DNA of 64,000 bases, from assembly GCA_964017045.1 (NCBI GenBank), contig OZ024808.1:2319666-2383665 (forward strand). Reading direction: 5' to 3'. Below the pieces are notes generated by a model that was not told where the DNA came from, searched no databases, and saw only the letters and a list, made by a program, of their open reading frames with translations. Every line of letters begins with the position of its first letter. Within the stretch, counting starts at the first letter, position 1. The translations under genes were made by a program, and so were the position numbers. Below, piece by piece: positions 1 through 64,000 of the stretch. The DNA comes from Omphiscola glabra (lineage: Eukaryota; Mollusca; Gastropoda; Lymnaeidae).

Positions 1-2083
1 CTGTGTACGTGTTCAGAGGACATGGCAAAGCCGTGTCATATGTGAAATTTCTCAATGGAACGGATATGGTTTCTGCGTAAGAAAATAAAAATTTTTTAAT
101 TGGTTATGTATTTTTCATAATATTGTGAATTGAACGGAATTAGATCCCCCAAGCCGTCAAGGACCTCACTCCATGTTGTTTTGTCTGTAGCCCCTATCTC
201 ATTACTTCTACATGCCACTTCAGTCACTTTTGTAAACTTTTCTGAGATTCTGCTATTACTTGTGATGATCTATCTCACCTGTTACTTATCTCCCAATAGG
301 TCAACTGAGTTGCCTAACCTTGTATTCATCCTAATCATGTAAACAGAGTGATCTTACTTTGCATTTATCTCCCATTTGTATTAACTGAGTTCCCTTACCT
401 TGTACTTATTGTTACCAACCGGTTCTACCCAAAGGTTCAATGGCTACGTTTTGTCTAGGGGTTAATTATATTAACTTTACAAACCATTGGTTATTAGAAT
501 ACAGTATCTTTATTAACATAACTAAATCGTCAATGGCTATTACTCATCACAACACTATTCAATAATAATACATCATTTCCTCTTCCCACAATATATGTCA
601 CAAAATACTAAGCATAATAAATAAAGCAACACATATACTCTCTGTACAACACGCAATCACAATATACATTGAAGTCCTTAACACTTATCTCCCATGCAGG
701 TCAACTGACAGCCAGCTGAAGTTGTGGAGTCTGGGCCGGCACAATGCCATTTCTACATTTAAAGGACACATCAATGAAAAGAACTTTGTTGGACTTGCCA
801 CTGATGGGGACTACATTGCTTGCGGTCAGTCTCTTTGATCTGCATCATTGTCTCCTTTATTTCTTCAGATAAATCTTCATTTTCAACACCAGCTGTGTTA
901 TTTTCTATACTGATTAAGTCAAATATTTTAAACTATTTATATTTCTTTCTCAGCATCATGTTTTTTAATAATATTTAGAGCTTTAGTTAAATTTGAAGAC
1001 AATATCTAGTGAAAGTAACTATAAATGAAAAATAAACAGTCTCTGATAAATTTTATTTTGTTTATCTTTGGAGAAAGTAAAAGTCACCTAGCAGTTTTAA
1101 CACAGCATTAACCAAAATTTTTCTATCTTCCATACATGAGCAGGAAGTGAGAACAACTCGCTGTATCTTTATTACAAGGGACTTTCACGTCAGATTTTAA
1201 CTTACAAATTTGAACCAGCAAGGAGATTGATTGTAAGTTTGACCATGAAATCAGTTATAGTAAATTCCCTTCTAAAACTTCTTGATAAATCAACTTATAT
1301 AAATTAATTAATTTATTACAATAGTTTCTTTTTGGCATCGATCTTTAAGGAAGAAATGATTTTTAAACTAAAAATTATTTTTTTAACTATGTTACACTAA
1401 AGCTATTTTTATCATTAACTCATGTGTTAACTTAGAGATAGCAAGCAGTAATCAACAAGCAGGGGAGGCAACTAATAACAAGTTTACTTTTTTTGTTAAA
1501 GGAGAAGCCCGGAAAAGATGATGACTCTACAGAATTTGTGAGTGCCGTCACTTGGAAAGCGGTGAGCTACAATCCAATCATTTTTTGTTAAAATAATTTT
1601 GATTCATTTTGTATCATTGAATTTATTTGATTGGTTCTTTTCAATGGGTTTTTTTTTAATTTTTATTCCAGGACTCTAACATTTTAGTAGCTGCAAACAG
1701 CCAAGGTCTTGTCAAGGTAAGATTTATTGTACACTGTTCTGCTCCAACCTAACCATATAATTATTATAATAAGTGTTATCTTTAATGCTCTTTCAGTTTG
1801 TAGATTTAAGATTACACTCCATCTTGAGAGGTAATTTGTATTTTTTTATTCACTTCTAAGTATGTTCTAAGAAGTTAATTTCCCTCAATTTCAGGCAATA
1901 GATAAGTCCATTACAAAGCTCCTCTTTTAGAGTCTATTTAATTTTAATGAGCGAACTCCACATTTTGTTTCAGTTACTGGAGTTGGTTTGAAACGTTTTA
2001 AGCCCACCCCCCAGCTTTTCCCGTTACCAAATCGTCTTTCAAGTCCCTTGGATACAGACTCTCAATGGAGACGAACACACTAA
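1..2083 (+). CDS. COP1: COP1 E3 ubiquitin ligase, C-terminal WD40 exons (5' partial)
   Basis: C-terminal WD40 propeller of COP1 (RFWD2), the RING/coiled-coil/WD40 ubiquitin ligase adaptor that recruits substrates to CUL4-DDB1. Seen: exons 1-76 (enters in frame at base 3), 700-824, 1144-1232, 1502-1561, 1672-1716, 1797-1830 and 1974-2083 (TAA), with all phases compatible. The peptides [65 protein letters not shown] and ILVAANSQG follow human COP1 almost residue for residue. The RING and coiled coil lie left of the window. Odd: the family normally stops right after the last strand (IKVLELV). Here the equivalent strand VKFVDL runs into two more exons that add roughly 40 residues, rich in Pro, Leu and Arg. 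The gene is tail-to-tail with GTF2H4. Identity is certain; the two last exons are supported only by splice sites and an open frame. Confidence 0.94.
284..402 (+). repeat. Decayed copies of the COP1 exon-700 acceptor in the preceding intron
   Basis: At 284-314 a stretch (ACTTATCTCCCAATAGGTCA and onward) closely matches the real acceptor and exon start at 682-712 (ACTTATCTCCCATGCAGGTCA and onward). A more decayed copy lies about 79 bp further at 363-402. The first copy keeps an AG|GTCAACTGA decoy junction. Confidence 0.6.
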
Positions 2084-2382
2084 AAAGTAGATGTCTTTTG
2101 GTGTGGGATTGGCCAGTCCACTCAACTAAACTGCCTTACAAATCAACTGATCAATGAATTAACTGTGTATAAATCACCTGAACTGGTTGTGTGTTGTTGG
2201 GTCATGCCGTGTGAAACATTCACTTAAGAAACTCCAGTTTTGTACAAACTTTTTTTTGATGCTTTGATTTAAATGTGTGTAGGTGTAAATATGTACCAAG
2301 AGGGAAGGATTCTGGGTTGAGTCCCCTTCTAAGGTAAACCCCCCCCCCCCCTTTCCTGAAGTTTCTGGAATATATATATAAA

Positions 2383-2436
<54 letters not shown>

Positions 2437-4185
2437 TATATATTGATATATATATATATTACTTTTGGTAACCCCTGCTATCTTCGCCCCAACATCTGTG
2501 CATTCCCCATGTGGAATGAGTTTGTTAAATGCCTCTTGAATATTTATTTTAAGTAGTTTTTTTTCCAACTAAAAATAAGTTAAACATAGAATTTTGAAAA
2601 GGATTCTATAACGGTCAATCACTGACCATTCATAGTTTAAAATACTCCACTGCTGTTGGATTTTCATGGGTTTATATTATTTTTTAAAGACCCAACAATT
2701 TAACAACACTGAAATTTGTGTTAAATGTGGCAGATACTACAAAGTATATGGTTGGGCCAAGTAATTGTTGGATCAAATTTCTGGCTTTTAAGTAAGTTCT
2801 AAGGCTCGGAATTGTAGAAAAATGTAATTAATTTTCCATTCCTTGATTTAATAAATGAATTTATTACCAAAAAATATGTTATGCAAAAATGTGAATTTTG
2901 TCTCCAACTTTCAATCATCAATATTCAATGTAAAAAAAAAATTGATGAACACCATTTCTACTGCGTTCAAGGTGTTTGTTTGGAGATGATTTGAGGCTAT
3001 TCTGTAAAAGATGGGAGCAGCGTTGTTTCAATATTTCAAAATGAATTAGGACTATCATATCATTTACCAGCTGTAATTTTATCTCTGCACTTTTTTTACT
3101 TTAGTTGTCTAAATAACACATTTAATTTTTATTTAAGTAGTTATTAAGTCATGTTATGGTTAAAGAGGTCTATAATGTTATTGTATAATTATAAACATCT
3201 TTTCAAAACTAACCCAATGTGATGATGGGGCAAATAATGGAAGCAGTTTCATTATGGTAGTAAGGACAGGTCCCAGGCTGGGAAACTAAATTAAGAACTA
3301 TGACATTTATTTTCCCACCTCCCTAAAAGCCTTAGTAAGCTTGAGATGGTTCCATTATGCCATCTCATTGTTTTGTACCAAGACATTTGATTATATTCCA
3401 TACTCATTGTTTTTATCATGTATTTCTGTATTGCTATATCTGATACGCATCCAGTCCACCTATAATATACAACTAAAATACTTATCAAATTTTCTAAATA
3501 CTGACAACAAAAATTGTTGGTATTGATATTTTCAGGGAATTTTGTACAGTTTTTATTTGTAACATTTCTTTCCGTTTATCAAATGCCAATTTGTGAAAAT
3601 GTTTGAATGTGATGAACTGACTGAGATGTGTTTACTTGTATCATTTCAGATTTCAAAGAATATAATTTGCATCAAAGTTGTTCAGTATAATTTATTGAAG
3701 AAATTAAAGCCACAACTTATTTTGCTATACCGGTTTTACTCTTTATGTTTTTAAAAATGCTGAAAATTTATAAATTTTTGAGACGTTTTAACATTTTACA
3801 CAATATAAATTAAAAAGAATAATTAAAATAGTACTAAGCTTTTCACAAAATTAGAAGTTTATTTTTTTTTCAAATTCCAACAACAAAATTCAGAACAAGA
3901 AGTTGTTCTCCCAGCTTTCTCGCAGTTTAGATCAAAGGTCAGAGAGGCTGTTTCATCCTTTCACTGTTACGGCTTTGAAACCACAGTACGGCAGAGTAGT
4001 AGTTGGTCCCTCTTAGTCTCATTTCAGACACATAACTTGTGCACATAGGCTAGGAAGCACAGTGGCAACTACCATGCCAATCAGAATGTGTTGTGTCAAC
4101 GATAATGTACGTCTGGGAACTTGGCAGTCAGCTTTACTCTCAGATGCAGGAAATTACTACTGTCAGTGTTTTTTTTTAAAGGAGA
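2084..4185. other. Convergent 3' intergenic region between COP1 and GTF2H4
   Basis: No coding exon recognised. It begins with the COP1 3'UTR (a candidate AATAAA lies at 2850-2855), contains a poly-C run at 2341-2351 and a TA/GA microsatellite at 2370-2460, and ends in GTF2H4 3'UTR-like sequence. Short open frames here have no coding character. Confidence 0.7.
2370..2460. repeat. (TA)n/(GA)n microsatellite
   Basis: Near-perfect alternating TA with an internal GAGAGAGAGAGA tract, just after a poly-C run. It lies in the 3' flank of COP1. Confidence 0.9.
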
Positions 4186-7100
4186 TCAAGAGGAAGATGA
4201 TTTTTGGCGTTTCCAGAATTTTTTGACATCATCATGACCTGATTTAGTTACTATTAGCACTCTTTTCTCTGGCATTTCCCAGACTAATACACCAATATCC
4301 TGTGGAATACATTACCAGACTTAACAAGGCATCTTCCAGGAAGACAAATTAGCATAACTGGAATATATTTTTAAATTTACAGACTTAAGATGAGGTATCT
4401 TACTGGAAGATATAATTTAAAATTAAAGATATTTTAAATTTACAGCTTTAATATGAGATATCTAACTGGAAGATATAATTTAAATGGAAAACTTAGACTT
4501 AGAGGTATCATACTTAAAGATATTTTTAATTTGCAGACTTTATATAAGGTATCTTAATGGAAGATATAATTTAATTAGCAGACTTCATAAATCAAATGAA
4601 TGCATAAACAATAAAAATGTTTTTCCATCGCATGGTGGCAAAGAGCTTTTTAACACAATTAATGTGAGCCAAATAAAATAATAGTGTGAAAACATTGATA
4701 CAAAAAATAACAGTGAACAAGTTGATACAAAAAAATAACAGTGAACAAGTTGATACAAAAAAATAACAGTGAACAAGTTGATACAAAAAAATAACAGTGA
4801 ACAAGTTGATATCAAAAATAACAGTGAACAAGTTGATACAAAAAATAACAGTGAACAAGTTGATACAAAAAATAACTGAACAAGTTGATACAGAAAAAAA
4901 TGAACAGTGAACAAGTTGATACAAAATAAAAACGGAACAAGTTGATACAAAAAAATAACAGGGAACAAGTTGATACAGAAAAAAATTAACAGGGAAAATG
5001 TTGATACAAAAACATAACAGTGAATAAGTTGATATAAAAAAATAAAAGTGAATAAGTTGATACAAAAAATAACACAGTGAACACGCTGACACAAATTAAC
5101 ACTACATTGACACAAATTAACACAACATTGACACAAATTAACAAAACGTTGACACAAAATAACACTACATTGACACAACATTGACACAAATTAACACAAC
5201 ATTGACACAAATTGACACAACATTGATACAAATTAACATTTTGTCATTCACCTTTGCATAATTTCTGAGCAACTCAAAGTCAGCCTGTGACAAGAACTGG
5301 TTGTACATGACTCCATCATTGAATTTGAACCTGTCTCTCTCAAGTTCCCACAGTTTCACTTGGTCTCTGATTGTTGGAGGGACAACGGGGCTCTGGGTAC
5401 ACAGGGCATAAATAATAATAGATACAATTGTGTATGTAAATACAACTGTGCTTATAAACCATAAATACACCTATGCTTAGCCTAAAATTGGGAACAAATG
5501 TGGACTTTTTTTAAAACCAATACACAGTTAATCAGAAAATAATATTGTTTGTCCTTTTTTCCCCATGCAAAAATTAGTATCTTTTCATAGATCAATGAGA
5601 AGAATATTAGCTTTTTAATGGGTGATACTACAGTAGAAATAATTGTATGTCAACAAGCATAAATCTAGCTTAGATTGCCTTATCTTCATGTACACCCCAT
5701 TTTTTAAAACTACTTTTAAACCAATGGCAAAAGAAAGTGTACAATTAAATAAATAAGTTCCTTTGATTAAAACTGTGCACAAACAAAGGTTGTTCCTCAA
5801 ATGACCTACTTCTAAAGTTTAAGTTCATTTCTTCTACCTTTTTTAACATTTCAGGATGTGCATGGCTCTGGAGGAAATGGAGAATCTGTAAATAAATTTC
5901 AATGTAAGGGTAAAAGTTTTTTTCAGTTGTTTTTTTGTATTGTGGGTTTGGAAGAATAAAATTGAGATATTAAATCATGTATGCATCATGGTAAAATATC
6001 CCTCAATTTCCTTTATTATATCAATTGCACCAACTCATTTGAACATGTCTGTAAATCATCTTAATTTATTTTACATTTTCTTCTTCAGAGATCTATAAAC
6101 TGACCTGATCAGCAGTTATGCCCCTTGCCAAGGCTTCTCTCACACTGGACCTCGACAGATTGGCTGCCACCATGTTAGGAAACCTGACCCGAATTACAAG
6201 CAAATTGAATTGTAATTTTTGTCTTTTAAGCTACGAAATTTGATAATTGTATATTGGATTTCCCCGATTGTGTAATTTGATAGTTCATGCATTTCCACTC
6301 TAAAAAATGACTGATTTTTTTAAAAAGATAAACAGTTCAACATCAAATTTTATTCACCTGAGGCTAATATCTGGACTGGGTAATTATCCAAACTACAACC
6401 ACTGAAATATCCAAACTACAACCACTGAAATATCCACTGAAGTTTTTTGAAAAACTGTAAGTCTCTTTCTTCTAAACATTTTATTAAATGTTTACAATTA
6501 TTATAGCTAATCAACAGTTTTTGTGAGAACATTTTTAAATACATAGATTAGTGTACACTAATTTAAATGCAGGTCTCATTACACAGGTATGTTTTATGCA
6601 TTTCCCTAATTTGATCAACTTATTTAAATAAGCAAACTGACATAATAGTAGTTGGAATAATAATCTTATACTGCATCATTAAAAGAGAAATGGGCTTTGA
6701 GGGATAATCCTTTCAAACTTTCATTAAAACAAATGATGGACCTCTAGAGATAATCCTTTCAAACTGTCATTAAAACAAATGATGGACCTCTAGAGATAAT
6801 CCTTTCAAACTGTCATTAAAACAAATGATGGACCTCTAGAGATAATCCTTTCAAACTGTCATTAAAACAAATGATGGACCTCTAGAGATAATCCTTTCAA
6901 ACTGTCATTAAAACAAATGATGGACCTCTAGAGATAATCCTTTCAAACTGTCATTAAAACAAATGATGGACCTCTAGAGATAATCCTTTCAAACTGTCAT
7001 TAAAACAAATGATGGACCTCTAGAGATAATCATTTCGAACTATCATTAAAACAAATGATAGATCTCTAGAGATCATCAATTTATACTAGGAGTCCATAAA

Positions 7101-10100
7101 ACATAGAACTGACCTGTACAACATTTCACAGAACAAAGCAAGCAGGGCCACTTGTAAGGGGGAATCTGTGTATGCATAGACTCTGTAGTTGGTCTCCACA
7201 ACAATGAAGCCAGGTCTGTGCGTGTCAATGTTACTTTTAGAGAGTCCCGACACAATGTTAACAGCAAGTCTTGTTGGGTAGTAGCGATGAGATTTACGCT
7301 GCATAATAACAAATGTCAGTTTGAAGAACTCAACTCAAAGAAAGATGTTAATCGTTTTTCATTATTCAAGAAACTTGATTTTAGGACAGATTTCACTATC
7401 AATTCAAGAAAAAAGGTGGAAAATTACTTTCTGTCAAAATTGTGTATTCAACATTTTAACATTAATTTAAATAAAAAAATAAAAAAAAGAAATATTACTG
7501 TTTTTTAAGACATTTGTCTGTAACAATTAAAATATATCTTGGTGAATTCAATTTTGAACTATGAAAATAAAGGTTATAAAATACTTTAAATTCCTTAAAC
7601 TGTTTTATTTTCTTGTACTAACTTTTCTTTGGTAGACAAGGCCAAACTCTCGCAAGTGTTGCAGAAAACGCAGCTGGTTTTCGCTCATCCCTTCTGTACA
7701 GTAGTCCTAAAAGTTCACAACAGAATAAATTAAGTCTATAGATGACTTGAGTTTAAAAGTTTTCTTCATTTATTACAAGTTACATTTTAATAATTTAAAG
7801 GGAGATTTAATTTCCTTCTTTGAAAATATTTGTAAAAGTTTGCTCATTTAATTTTATGAGTTTTTATAATTTAGTGTACCCTTAATAATAAAGTTACAAA
7901 ACAAACGGCTGTCATTTTCAACTATGAAGAAGGGTATTTGTAAGTAAAGACATGTTGTCGTAAATCTATATATCACATTTTGGTAAAGTAATGCTTGCTG
8001 AAAGAAACCCTTAAAATGCCATCAATTTTATCCTTACCTTTCCTAGTGTTGAAAAGCTCAATTGGAAGAGGAAAGCCAGACACTCCACCAAGTCCATGCC
8101 CCTAGACTGAAAGAGAGAGAAGAATTTAAGTTAATACAGCATGTATCATTGAATTTTCTTCCACAATATATTGACAAGAGAAGAGTTCCTGTGTTTTGAA
8201 CCTATGGTCGGACTAATGCTGCTTTTAGGGATTATTGTTCAAAGTAAATCTGATTAACTAAACACTTCTGGAACCTCACCACTGATTAACTAAACACTTC
8301 TGGGACCTCACCAGCCAATAACCAAATCTGATTAACTAAACACTTCTGGGACCTCACCAGCCAATAACCAAATCTGATTAACTAAACACTTCTGGGACCT
8401 CACCAGCCAATAACCAGATCTGATTAACTAAACTCTTCTGGGACCTAAACAGTAGAATAATAGTTCTGCCAAAGAAACAATAGGTTGAACAAAGATTACT
8501 TAGAAATGTATTCAAGTTTACAATTTCTAACAACCACCACAGCCTTTCAATAAAAATTTAATGATTTGTTTAAATTGTCTATTTGGTTAAAGTGTGGTAA
8601 AGTTGTGAATACAAACAAACAAAAGCTACACACCTGCACAGTGTCAAGATATTGTAGAAGAAAAAACCAAACTTGAGAAGATGTGTCCATCAATAAAAAC
8701 TGAAACCCTTCAGCTGTGATGGAAGGCTCGCCATCATCACTAAATGATACAAGAGTATCAGACTTAAATCACGAAGCAAAACAATCCAAATTTTTTAAAA
8801 ATCATCTCAGGGTGAATAGATTAATAATTCTTATTTTACACATTTTATTACAGTTATGCATCATATGAATAAAGAAGCTACAATAACATAAGCCAGATCC
8901 TACCCACAAGATTATTCTTTCAAAAATTTTAATTTTTAATGCATGAATGTAGGCTTCAGTAACCTGATGACATTCAACTCAAATAAAAAAAACTCAAAGA
9001 TGATTGCCAATCCTTGATCTCAATGATACATCAAAATAGCTGATATCTTTATATCTGTAATTTCTTTACAAGCAAAGTTGCTGACATCCGCGCTGAACTA
9101 TTGTCTTGACATATCCCCCCTAGATTTGCCTCCTTTTTCTTGTGTTAGCTCACATTTCGAAATTTTTAAACCGGTTTCAGAACAAGAGGTCAAAAGTACT
9201 ATTCTGAAGTCTACGCCTACATCATGTTCTTTGGACCCCATCCCCACCCCCCTGTTGGTTGAGTCGTTAGATCATGCTCCCAACAATAACCCACATAGTC
9301 AATGAAAGCTTGTCGTCTGGCACTGTTCCCTCTATGTGTAAGTCAGCTGTCATCAAACCATTGCTTAAGAAGCCTGGTCTGGATGAAAACAATTTAAAAA
9401 ACTATAGACCAGTATCTAACTTATCATTTTTATCTAAAGTCATTGAAAATATAGTTCTAAAACAACTTTTTGCTTATTTAAACGACAACTCTCTTCTCAG
9501 TCCTAATCAATCACCCTATAGACCTGTCCATAGCACTGAGACAGCTCTCTTGAGAGTAACCAATGACCTCTTGCTCGCATTGGACAGCGGTGATGAAACC
9601 CTTTACAAAACCCTTGAAAATTACTTTGGCATTTCTGGTTCAGTTTTGGCTCGGTTTAGGTCCTACCTCTCCAATAGAACGCTGTCGATGGCTGTCTCTC
9701 CGGCAGTGCTGACTTGGTGTATGGAGTGCCACAGGGGTCCGTTTTAGGCCCGGTTCTATTTACAATGTATACCAGGCCACTGCTCCTTTTGCTAGAGAGG
9801 CATGCTGTGGAGAGCCAGTCATTCGCAGATGACACGCAGCTATAAATTCATACACATCCCTCTCTTGTCAATTCCGCTGTCCGGACTTTGCAGGAGAGCA
9901 TTGCTGATGTCAAGTCATGGATGACACTCAGCAAGTTGAAACTTAACGATGACAAAACGGATGCACTTCTTATTCACAATTGCAAATCATCCTCTAAATC
10001 AGCTCTCCCCACATCATTTCAAGTAGGTAACTCAGACATACAGTTTAGTTTACCACTAGGAATCTTGGTTATTTTCTGTCTCACAACTTGTCTCTTGATA

Positions 10101-12922
10101 ATCATATATCCCACATTTGTCGCTCTGCATACACGGCCATCCATCAGATCAGCTCAATCCGCCACTACCTCACAGCTAGTGCAACAAAAACCCTAGTCTA
10201 TGTTCTTGTTCTCTCTCGTCTTGACTATTCCAACTCTCTTCTGTCAGGTTCACCAAAACACTTCTTAGAAAAACTACAAAAGGTTCAAAACTCAGCTGCT
10301 AGGCTAGTTTTAAAGGCAAAAAACGTGATCACCTCACACCACTACTTCATTCACTTCATCGGCTACCTGTACAAGCACGGATTGACTATAAACTCTCTGT
10401 TCTCTGCCACAACTTTTTCTCGAATTCCTGCCCTTCCTATCTAATCGAACTTCTCTCTGTCTATTTACCCCTTCGACAGCTTCGCTCTTCCACAGACGGG
10501 CATAGTGTTTCTGTCCCCAAGACTCGCACAAAAACATACGGTGAAAGATCTTTCTCTTACTGTGCCCCCAAACAATGGAATTCTCTTCCACTACACATCC
10601 GCAATATATCAACTATCACAGCCTTCAAAACTGCACTCAAAACACATCTCTTTAAACTCTACTACCCCGACTGATTCCCCACATCTGACCGATAAACGCT
10701 GCTGCTGGCCGCCGTCCATGGCTTGTCATGTAAAAGTTCTGGTGTGGATGAGGTGAATATGCATTAGATTTTGTTTTGTCTCTATACATCTGTTCTTTAT
10801 TATATATATGTATTTTATGTTAATATCACCATTATGTCTCTTTTTTAATATTTTTATGTACAGCGCTGTGAGCCTAGCCCTAGGCTGGGGTACCACGCTA
10901 TATAAGACAACAAATAATAATAATAATAATAATATAAGTAACAATATAACAGATGGATATAAAGAACAGGATCTACAGAACGACTTACACCCTCATGAGT
11001 CCACTGTGCAACAGTACATCAGTTATGTCTTTATTGACTCCATCTGTTCCTTCATTGGAGCCAACCATGAAGTGAAGTACACACTGCAATGACCATCAAT
11101 AAAATTGATATCCTCAATACAACAAAACAAAATATTTGTGAATACCGATTATGTGAAGTTGTCTCAATAAAAGAAGTGATTGTGGTATGTGCATAGACAC
11201 TAGAGCCAGCAAATAAATTAATAATGCAGGTCCCAAATATTTCATCCAAATTTTGGGGGTTTTATCAGACTTCCTTCAGACTTTGTCTTATTGACTTTTG
11301 TTAACAAACAGAGATGGTTAGTCACCTACCTCCCACCTTTCTAAGGCATACTTGTCTAGAAAAAGGATGTCTTTAGCATATTTATCTGGAGTCAGGTCTT
11401 TACTACCAATCCAAGAGCTTCCACTGAAATTAAAACAGACTAATAATTTACAAAATATTAAGGCACAGGCTATGATTAAAACACACTTTTTCTATACCTA
11501 AAGCCTGCCAATAAAACATTATTTCTGTATCTAAAGCCTGCTAATAACACACTATTTCTGTAACTAAAGCTTGCTAATAACCCAACAAGTATTGGGATGG
11601 AAACAAGCACATTTTTGAGATGTTGAATGTGCCGATGTCAACTCGGTTATATTATTTTTATTGAAAAGAAGTTAAGATTTAAGCTATAGCAAAATACGAG
11701 TTAAACTTGTTTACCACTACCATCACATGACACAATGGATAAGACTCTCTGTCATTGATGTGTTCAAACTTTTATATCAAAGTAAATAAACATAAACAAT
11801 CTTATTTGAGTGGCTCAGAAAATAATTATATCAAAGTAAATAAACATAAACAATCTTATTTGAGTAGCTCAGAAAATAATTACCCTCCTAAAAGAGCTGT
11901 AACCAGGTTAGTCCTGAACACATGGTTCAACAGCCAGCCTGGCATACCACCAGGAAGAGGCTGTTCATACCAGACTCTCAACTCCACTAAAGCAGCTGCT
12001 GCTGCAAACTGCTCCCTGAAATATTAATTACCGGTATTTGAAATATTGGCACTTGTCGGTTTCATATATTTTGATGAGTTGTACTAACTGCCATTTTATA
12101 TTTCATAATTATAATTTTTTTTAAAAGCTTATCCTAACAAAACTTCCTAGCACCATAAACTACTTTTCTATTATTGTAACAGACATAGCATTATTTTTTC
12201 TTGTTTTCTTTTATCACTCATAAAGCTACAATATCTGGATGTCTTACTCGGGCGGTGCTGTGCTCCACTGCTGTACAACTGCCTGGGCTACGGCTTGCTC
12301 CACATATAGAATACGCATAACATAGTGACGAGATAACTCTGGGATATCTCTGAAATAAAAATTAATACATTATACATTGAAAAAATTGGTTCATTTTCTT
12401 TCTAAGTAATTAACTACTGTTTAAAAATTATTAATAGACCAAGAGGACAAAATTGTTATTGCTTTGTTGACTAGCTTTTCCCAAGTTTTTGTTTTAGATA
12501 GGTAAACACAAAATTATAATAAAATAAGGCTCTGCTATTTTATTTGTATTGTGAAATAAATTTACTGAAGACAAAGCTCAAATCGGCCTATGATTTGTAT
12601 GGATATGATGCAATAATATTAGCCCGGTGTAGTGCGAGGCGAGAGGTATAATATAAATTAAAGTTAAAATAATTTATTCAGAATACTTGTCAATTGTCAA
12701 TAGTGACAATTCAATTGTCAAAATATAGTCAATTTGAATAGTGACAATTTTGAAAACGGACTCAATTCATTAAATAAAGTTGTAAGAAAATTACCGAAAA
12801 ACTGCTAAGCAGGTAGCTGGGTGACAGTACAAACGATCTAGAACAGTAGGTGGCAAAGTCCGAAGATATGAATGTAAATCTTTACAAACAATTTTTTTCA
12901 TCGTGGAAGTATTGGAAGCCAT
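4186..12922 (-). CDS. GTF2H4: General transcription factor IIH subunit 4 (p52/Tfb2), complete, 13 exons
   Basis: p52 of the TFIIH core, which anchors and stimulates the XPB helicase/translocase in promoter opening and nucleotide excision repair (nucleus). Exons in transcript order: 12922-12795, 12349-12248, 12015-11884, 11423-11330, 11083-10989, 8739-8634, 8106-8038, 7706-7623, 7298-7114, 6183-6105, 5885-5838, 5392-5252, 4299-4186. All phases match; 1377 nt, 458 aa, against 462 in human. Landmarks: [16 protein letters not shown] near the N-terminus, [99 protein letters not shown], and the C-terminal DIGVLVWE...[11 protein letters not shown] tail that binds p8. The start is the ATG at 12922 reading [20 protein letters not shown]. 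Several introns carry minisatellites, and the 8740-10988 intron holds a decayed LINE in antisense. Confidence 0.97.
4687..5240. repeat. AT-rich minisatellite in the last GTF2H4 intron
   Basis: About 18 degenerate units of roughly 27 bp (core GAACAAGTTGATACAAAAAA) from 4687 to 5060. They are followed by units of about 20 bp (core TTGACACAAATTAACACAAC) that reach the donor of the exon ending at 5252. The minus-strand open frames across it are by-products of the repeat. Confidence 0.9.
6698..7075. repeat. 46-bp minisatellite in a GTF2H4 intron
   Basis: About 8 near-identical 46-bp units (core GAGATAATCCTTTCAAACTG then ATTAAAACAAATGATGGACC), just inside the donor of the exon 7114-7298. The last units at the 7030-7075 end have diverged most. 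Confidence 0.95.
8240..8445. repeat. 46-bp minisatellite, about 4 copies, in a GTF2H4 intron
   Basis: Repeated core TCTGATTAACTAAACACTTC followed by TGGGACCTCACCAGCCAATA. It lies between the exons 8038-8106 and 8634-8739. Confidence 0.9.
9060..10935 (+). mobile_element. Decayed non-LTR retrotransposon (L2/CR1-group LINE) 3' half
   Basis: Reverse-transcriptase remnants in three forward frames, broken by frameshifts and stops. In order: [13 protein letters not shown] and LDPIPTPLL at 9150-9260; [23 protein letters not shown] and HSTETALL at 9274-9560; the catalytic FADDTQL at about 9823-9843, followed at once by a stop; then [13 protein letters not shown] and [16 protein letters not shown] at about 10210-10320, and [23 protein letters not shown] sequence at 10537-10590. 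The 3' end is marked by AGCCTAGCCCTAGGCTGGGG at about 10870 and a tail of (AAT) repeats at 10912-10935. The [24 protein letters not shown] set is typical of the L2/CR1 group. It lies inside a GTF2H4 intron in antisense and is inactive. Confidence 0.9.
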
Positions 12923-14795
12923 ACTTCTTTCTTTCTGCTCCAACCAAACTCCTAACTTCAAATTATGCTGGGTCCGCTATTTACCCAACTCCTATTTCAA
13001 ACTGAGATGTATATTTCCTGAAAGAGATGGGCCTATTTTACATCATTTGAAGCAAATGAAAGTTGGAGCTAAAATTATTTAAAATTCACAAATTATGTAC
13101 CATATCCTTAAAGTCATTTAAATTTATTGGCATCATAATAATAATAATGGCAGACTTTTATAATATATTTTAATTTTAAGGTATCCTAAATACTAAATGA
13201 ATTATGCATAAATTAGTTAATGGTATTACTAATAATTTAATTAATATTTTAACAAAAAACATAGGATTTATATTTTCTTTTTAAAGACCCACAATAAAAC
13301 TTGCGTAATAGTGTTGGAACTATAATATGCTCAACTCTCTAACACTAACAAGTAAATAAAAGACTACAGAGATGAGGTATTTTTAAATTCATTTTCAATT
13401 CTCATAAAAAATATCCTGTCCTTTGATTTAAAAATGTTTCTGTCCTTAAAAAGTAATTTTTTTTTTTTTCGAATTATTAAAAAATATTTACTATATTTAA
13501 AACTAGTCATAAAAAATTATTTTTAATATATCATGTCTTGATTCAACTTTGTCAGATAATAAAACTAACGGCAATTAGAAATTTTTAAAATTGTTTATTG
13601 TCTGCTAAAAATGATTTGCACAATAAAAGTTACTTTTTAATAATGAATAAATTGGAAGTTTTCAAAAATTTACTTTTTTAGAAAGGTATACCTCAAACTT
13701 GTAAATCTTTGAAAAAAATCTTTTGCTTAACCTTTATCAACTTAATTTTTAGCCAAAAATGTCATTTTTTTCCCTCTTTGAACTTGTGTTTTCAGTGGAC
13801 AACTGTGTACTGTGTCATGTGACATTTAATCACGTGACAGTAATTTCATCGTCAATTAGACAATGTATCTCATCATGTCATACACACATGAAATAACAGT
13901 TAGCTAATTTTGGTTTTGACAATAAAGTGAGTGTTTCATGGGCAGAAAATCATTACTGGTATTAAAATTGTAAAGATTATCTCAGACATTCACATTTCCG
14001 TTATGTTACGTTATGCCTTTTTACTTCTCTTCATCATAATTAACTTAGACTCCGAAGTTAACTTAGACTTAGAGGCTAACCTAATAAAAAATATAAATAT
14101 AATTAGTAAGACTTAAGACTAAGACTATTCTTACGATTCTAATCCATGTCCATATGATTATGATTTATAGCCTACAGTTTATAAATAGGCCTATAATTTG
14201 CTACTCTATTCTATACTACTTATTCACTTACACTTTAGCCTTACTTATACTTATACTAAATAGATTTTAAACACAATTTTACTAGCCAAACACATTTACA
14301 AATATGAGTCAAATGTAACATAATTTTTATCAAATTCAAATTGTATTGAATTTTATGGGAAACAGTTAAATGTAAATCAGTGAAAATATATTGATTGAAG
14401 TGATTGTTTTTAGTTTATTTCAACTAACTAATAAATAAGGGACTTTCACTTTGAAATTGAGTGAGAGTTTATTGATTTTGACTTGTCATTACACTTACAC
14501 AACTGCATTAGTTATTATTATTAGTATTGACTCAGTTGACTGCAATGCCTTATTTATTTTGAATTTCTCAGGGTAACTATTTTTAGGTACAAATAGACCT
14601 TCATATCATAAATTATCTCATTTTAAGACTGGTGTGTGCTGAGACTGAGATTTACAAATCATTGATTGATGTTTTGCTAGGGCTAGATATACTATCACAT
14701 AGGTCAAGGCCAAGGATAACAAAAACTTGTGACAGAACTAGACTACATACAGATAACTAAATCACAAAAAGGAAGAGAATAGATATTTAAGAATA
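12923..14795. promoter_or_regulatory. Shared head-to-head 5' region of GTF2H4 and PEPD
   Basis: About 1.9 kb of AT-rich DNA separates the two divergent start codons. No coding exon is recognised; the 61-codon open frame at 13931 looks random. At 13814-13838 two E-box-like sites sit close together: GTCATGTGAC and TCACGTGAC. Promoter activity is inferred from position only, and transcription starts cannot be placed. Confidence 0.4.
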
Positions 14796-17700
14796 ATGGC
14801 TTCAGGAAAAACTCAGTAAGTTTCATTACAAAATTGGCAAAATTGATATTCATCATTACTTATCTTAAGGTGTTCATACTACTTATCTTATCATGCTAAG
14901 AACAAAGTAAAACTGTAATATATAATACTAATTAATATTAAATTTAAAAAAAAAAATATTCTAATTATTTTTAGTTTAACTACCTAAATTTCTCGACTTT
15001 TCAAAAGAATAACATAGACACCTTTAAATGGTATAAAAATGATGTACACTTAGGCCTAACTTTTTTTTTCTCAGACCAACATTTAGCAGAGGAGACCATA
15101 CTCATGTCATACCTATGGAGCTCTTTCAACAAAATCGCAAGCGACTGTGTGATAGATTGATTGCTACTGGGAAAGTGCCAAAAGGAGCCTTCATTGTACT
15201 TCAAGGAGGTGGTGCGGAAACTCGAGATGACACTGATCATGAACCTCTTTTCAGACAAGTACTTAACCCCCCATAAATATGAACACAACTTCTTTTTATT
15301 TGAGACTTTTTAAATTTAAAAAACATAACATAATTTTGGAATGTTTTTTTACGATCACAAAACATAAATAATTTTATTTTAAAGGAATCCTTTTTCCATT
15401 GGGCTTTTGGAGTTGAAGAGCCAGATTTCTTTGGAGCAATAGAAGTTGACACAGGCCGAGCCATACTGTTTCCTCCTCGATTGCCTGAAGCCTATGCTGT
15501 TTGGATGGGAAGGTAGGCCTATCTATTCATAAATGGCCAAAGAACCTTTAATATTCTCCTTTATCTGTTGACTTTCCAAAAAGCTACAAATGCTATCTAT
15601 TTGGTACAGGAGTAAACCTTGGTTCATCAGAATTGTAATTATTCTATACTGGTATAGAGGTATTTTTTTTTATATTTTATTTTGACTTGTACATTCTTTT
15701 AGTTCAGATGCACTCAAGTCTTAAGATTAACACTGTGCTTGCTCTTGATGATAATAAAACTTTTTCTATTAGGCTTTTGACTGAAGATGACTTCCAGCGC
15801 TTGTACTCAGTTGAGGAAGTCAATTTTTCTGACAAGGTCGGTTTTTTAAGTTGTCAATGCAATACATGTAAGGCTAATGTAGCAATTTTTAAATTAAGTT
15901 CTGCATAAACAAACATGAATACATTTATGTACGGTAACTTAAAGAATTTAGTGGCATGGGATTCGTCTCTATTATATATCTGTTAATGTCATTTGTCTGC
16001 AGGTTGTTGAAGTGCTTAGAAATAAAAATGTCTCGGTCCTGTTGACCCTGGTGAGTCTTTAATATCTGCAGTATTTTATAATATATGAATAAAATATTTC
16101 TGAAAAAGTTATTACTTTTTATAAATAACTGCAGGCCTAGTGTTACGACTTTTTCTTTTAAGGAAGTACTATATGTGGAAATGTTATGACCTTCTTCACT
16201 AAGGATGTTTGGTGTGTGTCTAGATAGTTACAGCAATTATTTATCATCACAGCAACTTGTCAGTTCACAAAATGTTCTCCCTAAATCTTCACTGCACTGA
16301 CTATTATCCTAAGATCACTCTTGTCTCACTGACCAACCACCAACTTGCACCTTTTCACACTACCTTGATAATTCATCATACTGACAATAACTGAACTCTA
16401 CTAACTAAAAGATGTTTTTCTGAGTTAGATTGGAAAAGTGATTTTTCCCCAATTCACATGTCCTGCTTTAAATTCTCTAAACAACATTTTGTTTGCCATG
16501 TTTATTTCAGCATGGTTTGAACACAGACAGCGGTAAATACAGCAAAGAGGCTGTCTTTGAAGGCATTGGAGAGTAAGCAATTTAAGAACCAGAGTTATTG
16601 GGAAAGATAGTTTCTACCAGTGACATGACAACATTTACAAACATTTAGTTTGGTTTCTTTCCCTGAAATAGTTATTATTTTGAAGACAGCTGAAGATGTA
16701 TTTGTTGATGAGTCTTCAGCAGTTGCTAGATTTTTAAAAGATAAAAGTAAATCTTTTATTTACTGAGTCAACCTTATGCTTGTGTTTCTGTTTCTACTAT
16801 TTAATAATCCTTCTCCATTAAAATTTATACAAATTTCAGATTCACTGTCAACAACGAGATTCTGCATCCTGAAATTACAGAATGGTAAGCTTCAGAAAAG
16901 CCAAACAAGAAATGAACTTAAATGTAGAAGCAGCAGAGTTGCTGGTCCTATATTTTTTCATGTTTTGTAAAGTTGTATTGTGAAGGGGCCTTTAGAAGGG
17001 TATTAAGTATGACCCACATTTTGAGGAGTTTTTCTTCCTTATTATAAAATATAATAAATAAACTTTTAGACAATGTGTACTAGTAACTAATTATGAATAA
17101 TTATATGATAATCTTATAAATATTGTATATTTCAGTCGTGTGTTTAAGAGTGACCTTGAACTTCAAGCTCTAAGATATGCCAATAAAATAAGCAGTGAAG
17201 CTCACACTGAGGTTAGTTTTCTTACAAATGTATCTGAAGTTTTGCATAAAATTTTATAAAATATAATTACTTAATTCACAATTCATGTGTTTTGTTTTGT
17301 TAAACATTGTACTGTTAATATCTCCTCCAAATTTGATAGCTGTAACTTTAATAGCCAAATAGATACAAACAAAATAGTACCAAAAGAGTAATAATGCGAT
17401 CACAGTTTTAATAATTAAATACAAAGCCAATTGGGGGGAGGGGGGGAGAGAATAAATCACTAAAAAAATTCTTAACTTTTCAGATATAAATGATGGAAAG
17501 ATTATCTTGGTGTCATTGGAAAGCTTAAAGCCAGCTCTTTCCAATGATATCCTCTTTGTGTATGTCAGATGTATTTGAAAGTTTAAGTTGGAGTGCCTAA
17601 TAAAATACAAATCTCTGTGGAATATCAGGATTATGTTTATGTTTACTCCATAGCCAGTGTTTTTATTCATATGCTACATAATGATCTATAAATGTTTCAT

Positions 17701-20700
17701 ATTTCAGGTCATGAAGAATGTTCGTCCTGGAATGTTTGAATACCAAGCAGAGAGGTTAATTTTCTTTGTTTCATGTTAAATAATCCAAAATTTTTAATAT
17801 GTTTAAAGATCTGTTTTCACACCAGTACTATTTCAAACCATATTTCATGACAATTGTTTTTGTTAATGTAATGTTCTATTCTTCATATCTTATTTTATGT
17901 TTTATCATATCATATTTGATTACCTACTTCCTTGAGATTTGATTTCTTTAAAAATTAACAATGATAATAAATAAGCAATTTTTTTTCTTTCGACAGTATA
18001 TTTCATCATTATTGTCGTTACACTGGCGGTCTTCGAATGCTCTCCTACACATGCATTTGTGGGAGGTATAAAAATGATGTCCAATTTTTCTTATTTTTTT
18101 TATAGAAACCTACTTAGTCTCATTTGCTAGACATTTGCAAACACTTTATCCAGCCCATTATTTATGAATGTGCTTTTGTGCATTGTTCATAGGACATAAA
18201 TAATCAAACAAACAAATGTAAATTAATAAAATCTGCAATTTCAAAGGGAGACAATATTGATTGTATTCAGGTAGGGTTATCTAATTAGTATTGCATTAGT
18301 TTTCTTTGGTAGTTAACTAAATATAATCTAAGTTCACTCACGGTGGGAAGGGTCATGGGCATTAGAAGAATTCACTATTTAATTTCTGGTTTAATAAGTA
18401 ATGTAGCATTATTTTTTTATTTGAATACTTGTAGAACGGTAATTGTTTTTTATAAAATATCGGTAAATAATTTTTTTTTATATACAGTTTTCTTTGATAT
18501 TAATTTTACTTTCAGTGGTCACAATGGATCGGTCCTACATTATGGCCATGCCGGGGCTCCCAACTCAAAAGAAATTCAAAATGGTGACATGTGGTAAATT
18601 TCAGTTCTTTCTGTATAATTAATTAATGGTCAGTTCCTTAAATAAATATTTCGCATAAAACAGAAAATGTAGGAAACGTTTTCATCTAAGCATTTCAGGC
18701 TCTTCTGAGATCTGGGATCATTTCATTTCTGAGTTGGGACTATGCTACATTCAGATATTTTTATGACAATGCTAAAAACACTTCCCTGTTACTTGATGAC
18801 GTGAACAAAGTTACAGATATTAAGGTTTATATCTATTCCCCCAGTTTGTTTGACATGGGTGGAGAGTACTACTGCTACGCCTCAGACATCACATGTTCCT
18901 TCCCAGCCAATGGAAAGTTTACAGCTGATCAGAAGGCCATTTATGAAGCTGTACTTGCCTCCAGTCGGGCTGTCATGGCTGCTATAAAACCAGGTCTGAA
19001 ATTAAATCAGAAAATTAAATATTTATCAAATTATTTATGGTGTTTTTGTTAAATATAATTATTTATTACACAGATACTTAATGTTGTACTAGCAAAGCAA
19101 TTAAAAATATTGTCTGATGATGCCAACCATGTAATTTCACAGAATTGGTCAGATACATCAGACAATGTACATAGTAATGATTGTTTGACTGTTATTTTAT
19201 CCAGGAGTTCGCTGGTTGGACATGCATCTACTGGCAGAACGTGTGCTTCTGGAGCACCTCGTAAGGCTTGGAATTCTTCAAGGTGACCTTGAGGAAATGA
19301 TGCGAGTGAGGCTGGCCGCTGTCTTTATGCCTCATGGTCTCGGACATTTTCTTGGTGTGGACACACATGATTGTGGTGGTTACCCCCAGGTAAGTTGTGG
19401 TCCAATGTTGACAGGTAATAAATACATGGCTAATTTCTACAGCTAATGCACTGGTCAATGTCCAAAGATAATCCACTGTGTTAACTCCACAAATAATTCA
19501 CTGGCTAAGGTCCACGGATAATGCACTGGCCAAGGTCCACAGATAATGCACTGATCAACGTTCACAGATAATGCACTGATTATTGTTCACAGATAATGCA
19601 CTGATCAATGTTCACAGATAATGCACTGATCAATGTTCACAGATAATGCACTGATCAACATTCACAGATAAAGCACTGATCCATTTTCACAGATAATGCT
19701 CTGGCTGATCTACTCTTGTCCTTGATCAGTAAAGTAAAGGTGTTACAGTATGTTAGCAGTTGCATATATGTCCAAGTCTTTTTCATATTTCAAGCCACCT
19801 AGGATTAGTTCAATCCTAGCTGTTTGGGATTAGTTCAAGCCTAGCTGTTTGGGATTAGTTCAATCCTAGCTGTTTGGGATTAGTTCAATCCTAGCTGTTT
19901 GGGATTAGTTCAAGCCTAGCTGTTTGGGATTAGTTCAAGCCTAGCTGTTTGGGATTAGTTCAAGCCTAGCTGTTTGGGATTAGTTCAAGCCTAGCTGTTT
20001 GGGATTAGTTCAAGCCTAGCTGTTTGGGATTAGTTCAAGCCTAGCTGTTTGGGATTAGTTCAAGCCTAGCTGTTTGGGATTAGTTCAATCCTAGCTGTTT
20101 GGGATTAGTTCAAGCCTAGCTGTTTGGGATTAGTTCAAGCCTAGCTGTTTGGGATTAGTTCAATCCTAGCTGTTTGGGATTAGTTCAAGCCTAGCTGTTT
20201 GGGATTAGTTCAAGCCTAGCTGTTTGGGATTAGTTCAATCCTAGCTGTTTGGGATTAGTTCAATCCTAGCTGTTTGGGATTAGTTCAAGCCTAGCTGTTT
20301 GGGATTAGTTCAAGCCTAGCTGTTTGGGATTAGTTCAAGCCTAGCTGTTTGGGATTAGTTCAAGCCTAGCTGTTTGGGATTAGTTCAAGCCTAGCTGTTT
20401 GGGATTAGTTCAAGCCTAGCTTTTTGGGATTAGTTCAAGCCTAGCTGTTTGGGATTAGTTCAATCCTAGCTGTTTGGGATTAGTTCAAGCCTAGCTGTTT
20501 GGGATTAGTTCAAGCCTAGCTGTTTGGGATTAGTTCAATCATAGCTGTTTGGGATTAGTTCAAGCCTAGCTGTTTGGGATTAGTTCAATCCTAGCTGTTT
20601 GGGATTAGTTTAAGCCTAGCTTTTGCTCACTATGGATGTGCACTTTAATGTTTTTCCTTTTTTTTTTGTTTTTTTGTAAATTCTCTTTTAAAATTTAAAT

Positions 20701-21739
20701 TTAACCATTACATTAATTACAAGTTTAAGTCATTTTTAATAAAAATGAATATATAATTTGGATAAGAGGAATATTTTTATTTTATCATTTGAACAGGGAA
20801 CATCGCGGATTGATGAGCCAGGCTTGAGATCTCTACGCACGACACGTACACTGGAACCACGTATGGTTATCACAATAGAACCAGGATGCTACTTCATCGA
20901 TATTGTAAGTTCACGCTTAGTTCGTATAGATTGGAGAATACAAATAATACAATGAAAAGTGGAGATTTTATGTTTGTTTGTTTGTTTGTTTGTTTGTTTG
21001 TTAGAAACACTTTAGATCATTTATTTTTCAACTCTTATCATCCTTTAGTTACTGGACAGAGCCTTGGAAGATGAGCGCCATCAACGTTTTATTGTTCCTG
21101 AAGCTTTGAGGCGATTCAGAGGATTTGGCGGGGTAATTGTTGGTGTCCCTGTGGAATTATGTTGTGATTGCTTGCTGTAAAGTTATGAGTGCCGACATTC
21201 TGAATATATTTGTCTTTTTTTTTTTCAATCAACCTTCATTCTTTTATCTCAACTTATCAGTGTATGTGAATCAAAACATCTGGTCATCAGTGTATGTGAA
21301 TCTAATGTGAATCAAAAAGTCTGGTCTTCGGTTGTTGTTTTACTCCAAAGACATTTTTAATGTACAGTTTGTTTGCACACTCTCCAAAGTTGTCACTCCC
21401 ATGAGGACTGACCTACAGGTTACGTACTACCTGTCCAATGTTGTGTGACTCCTATGAGTACTGACCTGCAGGCTAAGTACTACCTGTCCAATGTTGTGTG
21501 ACTCCTATGAGTACTGACCTACAGGTTAAGTACTACCTGTCCAATGTTGTGTGACTCCTATGAGTACTGACCTGCATATTGTATATTTATAGGTGAGAAT
21601 TGAGGACGACATTGCAGTAACTGACAACGGTTTGGAGCTGCTCACGACGGTGCCCAGAGCAGTGGAGGAAATTGAAAGAGTTATGGCTGAAGGGAGACAA
21701 TCACACCAGCCTTTGCCTCAGTCCAGGACTTGCTGTTGA
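14796..21739 (+). CDS. PEPD: Xaa-Pro dipeptidase (prolidase), complete, 16 exons
   Basis: Cytosolic Mn-dependent dipeptidase that splits Xaa-Pro dipeptides in collagen and proline recycling (M24 pita-bread fold). Exons: 14796-14815, 15075-15258, 15385-15512, 15773-15836, 16003-16050, 16511-16572, 16840-16884, 17136-17211, 17708-17754, 17997-18065, 18516-18593, 18845-18993, 19205-19389, 20797-20904, 21049-21132, 21593-21739. All phases agree; 1494 nt, 497 aa (human 493). All five metal ligands are present: D277 and D288 in [17 protein letters not shown]371 in [10 protein letters not shown]413 in VITIEPG, and E453 in GGVRIEDD. The start MASGKTQ leads directly into the conserved N-terminal domain (THVIPMELF). 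Intron 13 carries an array of 25-bp units over 0.8 kb long, and intron 15 a 53-bp array. The C-terminal tail ends SRTCC and is not conserved with vertebrates. Confidence 0.98.
19445..19700. repeat. 25-bp tandem repeat in PEPD intron 13 (first array)
   Basis: About 10 units of core TTCACAGATAATGCACTGAT plus CAATG, more diverged at the left end. It lies just after the exon 13 donor. Confidence 0.9.
19801..20623. repeat. 25-bp minisatellite in PEPD intron 13 (second array)
   Basis: About 33 units of GGGATTAGTTCAAGCCTAGC plus TGTTT. Units come in two main forms that differ at one base (CAAGCC or CAATCC) and are interspersed rather than blocked. Three other single-base variants are seen. Confidence 0.97.
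21393..21580. repeat. 53-bp tandem repeat before the last PEPD exon
   Basis: About 3.5 copies of a unit with TGAGTACTGACCTGCAGG and TACTACCTGTCCAATGTTGT. Each full unit has a decoy acceptor-like CTACAGG or CTGCAGG. The array ends about 12 bp before the real acceptor at 21592 and contains no exon sequence. Confidence 0.88.
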
Positions 21740-23084
21740 ACGAACCAAGGAAAATTTAAAGGGTCATGGGTTAATGCCCTTCCTTCTTTCTCTGATTAGG
21801 TTCAGTGAAATATTAATGTATTTTTTGCTAGAACTGCTGGTCATTAACGAATTGATTAAAAAAAATAAATAGAGCAATTTCTTTAGAGCTACATTTTCCC
21901 TCTCATTGTGCTCAGTAAAAAAAATAAAACATTTTCAATTTGCTAGAACTGCTGGTAATTAAATAAATGAAAATAAAATAAATATAGCAATGATAGCATA
22001 TGCAATCATGACGGAGAATACAATCCAATAGATTTGTTGTTAAGATTATGATTTAATGTTTAATAAAGTTTTTACAATTTTATATCTCACAGAAAATAAA
22101 ATATTTTTTTGGTAATGGAAAGTTCTTAGTTTGATATTAACTTATCATAAAATAATAATATGGCATTTTAAAGGGAATTAACTTATCATAAAATAGCAAT
22201 ATGAAATTTTAAAGGGAAATTCTAGTTTCTTGTTGTTTTTTTTTTTTCAAAAATAATCTTTTATTCTATGGAAGTAATTTCAATGAGGACACTAATCAGT
22301 ATTAAAAGTGTTTCCCCAAAGTTTTACAGAAATATTTATAAAGTGATTGTTTTTGTTAACCATTCCAAGAATTTGTTTTTAAAATGAGCCCCCTCTCTTG
22401 CTTTATCATTTGCTTTAAAACAAAACTATTTCTTTTTTTATATTTAACCAGTCTTTTCTTTGCTAGATGATTTATCTTCATTTGTACGTAACCTGGGGTC
22501 ATTTTTATGATGTACCATATTCCTTATATCTAGAAGTGGACCAAAGATTTACTTATTTGTAATTCAGAGGCGTAGTCATTGATTTAAAATTTATAATTTT
22601 CTTGACCTGCTCCTACCTAGTCATTAATGATGAATGTAATATTAATGACCAACTTGGCTACTTATATCTATAACCTCACAAGTCAAGGATATTGCCTTAC
22701 AACCGACAGCAACTCAGGGGGGAGTGACAGCCGAGTGACAGCTGAGTGACAGCCGATCCACAAAGGAATTTATTCGCCCTAAAAGAATATCATGCTCAGC
22801 CCATCTGTAGTTTGCCATTGGTGTAAATGGTGGTAGACGTATAATTGATGTGATGTATATGAGATGTACTTATGAAGTATACGTGATACATACATGTAGG
22901 ACGATATGTAATGTTTACATAATGTTTTTGGGTGTATACCTGCTCATATATCCTGATTCTAATTTAAATGAACATGTCTTCAAGATTGAACCTACGTACG
23001 CCACATAATCCAATTATTTGGGATTGAATAAACATAATTAACTCCCCTGGCTTCCATTGTTTTCTTGTGCATTTGTATTTGGAT

Positions 23085-24060
23085 TCAATTGGTTGTCTAT
23101 GTTTGGATTACATTGGTTGTCTATGTTTGGATTAGATTGGTTGTCTATGTTTGGATTACATTGGTTGTCTATGTTTGGATTAGATTGGTTGTCTATGTTT
23201 GGATTACATTGGTTGTCTATGTTTGGATTACATTGGTTGTCTATGTTTGGATTACATTGTTTGTCTATGTTTGGATTACATTGGTTGTCTATGTTTAGAT
23301 TACATTGGTTGTCTATGTTTGGATTACATTGGTTGTCTATGTTTGGATTACATTGGTTGTCTATGTTTAGATTACATTGGTTGTCTATGTTTAGATTACA
23401 TTGGTTGTCTATGTTTGGATTACATTGGTTGTCTATGTTTGGATTACATTGGTTGTCTATGTTTGGATTACATTGGTTGTCTATGTTTGGATTACATTGG
23501 TTGTCTATGTTTAGATTACATTGGTTGTCTATGTTTGGATTACATTGGTTGTCTATGTTTGGATTACATTGGTTGTCTATGTTTGGATTAGACTGGTTGT
23601 CTATGTTTGGATTACATTGGTTGTCTATGTTTGGATTACATTGGTTGTCTATGTTTGGATTAGATTGGTTGTCTATGTTTGGATTACATTGGTTGTCTAT
23701 GTTTAGATTAGATTGGTTGTCTATGTTTGGATTAGATTGGTTGTCTATGTTTGGATTACATTGGTTGTCTATGTTTAGATTACATTGGTTGTCTATGTTT
23801 GGATTACATTGGTTGTCTATGTTTAGATTACATTGGTTGTCTATGTTTAGATTACATTGGTTGTCTATGTTTGGATTACATTGGTTGTCTATGTTTGGAT
23901 TACATTGGTTGTCTATGTTTAGATTACATTGGTTGTCTATGTTTAGATTACATTGGTTGTCTATGTTTGGATTACATTGGTTGTCTATGTTTGGATTACA
24001 TTGGTTGTCTATGTTTGGATTAGATTGGTTGTCTATGTTTGGATTACATTGGTTGTCTAT
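23085..24060. repeat. 24-bp minisatellite, about 40 units
   Basis: Unit GGTTGTCTATGTTTGGATTA plus CATT. Variation is limited mainly to TTTGG or TTTAG and ATTACA or ATTAGA, plus two or three single changes. The period divides by three and the unit has no forward stop, so all three + frames stay open over most of it. The 342-codon frame from 23057 (repeating HWLSMFGL) is therefore not evidence of a gene. Confidence 0.97.
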
Positions 24061-24267
24061 TTTTTTTATTAGAGTGCAGCTGTAAACTGTGAATTTTGTT
24101 GGAGACCACCCACATTAGACTATCCTCCCCTCTCTTTATGTGTTCAGAATATATAACAGACTATTATAAATACAGACTATTATATTCAAAAGAAACCCTA
24201 CGCATAAAACGAATGTAATTTTAAATGTTTTAATAACATTCTGGCGTCCGTCCCTCACAATGTGACG

Positions 24268-24392
24268 ACCCTGTCATGTGGACATTCCCTACACTGTCAT
24301 GTGGACATTCCCTACACTGTCATGTGGACATTCCCTACACTGTCATGTGGACATTCCCTACACTGTCATGTGGACATTCCCTACCCTGTCAT
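24268..24392. repeat. 23-bp tandem repeat, about 6 units
   Basis: Unit core CTGTCATGTGGACATTCCCT followed by ACA; the last unit is ACC. Intergenic. Confidence 0.93.
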
Positions 24393-24619
24393 GTGGTTGA
24401 CACATTTGTGGAAATTTCTCCATGGAATACATAGGTCACAAATGTAATCCAGTTACTTACAATAAATAGAAATGACTGGCTGTGGGAGGGGGGTCTGCAA
24501 GGCAACTACGTTGCTACGCGCTATGTAAAATCCATTCCTCTTTTAGAGCCCCAATTCAAATTTTTGCCAGAGGCCCTTAAATGACAATCAATAATTGCAT
24601 CAGAGACGATCATCTAGAT

Positions 24620-24803
24620 CAATGGTTCTCAACCTTCCTAATGCCGCGACCCTTTAACACAGTTCCTCGTGTTGTGACGACCCCTAACTACAAAATTATT
24701 ATTGTTTCTGCTTCATAACTGTAGAGCATATGTGAATACCGATGGTCTTTCGTGACCCCTCTGAAAGGATCGTCTGTCGCGACCCACAGGTTGAGAACCG
24801 CTG
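24620..24803. mobile_element. SPIN-like non-autonomous hAT element, 184 bp
   Basis: Terminal inverted repeats: CAATGGTTCTCAACCTTCCT at the left, GGTTGAGAACCGCTG at the right. A perfect 8-bp target duplication ATCTAGAT lies at 24612-24619 and 24804-24811. The subterminal sequence (ATGCCGCGACCCTTTAACAC, CGATGGTCTTTCGTGACCCC) matches my memory of SPIN family termini. It is too short to encode a transposase. Confidence 0.9.
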
Positions 24804-25090
24804 ATCTAGATTATCTTTTGTGTGCGTTTGGTGCCTGTGTAGGCGCACGTCGGGTGGAGCAGTGAATGAGAGGGCAGTGCGGTGCGCAATGAGAGCGGAC
24901 AAGAAAGATCCACTATGGAATGAAAGATAATTCATATAAATGTTATTTCCCTGCACACCATCAAGATGTTTTCACATACCGGTGTGAGCTGTACTGCACC
25001 GTGCTAGCACCAAATTGTTTCATTGCAGACCTGATGGCGTTGAAAGTTGAAATGCGAAAGAGAATAGACTGAAAAGCAAGTCGTGCCATT

Positions 25091-25455
25091 GTTACGGTAA
25101 ACATCTCTGCCACCTGGAGACTACATACTGTAAATATCTTTACCAACTGGAGACTACATACGGTAAAGATCTCTACCAACTGGAGATTACATACGGTTAA
25201 CATCTCTGCCACCTGGAGACTACACTCGGTAAATATCTCTGCCAACTGGAGACTACATACGGTAAACCTCTCTGCCACCTGGAGACTACACACGGTAAAC
25301 ATCTCTGCCACCTGGAGACTACACACGGTAAATATCTCTGCCAACTGGAGACTACATACGGTAAACATCTCTGCCAACTGGAGACTACATACGGTAAACA
25401 TCTCTGCCACCTGGAGACTACATACGGTAAGCATCTCTGCCAACTGGAGACTACA
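25091..25455. repeat. 33-bp minisatellite just upstream of the EGF-repeat gene
   Basis: About 11 units of core CTGGAGACTACATACGGTAA followed by CATCTCTGCCAAC. It ends some 35 bp before the ATG at 25489, so it lies in the promoter or 5'UTR. Because 33 divides by three, a 234-codon minus-strand frame (24961-25665) stays open across it; I regard that frame as an artefact. Confidence 0.93.
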
Positions 25456-25488
25456 TTCATTTAAAGACAAAACATTGAACGTTGTTGA

Positions 25489-27957
25489 ATGGCGGTCTAT
25501 AAGAACCTGGTCAACATGGCGCGGGTTTACCTGTCTGCTGCTCTGCTCACGTGGTGTCCAACTGTCCACGTGAACGTCATCAATGACACCTTTCATCTGT
25601 GTGTTTACGGTGACAACTTTGGCAGAAGAAGCGGGCAGTTCTGCTACGTGTTCCTGGTCAAACAAGACTACGAGAAGCCCTTTAGGTGGACGGAGGCCAT
25701 TAAGTTCTGCCGGCAGGTTGGCATTCTGGCCGAGGACTTTCTATTACGTGAAGTCAATTTTCTGCCAGGGAAACCAGATAAGGAAGGAGCTTTAACCGGG
25801 TTAGTACAGGTGGTGTGTTTAAACTAGCAAATTCACCCGTGCTCTGGGAGTGGGGTAGTTATATAATTAAATATTTCAACGAATTCGTAAGGGAGCGGAA
25901 AAGCTTCCAATAACGCCTGTACGCAAGTTTCATTTCATATAAATTACCTCCCAGTCTCCATACGGATCTACTCATCTCGCAAACCACAACATAGTTCCTC
26001 GTCTCACAGCCGAACAGGAGAGAAATATACGTTTACAAAAAGAAAAGAGTAATAAAACAGGTATCACTAAATTAAATTCTTGCTAGTTGCCACCAAACAT
26101 TATTTTATTTTTGACACACGTGCCCAACGATGTAATAAGTCTATAGCGCTAGATACACTTTAGCTTAGTCTCTTGGGATCTGCACTATCGCAATTTACGC
26201 AAATTTGGAAATATCCTAGGCGCTTAGTGTCCCGCAACACTGGGAGTTAACGCCCTACCCCCTCCCTTGTTTGGACCCATCGTTTTTTTTTTTCTCATTG
26301 GAACTCTTCATTGTTTAATTATTATTTTATTTTTTAGCAAATCTTGTGGCTACATTTAATGCTCCATTAAAAAAATTGTAATTAAATTAATTAAATAGTC
26401 TTTTCTGTTCTTTCACGCCATTGTCGTTAATTGTATTCAAATTTAAGAATCCGAACCCAATATCTAAACAAATTATTTAATTATTCTTATGGCTTCCCAC
26501 ACATTTTCAAAGATTAGGTCAAAAGACATTTATTTTAGGATGATGATGACGAAATGAGTGAGCACTGAATCTAATCCAAGATTGCTAGTTTGCTCATTCA
26601 TATGACCAGTTATTTACCACATACTGTGTTGTAAACATTATATTATGGGATCCAGTATCTAACATATATATGATTACATTTTAGGATCAAGACCCAAGAG
26701 AGCCGTTGTCATAGCAACTTGACCAACTTTGACGAATGCCTTGTAGTCTGCAAGATCGCGACGTGCCTCCAGGGGACTTTCGACCCACCCAAATGTATGT
26801 CCACCTGTCAGTGCAAGCAGCTGGAATACTGTGACGTCATAACCGGTACATGCAAGAATGAAAAATGCTCGGCCGGGTTCTACGGCCCCCCGTTTTGCTG
26901 GCAGACCTGCAACTGTTTGCAAGACGTCACATGCGATGCCCTGGATGGGTTTTGTCCGTTCGGCTGTAAACAAGGCTGGGCCGGCAGGGATTGCAAGACT
27001 AGACAGTGCCCTCTGGGTTTCGCCGGTCCCCCAAAATGTGACCACAAGTGCCACTGTAAGAACTATAAAGACTGTGACGTCATGTCCGGGTCGTGCGAAC
27101 ATGGCTGCGCCGACGGCTGGAGCGGGTTAAACTGCTCAAAGCCGTGCCAAGCTGGGGTAGAGAACTGCGGAAGTTGCTTTTGCTCAAACCCCAACTGCAA
27201 AGATCCACCTGGTGTGTGTAAATGTGATCCGGGGTGGGGAGGGCAGCTCTGCACTGACAGAAAATGTCCCATCGGAACGTTTGGTCCCCCGGACTGTGAC
27301 AAGACGTGCCATTGTGAAAACGACCGGTTCTGCAGCCCATCCGACGGACACTGTCATGGGACACCCTGTGAAGATCGATGGCTGGGAACCAACTGTCAGG
27401 ATCGAGGCTGCGACCCCGGATATTTCGGCCCGCCGTTGTGCCTGTTCAGCTGCCACTGCGCCAACGACACGTGCGACCGCAAAGACGGAATCTGCGAGCA
27501 CGGCTGCCAGCAGGGTTGGCATGGCAGCCACTGCAACATCCGCCTGTGTCCGGAAGGCACCTTCGGGATGCCCAAGTGCGACCGGGCGTGCAGGTGTCTG
27601 TCCAACCTGTCCTGCAACTCAGTCACGGGGGTTTGCGTGGGAGGAGTGTGCCTGGGTGAGTTCAAGGGGCCCTACTGCAACATCAGCGCCCAAAGCACAC
27701 CACTTGCCAGCCACTATCAGACGTACTCGGAGCCCAGCGACATCATCACCCCGTTCTTTGTTGTGCTGGCGATTGCTGCTTGTTGGTTAGGCTACACCGT
27801 GTGTTTCCCGCCTCCTCGGCGCGAGCGGCGCGAGCGGCGCGAGACGAAGGGCCCGGATGTGGATGTTCCGATACAGGAAACGGAAGCATCAGCGTGTCCC
27901 GAGGACCCACTGCCCCCATCAAACTCTGACAGGCCACAGTCTTCAAAAGATAACTGA
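25489..27957 (+). CDS. Single-pass membrane protein with MEGF-type EGF-like repeats (two exons)
   Basis: Probable cell-surface receptor of unknown ligand. Exons 25489-25799 and 26685-27957 join in phase (GG|G), giving 527 aa. Seen: N-terminal hydrophobic stretch (ARVYLSAALLTW) usable as a signal peptide; a Cys/Trp segment (FCYVF, FRWTEAIKFCRQVGIL) resembling the first half of a C-type lectin domain; then about six EGF/laminin-type units at about residues 120-440, each with a GxFGPPxC start and CxCxxxxxCdxxxGxC (for example CPLGFAGPPKCDHKCHC); a transmembrane helix at about 458-478 (PFFVVLAIAACWLGYTVCF) followed by a basic stop-transfer (RRERRERRE); and a tail of about 45 residues. Odd: the whole EGF array is one GC-rich exon, the lectin-like part is only half-length, and the tail has no Tyr, so no ITAM or NPxY as in Draper/MEGF10. 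A missing exon in the 885-bp intron cannot be excluded. Confidence 0.75.
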
Positions 27958-28324
27958 GGTGGTTTTAAGAGATGGGCATCGAGTTAAAGCAAGTTATGGT
28001 GCTGTCCAGCGGTTAAAAGAGGGCTGCCAACAGTGGAAGCCCATTTTCAGTTGCCAAAAGAGGATTACCATAATAGTGAAAACAAACAAAGCTGACCTGT
28101 TCATTTTATGCTATAAAAACCAACATTGGGATAGATCCCAGGGTGATAACGCCCTCAATCCCATGCCATCTGATCCCCAACGTTGGACAACCTGGGCTTT
28201 CCAGGATTATTTTGCAATTAGAACATGACAATGAGAAGAGAAATTCCCCCCCCCCCCCCATATGTGTTTAAAATAGTCAAATACCCGACCCACAAGACCT
28301 AAATAGATTTGTAACGGAGTTACA

Positions 28325-28485
28325 AAGAGAAGGCAACGATTGGCTGAGATGAGTGCAGAGAAGGCAACGATTGGCTGAGATGAGTGCAGAGAAGGCAACG
28401 ATTGGCTGAGATGAGTGCAGAGAAAGCAACAATTGGTTGAGATGAGTGCAGAGAAGGCAACAATTGGTTGAGATGAGTGCAGAGA
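28325..28485. repeat. 31-bp tandem repeat, about 5 units
   Basis: Unit core GCAACGATTGGCTGAGATGA followed by GTGCAGAGAAG; the last two units read CAATTGGTTG instead of CGATTGGCTG. Confidence 0.92.
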
Positions 28486-28723
28486 AGCCGCAGCACGCGG
28501 GACAACATGTACAACGCCACTATTGGGCCGTGTTGTAGTAACCCGTGGGACAGCCTGTCTTGGAGCGTGTTGTAGAAACATGTGGGACAGCCTGTTAGAA
28601 TCAGTTACTGAATATGATCCGGCAGTTATGGACTATAAAGGAAAATGTAAACTAACATTAATTTGTATAGAGTATTTTTGTTTAGAGCAGTAACATTGTC
28701 ATAATTATTTTCTTCAACATCGC

Positions 28724-28924
28724 CAGGGCCGTCGCGTGGGCCCTGCAACCCTTGTGGCTTGCAAAAAAAAAAAAGAGGAGGGGCCTCTGGTTTTAAAAGG
28801 GGCCCAATGTTGTGATATGGGAATAAAAATAATATATCAACTTTAAAATAAAGGGCCACAAAACCAAAAATTTGCAAAAAAAGGGAGAGGGGGTTGAGCC
28901 TTTCAACTTCACGTGACGGCTCTG
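28724..28924. mobile_element. Putative hAT-type miniature element
   Basis: Imperfect terminal inverted repeats CAGGGCCGTCGCGTG and CACGTGACGGCTCTG (13 of 15 pairs). The flanks (AACATCGC and CATCAACA) do not form a clear 8-bp duplication, so the insertion is old or the ends are misjudged. Confidence 0.5.
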
Positions 28925-28929
28925 CATCA

Positions 28930-29060
28930 ACAACCTTTATTTGTCATATGTGCTAATTTTTACTACAACAATCCTTATTTGTCATATGTGCTACTTATTA
29001 CTACAACAATCCTTATTTGTCATATGTGCTACTTTTAACTACAACAACCCTTATTTGTCA
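28930..29060. repeat. About 39-bp tandem repeat, 4 units
   Basis: Unit contains CTTATTTGTCATATGTGCTA and TACTACAACAA. Confidence 0.85.
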
Positions 29061-30435
29061 TTACTACTATCAACCTCTATTTAACTTGTATATGCTTACT
29101 ACAGCCAGTCCTACCTTTTCTTTACATTCCAAGTGTGCAAATGTTCGACGTTGTGACGTGTTCGGTACATTGTAATTGGATTCCTTCTGAGCGCTGTTAC
29201 ATTTTTTTTTTGGAGTAAGGGGAGGGGAGAGTAAATTTGCATCTATAGTTGAGAAGTCAAACAGTCGTCACACAGAAGTCAGTCACAGAGAAGTCACAAA
29301 GAAGGCACACTAAAGTCATATATATAAGTCAAACAGAAGTCACGAAGAAGACACATAGAAGTCACACACAGAAGTCATACAGAAGTCACACATAGAAATC
29401 ACAGATAGAAGTCACACATAGAAGTCACACATAGAAGTCAAACAGAAGACGCACAGAAGATTATATTTGATGTCAGGTGGGAGGACGATGGACAACTCTG
29501 CTCAATTTTGTGTCAGTGGGAGAAATCCTCGTATTTAATGAGTAAATTGTCTGCCCCCCCTCCTCATCTATACTCTTTCTCTCCCTCTATGTATGTGCGT
29601 TTTTTTAACGGGATGAGATGGGGGGGGGGGGATACACTTACAGTCACATATTCTGAAAACAATAATACATTACAAGAGAACAATTTAAATAAACTAGATT
29701 TTACACAGTGATAGTGACAATAAAAATAAAGTCAAGTTGTTTATTTAAATGTTTGAAAAGCAAATAGTCTTGCGCCCTGGTTATCCCCCCCTCCTTAAAG
29801 CACACACCCCCCCCCCCCCCAACCGGTGCCACGTCATGGATCAGACAGTGAGCGTTTATGAGCGAGCACACACGTTATCAGACACAGCGAGTTTTGTGCG
29901 GAAGCTTCCTGCAGTATACCACCAATTTACATTGATCTCAGGGGACAGCACACGCCTAACTCTGTCAATAGCATTTAACAAGCCATCGTCATCATAAGTG
30001 TCTGTGTGTGTGGGATGGGGCGGTCTGTGTATGCGGGGATGGCCTCTGTGCATGTGTGGGGGGGGGATGCAGGGGAGTGGCCTCGAAGAAATCGACCGCA
30101 CAGAAGAGACAACACCGCACCTGCTAAGAGACGGATTCTTTCTCGTCCCAGCACAATATTGAAACGTCTAGTTCACATCCGTTGGACATCACCTGTTACG
30201 CCAGCTTGATCTCAACTAGATGCCATCACTAACGACGGCGAGCTTGTGTATTATCTCTTGACATGGTTTCAACGAAGAGTTGGAGAAGCAAGATCCGTGC
30301 CACTGCCGTCCATGACATTCAGCTGTCTGATGGCATTTAATGTCAGCGGGTGTCACGAGAGATCAGCGCACGTATCGGCTGTGGTGTTGATGACATCACA
30401 AGCTGGGGACCCACCTGAGACCGAGACGTAACAAG

Positions 30436-33400
30436 ATGGTGCAGGTGGAGACCAATGACAGAAGCAGTATTGCAGGTCCGTGAGCCATTCGTAGTGCTAT
30501 CTAAATCATTTATAATCTGTAGAGTTGCACTGCATACCGGTACTAAAAGAGATTACCTGTCATTTTACAGACACTGTGACAATTGTAAGTTTTAAAAAAA
30601 AACTTAAACAACTAAATATATTTCTGTGGAAATAGCCAAGTTACCAACTTGTTAATGTTGTTTAATGCAGCTATTCCCAAACTTTTAAGTTTGGTGGACC
30701 ACCAGTGGACACGTTTTGAAACTTCCCCAGGGACCGGTGGACACATTTTGAAATTGCGCCAGAGACCGGTGGCAGATTTATTAATTACATTTTCTTTTTA
30801 TTCGACCATAAATATTGATGTCGTGCGGAACGGCAACGTAAGTCTCGCGGACCAGCGCCGGTCCGTGGACCACAATTTGAGTTTTGAGAAACACTGGTTT
30901 AAAGCATTATTAATTATTATCATTCAATATGATTATTGAAATATGAAATGGACTTAACACATAGATCAAATAGCTGACATAAAAACGTTTTTGATTCTTG
31001 CTTATACTTCCTCCATCTGGTGTACAGATTTATTGAGTGATCCCATGGACAGCCAGAGCCCAGGTCCATCGCCTGCTCCACATTCTAAACTCTTGAAAAC
31101 ATCCAGCAACGAGGGGAAGCAACTTATCAGCTATCATATCACACCCAAACCTCCACCGGAACCACTCCCATTCCCGCTGGGCCTATTGGTCACGGTAGGT
31201 AGTAACAAAGGATGTAGTCATTGGCGACCATTAGAGTTCATTAGACTGGTGGTGATGGGGGCCATTAATGGCCGTCAGATTGGTGGTGATAGGGTCTGTG
31301 ATGTACATTAGGCTGGTGGTAGTGATGTGGTCAATGAAGGACGCTAGAATTGCGATGTTGACAATGATGGATACTAGATGGATTATTTAACTAGTGGATC
31401 AATTGATGACTCTAGGTAAAAAAGGTGAGTCAACTTGGCATGATTCGTAATGCAACACTTTGCGACTTCAAGTATAATAATTTATGACAAGATTCAACTC
31501 CATGTGTTAATTAAACCATAGATTGCTCACAAACTCCACTATTTATCCCCTAGATTTGTTGTGGTGGAAACATGAAATATCTTGTGTTCCCCACTCTGAT
31601 GGCCGTCAGCCTGGGTCTGTTTCTTGCCTTCAGCAGGGCCGTCTCTTCCACAACAGCACAGATGGGTGCGTTTGCATTGTTTGTTGTTTGTCAGTGATGA
31701 CTTTCTTGTTATAGTCGAGCTATTAGAATACTTTGCAAGTTGTTCAACTTGTTGGTGTCACATGTTTGTGGCTTTTGAAACAATTTTGCCATGTTTCTTG
31801 TGGAAAAAACCCAGCAAGTTAATTTGCTGTCATCTTAACAGTATGCAAACAAACTAGACCACTCTTACACTACTCCAGCTATTTCAGCATTTATATTACA
31901 GTCAGTATCATGAATTTAACCCCTTCTATTCCATCATGAAGGTCACAGTCAGTATCACTACTTTAACCCCTTCAATTCCAACATATAGGTTACTTCAGTA
32001 TCAATACTTTAACCCCTTCTATTCCATCATTGAAGGTCACAGTCAGTATCTCTACCTTAACCCCTTCAATTCCAACATATAGGTTATGTCAGTATCAATA
32101 CTTTAACCCCTTCTATTCCAACACATAGGTTACATCAGTATTATGACTTTAACCCTTTCTGTTCAAATGTGAAAGTCACAGTCAGTATCAACACTTTAAC
32201 CCCTTCTATTCCAACATTTAGGTTACAGCCAATATCAGAACAGTCGAGAGTTGAGTGAGGATGACCCCAGCCTACCTAAGAGTCATCTGTTCTTTGGCTC
32301 CATGCTGAAAGACCATGCTGCCATGTTTCATGCCAGGCCGCAGCTGTTTCAGCAGCAGCTGCTCATGCAACAGCAGCAGCAGCAGCCGATTCCAAGTGGG
32401 GATGTGTCAGAGAGCTGTGACTGTTCACGGTGTGAGGTGGATAACTCTTTCCTTGGGGTATGTATAAGTTAGGGGGGATATGTCTATGTTAGTGGGGATA
32501 TGTCCATTTTAGTGGGGATATGTCCATGTTAGTGGGGATATGTCCATGTTAGTGGGGATATGTCCATGTTAGTGGGGATATGTCCATGTTAGTGGGGATA
32601 TGTCCATGTTAGTGGGGATATGTCCATGTTAGTGGGGATATGTCCATGTTAGTGGGGATATGTCCATGTTAGTGGGGATATGTCCATGTTAGTGGGGATA
32701 TGTCCATGTTAGTATGTTTATCATTGTGATGGTACACCCAAATCTTGTTTATGTCCATGTTTGTGTGGTATCTCAATGTTTTTTGGGTATGTCGATGTAT
32801 TGGGGGTATGTCAATGTATTGGGGGGTATGTCAATGTATTGGGGGTATGTCAATGTATTGGGGGTATGTCAATGTATTGGGGGTATGTCAATGGTTGTGG
32901 GAATATATCCACATTTGTTTGGTATTTTCATGCGTGTGGAATGAGATGTGTGGAATATATATGACTTGTGGGAGCTATCACAATGTGTATTACTATCACC
33001 ATGTGTATTACTATCACAATGTGTATTACTATCACAGTGTGTATTACTATAAAGTTTGCCATTTTGAGAAGATGGACTCAATCAGTAAACAAATTTCTAA
33101 AAAAAAATATTCTCTAGGATAATACGAAGAACTACCAGAGGTTAGTCAAACACAGCTTCCAACACTTCTACGGCAAGCCTGAGCTGGCCATTCAGATTGA
33201 AGCGTTCGTTCCTGGGAAAAAGAAAATGTGGGAGATGAACCCCGTGTTCTACATCTCACCTGATAAAATCTGTGCAGACGATGGCAACCCGTTGGCAGTC
33301 ATTATTGTCCACAGTCATCACCGCCACATGATTGAAAGAAATGTTGTGCGAGACACCTGGGGGAGCGTGGCTAAAGGGAGAACTTGGCCTCGGAGACAGG

Positions 33401-35442
33401 TGAGTTTACGTTTGGACTGGTTAGTGTCTGTTTAGACGGGTTAGTTTGTTTGGAAAGGTAGTTGTATGTTTAGACAGGTTGGTGTTTGTTTAGACAGGTT
33501 GGTGTATGCTTAGACAGGTTGGTGAAGCATCTAATCTATTGCAACTCTTTTTGTTTGTTACCTGGGGGTAGATGGTGAAGCATCTAATCTATTGCAGCTC
33601 TTTTTGTTTGTTACCTGGGGTAGATGGTGAAGCATCTAATCTATTGCAACTCTTTTGTTTGTTACCTGGGGGTAGATGGTGAAGCATCTAATCTATTGCA
33701 ACTCTTTTGTTTGTTACCTGGGGTAGATGGTGGCAGAGGTGAGGCTCATCTTTGTCTTAGAAGTCAGTGAGGACCCCATTGATAATGACTTGGCAACAAA
33801 GGAATCTGATAAATATGCAGACATTGTCCTTGTGGATGTACAGGTGAGTTGTGGATATACAGGTGAGTTGTGGATGTATAGGTGAGTTGTGGATGTACAG
33901 GTGAGTTGTGGATGTACAGGTGAGAAGACAAGAGAGATCTACGCTTGATATCAAGTCATGTCAGTTACCTTTCCATATCTGTATTATTCAATGGATGATA
34001 AAATGGCGGACCCTATTACAGGGTAAAATCAAATCTGAAAAAAGGTTGGATTTAATTTTTCTCACAGGAAACAAGTCAGCCGGCGTCCAGGAAAGTGTTG
34101 TCTGGGTTTAAGTGGGTCTTACAGCACTGCACAGGTACTCAGTACATCATTAAGGTTAGTACATCATTAAGATCAGTATATCATTAAGGCTGGTAAAATA
34201 CCAAGGTCATACATCATACGGTGGCATTGAAGTAGGCACATCACTTAGATCATCATCATTAACATAGTTCCTTCTCATAAAATTTAAAGACCATTTGACT
34301 ACTTCATCAAGTTTTCTCTTGTCAGCTTTAATCTTCTCATTGGCAGGTTGAAGAGGACACATTTTTAGATGTGCCCCTCCTACTTAGTGTTTTAGCCAAT
34401 CAGGACTTGACAAATATGATATTTGGACCAATCTTATTTGCTGAAACGGTCCAAAGGCTGACAGAGGACAACAAAGTTCTGGTATCAAAACAAGCTTATT
34501 TCCCCGAGTGGTACCCCCCATATGCAAAGGTTAGAAAGTCATCATATTCAAATGTTCAAGTTCATTAAGGTCATCTTTATCATTCTTTGTAAGGAAATAT
34601 TCTCAAATGAAAAACAACTAATGCTTTAACTTATATTATCATAAAAAAAAACATAAAATTATCATTATAGCTCCTGCTAGAACTGTTATGTTAACACATG
34701 TTCTTTATGCCTTGTGACATCTATCTGTCATAATGTTACTGTTGGTCATGTGACATCTATCTGTCATTATGTTACTGTTGGTCATGTGACATCTATCTGT
34801 CATTATGTTACTGTTGGTCATGTGACATCTATCTGTCATTATGTTACTGTTGGTCATGTGACATCTATCTGTCATTATGTTACTGTTGATCATGTGACAT
34901 CTATCTGTCATTATGTTACTGTTGATCATGTGACATCTATCTGACATTACTATACTATGCCTTGTGACATCTATCTGTCATCATTAGGGTACTTTCTATG
35001 CCTTGTGACATCTATCTGACAGGCTACTGTCTGTCTTGCGACATCTATCTGCCATTAGTGTACTGTCTATGCCTTGTGACATCTATCTGTCACCATTAAT
35101 GTACTATCTATGCCTTATGACATTATCTGTCATTATTAGGGTACTGTCTATGCCTTGCCAACATCACTAGCCAAGCGGCTGTTGACAGCAGCTGAATATC
35201 TGCCGTACGTTAGCACAGAAGATGCTTTCATCACTGGAATATTGGCTAAAGTCTTTGATGCTCGACACATCAACATCCCCGAGCACCTTTACGACAGGAG
35301 GGTCAACAACAAACCTGAGTTATGTGACTTTGTTTATAGGAAGAAAATGGTGGCCCACAAGGTCAACTCAGCCCTCGCCCGCGGCTTGTGGAGGAGAATG
35401 GAAAAAGCTGAAATGTGTGGATTGTATCCAGCAGAGGAGTAG
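30436..35442 (+). CDS. GT31 family glycosyltransferase (beta-1,3-galactosyltransferase-like), type II membrane protein, 9 exons
   Basis: Golgi enzyme expected to add a beta-1,3-linked sugar to a glycan; donor and acceptor cannot be read from sequence. Exons: 30436-30475, 31028-31194, 31554-31665, 32222-32457, 33118-33399, 33727-33843, 34068-34154, 34347-34529, 35140-35442. Phases all agree; 508 aa. Seen: cytosolic tail of about 75 residues, signal anchor at about 77-95 (KYLVFPTLMAVSLGLFLAF), a stem with a Gln run (QQQQQQ) and CDCSRCE, then the GT31 domain: VIIVHSHHRHMIERNVVRDTWGS, VRLIFVLEVSEDP, IIKVEEDTFLDVPLL, YPPYAKGTVYALP and YVSTEDAFITG. Odd: the usual DDD (DxD) metal motif is EED at 349-351, and the normal NLT..K segment is missing. 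Exon 1 (ATG at 30436) is chosen only from phase and reading frame; the alternative start is the ATG at 31045. Six consecutive introns carry arrays copied from exon edges. Confidence 0.85.
30668..30896. mobile_element. hAT-type miniature element, 229 bp
   Basis: Ends CAGCTATTCCCAAACTTTTA and AGTTTTGAGAAACACTG form an imperfect inverted repeat. A 7 of 8 target duplication (GTTTAATG at 30660-30667, GTTTAAAG at 30897-30904) flanks it. It sits in intron 1 of the GT31 gene. Internal GGACCGGTGGACAC and GCCGGTCCGTGGACC segments are subterminal repeats. Confidence 0.8.
31897..32245. repeat. 46-47-bp array containing the acceptor and start of GT31 exon 4
   Basis: About 7 units of core CTTTAACCCCTTCTATTCCA then ACATATAGGTTACATCAGTATC. 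The last unit is the real junction: TTTAG|GTTACAGCCAATATC at 32217-32236. At least three earlier units keep an AG|GTTA decoy. Confidence 0.88.
32455..32712. repeat. 20-bp array starting at the GT31 exon 4 donor
   Basis: About 12 units of GATATGTCCATGTTAGTGGG. The donor itself (GGG|GTATGTATAAGTTAGGGG at 32455-32472) reads as a diverged first unit. Confidence 0.85.
32780..33050. repeat. Two further short arrays in GT31 intron 4
   Basis: Five to six units of GTATGTCAATGTATTGGGG (about 19-20 bp) at 32797-32895, and about five units of TATCACAATGTGTATTAC (18 bp) at 32975-33050. Neither touches an exon. Confidence 0.85.
33392..33515. repeat. About 20-bp degenerate array starting on the GT31 exon 5 donor
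   Basis: The exon end GGAGACAG|GTGAGTTTACG is the first unit. It is followed by diverged units ending in three clear copies of TTTAGACAGGTTGGTG or CTTAGACAGGTTGGTG, each with an AGACAG|GT decoy donor. Confidence 0.75.
33520..33741. repeat. 52-bp array containing the GT31 exon 6 acceptor
   Basis: Four units (core GATGGTGAAGCATCTAATCT, then TTTGTTTGTTACCTGGGGGTA). The decoy acceptors GTAG|ATGGTG end at 33571, 33623 and 33675; the real one ends at 33726. Exon 6 starts ATGGTGGCAG. Only the last copy reads through; an upstream acceptor hits TAG in frame. Confidence 0.93.
33830..33925. repeat. 19-bp array formed from the end of GT31 exon 6 and its donor
   Basis: The exon end TTGTGGATGTACAG|GTGAG is repeated at exact 19-bp steps. 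Donor positions are after 33843 (real), 33862, 33881, 33900 and 33919. The last 14 coding bases belong to the array. Confidence 0.95.
34140..34192. repeat. 17-bp array formed from the end of GT31 exon 7
   Basis: AGTACATCATTAAG|GTT occurs at the exon end (encodes QYIIK), again immediately after as AGTACATCATTAAGATC, and a third time as AGTATATCATTAAGGCT. Confidence 0.85.
34703..35157. repeat. Array filling GT31 intron 8 and including the start of exon 9
   Basis: Left part: about 7 regular 36-bp units (core CATGTGACATCTATCTGTCA). Right part: five diverged units of 35-46 bp that contain copies of the first 18 coding bases of exon 9 (GGTACTGTCTATGCCTTG). Decoy acceptors end at 34987, 35022 and 35058; the real one ends at 35139. 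Confidence 0.93.
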
Positions 35443-38400
35443 CTACTAACTTGTGTAGGAAGAGATTTCAGAAGAGTGGCTAAAATAATTCTTTTCCATG
35501 AGGATTTAAAAGGTCTTTGGACATGTGTGCCAATGTAGCAGTTAGACTTGTTGCAGGAATGAAAGTGTATGGAATGAAAGTGTATTGAATTAGTGTATAG
35601 AATGAAAGTGTATGGAATGAAAGTGTATGGAATGAAAGTGCATGAAATGAAGGTGTATAGAATGAAAGTTTATAGAAATAAAAGTTTATGGAATGAAAGT
35701 GTATAAAATCAGAGTGGTTAGTTTGTTTACAATTTAATAAATGCTCTTAGATTTTGTTGTTTTTATACATCTGACTAACTGGGTACTTAATAACGGTCAA
35801 CTCATCACTAAGCCATGTTATATTATATGCATATCTCTCTGACTTGGCAATGAAGTCATATTACATTATGTTATATGTATAACTCACGGACTTGGTAGTG
35901 ACAATGTCAATGAACTCATTCTCATTTATTTCAAAATAAAATGAAAACAGGACCACAAATCATACGCAAATAATAAACATTTCTTTGAATTTTTAAAAAA
36001 GTGTTATTTGATATGAGTTATGATAACATTGGCACAAACAGATGAAAAGTGCTACAGTCGTTATAAGATAAATAACAGCACCAACTTTCATTAAGGCATT
36101 TTGAACATATTTTTATATTTAAATTGTTCACTTTTCAATTATTTCATTGAACAATTTTCAATTCCCACACTTTAATTTTAACAATGAAATAATGGTTGAA
36201 TTCAAATGAACCATAAACCACCTTGTTCAATAAACAAAGTTAAAAAATACAAGAAGATGTTTTTTTCTCTCTACAAATATTTGATAAACCACAGCTTGCA
36301 TTTACATAAAATCATGCACAACATACAAAGTTAGCAATCAAAAGCGTATCAATAGATAGCAGGGCATATTTAAAGCTTGACCAATGTTTCATCGGGAATG
36401 ATATAAGTTGGATGATAAACAACACAATTAAGCAAATGAAACAGAGACGCACACATTGTAAATGTCAACATTTAAAGCCATATCTCAGTTGACAATGTCA
36501 ACTTGTAGTTCCATCAACAATCGGAAGACAGTTTAAAAAATTTCTACAAAATTTCAAGACTTCTGCTGGTAACTAGAGAACCCACCCGACTAAAGCTTAC
36601 TTTCATCAAAACGAGCGCATGAATCCCCATACCCCAGGATAACAGAATATCGGAAGAGTTGCTAAAATTAGAGTCATGGTACCCTGAACAATGGGGGGAC
36701 ATAAGTATGGGCATTCTGAACAAGACATGTAGATGTTAAGCCAAGTTATGGAGACATATTTAAGAGACAATAAATTTAACATTCTATATCACACGCAGGA
36801 AGGGGGCAGTAAAAGCCAATAATAAGAAGTAAGCAAAAGCATATAACAAGTAACTAACATTATACAACTACTCTAACTATACATGATTTAAAATTTAAAG
36901 CAATCTTTGAAATCAGTTTTCATAAACAGACAAATATCAGACATGTAAAAAATGTACTTTTTTTTTTCTTCAACCTTTAAGAACAGTTAAAATATTTGAT
37001 TAAAAAATTCAGAGATAGATGGCAATAGTTTACCTATAGAAAGTCTTTCTTTGTCAGAGTAATTGTTAGCACCAGTTCTTGTTTCTGTATCATTTCTTGA
37101 GTACAACTACAAGATCTTTATGAAGTTTCTTATAGAAAGAAAACACATTTTTGAATATCATGAATTATCCCCCATTTAACAATTCTGCAAAGAGGCAATG
37201 AAGACAAAATGTGCTAAATGAATACACTAAAGCTGTGATGGTTTCTTAGGATGGCACAATAATATTTTAACTCATTCCCAACAACAGTTCCAACTAAATG
37301 CATCCTTGAGGGGTTCTGACATGATGGGCCCCGGTGCGTAGTGAAAATCTCTTTCATTTTTATTTTAAAATAGCAACAAAAACTTGTGTCGTCAATAGTG
37401 CGATTTAAATTAAAAAAAACAGAAGTTTTTATATTGTTTCACTTTCAATCTATGTGTGCTTTAGTACAGTGCTTCTATATCTAGCAAGTGTTCATACGAG
37501 GTGACAAAAATTAATTTTTTGGTCATTGCTTGTTATTTGTTCCCTGTTTATGCTATATTATTATTAATCCTAATTGATATTTGGATGTATTCAGCCTTAA
37601 TTCATTAATATTTATTAAAATTTAGCAGCAAAAAAAAATTTTTTATAAATGTAAATCAATGGGAAAAGTTGTTACTTCCCTGGGTTAAGGACTAAAAATA
37701 AAGTACGGAAGTGGCACTGCTGTCGGGAATGAGTTATGGCAAAACAAACATATCTTGTGAATGAACACAACATAATACTCTAGCAAGATAACAGTTGAAG
37801 ACACTCAATGGATGAGTGGCTGAATTGGAATATTGAACTTAACAAAAAGTGATAAAATAAAATAAGAAAGGGACCTGCCCAATTAATTAAACAAGATGTC
37901 CCATTCTATGGCACGGATATTCCTATCACTACAAAAATATTTAAAGGCAATGTTTTTTTTTAATAAATGGAAAATTACCTCAACAATAAAATATGTAGAT
38001 ATTAGTCCATACTGAGGTGAGAACAAAAATCTATATAAAATAATGAAAATTTAAAGTCAATATTCAAAATAATTTAAAAAATGGAAACATTCAAATTACT
38101 TGCTTCAAAATTTAACTAGAATACAGTAATTCAACCTTGAACTTCATAAAGGGTTGATCTAGCAGAAAATGTAAAACTTTTATACAACTTTTTAACTGAA
38201 CTTTACCAATTTATGATCTTTAAAAACAAAATAAAAGTAATAATAAGGCCATGAAACAAAACCCTCTGGCCCAATAACAATACTGAGGAGTGGGTTTAAA
38301 AAAAATAATTCTTGTTAACCCATAATGTCATTTATATATCTAAAAAATTTCAAGAAATTGAACGTGACCCTCACAAATTACATTAAAAAAATTTATTGTA

Positions 38401-38819
38401 AAGCTTCTAAACAACCTTGACTTCATTTTTTAAATAAAATCGTTACCGGTATCAAAGTTAAACTTTGATTTTTTTCTGTCTCTAGCAAAACTCTGTTTAA
38501 AAAAAAAATTAAACACAAAATAAAAAATTCTGACTCAGACATGTTGTTACATAAAAATGGGTAAAACTTTTTGTGGTTTACTTTTTGTGGTAAAACAAGA
38601 TTAGACTATGTGTTTAAAACAATGAAAACATTGGGTAAAAAGTTTGTTTATGTACAATTTATAAAACAAATTACTTTCTAGAACAACCTTCACAACGTAG
38701 TTTAAAAAATCTGAAAAATCTTTGATAAGAAATACATAATAATAATAAGCGCCAAATATAATTAGAGTCATTTTAAATGTAAAATAATTGCGATACAAAA
38801 ATCCAATAGAAAAAGTTAG
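35443..38819. other. Convergent 3' region between the GT31 gene and SAPCD2
   Basis: GT31 3'UTR with a degenerate GAATGAAAGTGTATG repeat (35560-35710), then long AT-rich non-coding sequence that probably includes the SAPCD2 3'UTR. No exon, RNA gene or transposon recognised. Confidence 0.65.
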
Positions 38820-41800
38820 CTACATGAAAGTTGTGTCATCGAAGCCAGACTTGTTCTTTGATCGAGCTTCAAACAGTTCACGGACTAGAGTAGACTTTTC
38901 CTTTTCCAACTGACTGATTACATCTGTTTTCTGTCCAATTTCCTAAAAAAAAAAAAAAAAAAGTTATACAATAATTATTTCTGATGAAGAACATCAAAGG
39001 TGAAAATAAACGGCCAAACATTATGGTGCTGATCAGGGGAAAAAATCATTTAGCCTAAGTGTAAGTAAATATTTAAAAACATTGATATATATATAAATAA
39101 ACCTACCAGACCTGACTTACTGAATCAACTATGTGTAAACGGACAAACTTAATATAAACTATTGAAAATAAATATTACTTTCTTTGCTTTCTATTCTTGA
39201 TTTACAATGTCCAATTGCTAAAGTGTAAATGTAATTTATTCTAATAAATGAAATGTTGGGAAATCTTTTGCAATTTTTATGTTATACACACTAGAAATTT
39301 AACAACCAGTGATCCCAATAAAAGGTGTTTACTGTAATAAAAGTGAAAAAATTAATTAAATTGTTAGTTTTTTTAATTTAAAAGGAAGATATCTCGAATA
39401 ATCCCTGACTAAATCTTCATTTCAATTATTATTATTATTATTAGGTGGTTTTATATAGCACACTACCCCAGCCAAGAACTAGGCTCACTGCGCTTCATAT
39501 AAAAATTAGAAATTACAGAAACATATACATTTAAAAACAGCAATTGGTGAAAAGCTTGACCTCACCCTCCAACGTTCTATCTACCCCTGAGAATGAGTCG
39601 GTATAGAACAGTTTGAAGAGATGGGCTTGAGGGCAGTTTTGAAGGCTATGATGGTCCTTATATTGCGGATGTGTAACGGGAGAGAATTCCATTGTATTGG
39701 GACACAGAAAGATCGTTCACCATATGTTTTAGTGCGTGTTCTCTTAACAGAAATAATACGTGCGTCTGCGAAGGAACGACGCTTTTAAAGTTTTATTATT
39801 GAAGTTTAGTTTAGACTCATTTCTTGGTATTTTTAAATACTATAAAAACCTGATATGAATATGTTCCTTCAGGAAAACCTTTTGGTTATTAGTAGAATTC
39901 AAAGGAATACTAATTTATTCTTACCTCAAGCAATCGCCTGTTATGTTCTTTGATTCTGTGCGATGTTCTACTGTCCCCTGGCAGTACGTTGGATGAAGCA
40001 GGCGGCATAACAAGATTCATATGTATAGGAAATCCCTGAAAGTGACAACATACGAAACTGGAAACAGAAACTATGAAGTGTTTTTAAACTTCTTCAATTG
40101 AAAGATCCCCTTCAGTCCTGTACCCTTTAGTTCTGTAACACTTGAAACTAAAGCACAAAGTTGTCCAAGAGCAAAAAACTTCTGCTAATCACTATTTTTT
40201 TGCATTTTTAACATCAATTTTATACATCATTGTTTGTGCTATGCAAATGACTTGTATATACTTTATGTACATAGTGAAAGCGGGATATTAGATAGGCAGA
40301 ATATTACAGTGCAGATTAGGCTTTAAGATTAAAATTTATTATTTTTTTTCAAAGAGGTCATGGTTATAAGTAAGCACATACATCTTTATCACTGAGGACG
40401 GTTGATTTCTGATGTCATTGGATGATGCGCAATTTCTCTAACAATTCACAATTGAAACTTGTTAAAAAATGTAGCACAATGAGTTGATACGTGAAAACTG
40501 TTACCCGATGCTTGGTCCTCCTTACCTTGTCAGAGCTCTCCACTAATGCATGTAAATGTTGATTCACTTCAGCTATTCTTGCACGCTGAAAATTCATTCT
40601 TTCTTGATGTGCCTCCACTGAATTGTCCTGTACAGAATATTTGTAAAATTTTCAAACAATATGAATTTCATTCCTGACTTTTTTTCTCTCATTAATGAAT
40701 GAGTTACATGGTAATGAAGTTTGGTTTATATACCCTACTGACCCTTGGCCTTGTCAGTAGTCCTCATTCCAGTGAAAAGTGACAAATTGCTTGATAAACC
40801 CAGTGACTGACCAGTGTCTAAACAGCACCCCAGGCAAAGCCTATACTAAAATAATCATTCTTCTTTACACTGTTGGCAGGCGACCTTGGATTGCATCAGG
40901 GCAAGTGTTTAATAAGCGGCCCCTAACTCTACATCACCCGTAAATATACAGGGTATATCATCCTAGTAAAGGCAGACCCTTAGAGACAAGATGAGTATAT
41001 CGATGCTTAGTACTAGACCAGGGGTGGGCAAACTTTTTGTGCGGAGGGCCACATTGACAAAGGTAAAGCTATTGGGGGGCAGCATGTATATTATGTCCAA
41101 TTTTTAAATATCGATAAACATTTCCCTATATTAAAATTGGTAGTTTCGCATTTTAGCATTACATGACAAAGGTCAAGGACTGTTTAAAAAAATAGAAAAT
41201 TAGAAAGAAACTTGATCAAAAATGTTTTAAAAATCATAACGGTGCATGAAATTCTGTAAAATTCAACAAAATAACTTAAAAACATCGTAATTTTTTTAAA
41301 TTTCTAAATGCCTTCGAGGGCCACATAATATCAGTTGCCGGGCCGCGCAGGGCCGCATGCGGCCCGCAGGATGTAGTTTGCCCACCCCTGTACTAGACAG
41401 AGCCCTCCACTAACTTACTACTAGATGGGGCCCTGCACTAACTTAGTACTCCATTGGACCCTCCAGAAATAGTTGTCAAATTCAATAACTTATTAAATGT
41501 CATATTTATTCCAAGAACTTAGCATTGTGTTAGTACCCTTTATATTACTGTGAGGGTTAGATATTTCTAAGACTTTTATTCATTTCTTTATATGCAGATT
41601 TTCTGTGTCTTTATTCATCTTTTATGCCATGTAATAAAGTACCTTTATATTAGAGCACAGATTGTCATTTTAGCCAGCACCCTTTTAATTATATTAGACC
41701 AGGAGCGTGTTCAACTTTCTTGAACACCAAAGAGTGCTGAACACATACAATACTAAAGACATTTTTGTCCCAATTAAATGCACAGTATAACGTATGCAAA

Positions 41801-44477
41801 TGTGTTTTTCAAGTTCAAATCAAATTTTATATTTCATTTTAAATCATAAGCTAATTTCTACCTCTATAACAATAAAATTGAAACATATTTTTTAAATAGG
41901 CTAATAAGTTAAGTTATACATATTTTGTAAGCATTTTATGAAATAACATGAATGCCTATAATTTAGTAAAAAAACTTAGAACTGTGTAACAGAGTGCATA
42001 GAACTGTGTAACAGAGTGCATAGAACTGTGTAGCAGAGTGCATAGAACTGTGTAACAGAGTGCACAGAACTGTGTAACAGAGTGCATAGAACTGTGTAAC
42101 AGAGTGCATAGAACTGTGTAACAGAGTGCATAGAACTGTGAAACAGTGCACAGAACTGTGTAACAGAGTGCAGACTCACATTATAATTAACCTTCCCCAG
42201 CATAGCCTGCTTCTCAGAAACAGTTTGCATTTTTTTCTTGTACCAATCTCTAGCTGTGTCAACCATGGCCAAACCTGTACGCAAGATTGACATCTCCTCC
42301 TCTAGTTGCTTCATTCTTTTCAGCTGAGAAGAAGAACATAAAAAAGCTGCCCTGTTTTTTGGTCACAAAATATAGTTGGATTGTCACTTATAGTTTAAAT
42401 TAACAAGAGTTATTTTTACACTTCTTTCTTTGAATGAAAATACTATGTGTTTGAATCTTAATCTATCACATATGAGATACTCTACCATATTCTGATCAAT
42501 GCCATTAGCCAGTGTGTGTCTTCTTCCAGATCCATGGCGTCGCACACTGGCTTTTAGTGCTTGTGATTGATGTGTCTCCTGTCTCTTCTGAAACTCATCA
42601 ATGTTGGCTAAATGGACAAAAGAAACAATTATTAATGTTAATTTGTAAAGTAAAGAAAGAAGCTCTTGACTGTTGAAAATCAAAACATCCTATCTAGGAT
42701 TATATTAAAAACAGATTTCTAAAGATTTTATATATATTTTTTTTTTTAAATACATAAATGTCACTTGAAGCATAAACTCAAGTTATTGAAACGGCCTATT
42801 GATGAGTTTCCTAGGATCCAATTAAGAAATATCAAGGCTTCCCCCATATTGTTGAAAATAGGTCCTTATCCTTCCTGCTTTCGATATCATAATAAGGGAT
42901 TTTCTCCCTTTGTTTGAGTTTAGCCAGTGCTCATTTGTTATTCGAAGTGGCTATTCGCACCCGGGTACTAGAAGTGAGAGGTTGAATTTAAAAAACTATT
43001 TAAAATATTATTGCTGAGTTTGTAAGAATAAATGAGTTATCAAATGAAAGATAATTGAATGGACTATATGTTTGTAACTTAATTCTTCAGTTTAAATAAA
43101 ACAAACTACCACAAATGACATCCGAATAGCATTTAGTCAAAATGGACCCGGACACGCAGCAGCGCCGCCATTCGGACCCGGGACCCATTAGACTCAATGC
43201 TATTGAGTTTTGAATTTCTGATTCTAAAAATATGGAAACGGGGTAGTTTTTTCTTGATATGGAATTTGAATTGATATAAAATAGTTGGCTATTTCTCCAT
43301 GACACACCGTTGAACCTGGTAGAAAATAATTCATAAAATGGTTAAACTTTCATTGGGTACCAACAAACACATTTTATCTAAGATATCTGATTTATAAGCC
43401 AAAATTTAATTAACAGATTGGGTTGTGTACTATGTAATACTATGTAAACAGGTGAATGGAAATCTTTTTAAGTACATGTTTTTGCTTACCATAAATTACA
43501 ATGTCTGAATTAACATTACTGTATGGTTGATGAATTTTCTCTTTCCCTTTTTCAATTTTTGCTTCAGAACTCTGAGTGGCTGACCATTCTCTTTGCCAAT
43601 TTTTCAGTTCATTGAGAACTCTGACACTAGATTGTTTATCTCGTGGAGGAACAACTGGAGGTGATTGGGATTGAAGATTAGGTCCTGATATTGACTTTTT
43701 TATTTTGGGAACTTCTGTGCCCATCATAACAGGCTGGTCAATTCTTGGTTTTTCTTGCACATGTAGCATCTGGGTACTACTAATGACACGTCTCAAGTAA
43801 CCATTGTTTGATGAGCCCTGAAAAGTGCCTTGGGTCGGGGGATTTTGGTGTAACGTACTAGTGCTTCTCACATCTGGCATCACCTTGTGTGCATTATATG
43901 TAAAGTCTCTTTGTAACTGAGGACCTGATTTTGAATTTTGTATTGATTTTAGGTGATTTACTTGAGGCTGGTAACCACTATAATGATCATTTGTGTCTTT
44001 GGCGTTAGTGGTCTCAATAAAATCTCCATATCGCTGTTGACTCTGAGAAAGACGAGCATTGTGGTGAAATGCATCACCTCTAAATTTATTGTTGTCTGCA
44101 TCACTTAAAGTTGTGTGACTTGCCTTTCTATAATTATAACCTTGGTTCAATGGCATTTGGTTTTCTTTGGAGGCAAAAGGTTTACGACCATCATTTGTCA
44201 ACATTTCTCTCTTGTTAATTAATACGAGTTTCAAGCCTGCAACGAATTTGTCAAAGCTTAGAAGACCATTAGAAGGAGTAACCTTCCTTAAACCTTCCAA
44301 TACTCCAGGAGGTAAACCCTTTACGCCATCATCACTCCATCTACTTTCTATATCCCGCAGATGAACGAATCCAGATTGATTTTCATCTAAAATATCAAAA
44401 AGAATCCTAAGCGATGAAAGAAATTGCTTAGGTAGCCCTTCATTTGGGTCTCTCTTTACGCTGGAAGTATTATTCAT
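38820..44477 (-). CDS. SAPCD2: Suppressor APC domain-containing protein 2, complete, 6 exons
   Basis: Cortical/junctional adaptor; in vertebrates it is reported to influence mitotic spindle orientation. Exons in transcript order: 44477-43490, 42607-42486, 42323-42192, 40627-40526, 40035-39925, 38942-38820. Phases agree; 525 aa, longer than human (about 394). N-terminal EF-hand-like domain at about residues 12-90: LPKQFLSSLRILFDILDENQ, FVHLRDIESRW, LPPGVLEGLRKV, LLSFDKFVAGLK. A long, low-complexity middle (about 100-330) explains the extra length. The C-terminal half is coiled coil: GSGRRHTLANGIDQNM, LKRMKQLEEEMSILRTGLAM, DWYKKKMQTVSEKQAMLGK, IKEHNRRLLE, QLEKEKSTLVRELFEARS. It ends FDDTTFM, a short C-terminal motif like the vertebrate DSTFI. 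Start: first ATG of a long open exon, followed directly by the conserved domain. Confidence 0.93.
39427..39790 (-). mobile_element. 5'-truncated LINE, 3' end only (same family as 9060-10935)
   Basis: Read on the - strand it matches the 3' end of the LINE at about 10480-10935: the ACATATGGTGAACGATCTTT and CAATGGAATTCTCTCCCGTT blocks, the AGCCTAGTTCTTGGCTGGGG block, and the (AAT)n tail at 39427-39443. It sits in the intron between SAPCD2 exons 5 and 6, in the same orientation as the gene. Confidence 0.88.
41019..41390. mobile_element. hAT miniature element, 372 bp, perfect TIRs and TSD
   Basis: The left end CAGGGGTGGGCAAACT and right end AGTTTGCCCACCCCTG are perfect 16-bp inverted repeats. The 8-bp target duplication TACTAGAC is intact at 41011-41018 and 41391-41398. 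The element is internally AT-rich with GC-rich subterminal GGGCCGCATGCGGCCC. It lies in SAPCD2 intron 3. Confidence 0.95.
41975..42172. repeat. 22-bp minisatellite in SAPCD2 intron 3
   Basis: About 9 units of AGAACTGTGTAACAGAGTGC plus AT, just inside the donor of the exon 42192-42323. Units contain TTACACAG in the transcript sense (decoy acceptor-like) but no exon sequence. Confidence 0.93.
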
Positions 44478-45419
44478 TCTTAATTTAAAAACAGAAATTG
44501 ATAAATAATTTATATATATATATTTAAAAAATCAAATATTCATTGCTTGTTGACATTTATAAATGAATTTTAGTTGTAGCGGATATTTCAAAATCAGCAT
44601 AATGAAGAGGTGAACCCAAATGCCGACAAATGCCAAACACCTCAGTCTTAGTACATAGTTCAGACAATACAGTGTACAGTCCATACGACTTATCGTCTAG
44701 AAATCTTTATCTGAAAAAGAGATATTTGCCAAATTATTCATCCATTATAGTGGTGTTCGAAATATTTAAAATGATTTTTTTTAAACGTTGAAACTCAAAT
44801 ATTGAAAAAGTACCAAAATAAAAACTAATCTCTACGTCTACTTCATAAGGGCAGCCACATGTTAACTATACAAAATTATATTAAATGTATTCTAAATTAG
44901 ATTTTTTAAACATTAAAATAAAAGTTAGATGTGGAATGATGAATTATTTATTATTGTGACATCAAGGTAAATAAAGTTTCATATTTCCCCCAACTTTTGT
45001 TTTTACTGTTAATTAGTCTTGGTTTTATTTTTTAAAACTCTCTAATAAATGTTTCATAGAAATGCATTTAATGTCTCATACAAAATTCATCGTTATAATT
45101 TCTTAAATGTTACAATAGAATAAACATTTAATATTTTCTTATATAAAATGAATATGAAATTTGAATTAATGCATTTTTTTAAAAAATGTGGGGGTAGGAT
45201 GTTTTCAATTTAACTAAAGTATATATATATTTTAACATACCAGAATGGACTCTTAAGAATGCAAACATAAAAGTTTATACAATTTGAAAATAAAAATGCA
45301 CTTGTTAAATTTCAATATAAAATAATTTTATAATAAAAAAAATGTTCACCATAATATGTTAGAATATTTTATATACCTTTTTCATAATAAATCTAAAATA
45401 TTATTTTTTTTTGACTGCA

Positions 45420-45532
45420 GAAGTATTTGCTGATGAGGAGAATATGAGTTCTCTGGCCAAATCCTCTCGAAGCAGAAATTACCTCATTCCGCTCCTTACT
45501 AAAAGTTACAAGATTGCTTGGTAAAGGTAAAT
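45420..45532 (+). other. Orphan exon-like stretch, function unknown
   Basis: A TTGACTGCAG acceptor-like site precedes an open stretch reading VFADEENMSSLAKSSRSRNY and onward to a TGG TAA stop; a donor-like AAAG|GTAAAT follows at 45528-45535. Composition is less AT-rich than its surroundings. No neighbouring exon that joins it was found and I do not recognise the peptide. It could be a terminal exon, a decayed exon or chance. Confidence 0.25.
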
Positions 45533-47888
45533 ACTTATACTTAGTTACATGTTTAAGGATTTTTATTGGCAGCCTGGGTTCAAGTTTAATTTTTTATAGA
45601 GTAAATACATCGTACATTTGTAATAAGGTGAGTTTGACTGTATTTTTTACATTTCTTGCCCCCGTCGGTAATGTCAACAAACAAAAATGGCGTCGAGACA
45701 GATTTTTTAAATTCAAAATCATTTACTTGTACGGTCAACTTATACTTATTAGATGATTTAAATCGCCCCTAATTACTGGCACAAAAATATAGTTAATATT
45801 TATTTTATGAATTTTAAAATTCTAAGAGTGTACTTTGACTAATGATTGACTGATTGTTAATCAGGAAGGATTCATGATCAATTTATAAAATATATAATAT
45901 AATAGGTACTTTGGTAAAAAATTCAAAAATTTTGTAAAAATAAACCAATGGGATAGTTGAATAGAGCTAATTTTTTACAGAATTATAACACCAAAATCAT
46001 ATTTTTAGCTGTTGTAGTTTTAAAGTTATGAATTTTTAAAGTACGACTTCGTTTGTCCTTTTTTATAGGTACTTTGGTAAAAAATTCAAAAATTTTGTAA
46101 AAATAAACCAATGGCATATTTGAATAGAGCTAATTTTTTACACAATTATAACACCAAAATCATATTTTTAGCTGTTGTAGTTTTAAAGTTATGAATTTTG
46201 AAAGTACGACTTCGTTTGTCCTTTTTTAACATGGACTGCATCGCCACATTCTGTGACCCAATTCAGTTGTTCGCGTCATGAGCTAAATAAATCTCGTTTT
46301 AATGTTAATTTTATACAACTTTTATTTTCAGAACTATGCTGTATTAAAAAATAATTTTATACAATTATATATAAATTATTAAATTATAATTTATCTAATT
46401 ATGCACTATGTATATCAGTAAATTTAATATAATGTATTAATATAAGGCTTTTCTGTTTACCAAATCTACGGAGTCCATTGTACCGGTATATGCTATATAG
46501 TCTATATTAGGCAATGCGTCCCCTAAAATACTGTTTGGGATCTACTTATTTTGAACTTTCAACTTTGGCACATGACTAATTAATTAAAGCTTTCCCTGAC
46601 CAATGTTGTGATAGTTTTTGCACACGGCAACCTTTTATGAATGAAAATGAGATAGTAGTCTACGGTATAGCCCTTTGCACGTGACTGAATGGCTGCACAT
46701 GCGCATGGCATTTTGCACACGGCAAATTATGATCATTTATAATATGGACGCTACCGTTTTTTTTAACCTCAAATTAAAATATGATTCTTTCATTAACATT
46801 TAAGTTCATTCTAAAACATAATTTATCAAATATTTTGATGTAAATAGTGGTAATAATTAAATATTTCCTAAGTATCGGCCATAGTTGCCCCTGGCAACGG
46901 TTGCACACTACTTGATCAGTGTCACTTCGTGACTTCTTCATTTCATTACTCAGCTACCACATGACCCATATATATTCAGTATGTTTATTCAATGTTATTT
47001 ATTAAGTTTTTACTTTTATTTCTAGTTGCAACTCTTAATATTTGTGTTGTAATGTTAAAACAAAAACAACATAAGTGACCTGAAACTAATCTGCGTCTTC
47101 CGCCATTAAAAAGGGGGCGTGGTTACATCCTAATCGAAATTGGGCTAGTCGACCTAGGGACAATACAGGTTACGCAGACAAGCATAACTAATGTCAGACA
47201 TGACCTACTTCAATGAGAATTGGCACAAAGATACTTCAATATCTACTGCTTTTCAAGATTTAATATGAAAGACCTTTTCTTTTTATTTCACAAAAAATTT
47301 TGAATGGGAAGATGACTTATATATACCAATGATTTTCAAAATAAAGGTCGATTGAAAATACAAAATAGCTGGATGGGAATGTAGGCCAATATGTCTTCCA
47401 AAGTAAAAAGGCGGAAGCGGAACTCAATTACATGTCAAAAGAACTCATTTATTAATGGATTGACACTCACATTAAAAAATTAAAAAGTCGGATTTTAATG
47501 CGCCGACGCCCATTTCCGATACAAATTTTCAAGTAGTCTCCCTTGCTTTACCGAAGTATCTATTTTTTAACATGGACCGCATCGCCACATTCTGTGACCC
47601 AATTCAGCTGTTCACGCCACGAGCTAAATAACTCTTGTTTTAATGAAAATTTTATGCAACTTTTATTTTCAGAACTATACCGTATTAAAAAATAATTTTA
47701 TATAATTATATATAAATTATAATAATTTATCGCACTATGTACAGTCAGGCCCGGTTATGTCGACGGCCTCAGGGTTTGCCAAAAAGCATCAAGATAACCG
47801 AAAACCAAAATGGCGGCAATATATGTGCTTGAAATTTAATTATGTACATGATGTGCGTTAATAAATGCAGGTACTTCAGTTAAAACAA

Positions 47889-48645
47889 GGCAGTGTCTAC
47901 ACGTCCGGCGCGCCGGACGTTTAGTGCGGGAGATAAAAAGTCCGGCGACCAAGTCACATGACCGCCGGACGCCTAGTTGGAGAAATTTTTCCGGCGAGCT
48001 AGTGACCGCTAGTGGAAGATATGTCATGTGACAATAGGTCGCCGGCAAAATAGTTGCATTGAAGCATTGCATATGATATTCCAATATTGTGTACAGTAAT
48101 TACATATTATATAGTCAGCCGATCCCTAGATAATAAATAAATACAGAAAATGTTAATATATTCATATGCTATGACTATGAGATACATAAACTAAGCATTT
48201 GACTGTGAATATTAAACTAGTCGGCCTATACTTAACTAACTAACTAACTAGTAAGTAGTAGATTAGTAGACGTACTAGTATTACTAGTATTCCGACTCAA
48301 CAAAAAAAAAGTCCTTTAAATCTCATAAAGCTCTGACTATTGTTACAAAGAAACATAATAAATTAAATATAAAATATACTTTTAATTAAAATAATAAGAA
48401 AAAAAAGGGTAAAATTCGATCCCGATCCAGTAACCTATCACATATCGTAAGGTCGCTAAGCGTCTACTCTACCACAAGACCACACTGGTTCATATTGAAC
48501 AGCCTTATCTTACAACTAGGTCAGTACTGAGAAATAGGGTTTGTTACGGGGGTCATGTGACTTGGTCACCGGACGTATAGCTCCCGCGCCGGACGTTTAG
48601 TGCAGGGGATAAAAAGTCCGGCGCGCCGGACGTGTAGACACTTCC
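47889..48645. mobile_element. 757-bp terminal-inverted-repeat element with 9-bp target duplication (MULE-like)
   Basis: Left end GGCAGTGTCTACACGTCCGG and right end (complement) GGAAGTGTCTACACGTCCGG continue through a shared CGCGCCGGAC, giving about 30 bp of near-perfect inverted repeat. The 9-bp duplication TTAAAACAA is perfect at 47880-47888 and 48646-48654. Subterminal blocks CCAAGTCACATGAC and GTCATGTGACTTGG are also inverted. A TAGTGC...GATAAAAAGTCCGGCG block occurs in direct orientation at both ends. No transposase is present; the length of the duplication suggests the Mutator-like group. Confidence 0.88.
48406..48490 (-). other. tRNA-like (SINE-like) segment inside the TIR element
   Basis: On the - strand, TGGTCTTGTGG resembles a tRNA A box and GGGATCGAATTTT a B box about 50 bp further. 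A T-run (CCCTTTTTTTTCTT) follows where a Pol III terminator would be. The arms do not pair as an intact tRNA, so this is a decayed tRNA gene or tRNA-derived SINE head. Confidence 0.45.
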
Positions 48646-51600
48646 TTAAAACAATACATAATAGATTAGCTAAATATTATTTGGAGCAAATTTCAAAAAT
48701 AAAACCAGAATCACCACTTTAACTTGAGTACTTTTTGAGCTTCAAATTTTTAAAGTGCGAGTTCGTTTGGTATTTTCTACTATGGACGAAGCCTACTCAA
48801 TCCATTATACAGGTATATTAGGTATTTTGAAAGTCACTCGCGCATCGCTTCTGCGCACTCGAAAAATTACGGAAAAACTTTTGTGGCCATTTAATAGTCG
48901 CCTTTACGGTGACCTCGGATTTATGTGTTTTACGTCACAGTTTACTAATTATAACTTCATTTTGTCATCGATTACGTTTACTGTTTGTCTTCCGGTGACG
49001 CTCATACAATTTACCCAATGAGGGGAACCCCCGTTTTTTTTTCTGAGTCACTTTTTGACTCTCGGTAAGCTACAAATGTCTTAAATACTTCTTAGTAGCA
49101 TTCATACATGATTGAAACCCAAAGACTCATGTGTATCATCTAATTTGGATTGCTAATAACTTTGAAATAGTCAATTATCCTAGCTCAATTGAATGTTACA
49201 GCACTCCACAGAAAATGGTCAACCTTCATCACGTGGAGAAAAAAAAATGGCGACCGATTTTTTGTCTTCACCGGGCTGATAGACGCGGCTCTAAATAACA
49301 TTTAATAATAGTTAAATCCTTTTGTAATCTTTAAACATCTGAATAAATCTAAGTAAATTTATAAAACATACTTTAAAAAATCATAGAATTGGATAAGATA
49401 ATACAAATAAATTGAAATTATGAATATTAAACTGATGGGAACTTGCTTTTTAATTAAAATAATAGAAATGCGAGAACTACCGGTGTCGGTGTCGTAGTCT
49501 AAGTCTACTTGCTTATTTAAGCTTAATTATTATTACACTTAATGAACCAATACTATTCTGTTACTACAAATGCACTTAAAGGAGAAATTTAAGTAATATT
49601 TTAAAATTAAATAAGGTATTTAATCATAAATTTTAAATTATTCTTAAGTACTTGTAATGACATGACATAGAATTAGAAAAAAAAATGTCTAATTATAATT
49701 AATAATAATAATAAAATAAAAAAGAAACAAGTTTTAATTAATAGAAAATTTAAATTATTTAAAAGAAATAAGAAATTGTGTAGTGTAAATTCAGGATTAT
49801 GATTTAATATGATAAGATGTTTTTCTAGGCTAATTTCAGATACAAGAGAAAATTTTCTATTGTAGAACTCGGAATTTCTTCCAAGGAGGCCCGTTTGAAT
49901 GTAGAGAAAAAATTATTTTGATTAATTTTTATTTATAATTACATTTGATTTTAGAGAAAAAAGACTACTTACCTTTTTATAAATATAAGAAGTGATTTAA
50001 AATTGAACACAAGCATATAATTCGTTCAAATTCAACAAACAAGTACCGGTAATTATTTTTTTTATCAGCAATGGTTTTTCCAATTTTTCTGTTCACATTT
50101 TGCTTAACATACCCTCAAATAATTTGTTTCAAAATACAAAGTCTTGATGTTATTTAAAAGCTTTGTTGTTCATTGTGTTTAATATTGCATTGAGAATGTT
50201 TCCTGAAAATATGGTAGCATTATCTTGTAAAATAAAAAAGTTTTGGGCAAATAAGTCAGAAATTTGGTAAGTCGGTCACACGTTTTTGTAGTAAAATACA
50301 AAGATAAAGAAGGGGGTTAAAAAATTCACTAAAAAATTCATAACTTCAATTCTATAAAAGATAGAAAGATGAAATTGGTATTTTTGCAAAGCTTATAGCT
50401 AGCCCTTCAATATGATATATCATTTATGACAATAGGACAATATTGAAAATTTTTGTCAAATTACCTAGGTATATGCTATATAATCTATATAAGGCAATGC
50501 ATCCCCTAAAATACTGTTTGGGATCTACTTATTTTGAACGTTCAACTTTGGCGCATAACTAATTAATTAAAACTTTCCCTGACCAATCAATGGTGTAATA
50601 GTTTTTGCATTGGCAACCTTTTATGAATGAAAATGAGATAGTAGTCTACAGTATAGCCATTTGCAAGTGACTGAATGGCTGCCCATGCGCATGGCCATGA
50701 CATTTTGCACACAGCAAATTATGATCATTTATAATATGGATGCTACCGTTTTTTTAACCTCAAATTAAAAAATTATACTTTCAATAACATTTATGTTCAT
50801 TCTAAAAACATAATTTATCAAATATTTTGATGTAAATAGTGGTAATAATTAAATATTTCCTATCGGCCAAAGTTGCCCCTGACAACTGTTGCACCCTACT
50901 TGATCAGTGACTGCAGTGTCACTTCGTGACTTCTTCACTTCATTACTCAGCTACCACGTGACCCATATATATTTAGTATGTTTATTCAATGTTATTTATT
51001 AAGTTTTTACTGTTATTTCTAGTTGAGCTCTTAATATTTGTGTTAAAACAAAAACAACATAAGTGACCTGAAACTAATCTGCGTCTTCTGCCATTAAAAA
51101 GGGGGCATGGTCACATCCTATACAATTTCCGATACAAATTTTTAAGTAGTCTCCCTTGCTTTACCGAAGTAACTACTTTAGTAAAAAAATTACAGTTTTT
51201 GTAAAAATAAACCAATGGCTTAGTTGAATAGAGCTAATTTTTTTAAAGAATTATAACACCAAAATCATATTATTAGCTATTGTAGTTTTAGTTATGAATT
51301 TTAAAAGTACGACTTCGTTTGTCCTTTTTTAACATGGACCGCATCTCCACATTCTGTGATCCAATTTCCGCTGTATGCATCACAAGCTATATACCTTTTG
51401 TTTTGATGATAATTTTAAAGGTCTTTTTTTAGAACTAATGCTGTAACTGTATTAAAAAATAATTTTATACAATTATAGATAAATTGTAGCTTATCTAACT
51501 ATGCAATATATGTAAATTTAATATAATGTATTAATATTTGGCTTTTCTGTTTACCAAATCTACGGCCTCCATTATACTGATATATGCTATACAGTCTATA

Positions 51601-52970
51601 TAAGGCAACACATCCCTCTTATTACTAAAACTTTGTTACGGGACTACTTATTTTGAACTTTCAACTTTGGCACATGACTAATTAATGAAAGCTATCCCTG
51701 ACCAACAGTTTAATAGTTTTTGCACATGGCAAACTTTTATGAATGAAACTCTGAGATAGAACTACGATATAGCCATTCATTATGCAAGTGACTGTGAATG
51801 ACTGCCCATGGCCATGACATTTTGCACTTTAAAAATTTATAGCTCAAAAAGGCAAGAAAATCAATTCTGGTTTAATTTTTTCTATTATTTGAAGTTTGTT
51901 CTATACAATTTTTATTTATTTTTTTTAATTTTTTATTTTTTTACTATAGTACTTACTAAGATTAAGATAGAATTCAGATTTCATCAGGATTAGGCTAATT
52001 GGCCCTAGTTTAAGAGAAGGGGCCACCCATACATGATGTCACACTAATGTAGGCCCAATTTTTACCCCATCCTGGCCCCCAAATCACCACAAATTTTGGT
52101 AAATTTGCATGATTGCATGTCATGGCAACCAAGATGGTGGCTGTGTAAAAAAAAAAGTAGTGCAAACACATGTCTGCTAAAATGGTGAAGGGAAAGAGAC
52201 AGAAATAGGAACAAAATTTTAAAATTTAATGAAATAATTTCAGCTGGTACATTTATTTCATTGCTGCAAACATAGCAACTTTATTGTATCCTCTAGATAT
52301 GCAGCAAGTGTCAATGGCCTGAGTTAAAAAATTTCATAGCTTAAAATATAGACATAATGTATTTGCTAAGTGAAAACTTCTAAAAATGTATTATAAATTA
52401 TTAAAATTCAGAATATGGCAGCATTATATGGGTAAGACCACTTAGATATAAAAGTTTTGTATTTTTGGGCAGAGAAGGCAATTGTTGAGCTTGTTCTGCT
52501 TTCATGTCATTGCTTGCAGATATCCTTGGTTGTGTAAACATGGATTGGATGATGACATTATGAACTGAAATTAAATAAATTATTCAGATTGAAAGTAAAC
52601 TAATTTTTTTTAAAAAGTTTTTTTATTGGGTCTGTTTTAATTAAACCTACTCAACTCACTGTAATCGAGTCATGAAACAGAAATTAGGAACTACTCAGAT
52701 GTGGAAAAAGTGGAAGATTTCCAAGGGCAAGTTACTCTGTTTTAGAAAACTTGGGATATATCCCATAGACCCAATAGATTTATTTTTTTTCTGAGGAGTG
52801 ATCATCAACAAAGTTCTTGCTCATTTAGCGTTTTTCATTAAAATTTATTTTCAGAGGTCCTACTTTTGACCTAAGGATATTAAATTAATATAGCATTGTG
52901 CTTAGTAAAAAAAAAAACAAGCATATGGTGTTTAGGATTTCCACCATGGGGGTGCCTAATCTGAACACAT

Positions 52971-53108
52971 ACACAGATGACAAATACTTGTTTAGTAATC
53001 AACCTTCCATTATTATACACAGATGACAAATACTTGTTTAGTAATCAAACTTCCATTATTATACACAGATGACAAATACTTGTTTAGTAATCAACCTTCC
53101 GGTGTTAT
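52971..53108. repeat. 46-bp tandem repeat, 3 units, upstream of the NEK6/7 start
   Basis: Units start at 52971, 53017 and 53063 (ACACAGATGACAAATACTTG then TTTAGTAATCAACCTTCC). It lies in the promoter or 5'UTR, 42 bp before the ATG at 53150. Confidence 0.92.
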
Positions 53109-53149
53109 ATTTGAGATATAAATTGCAGAACTAACTGGCTGACTTTAAG

Positions 53150-56100
53150 ATGGCTGAAGAGATGGAGACAGCAGAAGGAGCTGAGCTATCATCACCAATG
53201 TCCTTCAACTCTCTTGTGGCCCCACAGCATGGTAAACTGGCAAATTTTGATGTTGAGAAAAAGATTGGAAAGGGCCAGTTCTCAGAGGTTTACAGAGCCA
53301 AGTATAAACAAAATGAAGGGATGCCTCTGGCCCTTAAAAAAGTCCAGGTAAAGAAGTCGTCTAACTGGCTTTAGTTTTCAATATCAATCATTTTTTTAAC
53401 ATAGACATTAGTTTTTAGCCATCTCATTGGTTTTCATGACTCAGTCTAATAATTCATTTTATTGTTGTGATTTAATTACCCACACTGAAATGATTGTAAA
53501 TTGTGTTACAGATTTATTGTTTTGATTTAATTACCCACACTGAAATGATTGTAAATTGTGTTACAGATTTATTGTTGTGATTTAATTACCCACACTGAAA
53601 TGATTGTAAATTGTGTTACAGATTTATTGTTGTGATTTAATTACCCACACTGCAATGATTGTAAATTGTGTTACAGATTTTTGAGATGATGGATGCCAAA
53701 GCCAGAAATGACTGCATGAAAGAAATAGACTTGCTGAAAGTAACTATTAGCATTAACATGTTGTTATGCTGGAATTTTCAATCTTGTTTTTTAAATTTGT
53801 ACTTTTGTTAAGCAAGTACAATATTTGTAGCAGTCAATGTTCTTGCTTATTTAATATATTTATTGTTTGATTTATATCTTAAGCTAGCACACACATTTTA
53901 AAAAATATATGTGTTGTTAGCAATGAGTTATTAAGCTTAAACTATCTGTATTGCTTTTAAGCAACTGGACCATCCAAATGTGATCAAATACCTGGACTCA
54001 TTTATTGAGAATAATGAACTGAACATAGTCCTGGAGTTGGCTGATGCAGGAGACCTGCAGAGGATGATAAGGGTGAGTCTGTCAAGGTTCATTTTTTCCC
54101 TTTCAATCTAATACAAAATCATGCAAAAGTTTCCTCTGTACTTTAAAAGTCAATCACTTTTCAATTTTAAGTAAATTGAAAAATTGCAAGGAAATTAAAT
54201 AAATATTTATATGTATGCACCTTTATTGATTAACTTGTTCATCTGCATTGTATTTCACTATTTTTTTTATATTACCAAAATAACCATTGCTATACGATAG
54301 TCAGGAATTCTTTTATTTTTTTGTTGGGAAAAGTAGGGAATTTAGTTTTTTTAAAAGAGTGGGAACCGTGAAGTTAACCTTGAATCTATATTATTAAGTG
54401 CTTGTGAAATTGATTGTTGATTAATTTTATGAATCTGTTTCAGCACTTCAAAAAGCAGTGTCGACTTATCCCTGAGAAGACTATATGGAAATATTTTGTC
54501 CAAATTTGTAGTGCTTTGGATCATATGCACTCAAAGAGGATTATGCACAGAGGTTAGGATTGTCTAATTCTACACTTTTTTGTTTAGCTTATTTTAAAAT
54601 TATTTAAGCTTGTGTCAAATAGTAATGTTTCTATAAAAATGTGCTCATTTAAAGAAAATATTTTTATTTTCCTCTTTTCAACCATGATGTCATCAGCCAT
54701 TTTTATTTCATAAGTCTGTATAAACTTCTTTCCTTTTGATGACCTGGTCATCTTTTCTGAAACAAATTAGATATCAAACCTGCCAATGTTTTCATCACTG
54801 CCCAAGGGATTGTTAAGCTGGGTGACCTTGGCCTTGGGAGGTTTTTCAGTTCCAAAACTACAGCCGCCATGTCTTTGGGTTTGTATTTTTAAAATAATTT
54901 TCTAATATCTTATTTAAGATTATTCTTAAAGTTAGAGATTTAAAAGTGTGATGAAAAAAATGATCTGTTTGTTCTCAAAGCATGTATTTATTTATTTTTA
55001 CATGTGTATATTTGTATTGACATTGAATGAGTTGCTTCTCATCACATTGAATGAGTGTCTTCTCATCACATTTTAGTTGGGACACCTTACTACATGTCAC
55101 CTGAGAGAATCCATGAGAAGGCTTATAATTTCAAGTCTGATATTTGGTCCTTGGGATGTCTGCTGTATGAGGTAATAACTCTTGTCTCTACCTGTCAGGA
55201 TATCCTCAATTCATTTCCAATTTTTTGTTGTTTAATTACATATAGTGCATTTAGTATTCATTATTAACTAAGGCTGGAATACATCAAAGAGAATGTTTTA
55301 AATTTTAGGACAATTTACCTTAGATTGGAACAAAAACGAAATGTTTAAAATGGTATAAGACAAGAATGTAGATTCTGCAATGCTTCTAACCAATATAAGA
55401 GGTATTTTAAACTTATTCACCAATGCTTTATTTCTATTTGTTGAAAAGATAACATTTTCTAACCAATCAATAAAATAAAATCTGTGTCCCATGAACATGA
55501 AGATATATTGGCACTATATATACATAAAATGTATACCCTGTGTTTTTTTGTTTTTTTTGAAAATGTATTGCATTCAGAGTATATTTGTCCACTGAAGTCA
55601 CCAAAAAAAGAATTTAGTGCTCAATTTAGAAAACTGATGTTGAAATTAAATGGACTTCTGGCATTTACAATGTTTTTTTGCAACTGTATTTTTAAAAAAA
55701 ATCTATTGCTTGAAGCATTGTAGGCTGTAGATGTTGTAAGCAAATTCATTATTGCTCTTCAAATTTGACATTACTTTCACCATCTTTCATATGTGGAATC
55801 TCTGAGTTTCAAACTACTGCTAATAAGTTATGCATTTTACTTCTCCAATTTATTTGTGTTCAGATTGTATTGTATGTATAAATAAGGCGCTTAGTAATTC
55901 TTTTTATCACCATGACGTCAATACAATCTACATTCCATGTTTTACAGATGACTTCAATTCAATCTCTTTTATGTTTTACAGATGACATCAATACAATCTC
56001 TATTATGTTTTACAAATAACTTCAATTCAATCTCTATTATGTTTTACAGATGACATCAATACAATCTCTATTATGTTTTATAGATGACATCAATACAATC

Positions 56101-57150
56101 TCTATTATGTTTTACAGATGACATAAATACAATCTCTATTATGTTTTACAGATGACATCAATACATTCTCTATTCTATGTTTTACAGATGGCAGCACTAC
56201 AGTCGCCATTCTATGGTGATAAGATGAACCTGTTTTCCTTGTGTAAGAAAATCGAGCAGTGTGATTATCCTCCCCTGCCAGCTGATTGTTATTCTGAGCA
56301 GGTAAATGTCTCGAAATATTTTATTGTTGGTAGAATTATCTTTTTAAAAATGATTTAAAATTGTACAGTACGTTATATACCGTACCTTAAGACGCACCTT
56401 CATTTTTAGGCAATTTTTAAGAAAAATAAAATTTTACCATTTATATTAATTTTGAGTATAAGGCAAACATGAATTTTGGAGGCATTTTTTCGAAGAAAAT
56501 AGTGCGTCTTATAGTCCATAAAATACGGAATATATTATGTTTTCTCGTGGAGTGTGCTTGAAAATTTTTTTTATACTCTATAATCTGATTGGAAATACAA
56601 ACATTGATGCTAAACCAGCACGTTTTATAGACAGTGACATGTATTCCTGACTTGCCCCGTTTCCTTTTACCTGACCCTATAATAAATTAAAACTTCTTGT
56701 TACTGAGCTTCACAAGAGAAATTCCCTTGCCTCACATATTTCACAAAATATAATAATCATACATAAAGATACAACCTTAGCAAAGTGCACACCCGCCAGG
56801 TTGGAACAGCTGAACAAATAAATATTTTGAATTACAAAGGAATCTAGTCTAGAGAAAGTTTGCTGGTGTTGATTACACCATATGTTCTTTTCATCTCATG
56901 AAGGGGGTAGCAAGTGCAGACAAATGTTGATTACAACTATAATAGTTATTTCACATCCTTGTTTTTTTAGCTGCGTTCTTTGGTCAACATGTGCATCAAC
57001 CCTGACCCTGACCAGCGTCCAGACGTCAAGTACGTCTATGAAGTGGCCAAGAAAATGTACCACATGTTTGAACAACAGCAGCAGCAAAGACAACTACAGG
57101 TGCAGCAACAGCAGCAAGTCACCCAGATGCAGCAGCAAGTGGCTCAGTAG
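53150..57150 (+). CDS. NEK6/7: NIMA-related kinase 6/7, complete, 8 exons
   Basis: Ser/Thr kinase of mitotic spindle function; the vertebrate NEK7 paralogue also serves the NLRP3 inflammasome. Exons: 53150-53347, 53677-53739, 53962-54072, 54444-54552, 54771-54878, 55077-55171, 56188-56301, 56971-57150. Phases agree; 325 aa (human NEK7 302). Glycine loop GKGQFSEVY (40-48), ATP lysine K63 in ALKKV, HRD with catalytic D161, metal-binding DLG at D179, activation-loop S195 before [12 protein letters not shown]: the same residue numbers as human NEK7. [11 protein letters not shown] and [11 protein letters not shown] also fit. Only a short N-terminal extension precedes the kinase domain, as in NEK6/7 rather than other NEKs. 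Odd: after the domain there is a Gln-rich tail ([17 protein letters not shown] and on to VAQ) absent from vertebrates. Two introns carry arrays copied from exon acceptors. The 3'UTR has a 42-bp minisatellite. Confidence 0.97.
53457..53685. repeat. 55-bp array containing the NEK6/7 exon 2 acceptor
   Basis: Four near-identical 55-bp units ending in TTGTGTTACAG|ATTT. Acceptor-like sites end at 53511, 53566, 53621 and 53676, exactly 55 bp apart; only the last opens onto the coding exon (ATTTTTGAG). Confidence 0.96.
55910..56215. repeat. 34-bp array made from the acceptor and start of NEK6/7 exon 7
   Basis: About 8 units of ATGACATCAATACAATCTCT then ATTATGTTTTACAG. Acceptor-like sites end at 55947, 55981, 56049, 56083, 56117, 56151 and 56187 (real); the 56015 one is mutated to ACAA. 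The first 28 bases of exon 7 (ATGGCAGCACTACAGTCGCC and on) align with the unit. Confidence 0.95.
56379..56526. mobile_element. Putative miniature inverted-repeat element
   Basis: Ends CCGTACCTTAAGACGCACC and GTGCGTCTTATAGTCC...AAAATACGG are imperfect inverted repeats with a gap. The superfamily is not assigned and no clear target duplication is seen. It lies in NEK6/7 intron 7. Confidence 0.4.
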
Positions 57151-57769
57151 AAATGGTCAGTGTTTTTTCACAGGTCAGTTAGGGAGATGTCTTTGTAGGC
57201 TTCTGTTTACCATTATCTGACTTGGTAGTGAAACCTTTTTTCACCAAGTGATCATTCCAGCCATGCTGACCGACTGCTGTGATTAGATCAAGTTTTTCTG
57301 TGCATGTCTAGTTTTACAAGTCAGTGATTGATGTGCAGTATTACATAGCATTTAGATCTATTAAGCAGTCCCCCTTTGTGTCATTTGGTGTGAGTTTGGA
57401 GCTATTGAAAATGGTTTTAAGTAAATCATCAAAACGTTGTTTATACAAATGCTAATTTACTCATTGACACTTGTATTTATTCACGGCTATGTTTAGCCTA
57501 CAATTTTAGGACACTGCTAAGAGGGGGGTCTGAATTGTTAATTATTTCCTATCATTTTAATGTTAGCCAATCATAGTTCACTTGAACATGTCTGTCTTTC
57601 TCGTTCACCAGTTTTTGTACAATTATTTCCTGTGTACATCAGAATATTTGAGTCCAGTTTAAATGTACTATCTGTACACTGACATTTCCCCTGCCTTTGT
57701 CACCATTCATTGACAGATATAAGGCTCTACCACTCTGTGACTTCAGCTAGTTTGGTTTTTTTTTCTGCT

Positions 57770-58030
57770 GTAATATTGTTAGCTTCCTGGTTAGTTTACT
57801 GTGTGGCCACGCAGATGATGTTAGCTTCCTGGTTAGTTCACTGTGTGGCCACGCAGATGATGTTAGCTTCCTGGTTAGTTCACTGTGTGGCCACGCAGAT
57901 GATGTTAGCTTCCTGGTTAGTTCACTGTGTGGCCACGCAGATGATGTTAGCTTCCTGGTTAGTTCACTGTGTGGCCACGCAGATGATGTCAGCTTCCTGG
58001 TTAGTTCACTGTGTGGCCACGCAGATGATT
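57770..58030. repeat. 42-bp minisatellite in the NEK6/7 3' flank
   Basis: About 6 near-perfect units of TTAGCTTCCTGGTTAGTTCA plus CTGTGTGGCCACGCAGATGATG. The unit is a multiple of three, so a short frame reading LASWLVHCVATQMM stays open; it is not a gene. Confidence 0.95.
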
Positions 58031-58995
58031 TTCATAACAATGATACTCTCCTTTAATATTTGTGCCTATTAAAATTTAGACTTGTAAATGAAGTGTTCCC
58101 GACAGAATCAATATAGATTGTTCAATATTGTTATTTTATAGATTTTCATTATTTCTTTTGGCCCATATAAATTATACATCAATATAGATTGTTTAATATT
58201 GTTATAAATTTTCATTTGTTCCCTATATATTTATACACTAATTTTTAAATTTTTCATCCTCCGTCCATGCTTACAACTAGTCTAGTTGGTTCTGATATTT
58301 GCATGACAAGTGTCTTGTGTGAGGGAGTATGTAATATTTATTGTTATAGCATTGTGTGACGGCCAACTACTGTTAGGAGGTAACAGCTTCAATATTGTAC
58401 TATAGCTAAGGGTTGTCAGGAATTCTCAGCTATAAGACATTGTGATAGCTTATAGCTGTCTGGAATTCTCAGCTATACTGACGTGTGTGATAGCTAAGAG
58501 CTGTCTGGAACTATCAGCTATAATATTGTGTAAGGGCTAAAAATGATCACATCTCAGCGATAAAAATATGTGAAGGCTAACTAACCTATTGTGGTCCTCG
58601 TATTTCATCTCATCGTTAACTATTTTAGCGTACACTTTTAGAGAGTGCTTGTATTCTACCATAAATTTCTGAGTCATGTTACATGCACTATATATTTGTA
58701 TATAAAAGATGACTAGTTTAGCCTATCTCTCAGCCAACTGATTTTGTAACCCATGTGACTTGTAGGTCTGGTACAATGGGAGCTATTGCCTAGCTGGTAG
58801 AATGAACTAAGCAGTTTACTGTGCAGTGTTTTCTAGTTTGATTTTTACACAATATATTATTAACCACTGGCTTGCACCACACTCTTTGTGTGCCATTGTT
58901 TAATTTTGTTGGCCATGAGCCATATACATTTGTATATTTAATTTGATTGTTACAAATAATGTGACTTGGTTACTGACTTAAATTATTGAATAGAG

Positions 58996-59174
58996 CAGTG
59001 GTTCTCAACCTTCATAATGGCACGACCCTTTAATACAGCTCCTCATGTTGTGGCGACCCCCAGCCACAAAATTATTTTCCTTGCTACTTAATAACTGTAG
59101 AGCATATGTGTTTTCAAATGGTCTTAGGCGACCCCTGAGAAAGGGTCGTGCGACCCACAGGTTTAGAACTGCTG
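58996..59174. mobile_element. SPIN-like non-autonomous hAT element, second copy, 179 bp
   Basis: Starts CAGTGGTTCTCAACCTTCAT and ends GGTTTAGAACTGCTG; it is alignable along its length with the copy at 24620-24803. The flanking 8-mers GAATAGAG and GTTTAGAG match at 6 of 8 positions, so this copy is older. Confidence 0.88.
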
Positions 59175-60559
59175 GTTTAGAGAGTCCTTTGCAGTATTTA
59201 TTGGAATAAGTGAATTTTCTTTGGTTGGTATATTTAGATGTAAAATTGTATGCTTAAAACATGAATGTGAGCTGCTAAGGTCATGATTCATGCAACTGCT
59301 TATCTAAATAGTGGAGTATGGAGACAGTCCTCATTTGGCATTTTGCTAATTCATGACCATCTCCCTTCATTAATGACCCTATACATTCAATCATGCACTC
59401 CATTCAATCATGAACAATCTCCCTTTATTCATGACTATCCTCTGTTTTTCAGTGAGATTTGTTAAAAGTTGCCTTATTTATTGATCCATAATTTTATTTT
59501 AAAAAAACTGCTAAATTTTTCTATTTGAGATTTTTCCTTTGTTATATTTTTAGTGCCTTTATTTCAAGTATTATGTGTTCTTTATTTGTATATGTATTTC
59601 TTGCTGCAATAGTTGATTGGTACAGATCATTAGCATGACCACAGATCATTAGCATGGCCACCCCAATAACAAGTCACCAGGGGAGGTGTATTTGAATCAT
59701 TAATGATCTCGTCCTCAATTATTGGCATCACAAGAAATGGGCCAGAAGTATTTGTACTATTATAATATTTTTTATTTGACCCAATGATGTGATATTTTAG
59801 CTTAAACCAAATGCATGATTTTATTATCATAAACCGTCCGTGAACTTCTCATGTGACCACAGATGATGGATCTTGTGACCACAGGTTCTTGATCTGTAAT
59901 GCTTAACATTCTCTCCATCTATATAGAAAATAATAAGCTGAAAAATGTGTCAGGAACCTCTGAATAATGAGTACCAAAAATAGAAATTAGATATGTGACC
60001 CAGTTTTTAAATTTTAATTGTCCATGGAAGATTTCATCACAAAATATCTGTGTTTTTTTTTAAGAGATGAAAATTCATTATTTGTCCATTTTTGGTAAAA
60101 ATTAGCTATTGCAGGGTGGTTAGCTACCAAGAAGAATATGGAGGTGACACAGAGTTGGCTATAACTGTATGAATTTACGATAAAACTCATGAAAATTGAT
60201 GGTACGTAATCTTAACAAGGAATATAAAATCTTTTAAAACAAATTCTAATCTATTCAAGGCAGGGGTTTCCAAAAGAATATAGGGTGATTCAAATTGAAT
60301 TGTTTTATCTTTTCACTTCCTTGATCACAGTAAGGAGTCAGAGATTATCCACCGCCAACATTTTTTACTGTTCACACGTTATACAAATTTGTTATCACTG
60401 GGCTAAATATCTTCAACATTCCACGTTGTCTCAGCTGATTTTTTCTGTCGTAGAGATTTTATTTATGAAGGGTTGAACCGTGAAAGAAATAAAAACTATT
60501 TTCGTGAATTGTTTTGTGTTTACAGTCTTCATGAACAAATGATCGTAGAAACAGTTGAC

Positions 60560-60935
60560 CAAGACTTTAGCTTCTGGTATTATAATTCACTCTTGTTGAC
60601 CCACTGCCACCCTCTGCTGGCTAGATGAATAATTGACCAAGACATTAGGTACTGGCAGTGGCGTAACAACGGCTTGGCATTAGGGCAGTTGCCAAGGGCG
60701 CCGGCCTGCGCCAGTTTAAAAGGGCTCCGCTAAATCTCTAATTTTTAAATTTTCATTATTTAAAAATAAATTAGCCAAGGGGGCCAAAAACCCAGTTACG
60801 CCTCTGGGTACTGGTATTATAATTCACTCTTGTTGACCCACTGCCACCTTCTGCTGGCTAGATGAACAGTTGACCAAGATATTAGCTACTGGTATTACAA
60901 TTCACTCTTGTTGACCCACTGCCACCTTCTGATAG
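60560..60935. repeat. About 85-bp tandem repeat, 3 units, split by a hAT insertion
   Basis: Units contain TATTATAATTCACTCTTGTT, GACCCACTGCCACC and TGCTGGCTAGATGAA. The first unit is separated from the next two by the element at 60656-60806. Confidence 0.88.
60656..60806. mobile_element. hAT miniature element, 151 bp, perfect TSD
   Basis: Ends CAGTGGCGTAAC and GTTACGCCTCTG (11 of 12 paired). A perfect 8-bp target duplication GGTACTGG lies at 60648-60655 and 60807-60814. It is inserted within a tandem repeat unit. Confidence 0.93.
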
Positions 60936-61654
60936 TATAAAACTGCTTCCACCCTCACAGAATCGTAGGGAAGTCCCATTTTAAATTTCAAATCCAAGCA
61001 CAACAAAACTACAAACAACTTGAATATCTTGTTTATAAATTTAATAATGGTAATAAATCATATAAAGATGGGCATTAAAAATGGACGGAATATTATGAAA
61101 AGTTTTGCAAGTTTTAATAAAAAATATTTAAAGTGTCCCTGGATAATGCACCAAAGCCAATAAGGGGTTAAAAGGTCATTATGACCCCTCCAACTTTTAG
61201 GATTTGACCTTGCTGATCAACACCTTCAACTCACCAGGTCATTAAGTTGGTTTTACCTGCTGACCAATGACCCCCCCGCTTATAAGCTCTTCCTTGCTAG
61301 TCTCTAAATAAAAATATTTTCAATAAAACTGATTGATATATATGAATATATGGTTCATCTAATCCTAACTAAATCTGATAAATATTTTGAGTTTTGAAAC
61401 ATATGTAAAAGTAATTTCAGCTTCTAAAACTAAAAGCAAGTAAAAAAAATCAATTGACAATTGTGCCAGGTAGCAATAATGGGCTCAGTTCTGATCTTTA
61501 TTTAATGGCAGTGTAAAGTACATCCATAGTCGTGATGTACGTCAATTAATATGTACAGAATATCAAGGAAAAGTTCCATCAAATGAGAAATGCAGATCTC
61601 AAAGTTACATTGACGCTAGGTTAAGAAGTGTTTCTATCCGATCCTCAATTTAAT

Positions 61655-61870
61655 GATTTGAAGCCCTCGTGAAAGTCTAATATCATTGGCAATGATTTGA
61701 AGCCCTCATAAAAGTCTAATGATATCATTGGCAATGATTTGAGGCCCTCATAAAAGTCTAATGATATCATTGGCAATGATTTGAGGCCCTCATAAAAGTC
61801 TAATGATATCATTGGCAATGATTTGAAGCCCTCATAAAAGTCTAATGATATCATTGGCAATGATTTGAAG
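61655..61870. repeat. 42-bp tandem repeat, about 5 units
   Basis: Unit ATGATTTGAAGCCCTCATAA plus AAGTCTAATGATATCATTGGCA. The first unit is shortened. Intergenic, 3' of INPP5E. Confidence 0.93.
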
Positions 61871-62316
61871 CCATCCTTGAGAGAGGGGGAGGTCAAGCAA
61901 AAAAAAATTGTTCCTATCAAAGGGATGAACAGATAAAACAAATAGTGTTGACCATGCAACAGTAAGGGCAGCATATAATTTATTCACCATTAGAGTCATG
62001 TTACCACTGCTGCTAACACATCTTTACAAATATCACAAGTGGCAGGTTTGATTGTCAATCAATACAGACGATGGGAATAAATGAACATCTAATTATACAT
62101 TTGGCAGCTTTCTTTGACTATTTCTAAACAAAAAAATATTTTGTTGTAGAATTATACATTAATACATTAATAATAAAAAGTATTTACATTATGATCATAT
62201 TCTCATGGGATGCAATGCAATTTGAATGCGTTTGTGTGGTCGTTTAAGATCACAACATTTTGCAATGACATTCACAAAGAATGAGACAGTCGGCTGCTCT
62301 GGCCTCATTGTTCCTG

Positions 62317-64000
62317 TCACTGTATCAAGCAGATTGCACTTTGCTTTTTTACATTTGGCTTTGATGATGCTCGTCTGCGATTGGCTGGAAAAAAGTTAAG
62401 AACCATTTTAAATGTACATATATATATTGTATAACTTGGTTAGTGACAGGAGTATGTGGATACATTTTCAGTCATGGCAATATGTCTGTGTGGATAAACT
62501 GTTAGAACTTGGTCAGAAAAACTGCCATGAATGAGCAAGCTCTAAAGGTCTGCATCACTAATCTCATCAATTTATGCCCATTCAGAATACATGGTAATTA
62601 CGTTCTCACATGATAAATACTCTATTATATGGTCCGGGTATTTTACCTTCCAAATAAACAGCTCTGTCAAACTGTGCAGCCCCGTATACCATGCTGAGAA
62701 AACAAGGAACAACATAAGTATAACAAGGGATTAGTAATGTTGTCCCAGGTGGAGCAAGGGATTAGTAATGTTGTCCCAGGTGGAGCAAGGGATTATGTTG
62801 TCCCAGGTGGAGCAAGGGATTAGTAATGTTGAGCAAGGGATTAGTAATGTCCCAGGTTAAACGGCATCGTTTTTAAAATGTTTTTTCTTTAAAATGAAAT
62901 TACTATTTTAAATAGATACTGTAGTCAATGACATAATCTTTAATTGTAAAACATTTTTTCAATTATCAATTCCACATTTTTGCTTTATATTCAAGTTCAA
63001 AGGTCACTAGCATTAGAACAATAGGAATGTTGTCAGAGTGTCTTACTTATCATTGCCTGGCCTGATGCCAGTCTCATAGTGTCCAAACACTGGGCGGTGG
63101 TCAGAAACTTTGATATCCATAACAGCATCATAGACGATACAGCTGATGTCATTTTTCTTCTTACATCGAAACATTATCCTGTCCTGGTTGGGATACAATT
63201 AGATCATTATCAATACATTATCCTGTCCTGGTTGGGACACAATCAGATCATTACCAATTAGCCATTTTACCTTCAGATGGATATACAAAATAAGAGAGTA
63301 AGTTATCAATTAAAGAATTAGTTATCAATTAAAGAATTAGTTATCAATTAAAGAGTAAGTTATCAATTAAAGAGTAAGTTATCAATTAAAGAATTAGTTA
63401 TCAATTAAAGAGTTAGTTATCAATTAAAGAGTTAGTTATCAATTAAAGAGTAAGTTATCAATTAAAGAATTAGTTATCAATTAAAGAGTAAGTTATCAAT
63501 TAAAGAATTAGTTATCAATTAAAGAGTTAGTTATCAATTAAAGAATTAGTTATCAATTAAAGAGTAAGTTATCAATTAAAGAATTAGTTATCAATTAAAG
63601 AGTAAGTTATCAATTAAAGAATTAGTTATCAATTAAAGAGTTAGTTATCAATTAAAGAGTTAGTTATCAATTAAAGAATTAGTTATCAATTAAAGAGTAA
63701 GTTATCAATTAAAGAATTAGTTATCAATTAAAGAGTTAGTTATCAATTAAAGAGTTATCAAGATAGCTATCAATGAGCTCTTCTCCTAAATGGACTTGAA
63801 CAATAAATTACAGTTTACAGTAGCAGCTCACAATATTAAAATAATGAATTTTGTTTAAAACTGAAATGAGTGTCCCCATCATGTTGAAACTTACTGCATA
63901 AGAAGGTACCCTGTTTTTAGATGAAGTGTCATAGTCGTACTTACTGTATAAGAAGGTACCCTGTTTTTAGATGAAGTGTCATAGTCGTCCTTACTGTATA
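62317..64000 (-). CDS. INPP5E: INPP5E-type inositol polyphosphate 5-phosphatase, C-terminal exons (5' partial)
   Basis: Ciliary PI(4,5)P2/PI(3,4,5)P3 5-phosphatase. Exons in transcript order: from the right edge to 63945 (reads DDYDTSSKNRVPSYT), 63183-63047, 62693-62647, 62384-62317 (TGA). All join in phase: PSYT|DRIMFR completes the conserved TDRI motif, and KVSDHRPVFG is the catalytic SDHRPV motif that closes the phosphatase fold. RPGND|N..AAQFDRAVYLE matches the INPP5E-specific region after the domain. The protein ends SAICLIQ, a CaaX box (C-L-I-Q) that would be farnesylated, as the human protein is through CSVS; this separates INPP5E from synaptojanin, OCRL and INPP5B-type relatives lacking this ending. 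The N-terminal and most catalytic exons lie right of the window. Both visible 5' junctions are tandemly duplicated. The donor at 63945 is chosen because only that copy gives an in-frame join. Confidence 0.9.
62718..62850. repeat. About 34-bp tandem repeat, 4 units, in an INPP5E intron
   Basis: Unit contains AGCAAGGGATTAGTAATGTT and GTCCCAGGTGG. Units differ by internal deletions. Confidence 0.88.
63173..63262. repeat. 44-bp duplication of the INPP5E acceptor at 63184
   Basis: Two copies at a 44-bp step, each containing (transcript sense) CCCAACCAG|GACAGGATAA. The upstream copy would read GACAGGATAATGTATTGA, a stop, so the downstream copy is the real junction. Confidence 0.93.
63297..63757. 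repeat. 19-bp minisatellite in the same INPP5E intron
   Basis: About 24 units of AGTTATCAATTAAAGAATT. Three interspersed forms differ at the unit boundary (GAATTAG, GAGTAAG, GAGTTAG). Confidence 0.96.
63889..64000. repeat. 50-bp duplication of an INPP5E exon end with its donor
   Basis: Donor-like sites lie (minus strand) at 63894, 63944 and 63994, 50 bp apart. Two full copies of the coding exon end (reading YDTSSKNRVPSY) are visible, and a third begins at the window edge. Confidence 0.93.

Follow-up and report, generated by a model that had tools for sequence, protein, structure and literature searches.

Minisatellites over the exon edges of a GT31 gene in the snail Omphiscola glabra: a probable set of molluscan 'mirages'

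Why should tandem repeats lie across the edges of exons, and at several exons of one gene? The question is raised by a GT31 gene of the freshwater snail Omphiscola glabra, located in a stretch of 64,000 nucleotides that was analysed at its full length and is called the window here. A preliminary description of this DNA placed minisatellites at seven splice junctions of the gene, held that random placement would not hit so many, and drew a connection with AG|GT-containing duplications and intron gain. Do the arrays cross the junctions? Is the exon the source of the repeated unit? And is anything more than chance and splicing needed to account for them? The gene is as follows (forward strand throughout).

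30436-35442, forward strand: GT31 (Galactosyl_T) gene with a nine-exon coding sequence, from the open joined frame, Pfam and the L. stagnalis alignment
30436-30475, 31028-31194, 31554-31665, 32222-32457, 33118-33399, forward strand: GT31 exons 1 to 5
33727-33843, 34068-34154, 34347-34529, 35140-35442, forward strand: GT31 exons 6 to 9

That this is a real gene, as first described, is borne out. The nine exons join into a single open frame of 508 codons, the predicted protein carries the Pfam domain Galactosyl_T (PF01762; E 3.4e-30, 105.7 bits against a curated cut-off of 23), and it matches the Lymnaea stagnalis protein P0001 end to end with 96% identity and the same exon joins. Because the L. 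stagnalis protein aligns over the full length, all eight introns are supported at the protein level. Identity to other snails is 67% in Physella, 69% in Bulinus and 47% in Aplysia. Exon bounds obtained by tblastn differ from these by a few codons at most, and the same eight introns come out of a splice search that starts from the tblastn ranges. Arrays make up half of the intron sequence (1741 of 3480 bases); with the extra copies collapsed, introns 3 to 8 measure 260, 251, 55, 148, 158 and 203 bases.

Array extents were taken from Tandem Repeats Finder (TRF), and the in-phase match of array copies to the exon was tested against 46 control exon edges. Set against the exon table, the TRF extents show tandem arrays across six of the 16 splice junctions of the gene, with 6-18 coding bases in each unit. 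These six, and the array near the exon 4 donor, are listed from TRF without strand.

31896-32237: 46-bp array over the exon 4 acceptor (exon start 32222), 16 exonic bases, GYSQYQ codons
32468-32713: 20-bp array near the exon 4 donor, beginning 10 bases into intron 4
33394-33524: 20-bp array over the exon 5 donor (exon end 33399), 6 exonic bases, AGACAG|GT
33520-33732: 52-bp array over the exon 6 acceptor (exon start 33727), 6 exonic bases
33830-33924: 19-bp array over the exon 6 donor (exon end 33843), 14 exonic bases
34139-34189: 17-bp array over the exon 7 donor (exon end 34154), 16 exonic bases
34713-35157: compound 36/41-bp array over the exon 9 acceptor (exon start 35140), 18 exonic bases

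Six of the seven junctions originally named therefore hold, and in those six the unit does contain both the splice site and coding bases; the case at the exon 4 donor is weak, its array offering three in-phase exonic bases, a match equalled by one of the 46 controls, and a crossing is not established there. The arrays had also been described as beginning or ending on the junction. By their TRF extents, they run past it instead. In the in-phase test, each of the six crossing arrays has at least one copy that beats all 46 control edges. At the exon 4 acceptor this is true of five of the six phased copies, two of them over 16 bases, and at the exon 5 donor the full 6-base match is present in two of four phased copies, with no control as good (0/46). 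One of three matches at the exon 6 acceptor is in phase and the other two are one base off (controls 0/46). The exon 9 acceptor array is the most heterogeneous in phase: its 18 exonic bases are found in the exon-proximal copies, two of 11 copies match the exon in phase (controls as good, 0/46), some are a few bases off, and the distal part is without the exonic piece. A looser search, for the best 16-base match anywhere in the array, separates the four longer GT31 cases from all 46 controls, together with two cases from other genes that are listed below (the NEK7 exon 7 array and the duplication at the INPP5-like acceptor). The two 6-base cases, at the exon 5 donor and the exon 6 acceptor, are detected by the in-phase test only, and neither search cleanly separates the GT31 exon 4 donor or NEK7 exon 2.

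The units were also said to be independent of one another. This stands for the crossing arrays, which are unrelated, but not for the exon 4 donor array: among 36 pairwise comparisons of nine of the ten GT31 units, one pair is related at the 0.02 level, and it consists of that array and its neighbour in the same intron 4. In intron 5, which is nearly all array, the exon 5 donor array adjoins the exon 6 acceptor array, and the two are unrelated to each other.

Are such arrays confined to GT31? For four other genes, junctions were taken from orthologues (PEPD, 14 introns; NEK7, 7; SAPCD, 5; GTF2H4, 12), with the splice sites of SAPCD introns 1 and 2, GTF2H4 intron 9 and PEPD introns 3 and 7 set by hand from the sequence; COP1 and an EGF-like gene were left out of the junction analysis. 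A further gene, at the end of the window, is presumably INPP5-like, a name based on a 5-phosphatase motif. The arrays at junctions of NEK7 and of this gene, again from TRF, are these (no strand is given for the NEK7 arrays).

53458-53680: NEK7 55-bp array extending to the exon 2 acceptor (exon start 53677), 4 exonic bases, marginal
55912-56201: NEK7 34-bp array over the exon 7 acceptor (exon start 56188), 14 exonic bases, MAALQ codons
63171-63258, minus-strand gene: INPP5-like 44-bp duplication over the acceptor (exon start 63183), 13 exonic bases
63889-64000, minus-strand gene: INPP5-like 50-bp array on the donor side of that intron, truncated by the window end

In NEK7 the crossing at exon 7 is firm and the one at exon 2 marginal, two of the 46 control edges being equally good in the in-phase test. 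No control is as good as the INPP5-like acceptor duplication (0/46), and both edges of that one intron are inside arrays; at the donor, whose exon is next to the window edge, a reading of the sequence alone gives about 41 exonic bases per unit. A comparison of TRF arrays with the orthologue-based junctions found no crossing arrays in PEPD or SAPCD.

Might the arrays be products of assembly, with repeats collapsed or mis-joined at intron ends? There is a precedent in amphioxus, where one of the boundary repeats known as 'mirage' minisatellites seems to have been misassembled in the draft sequence (PMC3087553). In the snail, however, substitutions distinguish the copies from one another, every exon is intact and in frame, and the arrays affect ten junctions in three genes (two of the ten being marginal or at the window edge) with units that differ in length and sequence. 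An artefact is extremely improbable.

The direction of copying can be read from the codons that the units have captured. These are GYSQYQ (exon 4), LVDVQ (exon 6), QYIIK (exon 7) and GTVYAL (exon 9) in GT31. Physella has GYSQYQ, LVDVQ, QYVIK and GNVYAM at the equivalent places; Bulinus keeps GYSQYQ and LVDVQ, its gene model being without exon 7 and the exon 9 start; and Aplysia has AYSQYQ, KYILK and GTMYVL, with a different sequence (LADFP) at the LVDVQ position. The MAALQ captured in NEK7 is invariant in all seven sequences compared, from this snail to human. As other snails or human have kept the captured codons, the exon copy is taken as the source in four GT31 units and in the NEK7 unit. 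For the two 6-base GT31 captures (RQ and MV), conservation says little on polarity. The proposal of local tandem duplication over exon edges is upheld by these captured pieces, as the residues that they encode are shared with other snails or, for NEK7, with human.

How could such duplications persist? Probably the arrays of the GT31 type are 'mirage' minisatellites, i.e. ordinary tandem duplications that straddle a junction and are tolerated through a splicing filter. Replication slippage or unequal exchange would produce duplications at a roughly uniform rate. Those within exons would be removed by selection because they break the frame; in the five genes, no TRF row scoring at least 60 falls entirely within coding exons. 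A founding duplication that by chance straddles an exon-intron junction would survive, since the spliceosome would take the exon-attached copy and discard the others with the intron, and it would then expand into the intron. The outcome would be longer introns with rows of decoy sites, without a new intron or a functional element. Crossing units hold the splice site and 4-18 coding bases, or about 41 in the one edge case. The number of such arrays in GT31 is attributable to its introns 3 to 8, which are short when collapsed (55-260 bases) and unusually array-rich.

Is chance sufficient to place so many founders on junctions? The test covers one window, with 46 introns, 92 junctions and 27 arrays (TRF period at least 10, score at least 60). 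Overlapping TRF rows were merged, one boundary was trimmed by hand, and a PEPD array of period 4 (20971-21002, score 64) was left out. The INPP5-like intron, cut by the window end, is excluded from the crossing counts; its two arrays would raise the total outside GT31. In the main null, the position of a founder unit is drawn at random within the intron after the extra copies have been collapsed. GT31 has six crossings among ten arrays against 2.2-3.0 expected, with p 0.005-0.026 by variant, for a gene chosen after the fact because it was striking. The four other genes have two of 17 (1.6-2.9 expected, p 0.48-0.83), and all genes together eight of 27 (3.8-5.9 expected, p 0.02-0.20). With full-length arrays placed in the introns as they are at present, p is 0.001 for GT31, 0.45 for the others and 0.006 for all genes, under a null that takes no account of the lengthening of introns by the arrays. 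GT31 exceeds chance only modestly. The argument that random placement would not hit seven junctions finds no support: half of the GT31 intron sequence is array, the founder null already expects two to three crossings in GT31, and the other genes have no excess.

A different explanation is that minisatellites of this snail are born preferentially at exon edges, perhaps because of breaks linked to transcription or because splice-site motifs give short matches for slippage. The GT31 crossings and the present-intron p values for GT31 and for all genes are in its favour, and so are the distances: array ends lie within 20 bases of a junction in 15 of 27 arrays, against 8.4-9.6 expected (p 0.003-0.014), and the distance rank over all arrays averages 0.37-0.42 instead of the expected 0.5 (p 0.010-0.078; KS p 0.011-0.057). 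For GT31 alone the mean rank is 0.36-0.41 (p 0.059-0.155). Twelve of the 17 arrays in the four other genes are within 50 bases of a junction against 6.6-7.2 expected (p 0.004-0.010), nine thresholds having been examined for the distance counts. Later insertions in mid-intron could be partly behind the low ranks. Several observations, however, go the other way. The crossing excess is absent from the four other genes, and their excess within 20 bases is weaker when introns over 600 bases after collapsing are removed (6 of 14 against 3.6-4.4, p 0.11-0.25). Nor does the exonic share of the unit point to breaks at the splice site: it ranges from 0.07 to 0.94 in the ten crossing cases and fits a uniform distribution (KS p 0.43, or 0.35 when NEK7 exon 2 and the INPP5-like donor are dropped), and the junction sits at no fixed place in the unit. 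A birth preference is unlikely as the explanation of these arrays. Some preference for exon edges, or a weaker attraction of arrays to junctions that gives no crossing excess outside GT31, may still exist.

If the arrays are mirage minisatellites, do splice-site sequences nonetheless have a part in their formation? The link with AG|GT that had been suggested finds no support, as this motif is present at four of ten crossed junctions and at 27 of 84 uncrossed ones (p 0.72). Together with the uniform exonic share, this speaks against breaks aimed at either the splice site or the AG|GT motif, with the power that ten cases give. A further suggestion was that the arrays stand on a route to intron gain. 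In the Rogers model, a tandem duplication containing AG|GT creates splice sites and a new intron, which then has a copy of the same exonic AG|GT segment at either end. The units at the exon 5, 6 and 7 donors and at the exon 4 acceptor of GT31 do contain AG|GT, and it has been proposed that amphioxus mirages supply the material from which new introns form (PMC3087553). But the arrays here are one-sided, each at a single intron edge; no intron lies between two copies of one unit, none of the introns examined here is bounded by two copies of an exonic AG|GT segment, the two arrays of intron 5 are unrelated, and the motif is unenriched at crossed junctions. It is extremely unlikely that the arrays represent intron gain of this kind.

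The decoy sites are of interest in their own right. They were scored with a matrix built from 47 introns, giving 40 scored sites for GT31 and NEK7 together; ten of the 40 belong to the GT31 exon 4 donor array, where crossing is not established. Ten of the 11 arrays scored, that array included, hold one or more GT or AG sites, in any phase, whose score reaches or exceeds the 10th percentile of real sites. In the GT31 exon 6 donor array there are four intronic decoy donors with GTGAG intact, which makes five donors in all; NEK7 exon 7 is preceded by six decoy acceptors, making seven acceptors, and three decoy acceptors at NEK7 exon 2 are within the score range of real sites. Could arrays of this kind be regulatory cassettes of alternative splice sites, retained to tune splicing? 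The full-strength decoys kept at GT31 exon 6 and NEK7 exon 7 would fit such a role, as would the nearest decoy acceptor of NEK7 exon 7, which is 36 bases upstream of the exon, in frame and free of stops (56152-56187), and whose use would insert 12 residues into the kinase. On the other hand, 39 of the 40 scored decoys would give a premature stop if used, and in the GT31 exon 7 donor array the decoy GT has been lost in the copies, so that neither of its two GTs scores (0/2). A regulatory function is highly unlikely. Since nearly every decoy leads to a premature stop, the normal protein needs the exon-attached copy, that is, the first donor or the last acceptor.

The closest known counterparts are the mirages of amphioxus, found in Adh3, troponin C, the globins BflGb6 and BflGb9, and PGBD5, where repeats span or overlap exon-intron boundaries at donors and acceptors, the units hold splice signals, and the normal mRNA is reportedly undisturbed (PMC3087553, PMC3902484). 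The snail arrays are similar in that a tandem repeat lies over the boundary with exon bases in its unit (the six of GT31, NEK7 and the INPP5-like gene) and in that their copies carry splice signals; they differ in being from a mollusc and in the presence of six crossing arrays in one gene. Crossing units are 17-55 bp in the snail, compared with 10-72 bp in amphioxus Adh3 and 150-160 bp in the globins (PMC3087553). By structure, the snail arrays are a well-formed set of mirage minisatellites, whose splicing behaviour is predicted from the DNA. Two other systems offer comparisons. In a potato RdRp gene, a duplication over an intron-exon boundary copied splice signals and made a new intron and a piece of exon (PMC4974935). 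The snail duplications also cross the boundary and copy splice signals, but they consist of many short copies and have only lengthened introns. Internal tandem repeats at exon-intron boundaries in human segmental duplications alter introns and the transcript structure of paralogs (PMC2812944). The snail repeats likewise modify introns at boundaries and are minisatellite-sized; unlike the human case, where transcripts change, the predicted joins match the L. stagnalis protein.

A literature search recognised no mollusc mirages among the matches listed, and in the cited parts of the amphioxus papers the name is used for cephalochordates only. The present arrays bring the category to a mollusc, and at high density. 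They also raise, in a common laboratory snail group, the question of whether intron growth is concentrated at the ends. A second question, for which GT31 exon 6 and NEK7 exon 7 are examples, is how the spliceosome picks the right site among near-identical neighbours. In the strongest form of the idea, lymnaeid exon edges would be true hot spots of minisatellite birth, introns would grow mainly from their ends as exon-intron borders are copied again and again, and the spliceosome would routinely find the exon-attached copy among equal decoys; this we consider unlikely.

Some further features of the other genes can be noted. In GTF2H4 intron 3, a 54-bp duplication (11772-11882) starts at intron base 2 and has no exonic match. 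Intron 5 of the same gene has reverse-transcriptase-like open stretches at 9027-10671, judged by eye to be a LINE remnant, and a fragment similar to them is found in SAPCD intron 5 (39534-39785). A canonical PEPD exon (17708-17754) is seemingly missing in the L. stagnalis protein P0021, which has the intron-like SFLRNVTEVIFFSFN there instead. A PEPD intron also contains a homogeneous array of 33 copies of 25 bp at 19802-20625, and downstream of it is a second homogeneous array, of 41 copies of 24 bp, at 23078-24064 (both from TRF).
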